Positions 1 through 23,611 of a DNA stretch of 23,611 nucleotides are shown here, piece by piece. The notes under the pieces were generated by a model. The model was not told where the DNA came from. It saw only the letters and a list, made by a program, of their open reading frames with translations, and made no database searches. This DNA comes from a virus: the IMG/VR virus record IMGVR_UViG_3300007603_000027, positions 1 to 23,611 of that record; one strand, given 5' to 3'. Position 1 is the first letter of the stretch, and the number at the start of each line of letters is the position of its first letter. The translations under genes and the position numbers were made by a program.

Positions 1-12
1 AAATAATCAATA

Positions 13-525
13 TTAACTCTTTTTATTTTGTTTATTAACTACAGTGTAACCCGTCCCCTCTTTTTTTATGTATTCAATAGGAACAGTTGTTTTTATTATT
101 AAAAGAGCTCTAACGCCAGTAGGCGAATTAGGGTCTATTATATATTGTGGCTCTTTTACTGGCTCAACTAATTGTACATCATTTTCTGGATCAAAAACTT
201 GATCCATGACTTCTTCGTATCTTATTATATCTTTATGTATCGCAAGATCTAGTAAATGAATTTTATTTTTAGTTAATTTAATTTTCTTTTTTTGAGGATC
301 TTTTTTCTTTATGAACTCTTCCTGAGAACTAGTTCCGCCAAAAGCCGCTCCATCAAATTCTTTTTCTTTGCCTGGCTTAGGTGAAAATTCTTCATCAAAT
401 GATTTTGGTCTATTTCCAACTATTACATTTAATGCTTCCTTTATATCCTCTGGTAAGTTTTCCTCTAACTCTTTTATTTTGCTGTCTGGTGTATTCTGGT
501 GCTGTTGTTCGTTGTTGTATTGCAT
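13..525 (-). CDS. Hypothetical charged protein, possible virion component
   Basis: The product is 170 residues and I do not recognise it. The N-terminal two thirds are highly polar and lysine/glutamate rich, with a KKKDPQKKKIKLTKNK stretch near residues 73-88, so much of it is probably disordered or DNA-binding. The last 55 residues look like a small folded domain (IIDPNSPTGVRALLIIKT). There is no signal peptide or membrane helix. It is the last gene of a run that includes the portal and several glycine-zipper proteins and starts 5 nt after the stop of the gene before it, so a head or internal-virion role is likely from position only. The start at 525 is the first ATG after that stop and has no Shine-Dalgarno sequence. 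Confidence 0.6.
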   Translation of the reverse strand: MQYNNEQQHQNTPDSKIKELEENLPEDIKEALNVIVGNRPKSFDEEFSPKPGKEKEFDGAAFGGTSSQEEFIKKKDPQKKKIKLTKNKIHLLDLAIHKDIIRYEEVMDQVFDPENDVQLVEPVKEPQYIIDPNSPTGVRALLIIKTTVPIEYIKKEGTGYTVVNKQNKKS

Positions 526-530
526 ATCTA

Positions 531-905
531 TTAAACTGATCCAGTACTGTTCGCGTCTTGGTCAATCATCCGCTCATTTCTATAATTTGCTAGCATTTTT
601 TTGTATGCTTCAACTTTTTTAGCTGTTTGTCTCATTTCCTGGCTTTCGGTGCCATTAACTATGTTTTCTAGTTTTTTTCTGGCTATGGCGGTTCCAACAC
701 CACCAACTGCTCCGAGTCCAATTAAACCAAGTGAGTATTTCTGGACCAGAGACTGAAGATCTATGGCAGTTTTATTTAGTAGTTCTTCTACCTCTGGTAA
801 TGTAAGCCCGTTTTCTGCCGAAGATTTGATAAAACCTAACTTTACTGATTTATAAGTTTGCTCAATCTTTTCTCCATTTTGTATGTGTTTTGCAATTTTA
901 TTCAT
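531..905 (-). CDS. Small protein with glycine-zipper segment, probable internal virion protein
   Basis: A 124-residue protein. Residues 24-46 (GFIKSSAENGLTLPEVEELL) resemble the short helical 'FxKxAxExGLsxxEvxxL' element common in minor virion proteins of large phages. Residues 59-75 form a glycine-rich hydrophobic segment (LGLIGLGAVGGVGTAIA) followed by an RKK stop and a charged helical tail. The same plan, a helical region plus a glycine-zipper segment, is seen in the two genes just upstream (911-2383 and 2388-3056), so the three may work together, for example as ejected or membrane-interacting proteins. Function is inferred. The ATG lies 5 nt after the preceding stop. Confidence 0.6.
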   Translation of the reverse strand: MNKIAKHIQNGEKIEQTYKSVKLGFIKSSAENGLTLPEVEELLNKTAIDLQSLVQKYSLGLIGLGAVGGVGTAIARKKLENIVNGTESQEMRQTAKKVEAYKKMLANYRNERMIDQDANSTGSV

Positions 906-910
906 ATTTT

Positions 911-2383
911 TTAATAAGTGTAATACCCTGCCCCATTGTAGCGTGGTCCAGCGGAGTTTACCCCGCCCCTACTTCCAGATCCCATGAACCCGCCAATAGC
1001 AACAGAAGCTATAGTTCCAAGCCCACCAAATCCCATCGCTTTAGATAAAATATATCCAGCAAGCATTCCTAGTCCCATGTTTTTTACTCTATCAATTGAT
1101 ATTGATTTACCGCCAGATGATCTCATTGCTGACCTAGCCTGAGATATTAAAATGTTTCTATCTCCCTGCGTTAATGTCGGGTCTGCCCCAAGTATGCTTT
1201 GAAGTGCAATTAAGTCCACTTGCTGGTTCCCTGTACCAAACGCCAATTTTTGTTTTTCCTGACTTTTTTGTATAGCGTATTCTTGTTTTATGGCTTCCTG
1301 TCTTGTGTCATGTGTGCCGAGAACTTTTTTGCCGTCTTTTGTGTATAATTTATACTTACCTTTTTCTTTTTTTATTACTGCACTTTTTTGTAAGTCTTCT
1401 GATGACCCCAATTTTCTCTCTTGGTATTCTTTTTTTATTATATCTAAATAATTAGGGTCGGTTTTTAGTTTTTCTGGAAACACTAATGGATTTTTAAAAT
1501 CCATATTTTGTGTCATCATTTTCCTGGAATTCTCTGAATACAATGGACTATCTGGAGACCCCAGTAGTTGAAACGCACCAGACGCAACTGCTCCGCCTGC
1601 TCCGCCTAGTGCCAAGTCCTTTAATAAACTATTGTGCTGTTTTCCAGCCATTCTTTGCCCAATGTTTCTAGCCCCCATTACCCCAGCCCCGATTAATGCT
1701 GCTGATGGTAATGCTTCTATTCCTCCAGTAATTGGGTAGGTCAACTTGTCCATTGTTAACCCGCCAATATATTGCTTTATTTTATCTTTTAATTCTGTTG
1801 GGCTATTTAACTCTTTAAATTTTTCTTTAACTTCTTTTGTCCCATTCGAAAAATCTTTTATTTTATCTATTGCTAGATTTAAAAGAGGCCCCGCTGTTTT
1901 ATGCAGTTTTTTTTCAAGGATCGTATCAACAAATGATTTTACGGTAGTTACTGGATGTTTCCTTGGGGATATGACCCAACTATTGTTATCTTTTTGGCTG
2001 TTTAGCTCAAAGGTCATATTGGTCTTACCAGTCTGGAATGTTCCAAGTATTTTTGATGGAGATGATTTATGTATTTGTGCTCTACCCTTAAATGAGTCTC
2101 CACCAACTCCAAAATCATCTGATTCAGTGTCCGTCAACCTTTTTGCTTTTATTGGCTCTCCTGGTTTTTCAGGTTCATCTAGTTTAAAATTTAATGTTCT
2201 ATTATCAACTAGGAAAGAGAGGTTTCTTGTTCCATCTCCATTTTCGGTAATAGAGAAATCCCACATCTTAGGATTATTCATAGAGGGAATACCGCTATAC
2301 GTACTTCTTTCTCTATGAGAAGCATCAGAACTAAAAGACTCAAAATCTACTGGAGCCAGCAAAGATTTAATATTGTCGTCCAT
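911..2383 (-). CDS. Large glycine-zipper protein, probable internal or ejected virion protein
   Basis: A 490-residue protein with no family I can name. Residues 1-150 are polar and beta-rich. Residues 150-215 are helical and charged. Hydrophobic glycine/alanine segments lie near 221-237, 256-274 and 435-470 (the last contains MLAGYILSKAMGFGGLG). Around 343-372 is a short YKLYTKDGKKVLGTH-type element followed by a helix; similar 'K-x-Y-x-V-x-S-x-x-G-K-x-L-G-x-H' units recur in phage virion proteins. The C-terminus is glycine/tyrosine rich. Membrane-active segments in a large late protein downstream of the portal fit a pilot or injection protein, but this is inference. It starts 4 nt after the stop of the next upstream gene. 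Confidence 0.65.
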   Translation of the reverse strand: MDDNIKSLLAPVDFESFSSDASHRERSTYSGIPSMNNPKMWDFSITENGDGTRNLSFLVDNRTLNFKLDEPEKPGEPIKAKRLTDTESDDFGVGGDSFKGRAQIHKSSPSKILGTFQTGKTNMTFELNSQKDNNSWVISPRKHPVTTVKSFVDTILEKKLHKTAGPLLNLAIDKIKDFSNGTKEVKEKFKELNSPTELKDKIKQYIGGLTMDKLTYPITGGIEALPSAALIGAGVMGARNIGQRMAGKQHNSLLKDLALGGAGGAVASGAFQLLGSPDSPLYSENSRKMMTQNMDFKNPLVFPEKLKTDPNYLDIIKKEYQERKLGSSEDLQKSAVIKKEKGKYKLYTKDGKKVLGTHDTRQEAIKQEYAIQKSQEKQKLAFGTGNQQVDLIALQSILGADPTLTQGDRNILISQARSAMRSSGGKSISIDRVKNMGLGMLAGYILSKAMGFGGLGTIASVAIGGFMGSGSRGGVNSAGPRYNGAGYYTY

Positions 2384-2387
2384 TACG

Positions 2388-3056
2388 TTAGTTAATCAAT
2401 GCGTTTTGAGGAAGACTTGAACTAAATAGTTTAGCGTTATTTTTATATATTTCTCTTAGATCCCAGCCCTCGCCCTTGCCAGCCCATGTGTCAGCTATTG
2501 CCTTTCCAGCTAGAGCGCCCCCAACAGCACCTACTCCAGTGGATGCTAATCCATTTAATCCAAACGCTTTAGGAATAAAAGCTCCAGCCAATCCACCAAT
2601 TAATAATGGAGCAACGTTCTTTAAGAACTCTGGATTCTTTATATAGTCCCATGCTTTAGCGCCGTATTCTTTTAATGGTTCAGTAAATTTTGCTACGTTT
2701 TCAGAAATACCTTTTGTTGCTGCACTATCAAGCATTGGCTGTAGACCTGGTTTTAAAAATTCACCAACCCCCCTAACAATTCTGTCTTTTATCCCAAGTT
2801 CTTCTGCGGCCTCTTTTGTAATATAATGATTTTCAACTAACCATTCTGATCCCGAGTCGCAAATATAGTCTATAAACCCTAATGCCATTTCTGCTGACAT
2901 GTTTGCTTCTTTTTCTAGTGAGTCAACAAATCCACGACAAAACTGAATCTGATTAGGCTCAGACGTAAGATCTAAATTCTCTTCAGCTATCTTGCCTACG
3001 TGTTTAAATACTTTTTCACTAAATTGCGGGGTTAAACAGAAATTCATACTATTCAT
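2388..3056 (-). CDS. Glycine-zipper protein, probable virion protein
   Basis: A 222-residue protein. The N-terminal half is helical and contains FCRGFVDSLEKEANMSAEMALGF near 39-61, an element like the one in the 124-residue protein at 531-905. Residues 148-188 are a long glycine/alanine-rich hydrophobic stretch with GxxxG spacing (LLIGGLAGAF, GVGAVGGALAGKAIA), typical of glycine zippers that insert into membranes. A polar tail follows. It is the first gene after the portal and 34 nt separate them. The start at 3056 (MNSMNF) is used here, but the in-frame ATG three codons on at 3047 is equally possible. Role in the virion is inferred from context. Confidence 0.6.
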   Translation of the reverse strand: MNSMNFCLTPQFSEKVFKHVGKIAEENLDLTSEPNQIQFCRGFVDSLEKEANMSAEMALGFIDYICDSGSEWLVENHYITKEAAEELGIKDRIVRGVGEFLKPGLQPMLDSAATKGISENVAKFTEPLKEYGAKAWDYIKNPEFLKNVAPLLIGGLAGAFIPKAFGLNGLASTGVGAVGGALAGKAIADTWAGKGEGWDLREIYKNNAKLFSSSLPQNALIN

Positions 3057-3090
3057 AATATATTGTTTTTATATTTTTTCTAGAAAAATA

Positions 3091-4827
3091 TTATTGCAGT
3101 GGGACGTTTTGAACAACTTCTGGCATAGCTTGCTCCATTCCCATGGACCTTGCCTGTGTCCTTAGTTGGTCCATTTTCTTTAGAACAAGTGCATGAAGTG
3201 TATCATTGTTTTGTCTAATTGAAGTTAATTGCCTGCGTCTATCTGCCTCTGGCATCTGCAAGAGTTCTCTGGCTGTTTGATCAGCTTGCTGGTTAACGTC
3301 TTGAGGAGTTGCTCCTCCGCCCCCTTCTTGTGACCCAGATTGAGGATCTTCTTCGCTTACCAATCCCATTTGTGCCATTTGTGCTTCTTCCTGCATCTTG
3401 CGTGACATATCTTCCATTTTGCGTTGCTCTTCTAGTATCTTTTGATACTCGCCTATCGGGTCTGAAACACCCATAGGACGCATTGCTGTTTCCTTGCTCA
3501 ACAAGTTAGCGGTCATTGCTTGCAGTCTCCATGCCTTGTTTTCTATGTCATCGATGATTCTGACTGACTCAAGCTCACATTCGTAATCTCCGCTACCCAT
3601 GTATGCAGATACTTTAGATACGCAATCTTGTGCAAGTAGGTTTAGCCCCCTTACGAGACTTGACCAACCACGCTCAAATACTCGCAGACTAATTGGAGCT
3701 GCCTGTAAAGTCATTGTACTTCTATACAGTTCGGGCGGGATCCCTCTGCCATTAAGCATTCGATCCTCTTCATCCTTAATTAAATCAACTGGAGCCAAAT
3801 TTCTACCCTCTCCTCCAACTGCCTGATACGTTACTGGGAATGGGAAGAAATTCCAGTCTGCTCCATCCTGCCTGTGGCGTACAACTGCGTCTTGCATCTC
3901 TTGAACCCAGTTCTTCATTAGGTTATTGTAAATAGAATTTCCCTCAGTGTAATTGCCTTGAGCTGGGCTAATTATTCTAAGAGGTACAATATAATCCATC
4001 ATCAATACTTCGTTGTACCTACGCAATACTTGAAGCCTAAAGAAGTTCTTGAAGCTAGATAGAATTGCTGGGAGACCCCATCCACCTAACCATAAGCCAG
4101 ATAAATATGGCTCTTTCATGTGGTGCAAGTGTCCTTGCTTGAACTTGAATTGAGTTTGATTTTTTATAGCAGCCAGGAACGGGAGCGGAGTTGTTTTAAT
4201 GAAAAACTTGTCGTTATTTAGTACGCCAGTTTTAATCTCATTTGGAATCTCAGTATAATACTCAACATTGTGGGTAAGCCTATTTGCCTTAATAGTAATA
4301 TGCTTCGGATTCCATCTAATTATCTTGATAGCTTTGCTATCTTTCTTTTTGTAGTCTCTAGCAATGTGCTTAGTGTCGCTTGTACACTTTCCGCAATATG
4401 TAATAAACGATCCATCATCTGGATTATACTTAAAATCAACGTGCTCTATGTTTGTCTCCCTTTTGCACTTCGAGCAAACCAAGACCCTAGTAAATGGCAA
4501 AGATACAGTGGCAAAGGAATTTCCATAGCACATGAAATCATTTCCTATTGCTTGAAGAGATCCAGCAAGATCAAAGTCTTCTGTTATGAGTTTTTCAAAT
4601 TTTTTTCTCTCATCATCGGACTGACCGCTGAATTTTAAGTCAGTAAGAAAGTAATTAACAATTCTCTCGCTAGCCTTTCTATATGTTGAGTCATTCACAT
4701 ACAAAAACTCACAAAGCTCTAGAGCACTGTTTATGGTTCTTGGAGCATAACTGGAAGCGAGGTCCACCCATGGATTCATAAACCCCGTGTTAATGCCGTT
4801 TTTTCCACCAATGATATCAATATTCAT
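3091..4827 (-). CDS. Portal protein with zinc-ribbon insertion
   Basis: The 578-residue product has the size and pattern of a phage portal, the dodecameric ring at the capsid vertex through which DNA enters and leaves. The N-terminus (STYRKASERIVNYF) and the central part lead to GIPPELYRSTMTLQAAPISLRVFE around 370-390, which is like the conserved portal core where a 'G(I/V)P' loop is followed by long helices. The C-terminal 130 residues are glutamine/methionine-rich coiled-coil sequence, as in many portals. Odd for a portal, residues 118-148 carry two CxxC pairs (C118/C121 and C145/C148), a zinc-ribbon-like insertion within the wing region. It follows the small cysteine-rich gene 4844-5032 by 16 nt. 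The 10-mer TAATAAGTAA ends at the start codon. Confidence 0.78.
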   Translation of the reverse strand: MNIDIIGGKNGINTGFMNPWVDLASSYAPRTINSALELCEFLYVNDSTYRKASERIVNYFLTDLKFSGQSDDERKKFEKLITEDFDLAGSLQAIGNDFMCYGNSFATVSLPFTRVLVCSKCKRETNIEHVDFKYNPDDGSFITYCGKCTSDTKHIARDYKKKDSKAIKIIRWNPKHITIKANRLTHNVEYYTEIPNEIKTGVLNNDKFFIKTTPLPFLAAIKNQTQFKFKQGHLHHMKEPYLSGLWLGGWGLPAILSSFKNFFRLQVLRRYNEVLMMDYIVPLRIISPAQGNYTEGNSIYNNLMKNWVQEMQDAVVRHRQDGADWNFFPFPVTYQAVGGEGRNLAPVDLIKDEEDRMLNGRGIPPELYRSTMTLQAAPISLRVFERGWSSLVRGLNLLAQDCVSKVSAYMGSGDYECELESVRIIDDIENKAWRLQAMTANLLSKETAMRPMGVSDPIGEYQKILEEQRKMEDMSRKMQEEAQMAQMGLVSEEDPQSGSQEGGGGATPQDVNQQADQTARELLQMPEADRRRQLTSIRQNNDTLHALVLKKMDQLRTQARSMGMEQAMPEVVQNVPLQ

Positions 4828-4843
4828 TACTTATTATAAATTA

Positions 4844-5032
4844 TTATTTGCGTGATTTGCACGAAGTGTTTTTACAGCATTTTTGCTTATTGCACTCACA
4901 TTCGGTATCCATGCACTCTTGTGCTTTTTTAATCATTTTATACTCTCCGGTCTTTTCATTGTCGCACTCGAAGTGGTCCAAAACGCTATCCATAGGGGAA
5001 ACGTCATCTCTTATTATTGCTAGTTTTTGCAT
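4844..5032 (-). CDS. Small cysteine-rich protein next to the portal gene
   Basis: A 62-residue protein with seven cysteines, six of them within the last 25 residues (ECMDTECECNKQKCCKNTSC). This spacing suggests metal binding or a disulfide-rich tail. There is no signal peptide, so in the cytoplasm zinc binding is more likely than disulfides. It lies between a 79-residue acidic/lysine-rich gene (5 nt upstream) and the portal, whose own insertion carries two CxxC pairs. No homologue is recognised. The reading frame is supported by the tight spacing to both neighbours and the lack of any alternative gene. Confidence 0.55.
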   Translation of the reverse strand: MQKLAIIRDDVSPMDSVLDHFECDNEKTGEYKMIKKAQECMDTECECNKQKCCKNTSCKSRK

Positions 5033-5037
5033 ATAAA

Positions 5038-5277
5038 TTATAGTCCAAGTTTTTGAGCCTTTAATTGCTTTTCTTCAGTTAATGGGGAGTCCTTTTTTTG
5101 CGTTAAGAAATTTAACAAGTTTGAAGAAAAATCTTCGTGTTCTGCTTGTGGTTCTAAGTTATCTAAAGTTTTTTTATCGTCCTGCTTTTGATCAACTTGC
5201 TCGCCCAGTATTACTTCTTCAGAGTCTTTTTGAAGGAATTTTTTATTTAATAAATTTATTGGAAAATTAGTATACAT
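5038..5277 (-). CDS. Small hypothetical charged protein
   Basis: A 79-residue, strongly charged protein without hydrophobic segments or cysteines (for example VDQKQDDKKTLDNLEPQAE). It is probably disordered. It sits in the head-gene run between the 165-residue protein at 5303-5800 and the cysteine-rich gene at 4844-5032. A TTAAG tetra/pentamer 11 nt before the ATG could give a weak ribosome contact. I cannot assign a function. Confidence 0.5.
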   Translation of the reverse strand: MYTNFPINLLNKKFLQKDSEEVILGEQVDQKQDDKKTLDNLEPQAEHEDFSSNLLNFLTQKKDSPLTEEKQLKAQKLGL

Positions 5278-5302
5278 GTGTTGCTTAAGTTAATTATTTA
5301 AA

Positions 5303-5800
5303 TTACTCTTCTTCTTTGTTTTCGTCCACAATAAAAAAAATCGACATTATTGAATTTAATTTATCTATTGGTATGTAGATACCGCTAGCGTAAAGATTAT
5401 ACTCTATATTTTCGTAAATTGCATTTAATTTTATTCCCCTCTTGGGTTTTACTTTAACTCTATCCTCAATTGGAGTAATCAAAGAAAATATTTCTCCATC
5501 TATATGAACTTGAGATGCGTCAACGGAAACATCTGTGTAGGGTGTTATAAACACTACGCTTTTCTTAGCGTCAGTGTCGGCTTTAATATTTTTTAATGCG
5601 TCTTCTTGTTTTATTGGAATGATGTCAGCTTTTACTGTTTTTTTTGTTTTTGGCTTAGGTTGCTCAATTATTTTATCTTCGTCTTTTTTGTCTAAGTCCA
5701 GTATCTGAAAACTTTCAAAAGATTTTAGTCTTTCGGCAATTGTTTCACTAGCTTTGGGTATTTGCGTGTACCCCGCTAATGGGTTTTGTGATGTTGTCAT
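5303..5800 (-). CDS. Hypothetical protein upstream of the portal gene
   Basis: A 165-residue protein. Residues 1-80 are polar, with a proline/lysine linker (EQPKPKTKKTVKAD). The remainder looks like a small beta-rich domain (VVFITPYTDVSVDASQVHIDG, then an IYIPIDKLNSIMSIFFIVDE ending). It begins with a SQNPLAGYTQIPKA segment of unknown meaning. The conserved 10-mer TAATAAGTAA lies immediately upstream (5802-5811) and overlaps nothing but the previous stop region. I do not recognise the family. The head-gene context suggests a structural or assembly part. Confidence 0.55.
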   Translation of the reverse strand: MTTSQNPLAGYTQIPKASETIAERLKSFESFQILDLDKKDEDKIIEQPKPKTKKTVKADIIPIKQEDALKNIKADTDAKKSVVFITPYTDVSVDASQVHIDGEIFSLITPIEDRVKVKPKRGIKLNAIYENIEYNLYASGIYIPIDKLNSIMSIFFIVDENKEEE

Positions 5801-5811
5801 TTTACTTATTA

Positions 5812-6120
5812 CTAAAAAGGTATGTGTAGCGATACCATGTGAGTTTGTATTTTTTCTTCTTTAAAGTCTGCGTATTTTACTTCATACGATAATGTCATAA
5901 TCCTTTCCCACATACTAAATGGCACGTCCAGTTTGAATGGTATTTCTGCATCACTTAGAATATAGCAAATAGTTACTGGCACCTTAAACAAAGATATGAC
6001 ATTTTCTATCTTAGCTGATTTTGTTTCTTTATCTGACTTGGTGTAGGTTGCATCAACCTTGGTCGAAACACAAGAAGAAAAAAATAAAACAACAGCTAAA
6101 TAGCAAGCAGCCTTAAGCAT
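5812..6120 (-). CDS. Small predicted lipoprotein
   Basis: A 102-residue product starting MLKAACYLAVVLFFSSC. Residues 2-16 form a short signal peptide ending in a lipobox-like FSSC, so Cys17 would be the lipidated residue. The mature part is polar and beta-rich with no known domain. I place the start at the ATG at 6120, which forms a TGATG overlap with the stop of the upstream gene, rather than at the GTG one codon earlier. Phage lipoproteins of this size often act in superinfection exclusion or lysis (Cor/Llp and Rz1 types), but nothing here proves either. A second lipoprotein gene is at 11635-11895. Confidence 0.6.
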   Translation of the reverse strand: MLKAACYLAVVLFFSSCVSTKVDATYTKSDKETKSAKIENVISLFKVPVTICYILSDAEIPFKLDVPFSMWERIMTLSYEVKYADFKEEKIQTHMVSLHIPF

Positions 6121-6773
6121 CACATTCTTATTTCTCTTTTTGATTCTTTAACTTGTTTAGATTTTTCAGGAAGTCTGATGCATCCTGGGGTAGTAAAACA
6201 TAAATCTAGGAATGGCTCGTCTAATAATTTTTTTAAAGAATTATCAGGTAAAAACATCAAAAGAGATTTTTCCCATTCTATAAATTCCGTTTCCTGAAAT
6301 ACTCCACCTATTGTTCCCCATATATCTAATCCAATTGGAGTAATTGTTAGCTCTTTATTGACTGTTACCCATTTAGGCCCATTTTCTTCGTTTGATATGT
6401 AAAAAATTTTATCAATACAGATAGGAACCTCGTCAAATAATTTATAAGCCCAAAACTTAGTTCTTTTTTTGCACTCATTTCTATATTCATCAATTGGGCA
6501 ATTTTTAATTTGATCAATTTTGTATTTACACTGATCCATAAATTGACGGAATACTTGTGATCGGCTTTTTATAAAAACAAATGAAGTGTAATCATTCTGT
6601 GATGGGCTTAACGTATGGAAATGGTCGTAATCAGCATCTATGCTTTCGCTAGCTGAATAAATATCCCTACCTGTAAAAGTATCCATAATTAAATCGCTTG
6701 GTGAGGCTGGAGTTGCCAGATTTAATGGAAGCAATAACTGCTCGTATGTTTCGTTTATTGCATTATTGTCCAT
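6120..6773 (-). CDS. Hypothetical protein, 217 residues
   Basis: I do not recognise this protein. It is soluble-looking with no signal peptide. Residues 1-35 contain NLATPASPSDLIMDTFTGRDIY. A cysteine-containing middle (CKYKIDQIKNCPIDEYRNECKK, 103-124) is followed by an aromatic, beta-rich half and a very basic tail (EKSKQVKESKREIRM). It overlaps the lipoprotein gene by one base (TGATG), so the two are probably translationally coupled. Its start is preceded at 4 nt by a 9-bp perfect hairpin (6777-6798) that could affect translation. Confidence 0.55.
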   Translation of the reverse strand: MDNNAINETYEQLLLPLNLATPASPSDLIMDTFTGRDIYSASESIDADYDHFHTLSPSQNDYTSFVFIKSRSQVFRQFMDQCKYKIDQIKNCPIDEYRNECKKRTKFWAYKLFDEVPICIDKIFYISNEENGPKWVTVNKELTITPIGLDIWGTIGGVFQETEFIEWEKSLLMFLPDNSLKKLLDEPFLDLCFTTPGCIRLPEKSKQVKESKREIRM

Positions 6774-6776
6774 CAG

Positions 6777-6798
6777 TGCAATAAACTACTTTATTGCA
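6777..6798 (-). promoter_or_regulatory. Hairpin immediately upstream of a start codon
   Basis: A perfect 9-bp inverted repeat (TGCAATAAA / TTTATTGCA) with a 4-nt loop lies in the 42-nt gap between the endolysin-like gene and the 217-residue gene, ending 3 nt before the ATG at 6773. No T tract follows on the minus strand, so it is not a classic intrinsic terminator. It may be an mRNA processing or stability element, or may limit initiation at the next gene. Those roles are inference. Confidence 0.4.
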
Positions 6799-6815
6799 TA
6801 TTGTGCAAGTATTTT

Positions 6816-7757
6816 TTAAGAAAAAATGTTTCTCGATCTCATCTCAAAAAGCAGTGGGGCTATCCCTAATTGATCTTTTGTGGCAGTAGAACTATATTTA
6901 CCGTCTCCTAAATACTTTCCGGATTTCCAGTTATTTGTGCCGCTCCACAGGTAGGGGCTGTTATTAGATCTATATAGTCTGTAGCCAAACCCATTGTATC
7001 TTTCCGCCTGATACAGTGCGCCCTCAATAGACCAATCAGTCCATTTATCTAACTTCTTTAGTTTTAGTGCGTCTTTGGCGCTAATATCCCAAGCATATCC
7101 ACCTAGTGTAGTTGGCTCTGAAAGAGGTCTTCCCGATGGCTCATTTACTGTTCTTTTTTTAAGTGAGTCTCCATTGTGGAGATGCGTTTTAAAATTTAAA
7201 GTTGCTTCTCTGTAGTGTATGCAACCTATCCAGTACCATGGAGCTATTCCAACTTTTTCATACAGTTCTTTATTTTTTATGATTTTATCTACTGTGTCTT
7301 TTACTAAACTTGCATCAGATATTTTCATACTAGAAAACATTGATGTATATTCTTCCCTTAATTTAGAATATTCAGAGGATATTAATGGTGGAGTCGTGGA
7401 CATTTTGTTTGTTCTTTTGCTTGATGGTATTGTGCCTTTGGGGTCTGCATCAAAATTGGTGTATTTATTCTCTTGGTATATTTTTCTGTATCCATTCTCC
7501 CATAAGAATCCAGAAAGAAAAAGTCCCAATTTATATACCTCTTCCTCTTTCATGTCGGGAAACAAGATATGCATAGACTCATGGATTAATGAGTCTAAGT
7601 ACTCACTAGGCCTCTGATATGGGTCTATTTCTATTCTAGCTTCATCTCTATATGCTAAGCCAAAGTATTTCTTTTTTCTATCTGTGTCCAAGAGATTTTT
7701 ATCAATTACCGAAATTTTGTTGGGGTAATTTATTTTATACTCTCTTGTTTTTTTCAT
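6816..7757 (-). CDS. Probable endolysin: HExxH metallopeptidase-like domain fused to lysozyme-like domain
   Basis: A 313-residue protein with two parts. Residues 1-95 look like the small phage putative metallopeptidase family: LDSLIHESMHILFPD carries HESMH (His59, Glu60, His63), followed by EEEVYKLGLFLSGFLW. Residues 125-313 match a lysozyme-like muramidase family seen in phages and bacteria: WYWIGCIHYREATLNF, HLHNGDSL, RTVNEPSGRP, YNGFGYRLY, NSPYLWSGTN and GKYSSTATKDQLG, with Glu184 in HYREA the likely catalytic acid. The second domain should cut peptidoglycan glycan strands. The first might cut the peptide part or be non-lytic. There is no signal peptide, so export would need a holin (candidates at 13295-13639 and 13744-14190) or packaging in the virion. 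The fusion is unusual to me. Confidence 0.7.
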   Translation of the reverse strand: MKKTREYKINYPNKISVIDKNLLDTDRKKKYFGLAYRDEARIEIDPYQRPSEYLDSLIHESMHILFPDMKEEEVYKLGLFLSGFLWENGYRKIYQENKYTNFDADPKGTIPSSKRTNKMSTTPPLISSEYSKLREEYTSMFSSMKISDASLVKDTVDKIIKNKELYEKVGIAPWYWIGCIHYREATLNFKTHLHNGDSLKKRTVNEPSGRPLSEPTTLGGYAWDISAKDALKLKKLDKWTDWSIEGALYQAERYNGFGYRLYRSNNSPYLWSGTNNWKSGKYLGDGKYSSTATKDQLGIAPLLFEMRSRNIFS

Positions 7758-7775
7758 TTAATTTACCTTTGGTTG

Positions 7776-8612
7776 CTATTTATCAGTGTATCTATCGTAA
7801 AGAGCCATGTCAAATTTAGACTTATCCATAAAAATTTCATATGTGTCTCTTGATATGTCCATTGGATTTTCTTTTTTGTTGCTATAGTTTTTAAATATAT
7901 CATCTTTTTCAAAAAAGGCTCCATCAGTAGTAAAATATCTCCTTGCTAATTCTTCTAGGAAAAAATTTACGGATTCAATCGGAACAACACCTATTTTATC
8001 TAAAACAGAGCAAGCTTTATTGAAGTCGTCCATATTTAATGGCCTAGAGTATGGTGCCTCTGAAAGATGTCTAGTGATCCAATTACTCTCAAATCTATTT
8101 GATTTAATGTATTCCTCAAAATTGTTGTGTTTTATTATTTTGTGTGTTGGTTCGTGTTCTGATTCATCTCCCGTTAAGTATGAATAAATTGAAAACGATC
8201 TTGATAACGTATCTCTGTTTACAAAAAATGGGTCAAATGTTTCTCCAGAGATCTCCTGGAGTTTTGGAATTAAGCCATTAGCCAATTTATTAAAACCGCG
8301 TAACTCAACAACTGCTGCAAATATATCAAATCTATGTTGACGAAGAGCTATGTAAAAATCTTCCTGTGATATATATGGAGATCTTTTTTCTACTGGATGC
8401 TTCACGCATCCAACTAGATAGTCTTCTAGGGGCCTTGAGCTAGTTACAAAAAACTTAAATAAAGGACCCCCGTATTCGGTAACGTTTAGCATCTGCCTAA
8501 AAATAATTTCACCTGTTCCAAAATAACTAGAAGTAAATATTTTTTGAAAAGCGCCTATTATGTAGGTACCAGCAGTTCTAGGGATATGAACGTAAAGCGG
8601 GATTTTATTCAT
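7776..8612 (-). CDS. Sulfotransferase-like protein
   Basis: A 278-residue protein from the ATG at 8612, which overlaps the upstream stop as ATGAATAA; an in-frame ATG six codons earlier (8630) is less likely because the domain begins at once. Residues 9-17, HIPRTAGTY, form the 5'-phosphosulfate-binding loop of PAPS-dependent sulfotransferases (compare H-x-P-K-T-A-G-T). Residues 133-145, RDTLSRSFSIYSY, match the 3'-phosphate motif (RDPxxRxxSxYxY). Middle and C-terminal parts (SNWITRHLS; DFNKACSVLDKIGV) align by eye with the second domain of the fusion at 15231-16847. It would sulfate a glycan in the cytoplasm using PAPS. It follows a glycosyltransferase gene, mirroring the domain order of that fusion. 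Confidence 0.7.
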   Translation of the reverse strand: MNKIPLYVHIPRTAGTYIIGAFQKIFTSSYFGTGEIIFRQMLNVTEYGGPLFKFFVTSSRPLEDYLVGCVKHPVEKRSPYISQEDFYIALRQHRFDIFAAVVELRGFNKLANGLIPKLQEISGETFDPFFVNRDTLSRSFSIYSYLTGDESEHEPTHKIIKHNNFEEYIKSNRFESNWITRHLSEAPYSRPLNMDDFNKACSVLDKIGVVPIESVNFFLEELARRYFTTDGAFFEKDDIFKNYSNKKENPMDISRDTYEIFMDKSKFDMALYDRYTDK

Positions 8613-9342
8613 CTGTGTATACGACGCCATCAGGTCGCTCTTTATTAAGTATTAATCTTGCCAAGCTTCCATCTACACACCCGTGAACAACCATGCATTC
8701 TTTTCTGACTACGCTATTTTGTTTTTTCTTCGAATCACCAATTAATCCAGAATCGGTACACATATAATTGCTTGACCTAAAATTTTGCTGTATTATCTTT
8801 GACTGAGCGGATTGCTTGTGTATTTCCTCTCTGCACCAAACGTCAAAAGCTATTACAGGGCTTATAGATTTCCAGCTATTGCATATTTTACTTAAGTTTG
8901 GCGGATATACAGCTACTCCATCCAAGTGGGGGCAAGATGATGCAGGCAATTGTATTAAAGACCCTAAGCATAGTTTCCCGCATAATTCATATTCTTTTGA
9001 AAGTGAATCTAGCCAATTATTTTCTATTGGAGTTGTATCCATCTCCATCCAGAACCATGGCATTTTATTTTTTTTAGACTCTAAGTATTTAATTGTTTCG
9101 CTCCAGTAATGATTAGGTCCACTTGGCCAACCAATAGGTCCATTCTCCGGAAATTCAAATATTGTGGATTCTCCAAATTTTCTATTAAGTCTTTCAAATA
9201 CTGTTTGACCAAATTTAACATCAAAAGGCCTATGTACGACCAAAAGCGAATGAGACTTGTATAATGAAAAAAATCTAACTATATCACAAAAATCCTCTAT
9301 CAATGGTTCATCATGACTCGATACAGGGACTACGACGAGCAT
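8605..9342 (-). CDS. GT-A type glycosyltransferase-like protein
   Basis: A 245-residue protein beginning MLVVVPVSSHDEPLIEDF, a Rossmann-like first strand as in GT-A glycosyltransferases. I chose the ATG at 9342, four bases after the zinc-ribbon gene's stop, over one 11 codons upstream at 9375. WFWMEMDTTP (residues 96-105) places an acidic ExD motif at the end of a hydrophobic strand, as in the nucleotide-sugar/metal-binding DxD. HGCVDGSLARLIL lies at 220-232. The overall length fits a minimal GT-A fold, but the exact family is unclear. It is coupled by an 8-nt overlap to the sulfotransferase gene, so both probably act on the same glycan. Confidence 0.6.
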   Translation of the reverse strand: MLVVVPVSSHDEPLIEDFCDIVRFFSLYKSHSLLVVHRPFDVKFGQTVFERLNRKFGESTIFEFPENGPIGWPSGPNHYWSETIKYLESKKNKMPWFWMEMDTTPIENNWLDSLSKEYELCGKLCLGSLIQLPASSCPHLDGVAVYPPNLSKICNSWKSISPVIAFDVWCREEIHKQSAQSKIIQQNFRSSNYMCTDSGLIGDSKKKQNSVVRKECMVVHGCVDGSLARLILNKERPDGVVYTDE

Positions 9343-9346
9343 ATTG

Positions 9347-9826
9347 TTATTCTGGTATTTCTTGCCACTTACCAATTGGGCATGCTTCAGTTGCCAATCT
9401 TATCTTTGCCCACGTTGAACAACCACATTTTGTGCATCTTCCCGTATTATTTAAAGCAACTGAGTCCCAAAATTCACACCCCTTGCAAATATTTTTACGT
9501 ATTTCAATTTGTTCTTCTGTTGCGTTTCTAGCTCCAGAAGACACCCATTTTGTTACAGCTGTGGCAGCAGATCCAATCATGGCAAGCGTTGAGGGTTTTT
9601 CTTTTTTGTCCATAACGCTTCTGTACCTAGCTAGCACCTTTTTGTGCATATCTATGTCTCTCTCTTCGCCTTTTTCAAGTCTGCAATGCCAGTAATCCAG
9701 CAAAAGATTTGGTTTAGTGTTTGTTATTTTAAATCCCCTAGATAGCCATTTATCTCTTTTTGCTGGTCTATCTTCAAGCGTCAATGCATATACAATTGGT
9801 TTTAGCTCTTCTTTGTTTATAGTCAT
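9347..9826 (-). CDS. Zinc-ribbon protein of a phage-associated family
   Basis: A 159-residue protein. The C-terminal 50 residues hold ICKGC, GRCTKCGCSTWAKIR and ACPIGKW (cysteines 114, 117, 131, 134, 136 and 149), a treble-clef or ribbon-like metal site. This 'CxxC...CxxCGC...K...CPxGKW' pattern is familiar from small phage proteins, often near glycosyltransferases, whose function is unknown to me. Residues 1-75 are helical and charged, and an alanine/glycine-rich segment sits at 80-95. Here too it directly precedes a glycosyltransferase gene (4 nt gap). The start ATG lies in an AT-rich leader after a 30-nt gap. Confidence 0.6.
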   Translation of the reverse strand: MTINKEELKPIVYALTLEDRPAKRDKWLSRGFKITNTKPNLLLDYWHCRLEKGEERDIDMHKKVLARYRSVMDKKEKPSTLAMIGSAATAVTKWVSSGARNATEEQIEIRKNICKGCEFWDSVALNNTGRCTKCGCSTWAKIRLATEACPIGKWQEIPE

Positions 9827-9856
9827 AATAAATTAATATTTAAATATAATGTTTAA

Positions 9857-11629
9857 CTAAACAAACGCCATAGCGTTACCTGGTCCTATTGGAAAAAAAT
9901 TCATTCCCGTGTAATTTGGTGGTGGTGGTCCTCCTCCTCCACCACCACATGATCCAGGATTATTAGGGCAGTCAGTTAGAGGAGGCAGGCTTGTGAAATT
10001 TTCGCAACCAGGGACTGGATCCTCAAATCCAAATGTTACTGAAATTTGCATTCCATGTGGGCCTCCATGTGTAGCATTATGGCTAGTTGCAGTCACCTTC
10101 ATTTTAAACATACCAGTACTTCCAGCAAATGTATTTACTGGAGTGGATCCAGAGAAATACCCTAATACGCAGCTATTACTATTTTGGTTACTGCTTTGTA
10201 AAGTTCCAACAGTTCCATAATTGTCTACCATACCCGAGACAGAAGCCGTTGGTTTATATTTTTTAAAACAATCTGGAAATTCTATCGAGGATTCTATATC
10301 TTTGGTTTGAGTAGCACCTGCGCAATCCGCGCTGCCAGATCCGCACGGAGATGAAGCCTCTTCGCAACCAGAGATTACCATATTATCTAAGTATTGATAA
10401 TTAGAGGCTACTTGACCACTTCCTGATTTGATGCAACACATCTCAAAGCATGGACAATCTTCAACCGATGGGGTTCCGCCTACTGCAATTTTCCACATTG
10501 TCTTCCCCTTCCATGAAGCCTCTGATGTCTTGGAATCGCAAGTACATGTATTCGCCAGCATTTTACCTAATACATAACTGAGGTCATTTACTTGACACGC
10601 ACATATGAATTCCCCTCCACCAGGATAGCAACACCTATTGCAATCTCTGTATCTAAATCTATCTAGGTCAATATTGTTGTCTTTTTTCCAGACGTCAGTA
10701 TTTCCCTTGCAATAATTCCAATCTGCTCCAGTTCTATTCCCACCTCCAAAAGCAGGCGCAATAGCGTTCCACATGTCATTGATATGGTTTGCCGTAATTA
10801 CTTGTGTAACATATCCTCCTTGATCATGGCTACGGATCCATTTTATTCCACGCTTTTCGTGATTTTGAGGACACAGCTGAGCGCTTGCGCTACAGCCTGG
10901 ATCTCCGTACGCACTCCCAGATGGGCCCAGCATATCGAAATAATTAGAATAATGCCATTGTTGGTTTATGTTGCAACATTCTTCACCTGAAGAATCACAT
11001 GGTGGATTCGTGTCACATATGCACACTGTTTTTGGAGTTGCATTGCCAATGCAAGCATTAATTACATCCATGTAGTTACTTGCCCATTTTCTCCCAAGGT
11101 TACATATATTATTGTCAACGCTTCTCCCAGGGTAGTTTTGGGACCTCCAGCTAGCTGGGTCCATGTCTGCACATGAATTCCCAGAACAACACCTGTATCT
11201 TGGGTAATGATCGCCGCCTTCCTCTAATTGCCATCCTCCACACCCATAACAGTCACTTTTTAAGTATACAATCCATGGACCGAAATCGCTATGATTGTAT
11301 GTATAGTTGTCGTTTGGGGCGGGTATTCTACTGTTTATGCTCCCCCCTGTAGTTATAAATCTTGTTTCAGAAAAAGCTGGATTTGCGCCTGGCGTTAATT
11401 TTATTGAAATAAATCCATCAATAGTAGCAAGCGGTTCTATCTCCTCTTTGTATGGGGCATCTCCATATTTAGGTCTTCCACTTCCAAGAAATAAATTTAT
11501 GCCATATTTTGCACATTCATCCCTGACTTGATTGTACTTTTTTCTTAGTTGAATTAAATCAGCCCATGACACACAACTCCCTGCCGAAACTGCAGCTCCC
11601 GGCCAGCCACTGTCATTTTGACACGCCAT
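9857..11629 (-). CDS. Cysteine-rich structural-type protein, 37 cysteines
   Basis: A 590-residue protein with 37 cysteines (about 6%), including four CC pairs, clusters such as CICDTNPPCDSSGEECC and DCPCFEMCC, and many WxNY/NYxD segments. It has no signal peptide, membrane helix or known domain I can name. From about residue 450 the cysteine density falls and the sequence becomes serine/glycine/threonine-rich and beta-like. The end holds a GGGGGGPPPP hinge and a hydrophobic tail. The N-terminus (ACQNDSGWPGAAVSAGSCVSWADL) suggests a repetitive adhesin-like or tail-spike-type protein. The cysteines could bind metal or be oxidised after lysis to rigidify an exposed virion protein. TAATAAGTAA (11635-11644) precedes the start. 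It lies next to the lipoprotein/protease pair. Confidence 0.6.
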   Translation of the reverse strand: MACQNDSGWPGAAVSAGSCVSWADLIQLRKKYNQVRDECAKYGINLFLGSGRPKYGDAPYKEEIEPLATIDGFISIKLTPGANPAFSETRFITTGGSINSRIPAPNDNYTYNHSDFGPWIVYLKSDCYGCGGWQLEEGGDHYPRYRCCSGNSCADMDPASWRSQNYPGRSVDNNICNLGRKWASNYMDVINACIGNATPKTVCICDTNPPCDSSGEECCNINQQWHYSNYFDMLGPSGSAYGDPGCSASAQLCPQNHEKRGIKWIRSHDQGGYVTQVITANHINDMWNAIAPAFGGGNRTGADWNYCKGNTDVWKKDNNIDLDRFRYRDCNRCCYPGGGEFICACQVNDLSYVLGKMLANTCTCDSKTSEASWKGKTMWKIAVGGTPSVEDCPCFEMCCIKSGSGQVASNYQYLDNMVISGCEEASSPCGSGSADCAGATQTKDIESSIEFPDCFKKYKPTASVSGMVDNYGTVGTLQSSNQNSNSCVLGYFSGSTPVNTFAGSTGMFKMKVTATSHNATHGGPHGMQISVTFGFEDPVPGCENFTSLPPLTDCPNNPGSCGGGGGGPPPPNYTGMNFFPIGPGNAMAFV

Positions 11630-11634
11630 AAAAA

Positions 11635-11895
11635 TTACTTATTAAATTTATAGCTATTAACTATTTGCTTTTTTTTATTTGTGCCAGAGTCAATAAACTC
11701 TACAACGTCAAAATTAATGTACACATATATAGATCCACTAACAGGATTCCAAACATTAATTTGTTTCCCCGCCTTGTTTAGTTCTATTATATTTTTAACT
11801 GGATAATTTATTTGTCTTTTGTCTCCATACGCAGAACAACCAACAAGGGAGAATAATACAAAAATAGAAAATAATATTACTTTAATGCGCTGCAT
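11635..11895 (-). CDS. Small predicted lipoprotein overlapping the protease gene
   Basis: An 86-residue product with a clear type II signal peptide: MQRIKVILFSIFVLFSLVGC, with lipobox LVGC and lipidated Cys20. The mature 67 residues are polar with a beta-like middle (INVWNPVSGSIYVYINFDVVEF). Its first 19 bases overlap the end of the papain-like protease gene, so the two are translationally linked. Possible roles are superinfection exclusion, a lysis spanin-like part, or an inhibitor or partner of the protease. None can be chosen from sequence. It lacks the proline-rich composition of Rz1. Confidence 0.65.
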   Translation of the reverse strand: MQRIKVILFSIFVLFSLVGCSAYGDKRQINYPVKNIIELNKAGKQINVWNPVSGSIYVYINFDVVEFIDSGTNKKKQIVNSYKFNK

Positions 11896-12572
11896 GCTTG
11901 TGCTCCTGATGATAGCAATTTTTCCATATCGCTAAATTTTACAAAAAATCTTCCGTTTTTCCCAAATTGACTTCCCCAACTATTGACGGCAAAGAATGTC
12001 TCCCATTGACAGTCTACTCCGTATATCAACCACGCATGACCACCCTCATAAGTTGAGATAGGTCTAGCAAAACCATTTTGGTCTGGTGTGGACATAGAAG
12101 CATACCAATTGCTCCCCATAACTACTGGACCGTTTTCGTAAATAAATTTTGCTATTTCCTCTACTGAATATCCCCATACATAATCTTTAATTAATCCAAG
12201 CTCTTTCAATACTTTTGCTCCAGCCCTAACGCTAGTCCCGTATGAGTCTGGCTCTTCTCCCTCCCATTGATCAATTTTTTGCGCCTTCGTGTAAATTTCT
12301 TGTGAAGTTATTTTAGGTAAATTTAAATCAAAAAATGGGCTAGATTGAATGAATTGCCCCCATGCGTATCCAACACAGTGACTAGTGGAACCCTGGTTTA
12401 ATGCGTTTCCTATTTTCCATGATTGCCTGATCGTATCACTTATGTCGGGCTTGTTTGCAAACATCAAATACTGCCTGTCTCTATCGTCATGACTAAATAA
12501 TAACCCCCTGCCAGCAAGAGGATGCTCGGATTTATGTTTACTAGTTATGTTAGTGTTATTGTTTTCTATCAT
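11877..12572 (-). CDS. Papain-like (C1 family) cysteine protease
   Basis: A 231-residue protein with the complete C1 catalytic set: Gln60 (oxyanion) and Cys66 in LNQGSTSHCVGYAWGQ, His179 in YEGGHAWLIYGVD, and Asn197 in FAVNSWGSQFGKNGRFFV. Only about 45 residues precede the core and there is no signal peptide, so no long inhibitory prodomain is present. In phages such proteases could mature virion proteins, act in the host cell or help degrade the envelope; the substrate is unknown. It leads a transcription unit: a strong terminator (12657-12682) lies upstream, and a TACAAT box sits 8 nt before the ATG. The downstream lipoprotein gene overlaps it by 19 nt. Confidence 0.8.
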   Translation of the reverse strand: MIENNNTNITSKHKSEHPLAGRGLLFSHDDRDRQYLMFANKPDISDTIRQSWKIGNALNQGSTSHCVGYAWGQFIQSSPFFDLNLPKITSQEIYTKAQKIDQWEGEEPDSYGTSVRAGAKVLKELGLIKDYVWGYSVEEIAKFIYENGPVVMGSNWYASMSTPDQNGFARPISTYEGGHAWLIYGVDCQWETFFAVNSWGSQFGKNGRFFVKFSDMEKLLSSGAQACSALK

Positions 12573-12580
12573 TTTATTTT

Positions 12581-12586
12581 ATTGTA
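12581..12586 (-). promoter_or_regulatory. Possible -10 box for the protease transcription unit
   Basis: Minus-strand TACAAT (5 of 6 with TATAAT) ends 8 nt before the ATG of the protease gene. No good -35 lies 16-18 nt upstream; a TTGACT at 12642-12647 is too far away. The preceding terminator requires some promoter in this 85-nt gap. Transcription from here would give an almost leaderless mRNA. The call is weak. Confidence 0.3.
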
Positions 12587-12656
12587 TTAATGCAGCAAAT
12601 TTAATTTGGCTTTCGATTTAATTTGTCACTTTATGTGCCATAGTCAATAAAAAAAT

Positions 12657-12682
12657 AAACGGAGGGGAAGGCCCCTCCGTTT
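12657..12682 (-). terminator. Strong intrinsic terminator after the cupin gene
   Basis: An 11-bp perfect stem (AAACGGAGGGG / CCCCTCCGTTT) with a 4-nt loop, followed on the minus strand by ATTTTTTTATTG. It would end the 13639-12775 transcript and insulate the protease unit. Two weaker hairpins precede it in the transcript (12718-12734 and 12685-12701). On the plus strand the stem is followed by no T run, so it acts on the minus strand. The rest of the 202-nt gap (12573-12774) holds no gene I can support. Confidence 0.85.
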
Positions 12683-12684
12683 AC

Positions 12685-12701
12685 GCTCTATTAAATAGAG
12701 C
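12685..12701 (-). repeat. Inverted repeat beside the terminator
   Basis: A perfect 7-bp stem (GCTCTAT / ATAGAGC) with a 3-nt loop lies 2 nt before the terminator stem in the transcript. A further 5-bp GTTAG/CTAAC dyad is at 12718-12734. The tandem hairpins may stabilise the 3' end of the cupin mRNA, which is inference. Confidence 0.5.
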
Positions 12702-12774
12702 CAACAACAACAAACACGTTAGAATACAACTAACAATATAAATATATGCTCAATATATTTAAAATACAATCTTT

Positions 12775-13293
12775 TTATTTAACTAAGTTCCACTCCCTGG
12801 AACATATAGTATTGAAGCATTCTTGCATACCTTCAATAGACTCTAAAGACTCAAGTAATGGAAGAGGAGGAGTCCATACACAAATTATTGTACCGTTTAT
12901 TTCTGGCTGATGTTTTTCGTTTGCTTTGTGGTGTATTATCTCTCCTGGATAAAATATTTTTCCAGATAAACTGTCTATTACGTATCCACTCACTACTATG
13001 ATTTTTTCGTCAAATTTATGAAAATGTAATGGAGCTACCCCAACCCCCTCACATATTGCCCTAGTGCAATTTTCGTCATTATCTATTAGCATTATTTTTA
13101 TCCCATCAAATAATGTGCCCCACTTACCGCTCACCATCACTCTAGATACATCTAAATTTCCACTACTATTGTCGTTGTGTGATTCAATTACCCTTGCCCC
13201 ATCATTAATTGCTTTAGCAGCGTGCGTAGCCGCCTTTCTTAATTTTTGATGAGCGCTCTTGAGCTCTGATTGTATGGGCGTTGTTGTATACAT
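12775..13293 (-). CDS. Cupin-domain protein
   Basis: A 172-residue protein. Residues 90-103, HFHKFDEKIIVVSG, fit the first cupin motif exactly (HxHx3Ex6G; His90, His92, Glu96), and 115-125, YPGEIIHHKAN, fits the second (PxG...H...N; His121 or His122). This indicates one metal-binding beta-barrel. Residues 1-35 form an alanine/lysine-rich helix (SAHQKLRKAATHAAKAIND). Cupins range from sugar epimerases/isomerases and dioxygenases to ligand binders. With phage glycan-modifying genes nearby, a sugar-related role is possible but not shown. It is the second gene of a two-gene unit after the holin candidate (1-nt gap) and is followed by a strong terminator. Confidence 0.65.
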   Translation of the reverse strand: MYTTTPIQSELKSAHQKLRKAATHAAKAINDGARVIESHNDNSSGNLDVSRVMVSGKWGTLFDGIKIMLIDNDENCTRAICEGVGVAPLHFHKFDEKIIVVSGYVIDSLSGKIFYPGEIIHHKANEKHQPEINGTIICVWTPPLPLLESLESIEGMQECFNTICSREWNLVK

Positions 13294-13294
13294 T

Positions 13295-13639
13295 CTATTG
13301 TTTATTGTTGTTTAGCGCTCTTTCAATAATCGCACATTGATTGGTTACATGGTCTTTTAGCCTGGATATAGCCAACTCTAGTTGAGCTTTGTTTTCTATT
13401 GAACCTGCTGTAATGGCTGGGGCGATGGCCTCAACAACTTGAGTTAGTGAGGTTATTGTTGATATATTCTCTTTTGATAAATCCAGTAGCTCCCTAGAAT
13501 ATATCCTTTCTTTCTCTTTATAGTCTTTAATGTCTTTAATTAAAAAATATATCCACCCAACCATTGTAGCAATTCCAACTCCAAATGTTTTAGCCAATTC
13601 TACTAAATTAGGTTCCGGTGGTATTACTTCTGGCAACAT
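13295..13639 (-). CDS. BhlA/UviB-like holin candidate
   Basis: A 114-residue protein with one membrane helix near residues 16-35 (TFGVGIATMVGWIYFLIKDI), then a charged helical tail rich in KEKERIYSRE, and about 70 residues of predicted coiled coil. A single N-terminal helix followed by a 'KxExxY...' amphipathic segment is the plan of the BhlA/UviB holin-like family, although this protein is longer than typical BhlA. A holin would release the endolysin-like protein at 6816-7757, far away in the window. It is transcribed from its own promoter (13649-13677). A tail or assembly membrane protein is the alternative. Confidence 0.45.
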   Translation of the reverse strand: MLPEVIPPEPNLVELAKTFGVGIATMVGWIYFLIKDIKDYKEKERIYSRELLDLSKENISTITSLTQVVEAIAPAITAGSIENKAQLELAISRLKDHVTNQCAIIERALNNNKQ

Positions 13640-13648
13640 AGTTAATAG

Positions 13649-13677
13649 ATAATACTGTAGTTACTCAACAATATCAA
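13649..13677 (-). promoter_or_regulatory. Sigma70-type promoter for the holin-cupin unit
   Basis: The minus strand reads TTGATA (13672-13677), a 17-nt spacer, then TATTAT (13649-13654); each box matches 5 of 6 consensus bases. It lies just after the terminator at 13692-13717, where a new promoter is required. The -10 ends only 9 nt before the ATG at 13639, so the transcript would be nearly leaderless. Confidence 0.6.
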
Positions 13678-13691
13678 AATAAAAAAAAAAT

Positions 13692-13717
13692 AAAAGGGCA
13701 CTTAATAGTGCCCTTTT
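13692..13717 (-). terminator. Intrinsic terminator after the two-helix membrane protein
   Basis: An 11-bp perfect stem (AAAAGGGCACT / AGTGCCCTTTT) with loop TAAT is followed on the minus strand by A and ten T residues. It closes the 14190-13744 transcript 27 nt after the stop codon. The A-flanked stem could also act on the plus strand, but no plus-strand genes exist here. Confidence 0.85.
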
Positions 13718-13743
13718 AAATTTCTAAATATTATTATTTGTTA

Positions 13744-14190
13744 TTATCTAGTTTTTTCTCTCATGAATGGAGTAGCTGGCCTTGATTTGATCTTCTTTTT
13801 GGGTGATGCAGCCTGGGCAACTGGGTTAGCTTTTGCCATTTTGTTGTTGTTCTTGAGGGCAGAAGAAAGGGCTTCAGATGTCTTAGACAGTGCAAGCCCG
13901 TCAATTTTGACTGGGCGCCCAGACTTAGCTAGAGTCGCCTGAATTTCTGCTCCATATTTTTTGATAATGTTAGCCGGAATCAATCCGACTAATCCATCAA
14001 TAATAGCCCAAAGCAAACCAGTAACTACGGTTGGGTTGATGAACTCCGCTGAATTAGGAATTTTTGCAGCAAGATATGCCACAATTATAGCTGCAGCAAA
14101 AGATACACCTTTTTGAATGTATGGCCCAAGTCTACCTAAAGCCATTTTTACTACGAATGTTTCTACGAATGATGGAAGTTTTAATTTCAT
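13744..14190 (-). CDS. Small two-helix membrane protein, possible holin
   Basis: A 148-residue protein with two membrane helices at about 27-43 (KGVSFAAAIIVAYLAAK) and 53-75 (PTVVTGLLWAIIDGLVGLI), a short loop between them and a long, strongly basic C-terminal tail (SPKKKIKSRPATPFMREKTR). Size, two helices and a basic tail are compatible with a class II holin. However, the tail is longer than usual and a second holin candidate is the next gene, so a different membrane role is possible. It has its own promoter (14211-14239) and terminator and so is expressed as a single gene. Confidence 0.5.
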   Translation of the reverse strand: MKLKLPSFVETFVVKMALGRLGPYIQKGVSFAAAIIVAYLAAKIPNSAEFINPTVVTGLLWAIIDGLVGLIPANIIKKYGAEIQATLAKSGRPVKIDGLALSKTSEALSSALKNNNKMAKANPVAQAASPKKKIKSRPATPFMREKTR

Positions 14191-14210
14191 GTTTTATGTA
14201 TTGAGCTGTC

Positions 14211-14239
14211 AGTATTGTTTATTTTTGGGTGTCTGTCAA
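14211..14239 (-). promoter_or_regulatory. Sigma70-type promoter
   Basis: The minus strand has a perfect TTGACA (14234-14239), a 17-nt spacer and AATACT (14211-14216; 4 of 6). It lies between the WcbI-like gene ending at 14257 and the membrane-protein gene starting at 14190, leaving a leader of roughly 15 nt. It is the best -35 box of any intergenic region in the window. Confidence 0.6.
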
Positions 14240-14256
14240 TTTTTTTTTACAAGCTA

Positions 14257-15234
14257 TTAACGAAGTATGTTTAAGTACTCTTTTATATCTGGAAATAGAT
14301 CTTCGTTTTCATTTTTGATTGCTTTAGCTAGATTTACTTGTCTGTCTATAAAGTTTATATCTACTGGGTATCCGAAATTCTTCAAGCGATTCTTACTAGA
14401 TGAATTTTCTATGTTTAAATTAGGGAACACTTCCCTAAAAAACCTAAATTCAAAGAAATTAGGTATTATTGAGGATGCACTTGGAAACACATTTTTATCT
14501 ATATCTAGCTCTAAGGACCAATCAGGATTTAACATTTCTATAAATCTTTTATGTAACTTTTTGTAATAGTAAGAAGTAGGATGGTTTGTAGAGGTTACAA
14601 TAAGATGATCTTTGTATTCATTAAGTATGTCCAATGTGTTTATATAGTTTTTAAATTTAGCTGATTCTTTTTTCTGTTTTCTTTTGTTTTTATTTATAGA
14701 TTTTTTTGCAGCATATTCTATTAATTTAGCAAATTTAGGATCGTACTCATTTTTTAACCAATTCAATATTTCACTATTGTTGTATCCTTGTTCGATTAAC
14801 CATATAAAAACATATGGCATAATTGTTTCACGGTCTTGATAAAATTGATTTAAATATCCAGAAAAATTAAATACAGGTAAACATATTACTTGTTTTTTAT
14901 TATTATATTTATGTTCAATATATTCGGTAGTTGCTTTTACGGGCCTCTCCCTGATGCCTTTTCTAAAATCCTGGCAAACAATAATATCTGCGTTATCTAT
15001 AATTCTCTCAATAGAGTGAATTACTTTTTTAGTAAATCCTTCATTTTTTTTAGCAGGCAAATACATGAATGGAGAAACCACAAAATCAGGCCATTTCGGC
15101 CAAACACTCATAAGATCATAGTCTGATGCTTTTAATACTTCATATAATTCATTGAATTGTGCATTTTCGTTAGTTAACGCTCGACCCAATACAGCTAATT
15201 GAAAATTTCCGTAAAAAACAATTTTTTGTTTCAT
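14257..15234 (-). CDS. WcbI-like polysaccharide-modifying protein, copy 2
   Basis: A 325-residue protein starting MKQKIVFYGNFQLAVLGRAL. The 'YGNxQ...L' first strand and the later NHPTSYYYKKLHK (about 220-232) resemble the WcbI family, capsule-biosynthesis enzymes with an SGNH-hydrolase-like fold proposed to act as acyl or acetyl transferases; here Phe replaces the usual Cys of GNCQ. It is clearly paralogous to the gene at 16913-17887: WLKNEYDPKF, FKNYINT and the PTSYYY region match, roughly half the residues being identical by eye. The start at 15234 forms an ATGA overlap with the upstream fusion gene, so the two are coupled. G+C is very low, which may mark acquired DNA. Confidence 0.55.
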   Translation of the reverse strand: MKQKIVFYGNFQLAVLGRALTNENAQFNELYEVLKASDYDLMSVWPKWPDFVVSPFMYLPAKKNEGFTKKVIHSIERIIDNADIIVCQDFRKGIRERPVKATTEYIEHKYNNKKQVICLPVFNFSGYLNQFYQDRETIMPYVFIWLIEQGYNNSEILNWLKNEYDPKFAKLIEYAAKKSINKNKRKQKKESAKFKNYINTLDILNEYKDHLIVTSTNHPTSYYYKKLHKRFIEMLNPDWSLELDIDKNVFPSASSIIPNFFEFRFFREVFPNLNIENSSSKNRLKNFGYPVDINFIDRQVNLAKAIKNENEDLFPDIKEYLNILR

Positions 15235-16847
15235 GTGCAATATTTTCTGTAAAGTTTGATATCAAGTTCCATGTTCTTAGAAATATAATTTTTTAATTCA
15301 TCATCAAGATCTTTAAATTTAATTATTTCACCTTGGCTATCATTTCTATTTATAATGCTTTTATCTTCAATCTCGCTTGAATCTATCCAATAGCACTCTT
15401 GAAAAACTTGATCAAACAATTTATCAATATTGTTAATATCGGATACCTTAAATGTGTCTAGCAATTTTACGGCTTCGTTGAAGTCTTTTTCTGTGCAAGG
15501 CATGGATTTAAAATTCGTAAGAACTCTTATATACCAATTGGAGTGCAGATCCTTAGATTTTATGTGATCTATAAATGATTTTGACTTTAAAAACTTATGA
15601 GATATTAACTCGTGTGATGAGCTATTTCCCTTGGAATAATTATAAAGAGATTGCTCTCTTTCAAATGGGTCCCTTAAATTAGTGTAACGTAACCCGCTTG
15701 TTCCAGCTATATTTAAGATGTCTTGTATTTTACTATCAAGTAGGCACAATCCATCTGGTTTTAATACTATAGAAAATAAATTAAAATTATATATTTTAAG
15801 ATCTTTTATGAAATTATCTATTTCACAATAATAAGTTCTATGATCTTTACTGTGTTCTGTAAAATTTACATTATTTATTCTTTTCTTTAGGGGGTCGTGC
15901 GCAAAAATAATTCCAACTTGTTTGCCTGAATCAGTTAATAAAAATCTACATAGATCAAGGTTCCAGTTTCTTTTGGAATTCCAAGATTTTTGAATTGCAT
16001 ACAGTCTATATAAATTAGCGGTAAGCCTGGTGGTGTAGGTTCCGCCACATCTTGGAAAATGTAAATAAATTGGTATTTTGGGTGGCTGAGTTTTTGAGCT
16101 AGAATTAATAACGCCTAAATATTTATTGTCTTTATTTAATAGCTCAATTATTAATTGCTCCCTTATTTTAGTTAAACTTAATTTATTCAACCCAGGAGAA
16201 TTGGATGTAAATTCGTCTACAGTTCTGTGTGCAACATGAAATACTTTGTGTTTGCTTAACGTCTCATAGTCTTTTGTGTATAGCGCAACGTATTTTCTTA
16301 CTGGGCAAATATTATAATTAACGCTTCCGCAATTTAAGTATAAAAAATTTTGATCATGGTAAACTGTATACCCCTTTCTTTTGTATTCTTTTTTAAGTAA
16401 TTGTTTATTTTGGTCTGAATACAATACTATGTCTTTGCAAAATGACAAAAACTGTTCTTTTGTGCCAAGTGCAAAGCATGGGCAATATCTATCTAAAAAT
16501 GTTATTTTATCTGTTGGTTCTTTTATATCATTTATAGATAAGTATCTATTTACAACATCATAATCGGATACAAAAAATGATTCACTTTCATCTTGGGTAG
16601 AGTACGCAAGCCACCTTAAGTAGCAAGATAGTCCATATTGGCTTAATCTACTTCCAGAAATATCAATGTGGATTCTTTCAACACTTTGTTTAAACTCGTT
16701 GTAATATGGACTTCTTTCAGCATCACGTTGATTTAATATAATTGCCTCAAATCCATTTTGTTCCCAACTCTGTTTCCAAAGGTTTAATATCTCTGTTTGA
16801 TCTTCTTCTCCTAATTCCTCAAAATATGTGTATATTTTATTTTTCAC
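15231..16847 (-). CDS. Fusion of glycosyltransferase-like and sulfotransferase domains
   Basis: A 538-residue protein starting with GTG (16845-16847). Residues 1-210 resemble DxD-type sugar transferases: KIYTYFE start, LWKQSWEQNGFEAIILN, YLRWLAYST near 76-84, then FFVSDYDVVN with the acidic motif at 95-97. Residues 256-538 are a PAPS-type sulfotransferase: HFPRCGGTYTTRL (263-275) is the phosphosulfate loop and LRDPFEREQSLYNY (391-404) the 3'-phosphate motif. The C-terminal part aligns with the separate sulfotransferase at 7776-8612. It probably adds a sugar and sulfates the same glycan. It is preceded by the repeated promoter element R2 and coupled to the WcbI-like gene downstream. Confidence 0.65.
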   Translation of the reverse strand: MKNKIYTYFEELGEEDQTEILNLWKQSWEQNGFEAIILNQRDAERSPYYNEFKQSVERIHIDISGSRLSQYGLSCYLRWLAYSTQDESESFFVSDYDVVNRYLSINDIKEPTDKITFLDRYCPCFALGTKEQFLSFCKDIVLYSDQNKQLLKKEYKRKGYTVYHDQNFLYLNCGSVNYNICPVRKYVALYTKDYETLSKHKVFHVAHRTVDEFTSNSPGLNKLSLTKIREQLIIELLNKDNKYLGVINSSSKTQPPKIPIYLHFPRCGGTYTTRLTANLYRLYAIQKSWNSKRNWNLDLCRFLLTDSGKQVGIIFAHDPLKKRINNVNFTEHSKDHRTYYCEIDNFIKDLKIYNFNLFSIVLKPDGLCLLDSKIQDILNIAGTSGLRYTNLRDPFEREQSLYNYSKGNSSSHELISHKFLKSKSFIDHIKSKDLHSNWYIRVLTNFKSMPCTEKDFNEAVKLLDTFKVSDINNIDKLFDQVFQECYWIDSSEIEDKSIINRNDSQGEIIKFKDLDDELKNYISKNMELDIKLYRKYCT

Positions 16848-16869
16848 TCTTAAATTAGTATATAGGACT
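16841..16869 (-). repeat. Direct repeat R2 upstream of the fusion gene
   Basis: This 29-nt stretch is identical at 27 positions to 17881-17909. The repeat spans the promoter -10 region, the leader and the start codon (GTG here, ATG in the other copy) and runs into the first codon. Beyond it, towards the -35, similarity fades. The same block thus sits at the start of two different genes. Confidence 0.75.
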
Positions 16870-16883
16870 CACTTAAATGCCAA
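16855..16883 (-). promoter_or_regulatory. Putative promoter within repeat R2
   Basis: The minus strand reads TTGGCA (16878-16883), 17 nt, then TACTAA (16855-16860); TATACT overlapping it is an alternative -10. The layout is the same as in R1 at 17895-17923. The -10 ends 7 nt before the GTG start, so the mRNA would have almost no leader. The -10 match is modest. Confidence 0.4.
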
Positions 16884-16912
16884 ATATTAGTAAGATGTGA
16901 ATTTTTATCATT

Positions 16913-17887
16913 TTATGAGTTGAGTATATTTAAGTACTCTTGTATTCCTGGATGCATGCCCTGGTTTTCGTTTTTCATTTTATTGGAGATAATTACTTGT
17001 TCGTTTATGAATTCTATATCCACTGGTCTCATAAAATTGGTTAAAGATTTTTCGTAAGATAATTGTTCTATGTTTAAACTAGGGAACGCTTCTTTGAAAA
17101 ATTTAAGTTCAAACAAGTTAGGAATATTTGATCCACTTGGAAATATGTTTTTATTTGTATCTAATTCAAATACCGATTTGGGATCTAGTATGTGTGTAAT
17201 TTTTTTACATATTTCTCCATAATAATAAGACGTTGGGCAATTCATGGAGGACACAATTAGATTATCTTTGTATTTATTGAGTGTGTCGCAAGTGTTTATA
17301 TAATTTTTAAATTTAAGTGATTCTTGCTGCTGTCTTTTGCTATTTTGATTTATAGATTTATTTGCTGCATGTTCGATTAAATCAAAAAATTTTGGATCAT
17401 ACTCGTTTTTTAGCCAGTCCAATATTTCATTATTGCTGTATCCTTTTTCGGTTAACCATAGAAAAACGTATGGCATCACCGCATCGCTATTTGGGTACTG
17501 CTCATTTAAGTATCCAGAAAAAGATACAATAGGTAAGCATACTATTTGTTTTTGTTTAGAATATTTATCGTGAATATATTCCGTAGTGCATTCGATTGGT
17601 CTTTTTTCAACATCTTTTTTGAAATTTTGACAAACAATAATGTCTGCATCATCCATTGCAGATTGAATAGAATCTATCACCTCCTGAGTAAACCCGTCAC
17701 TTTTCTTGTTAGATAAGTACGTAGATGGACAAATTACAAAATTAGGCCACTCTTTCCAAGTGCTATTAAGATTGTAATCTGATGCCTTTATTGCCTGGTA
17801 TGATTCATTAAATTTTAAATCTTGTGCTAGGGCCCTGCCAATGACCGCTAGTTGCATATTTCCGTAGTAAACGATTTTCTTTTTCAT
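16913..17887 (-). CDS. WcbI-like polysaccharide-modifying protein, copy 1
   Basis: A 324-residue protein starting MKKKIVYYGNMQLAVIGRAL. I use the ATG at 17887, where the domain begins and where the paralogue starts, rather than one 12 codons upstream (17923). It shares the YGNxQ N-terminus and NCPTSYYYGEI (about residues 220-230) with the copy at 14257-15234, and with WcbI-type capsule enzymes (SGNH-like fold, proposed acyltransferase in capsule synthesis). Met replaces the Cys of GNCQ. Conservation between copies is strongest in the middle (WLKNEYDPKF; FKNYINT). Promoter-like repeat R1 runs into its start codon. Its stop is 66 nt before the fusion gene, so it may also be read through into the next genes. 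Confidence 0.55.
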   Translation of the reverse strand: MKKKIVYYGNMQLAVIGRALAQDLKFNESYQAIKASDYNLNSTWKEWPNFVICPSTYLSNKKSDGFTQEVIDSIQSAMDDADIIVCQNFKKDVEKRPIECTTEYIHDKYSKQKQIVCLPIVSFSGYLNEQYPNSDAVMPYVFLWLTEKGYSNNEILDWLKNEYDPKFFDLIEHAANKSINQNSKRQQQESLKFKNYINTCDTLNKYKDNLIVSSMNCPTSYYYGEICKKITHILDPKSVFELDTNKNIFPSGSNIPNLFELKFFKEAFPSLNIEQLSYEKSLTNFMRPVDIEFINEQVIISNKMKNENQGMHPGIQEYLNILNS

Positions 17888-17909
17888 TCTTAAATTAGTA
17901 TGTAGGACT
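17881..17909 (-). repeat. Direct repeat R1 upstream of WcbI-like copy 1
   Basis: This is the partner of the 29-nt block at 16841-16869 (27 of 29 identical). Next to it is a dyad TGACT-CTAA-AGTCA (17909-17922) that overlaps the putative -35 box and is not conserved in R2, so R1 may carry an operator that R2 lacks. Confidence 0.75.
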
Positions 17910-17923
17910 GACTCTAAAGTCAA
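17895..17923 (-). promoter_or_regulatory. Putative promoter within repeat R1
   Basis: The minus strand reads TTGACT (17918-17923; 5 of 6), 17 nt, then TACTAA (17895-17900). The box spacing equals that in R2. The -10 ends 7 nt before the ATG at 17887. A 5-bp dyad covers the -35. The -10 match is poor, so confidence is moderate only. Confidence 0.4.
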
Positions 17924-17941
17924 ATATAAATAAACACTATT

Positions 17942-18119
17942 TTATTCATCGATGGGCGATACTTCTTCCACTTGAACTTCAACTGGAATGTCTGAAGCAT
18001 CCACTGGTACCGAGGCCCACGTCAGCCCGAGCCTTGCAATTTCCGCTTCACACTCTTCTTGAGTCCCCGTAAAAAAAATACTCTGTGTAGATATTGATTT
18101 CAGAACCAACGCCGCCCAT
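17942..18119 (-). pseudogene. Small fibre-module gene broken by a one-base shift at an 8-T run
   Basis: From the ATG at 18119 the frame reads MGGVGSEINIYTEYFF and then enters a run of eight T residues (18071-18078), after which it stops within a few codons. Removing one T gives a continuous 58-residue protein, going on TGTQEECEAEIARLGLTWAS and ending VEEVSPIDE with TAA at 17942. The TGTQEECEAEIARLG segment resembles the end of the 62-residue neighbour (SEEQAKAEL). The break may be a sequencing error in the homopolymer, a real mutation, or slippage at the T8 run. It is the last gene of the fibre module. No function is assigned; small genes here are sometimes fibre assembly partners. Confidence 0.6.
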
Positions 18120-18171
18120 CGGGACTAACGAAAGGCTCATTAAGTGCTGTAGGAGTTGGGAAGTTTATCAT
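18100..18171 (-). CDS. Very short ORF overlapping the 62-residue gene by ATGA
   Basis: The ATG at 18171 overlaps the upstream TGA as ATGA, the coupling style used elsewhere in this genome, and gives 23 residues: MINFPTPTALNEPFVSPDG then RRWF and TGA. The start resembles the N-terminus of the 100-residue protein at 19694-19996 (IDFPNSPSDGY...EGRRWKW), a common beginning of small phage fibre-associated proteins. It may be the real start of the broken gene at 17942-18119, in which case a second frame change is needed near 18105, or a decayed remnant. Confidence 0.4.
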   Translation of the reverse strand: MINFPTPTALNEPFVSPDGRRWF

Positions 18172-18356
18172 TGTAATTCGGCTTTCGCTTGCTCCTCGCT
18201 GTCAAACCAACTCCACCCATCCACAGGGTAAGTATGCTCGTCTTTAGCTTCTCTATATAGTCGATAACGTGCATTGATTACGAAGTTAGGTCCATGTAAA
18301 AGTTGCCCCTCGTCCAATTTGTAGAATCCTGATGTGTTTAACGTTTCTTCATCCAT
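18168..18356 (-). CDS. Small fibre-module protein, 62 residues
   Basis: A 62-residue protein: MDEETLNTSGFYKLDEGQLL, HGPNFVINARYRLYREAKDEH, then YPVDGWSWFDSEEQAKAEL. Proteins with the 'SGFYKLDxGxLxxGPNFV...YPVDGWxWFDS' pattern are familiar as small products next to phage fibre genes, possibly assembly partners or tip proteins, with no proven role known to me. The ATG follows the stop of the leucine-rich-repeat gene by 4 nt and its TGA overlaps the next ATG. Confidence 0.55.
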   Translation of the reverse strand: MDEETLNTSGFYKLDEGQLLHGPNFVINARYRLYREAKDEHTYPVDGWSWFDSEEQAKAELQ

Positions 18357-18360
18357 AAAA

Positions 18361-19692
18361 TTATCCTGTTACAGTCCAGTTTTTAGCCGTAGCTATTGAT
18401 ATATCATCGGCGACATTGCCATAATTGCCTGTGACCGTAATTGTCCTGGTTGTTGCTACTGAGGCTAAGTTAGTATAAATCTGATTAAGTGCAGCTGTGC
18501 TTAATCGGCAATTTGCAAAATCCACGTTTACCTTCATGCCTGTTACGGTGCATGATGTGAGTGAGCGGCAGGTGTTAAATGTGGTTCCAAGAGTCGTCAT
18601 AGCATTAAAGTTGCACGGCCCCAGCTTTCTTAAAGTGTGGCAGTTTATAAAAGCTGAGGCTGCGGTCGTGCATAACGGCAGGCTCCACAGAGATATATCA
18701 ACTGCTTGCAATGCAAAGCAGTTTTCAAACATATTAGCGATTGTAGTAACTTTTGCGGTGTTCCAGTTGCGAACGTTTAGCGTTCCCAGAGAGCGACAAT
18801 TGTGAAAAGTGTAACTAAAATTTGTGCAGTTAGCAGTATTCCAATTTCCGACATCTATATCCGTGAGAGCACTACAGTTTTGAAACATACTTGAGAGGCT
18901 TGTAGCTGCCGATGTGACCCAGTTCGTGCAAATTACTTTTTGGATAGTTTGACAATCCCGGAGCATATCCGCAAAAGTGGTGACTTTTGACATGTTCCAA
19001 CTAGACCCATCTATTACCTTTATACCACTGCACGAAAAAAACATGGCTGCAACAGTGGTTATGTTTGACATGTTCCACTCTGTCTCGTTTATAGACTGAA
19101 GCGCAGGACAATACTGAAATAAAGCGCCGACATTGTTAACTAATCCCCAAGAAGAGATATAGACCCTTTCGAGGTAAGAGTGGCGAACAGCTGACGACCC
19201 GATAAACAACCTTTGCGCGGCTAAAAGATTTGGAAGATTTATATTAACATCAAGCAAACCCGTAGCGTACATTTGCATGCCGGTTGGCGACGTGATTTTT
19301 TGCGATAGATCGCAAAGTGTAAATGTTGCCGAGCCTACTGGCGTTATGGTAATTATGGCTTGCTTATATCCGCGAGTAGAGAGAGTGCCATCCAATCCAG
19401 AAGAACTGTAGCTGTAATTGTAGGTAGTATTTGCGTTGCTTAATGCTGTTGTGGTATTACCGTCTCCCCAGTTTATAGTGTATGCGGAGTTGTCGGAGGT
19501 CTGCATTTTGATAACCACATAGTTTTCAGTTTGATCAAAAACAGCATGTAGTATTTTTACGGAATTAGCTTCGGCAGAAGGTAGTACGAGCCAATCGGAA
19601 GGACGGACCCATGCAGTGCTTGATCCACCTCCTCCACCAGTTTCAGTAAAAAGTGGCACTGTTCCTAAATAAGCTTTTACAACGGTAGGCAT
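18361..19692 (-). CDS. Fibre protein with PKD-like domain and BspA-type leucine-rich repeats
   Basis: A 443-residue protein. Residues 1-25 (VVKAYLGTVPLF, then GGGGG) form an attachment-type start and hinge. Residues 45-125 resemble a PKD-like beta-sandwich (YTINWGDGNTTT). From about 180 to 385 there are some eight repeats of about 25 residues with pattern W-N-x-x-x-x-T-x-x-x-x-x-F-x-x-C-x-x-L, as in BspA/DUF285 surface proteins (NMSNITTVAAMFFSCSGI; NTAKVTTIANMFENCFAL). Almost every repeat has a cysteine at the same place, forming a ladder. BspA-type repeats bind other surfaces, so this is likely a receptor-binding protein. It starts 1 nt after the stop of the 100-residue gene. Confidence 0.7.
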   Translation of the reverse strand: MPTVVKAYLGTVPLFTETGGGGGSSTAWVRPSDWLVLPSAEANSVKILHAVFDQTENYVVIKMQTSDNSAYTINWGDGNTTTALSNANTTYNYSYSSSGLDGTLSTRGYKQAIITITPVGSATFTLCDLSQKITSPTGMQMYATGLLDVNINLPNLLAAQRLFIGSSAVRHSYLERVYISSWGLVNNVGALFQYCPALQSINETEWNMSNITTVAAMFFSCSGIKVIDGSSWNMSKVTTFADMLRDCQTIQKVICTNWVTSAATSLSSMFQNCSALTDIDVGNWNTANCTNFSYTFHNCRSLGTLNVRNWNTAKVTTIANMFENCFALQAVDISLWSLPLCTTAASAFINCHTLRKLGPCNFNAMTTLGTTFNTCRSLTSCTVTGMKVNVDFANCRLSTAALNQIYTNLASVATTRTITVTGNYGNVADDISIATAKNWTVTG

Positions 19693-19693
19693 A

Positions 19694-19996
19694 TTATTGT
19701 TTTATGAAATAAATTGTATTTGCATCTTTTGTCAATCCGTCGTATTCGGCCTGAGTAACACAACGAATAGTATTAACTGGAGTAGTGTCTGCCCCTTGTT
19801 TTTCTATTTTGCTATCTAACTCTGGCTGTAGGTTAACCACATTGTAAATTTGTAAGGTATACGGCTGACTAGCTGCATAATTAAGCCATGCGCCTGTTGT
19901 GGCATCCCATTTCCAGCGACGGCCTTCAATGGATGTTTCGTTTTCTGGCGGATAAATATATCCGTCACTTGGTGAATTTGGAAAATCTATTGGCAT
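19694..19996 (-). CDS. Small fibre-associated protein, 100 residues
   Basis: The N-terminus (PIDFPNSPSDGYIYPP, then EGRRWKWDATTGAWLNY) is the common start of small phage tail proteins ('FPNSPsxGdxyxxxGrxWxWDG'). The C-terminus (RCVTQAEYDGLTKDANTIYFI) is the equally common 'TQAEYDxLxxKDxNTLYFI' ending found on fibres and structural proteins. Between them is a fibre-like segment (NVVNLQPELDSKIEKQ) like the one in the gene at 22511-23611. It is probably a short fibre or a connector. It starts 5 nt after the stop of the 835-residue gene. Confidence 0.6.
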   Translation of the reverse strand: MPIDFPNSPSDGYIYPPENETSIEGRRWKWDATTGAWLNYAASQPYTLQIYNVVNLQPELDSKIEKQGADTTPVNTIRCVTQAEYDGLTKDANTIYFIKQ

Positions 19997-20001
19997 ATAT
20001 T

Positions 20002-22509
20002 TTAAGTTCTTAATGGTTGATTGTTTTTAAATGGATGATCGCTCGGTAGCGACGAAGTTATTTGAAATTTCCAAGCCAGATACCCTTCAATTTTTTGCCT
20101 AACTTCTTCCACTGGAATATAATTTAACATAACAAGCTCTCCAAGTGTCCCGTTTAAAAATGCTCCACCTCCATTATTCCCCAATACGGTCGCCCCTCCC
20201 GCCATGCAAACCGCTCCAGATAGAGCTGACCCTGTTGCCCTTAAAGACCCGTTTACCCATACACTAAACCCCGGATTCGTCCCGGTTGGGTTGGTGTTCA
20301 TTGTGATCGATAAAATAAACAGTTCGGGATATGCACCCGTAAAAAAATTATCCACTATGAGTCTATTTATTTGAGTATTGGCGGCGTTTGTTCCAAAATC
20401 TACATATAATTTATTATTTGCAGTCCAAAATATATTTCGACCAGACAAATTGCCCCCGATAGAAGTTTCTTGTAATAAGCATGAATTACTTGTAGTGTCT
20501 TGGTTCTTTCTTATTACAGCGAACACGGTTTCTTGTGTATACGGTGTTCCGAATTCTAAATTTAAAATATTTCTATCCAGCCCGCTTACTCTTGCTAAAA
20601 GAGCTTTAGTGGATGTGTCAAACCATATAGAACGATTCAGATTTATTATCGCGTTAGGAACAAGTGATAAAGTCTGGATAGACGATTGTGGTCTGTTGGC
20701 ATCTGTGGGTTGAGTTAGAGACATCCCTGAATTTTTCCTATCCGATATAGTTGTAAGTTTATAAGTACTTGCAAAACTTAAGTATCTTGTGTCTGTCGGG
20801 TCAAGCCAAACCGCAGTGTTTATATCGTAAGGACTCCACCAAGTATAAATATCTCGCGGGGCCTGTGCATCGTCCTGTACTCCTGTGTTCTGTACATTAT
20901 CAGAAGTAACAGTGTTACGTAGCCCACCCCAAAAAAGTAGCTGAGATTTTCTAGAGTCTATTGGTACCGCCGCACAAGCCCAAGAGCGATTATTATAAAT
21001 CTCTGTTACACTCGATGCTACACTCAGAACTTCTGCTGAAAGTTGACTTGCACCTCCCCCAATCACTCCGTTTTGACGCCAATAATGGTCGTTACTATTA
21101 GTTGTGTTAGACCATAGGTCTGTAATTCCAGAGCCCTCTGGGGGCATCGTTCCAAGAGTATCATGTCTCTTAAATACAGTATACGCAGTCCCAGTATTAT
21201 CTAAAATAACTAGCCTCCAATAATTGGAATGTATATCTTTTATTCCTGTAGTTGGGTGTGTGCCGTCAAAAGCAAAAGAAGCTACTATTGAGCCGTCTGT
21301 GCGTAGCCCTAGTACATTTGTACCCTCTGAAGCTACAATTTTTTTTAGATTTGTCCAGTTTCCTGTTCCAGACGTTGCTGCTCCGCCAGCATTTATTACA
21401 CTCAAGTGAGGAAAACCCGAGGAAAAACTAGTCCAACCAACAGCGCGACCATCCGACTTAATCGCAACAGCATGGCTTCCACTTATAGGACAAAGATGTC
21501 TTAAATTATTTCCGGGAGCTGTTTTGAGAGACGTAGGAATTTGTGTTACTCCGCCGAAACTGGAACCCCAACCGTACAATAAGTTATCTGTAGTTAATAA
21601 AAAAGATTGATCTGATCCGGGCCATACTTTTTTAACCAAATTTTGTCCTCGATAGGCGGTAGGGACAACCCCCTCGCTGTATTGTCCTCCAGATGTACCC
21701 AGATTCCTGAGATAACCATCTGGCGTAATAATAAGAAAACTGCCACCATTTCCCAAAGCTACATTTTCACGGCCAGTTCCGTACACCGGAAGTCCAGTTA
21801 TTTTAACGTTTGAAATAGTGGAATTCGGCAGATTTTGCGCCCAAGCGGCAAATCTGTAAGCCCTATTCCTGAGATTAAATGTAAATGATCCAGTGGTAGG
21901 CGCTGTCCCGTTGAGACTATAGCTCCAACCTCCATCAGTAACCGTTATCTCTAGGGTTTGCGCGACCCCTATTGTTTCATTTCCCTGTGCCGAGCTTAAT
22001 GAAGTTATTGTAGTTCCATTATTAAAAACTAACTGCCCAGCAAACTCTCCAGCAGTAGAAAACCCGATGCCATACGCTCCTGAAGAACTTTGGTTAAAGG
22101 GATCCGAGCTGCCTGTAGTCGCATACGAAGAAACAACCAAGCCGACCGAAAATCGTGTCATGGTGGCAGTATTTCTCCATGCAGCATTTAGAGTAAACCC
22201 GTTCTCATTGCTCCATGTGTTTGTAGAAAACAAACCTGATCGGGGATTGCTGCCTGTCGAAACTCCCGCAACATAATCGTTATTGGTGTCCAGCATCCAA
22301 TTCCCGTTAAGTCCACCCTGTGAATAAAGCCCAGAAGCAGCTAAATCGGAACCGGTAAAATTACTTTGATAAACTTCTTGCGGCACTGTAGCTGTTTGAC
22401 CGTTTTTTATATAAATAGGAGAACGCCAAACTCTAGTATTTCCAAAAAATGCTGTTGAGGCATTGGCAGAGTTAAAAACAATTTCAGAAGCTGCAGAAAT
22501 TTCAGGCAT
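20002..22509 (-). CDS. Receptor-binding-type protein: lectin-like, RCC1 propeller and LamG-like domains
   Basis: An 835-residue protein. Residues 1-35 (SEIVFNSANAST, FFGNTRVW) form a typical phage fibre attachment start. Residues 48-240 form a jelly-roll-like domain (FTGSDLAASGLYS; TLEITVTDGGWSYSLNG). From about 245 to 530 are RCC1-type propeller blades (ENVALGNGGSFLIITPDGYL; QSFLLTTDNLLYGWG; HAVAIKSDGRAVGW; NVLGLRTDGSIVA). Residues 563-825 form a LamG/concanavalin-like domain ending IEGYLAWKFQ, then LPSDHPF, a well-known closing motif. Two carbohydrate-binding-type folds around a propeller indicate host-surface recognition at the tail. It begins 1 nt after the preceding stop. Confidence 0.7.
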   Translation of the reverse strand: MPEISAASEIVFNSANASTAFFGNTRVWRSPIYIKNGQTATVPQEVYQSNFTGSDLAASGLYSQGGLNGNWMLDTNNDYVAGVSTGSNPRSGLFSTNTWSNENGFTLNAAWRNTATMTRFSVGLVVSSYATTGSSDPFNQSSSGAYGIGFSTAGEFAGQLVFNNGTTITSLSSAQGNETIGVAQTLEITVTDGGWSYSLNGTAPTTGSFTFNLRNRAYRFAAWAQNLPNSTISNVKITGLPVYGTGRENVALGNGGSFLIITPDGYLRNLGTSGGQYSEGVVPTAYRGQNLVKKVWPGSDQSFLLTTDNLLYGWGSSFGGVTQIPTSLKTAPGNNLRHLCPISGSHAVAIKSDGRAVGWTSFSSGFPHLSVINAGGAATSGTGNWTNLKKIVASEGTNVLGLRTDGSIVASFAFDGTHPTTGIKDIHSNYWRLVILDNTGTAYTVFKRHDTLGTMPPEGSGITDLWSNTTNSNDHYWRQNGVIGGGASQLSAEVLSVASSVTEIYNNRSWACAAVPIDSRKSQLLFWGGLRNTVTSDNVQNTGVQDDAQAPRDIYTWWSPYDINTAVWLDPTDTRYLSFASTYKLTTISDRKNSGMSLTQPTDANRPQSSIQTLSLVPNAIINLNRSIWFDTSTKALLARVSGLDRNILNLEFGTPYTQETVFAVIRKNQDTTSNSCLLQETSIGGNLSGRNIFWTANNKLYVDFGTNAANTQINRLIVDNFFTGAYPELFILSITMNTNPTGTNPGFSVWVNGSLRATGSALSGAVCMAGGATVLGNNGGGAFLNGTLGELVMLNYIPVEEVRQKIEGYLAWKFQITSSLPSDHPFKNNQPLRT

Positions 22510-22510
22510 A

Positions 22511-23611
22511 TCAAGTAGGAACTATAACATACAAAACATTTGTGTCCACCACAGAAGGCAATGTAGAAACAATAGCTATTCCGTTTATACCTCCGGTGTT
22601 TGATATTTTTGAATTTAAAGTTGCTTGAAGATTAGTGACCTCTGAAATAGCGTGTGAAGGTGTTGAGTTTGCGGCTCCAATTATCGACGGAGTTAAAGTC
22701 ACTGCCCCTGTCAAGCCGTTCACGCTGTCTACCGCCCCGCCAGTTCCAGGATCAGGGGTAGTTCCCCCTCCGCCAGTTCCTTCAATTACTAGAGGACCAA
22801 AACCTGCAGCGGCCTCTACCCAGTAGCCATCGATTTTATTAAAAATCCTAGCTGTGCTGGTTTGAATCCATAAGTTGTATGTGGTGTCTGTGGGTGGGGT
22901 ATCTCCGTAATAAACTGATGCAGTTGGAAATGTTAAATCAGTAATTTCCGACATTACATGAGTGTGCCCTACAGCAGACTTTCCAGCTAACGAACTAGAT
23001 AAATTTGTTACCTGTGAAATGGTGTGAGTGTGATTTGCATCGGCTTTTACAGAAATAGCGGCAGCCCAATCAGTTATCTGTGAAGTTGTATGTGTGTGGC
23101 TGCTTGCAGCAGCATCTATACGCCATCTAACATTTGATGCAGTTGACTCCCCGAGGATAGTTCTTCCAAGAGACGTACATCCGATCTCTTCTACTGCCCC
23201 TGCTCCCGCTGTCGCTCTACCCAAAAGCCGATCAGTTGCCGAAACATTCTGCATCTTAGCATATGTAACAGCTCCAGCAGCAATATCCTCAGTGACAACA
23301 GCTCCCGCAGCAATTTTTTCTGTTGTTACCGCTCCGTCAGCTAATTTTGCTGTGTTCACAGCCCCGTTGTCTATTGTCCAAGTAGCTCCCGAAGCGGAAA
23401 CCGTGACATCGCCCTTATCTCCATCGGTGACCCCTCCTACAGAGGTAGCTGAAAATGTTAATGAGTTATTAACAGAATCGGCAGTGATTGTTACTCCAGT
23501 TCCGGCAATAAAATTAGCGGTATCTAACCCTTCCGCTGTGAGTCCAGGTTGTCCGTCTACTTCCCAATACTTGAACGTAGAGTTCATTTGGACCTTGGCA
23601 TTTCCATTACC
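22511..23611 (-). CDS. Tail fibre protein with HxH repeats, N-terminus beyond the window
   Basis: At least 366 residues. The frame is open to the window edge: eight codons (GNGNAKVQ) precede the first ATG at 23587, so the start is probably outside, although that ATG with AAGG 6 nt upstream cannot be ruled out. Residues (from 23587) near 70-115 contain 'xGAVTxEKIAAGAV' repeats. Near 160-220 are SSHTHTTSQITDW, ANHTHTISQVTNL and VGHTHVMSEITDL, with a degenerate fourth copy (PSHAISEVTNL) near 315. HxH motifs in trimeric fibres such as T4 gp37 coordinate iron along the fibre axis. VNGLTGAVTL and the C-terminal LPSVVDTNVLYVIV are common fibre endings. Confidence 0.72.
   Translation of the reverse strand, partial: GNGNAKVQMNSTFKYWEVDGQPGLTAEGLDTANFIAGTGVTITADSVNNSLTFSATSVGGVTDGDKGDVTVSASGATWTIDNGAVNTAKLADGAVTTEKIAAGAVVTEDIAAGAVTYAKMQNVSATDRLLGRATAGAGAVEEIGCTSLGRTILGESTASNVRWRIDAAASSHTHTTSQITDWAAAISVKADANHTHTISQVTNLSSSLAGKSAVGHTHVMSEITDLTFPTASVYYGDTPPTDTTYNLWIQTSTARIFNKIDGYWVEAAAGFGPLVIEGTGGGGTTPDPGTGGAVDSVNGLTGAVTLTPSIIGAANSTPSHAISEVTNLQATLNSKISNTGGINGIAIVSTLPSVVDTNVLYVIVPT

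Follow-up and report, generated by a model that had tools for sequence, protein, structure and literature searches.

Glycosylation of virions by phage enzymes has been described in mycobacteriophages, where phage-encoded glycosyltransferases act on the capsid and the tail tube (Freeman et al. 2023, via PMC12619734). The locus analysed here would resemble that system in that phage glycosyltransferases modify the phage's own particle and differs from it, when the two are compared by description, in its sulfotransferases and WcbI-like proteins, neither of which is mentioned there. Closer in gene content are the host-recognition islands of pelagimyophages (PMC7029224), in which a hypervariable region likewise mixes fibre genes with several glycosyltransferases; these are, however, mainly GT8 enzymes and are read as modifying the O-antigen, whereas in the present locus sulfotransferases and WcbI-like proteins accompany two glycosyltransferase families that no Pfam model covers, some of the modules being fused. 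PAPS-type sulfotransferases of phage genomes have also been catalogued repeatedly as auxiliary genes, with a function called unclear (PMC10580990). The sulfotransferase described there matches Sulfotransfer_3, whereas those of the present locus are divergent, fall below Pfam detection and are linked or fused to glycosyltransferases. WcbI itself is known from the capsule operon of Burkholderia pseudomallei (PF18588; 4BQN; PMC4104973), and PBCV-1 encodes a GT-A enzyme that is said to glycosylate its major capsid protein (2P72). The latter belongs to a eukaryotic virus and shares with the glycosyltransferase domain GTa described below a fold match at ~10% identity, hence a similarity at the level of the fold only.

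Each of these elements is thus already known singly: the glycosylation of virions by phage-encoded enzymes, the presence of glycosyltransferases in fibre islands, and sulfotransferases in phages (PMC12619734, PMC7029224, PMC10580990). What is new is that the same modules recur side by side, rearranged or fused in many unrelated phages, often flanked by fibre-like genes or lying between portal-like and capsid-like ones. A literature search that covered few subscription journals found neither a phage WcbI nor the four-module set described.

The window, i.e. the whole stretch of DNA analysed, corresponds to an IMG/VR virus record 23,611 bases long and, judging from what it contains, is part of a larger genome. 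Proteins of Vibrio phages and of Salmonella phage Arash (~180 kb) share 24-26% identity with its portal-type protein (3091-4827); the cassette was not found in the portal regions of Vibrio phage D181 and Salmonella phage Arash. In a close sibling (L003/L004), the portal is 96% identical to that of the window. Because this sibling encodes RNA-polymerase-like large subunits (read by eye), which are annotated likewise in Salmonella phage Arash, the source is probably a large phage. The cassette and the neighbouring genes treated here all lie on the minus strand, with every reading frame intact:

7776..8630, minus strand, stand-alone sulfotransferase ST, 284 aa, placed by family alignment and by 26% identity to the sulfotransferase of the fusion; missing in sibling L003
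8605..9375, minus strand, putative glycosyltransferase GTb, 256 aa, with an ExD motif (internal ATG at 9342); homologues lie beside GTa or are fused to it; absent in L003
9347..9826, minus strand, zinc-ribbon protein, matched over its full length by the N-terminus of a fusion in L039 (48%) and by the gene before GTb-GTa in L069 (37%)
14257..15240, minus strand, WcbI-like A, 327 aa, PF18588 E 7e-8; CoA-holding Cys replaced by Phe, His kept
15231..16847, minus strand, GTa-ST fusion, 538 aa, GTG start; residues 1-245 predicted GT-A glycosyltransferase, residues 250-538 predicted sulfotransferase
16913..17923, minus strand, WcbI-like B, 336 aa (324 aa from the ATG at 17887), PF18588 E 8e-5; Cys replaced by Met, His by Cys
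18361..19692, minus strand, fibre-type gene with DUF285 repeats, PF03382 E 2e-28
20002..22509, minus strand, fibre-type gene within the fibre block 18361-23587
22511..23587, minus strand, fibre-type gene with phage tail repeat, PF12789 E 2e-21

This layout agrees with the original prediction that two WcbI-like proteins flank a glycosyltransferase-sulfotransferase fusion, the start of WcbI-like B being at 17923 and 17887 being an internal ATG, and that a separate sulfotransferase and glycosyltransferase are present at 7776-9342, where the latter, assigned by sequence alone, extends to 9375. The cassette had also been placed between fibre and lysis genes. The fibre side of this claim was borne out by the PF12789 match, and the fibre-type genes at 18361-23587 are candidate glycan acceptors; the lysis side was not, the opposite flank consisting of one membrane-type ORF and a papain-like peptidase without any lysis-family match in family searches of the window ORFs. 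Transmembrane segments are absent from all five enzymes, the GC content of the cassette is 28-31% compared to 41-43% for the portal and fibre genes, and a PADLOC scan returned no credible defence match.

No Pfam model matches GTa, and comparison of residues ~1-245 of the fusion with family libraries gave no convincing E-value. Used as direct queries, the window proteins found nothing in IMG/VR (peptide patterns), phage records or plasmids, and the glycosyltransferase domain alone gave only a chance-level match among phage records (E 7). Relatives were found with a hand-made degenerate DNA pattern for YxxxCYLRWLA, which pulled out 22 viral stretches, mostly true relatives. In the resulting alignment of 27 GTa sequences, W24, G32, R78, A81, D95 and D97 are invariant and D165 and H204 nearly so; the acidic DxD-like motif noted earlier thus corresponds to the invariant D95 and D97. 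An AF2 model of residues 1-250, built with 27 homologues, reached a pLDDT of 91.1 and a pTM of 0.89; it covers the glycosyltransferase domain only, since a joint GTa and ST alignment misplaced the ST rows. When this model was submitted to Foldseek, GT-A enzymes led the PDB matches (probability 1.0, TM ~0.45), among them UGGT, LARGE1, glycogenin, the PBCV-1 capsid glycosyltransferase and WbbM. The high-confidence model thus places GTa in the GT-A fold expected from the original prediction, with sugar-nucleotide transfer as the predicted activity, and the TM of ~0.45 indicates that it shares the general fold as a distant family. When 84,980 bacterial and archaeal genomes were scanned with a related motif, two relatives emerged: one lies on a Planctomycetes MAG contig that itself resembles a phage and has a gene order in common with L042, the other on a 3.8-kb MAG contig. 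The GTa signature is therefore almost restricted to viral contigs, a contrast that is rough given that the two scans used slightly different motifs.

The C-terminus of the fusion and the stand-alone ST are paralogues (26% identity, E 1e-23). Neither matches any Pfam model, and both carry the PRxxGTY loop and the RDxxxRxxSxYxY motif, in agreement with the PAPS-loop and 3'-phosphate motifs initially reported. The glycine loop and RDxxxRxxSxY are retained throughout a ten-sequence ST family, whose alignment was too diverse to serve a motif scan. The profile of this family matched that of a neighbouring phage-protein set at the 3'-phosphate motif (hhalign 93.7%, E 2e-7); all three scanned members of that set match Sulfotransfer_2, and its profile matches heparan-sulfate sulfotransferases. 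In both window proteins the loop Lys is replaced by Arg, a residue that is found at this position in tyrosylprotein sulfotransferases. From these sequence comparisons, the two proteins are assigned to a divergent family of PAPS-type sulfotransferases.

GTb is not matched by any Pfam model either, and kinship with GTa was dismissed, as there is no profile similarity between the two. It is a real, separate family, characterised by sequence only, and a second putative glycosyltransferase. It is 54% identical to the domain that lies, within one 662-aa ORF of L039, between a zinc-ribbon domain and a GTa domain, and the zinc-ribbon protein at 9347-9826 is part of the GTb module. Directly after a collagen-like fibre gene, L069 carries the order zinc-ribbon, GTb-GTa fusion, ST; the window order zinc-ribbon, GTb, ST is this unit minus GTa, which is found in the second cassette instead, joined to a different ST. 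Over positions 13 to 14190 of the window, sibling L003 is collinear with it, its contig stopping at the edge of the second cassette, yet it lacks GTb and ST; its zinc-ribbon gene corresponds to no more than the C-terminal half of that of the window. The zinc-ribbon/GTb/ST unit has thus been gained or lost as a block, and since so near a sibling lacks it, the GTb and ST pair is mobile cargo.

Homology of the flanking proteins to WcbI was supported by a profile of seven phage WcbI-like proteins, which found B. pseudomallei WcbI (4BQN) with an E-value of 1.4e-13 over 230 residues. Against PF18588, copy A scored 32.7 bits, above the curated cut-off of 29.2, whereas copy B scored 22.9 bits, below it; the HMM searches proposed at the outset thus placed one WcbI-like protein above and one below the cut-off and recovered neither sulfotransferase. 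In the capsule enzyme, Cys14 and His201 hold acetyl-CoA; no acetyltransferase activity has been demonstrated for it, and the involvement of a partner protein has been proposed (PMC4104973). By contrast with the B. pseudomallei protein, encoded in a capsule operon, both phage copies in the window lack Cys14 in the alignment with 4BQN, and copy B also lacks His201. The YGNxQ start, offered as evidence for WcbI, lies just at the place expected for the CoA-holding cysteine, which is occupied by Phe or Met. Retention of active-site residues holds elsewhere, as both Cys and His are present in 11 other phage WcbI homologues in the same alignment, and fails in the window copies (Phe/His and Met/Cys). 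With the CoA-holding cysteine gone from both copies and the histidine from B, acylation by these WcbI homologues appears doubtful.

These losses, together with the low GC content of the cassette and a sibling devoid of GTb and ST, would be expected if 14257-17923 were cargo of recent acquisition, with WcbI-like copies in decay and little function in the phage. We regard this as improbable: copies A and B are 57% identical, and a pairwise dN of 0.27 against a dS of 1.35 indicates purifying selection, so that both look constrained, while every reading frame is intact and the DxD and sulfotransferase motifs are retained. Copies A and B probably have a non-acylating role, possibly as partners.

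To determine how often these modules occur together, viral contigs were scanned three times with separate seeds (GTa, WcbI and GTb). PF18588 was present in 5 of the 22 records found by the GTa motif only; conversely, loci found by WcbI only contained GTa in 7/9 cases and a sulfotransferase in 8/9. GTa was adjacent, fused or within ~2.5 kb in 16/33 GTb loci, several of which are near duplicates. The counts are modest, with near-duplicate loci including L089-L092 and L094-L096. The three differently seeded scans converge on one module set, and none of the cassette modules was found in four control phage loci (118 kb). Fusions take the form of GTa-ST in the window, zinc-ribbon-GTb-GTa in L039 and GTb-GTa in L069. 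On a 217-kb contig (L060), GTb, ST, a second ST, GTa and WcbI are flanked by fibre-like genes, L039 carries WcbI, GTa and ST beside its triple fusion, and L063 and L066 hold several STs with WcbI and GTa. All four modules form one block in L060 and L039, which upholds the proposal that 7776-9375 belongs with 14257-17923. In a further clade (L042, L067, L080, L090, L094, L097, L100), GTb-GTa follows immediately downstream of a portal-like ORF and, on contigs that extend far enough, precedes scaffold- and capsid-like ORFs, these labels being given by gene order only as family searches returned nothing useful. In unrelated phages, the four families thus repeatedly occur linked, rearranged and fused, often amid genes that appear to be structural. 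As a counterpoint to a role on the virion, UDP-galactopyranose-mutase-type genes occur in L039, L059 and L063, and the first and last of these also have RgpF-type glycosyltransferases; such genes would also fit host-polysaccharide work.

In L038, the cassette adjoins a DNA ligase instead of virion genes. DNA is a known substrate of phage glycosyltransferases (reviewed in PMC12619734), and the enzymes could accordingly be imagined to protect phage DNA from restriction by base modification, the last steps of which would fall to ST and WcbI. Most cassettes, however, border virion-type genes and not DNA metabolism. We know of no precedent for sulfated DNA bases, and we consider this explanation highly improbable.

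Glycan modification as such is well supported, and whether it is aimed at the virion or the host is a matter that we infer from gene context and missing partners. Among 21 records (~0.9 Mb), there was no match to the priming transferase PF02397 or to Wzx (PF01943), and no match over the cut-off to GtrA (PF04138), the flippase of GtrABC-type O-antigen modification, with one sub-threshold match in G035, whereas the same searches were positive in 7 to 13 of 14 control genomes; these absences are weak evidence because the records are fragments. No membrane, priming or export partner for the module was found in these searches. Placement in apparent structural operons and the lack of such partners lean towards the virion as target, and we give about even odds to a mobile phage-borne glycan-assembly module that most likely decorates the virion. 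In the infected cell, GTb and GTa would successively attach sugars to a protein synthesised in the cytoplasm, most probably a fibre or another exposed virion protein encoded next door, and ST would sulfate the glycan so built. In homologous cassettes, WcbI proteins with both Cys and His would O-acylate this glycan, whereas those of the window probably serve the GTa-ST enzyme as partners that do not acylate. Of the sulfation or acylation originally envisaged, acylation by the window copies is thus the part in doubt. The resulting sugar coat would alter the charge of the particle and shield or retune the contact between fibre and receptor.

Instead of the virion, the enzymes might remodel the host surface polysaccharide (O-antigen or capsule) from its cytoplasmic face, by extending or sulfating lipid-linked intermediates of the host, and thereby cause superinfection exclusion or ease release. 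Both WcbI and sulfotransferases have a known association with capsules (PMC4104973), Glf, epimerase and RgpF-type enzymes occur in cassette relatives, and the glycosyltransferases of pelagimyophage fibre islands are read in this way (PMC7029224). The enzymes are, however, soluble, the 21 records lack a priming transferase, Wzx and a GtrA over the cut-off, and the cassettes often lie among virion-type genes, suggesting late expression; we consider host remodelling rather unlikely, though worth weighing.

Returning to the virion as target, we tentatively suggest that phages may share a modular virion-glycan system, in which two largely phage-specific glycosyltransferase families, sulfotransferases and WcbI-type acylases would give rise to sulfated glycoprotein particles, the acylase of the present phage being a catalytically dead partner of the fusion. 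The recurrence of these modules beside particle-protein genes suggests tailor-made sugar coats that phages put on their own particles. It also gives phage sulfotransferases a concrete, testable role, the making of a sulfated glycan, probably on the particle, because they are recurrently linked and fused with two glycosyltransferase families among apparent virion genes. The lineage further offers a test case for the role of a WcbI-type protein without the CoA cysteine, and the signatures gained here can be searched for in annotating many viral contigs.

Three further genes of the window lie near the glycan-modification genes or at the fibre position.

9857-11629: Cys-rich protein of 590 aa, adjoining the unit of zinc-ribbon, putative glycosyltransferase and sulfotransferase genes (7776-9826, - strand)
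11877-12572: cysteine peptidase of the papain-like type, matching phrog_16701 at E 6.5e-45 and exceeding the Pfam cut-offs for C1 and C70
18361-19692: fibre-position protein built of DUF285 (PF03382) repeats

The peptidase is 84% identical to its counterpart in L003, a viral contig of a close sibling phage. The Cys-rich protein also has a counterpart there (L003:2546-5704, 1052 aa), to which it is 57% identical across ~400 aa, and neither of these two Cys-rich proteins gave a family match. By eye, candidate glycosyltransferase/MptE-like and prolyl-4-hydroxylase-like proteins were noted in the sibling late region (L003:16793-17548 and 19247-19879).

Between positions 7000 and 18700, 13 terminator-like hairpins with T tails were observed whereas 6.7 were expected; two strong ones lie on the - strand at 12655-12684 and 13691-13718. 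An apparent small fibre-associated gene, read in two frames around a T run (17940-18175, - strand), separates the WcbI-like cassette from the fibre block and reflects either an assembly error or a broken gene. The name of DUF285, the repeat family of the fibre-position protein, derives from mycoplasmas.

Among the contigs carrying homologous modules, the 63.6-kb L039, which also encodes an RIIA homologue, bears a long phage-borne sugar cluster (L039:1398-9569) comprising UDP-galactopyranose mutase, RgpF-type and DUF5672 proteins, an epimerase, a WcbI-like protein, a GT-A-fold glycosyltransferase and a sulfotransferase. In another single phage locus (L066:10905-18075), at least five sulfotransferase-like ORFs are arrayed with two GT-A-fold glycosyltransferase genes and one WcbI-like gene. 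A further contig, L067 (NHEC01000087.1), is binned in the Planctomycetes bacterium TMED75 MAG. Its gene order is common to L042, L080, L090, L094, L097 and L100 and, despite the bacterial binning, L067 looks like a phage contig.
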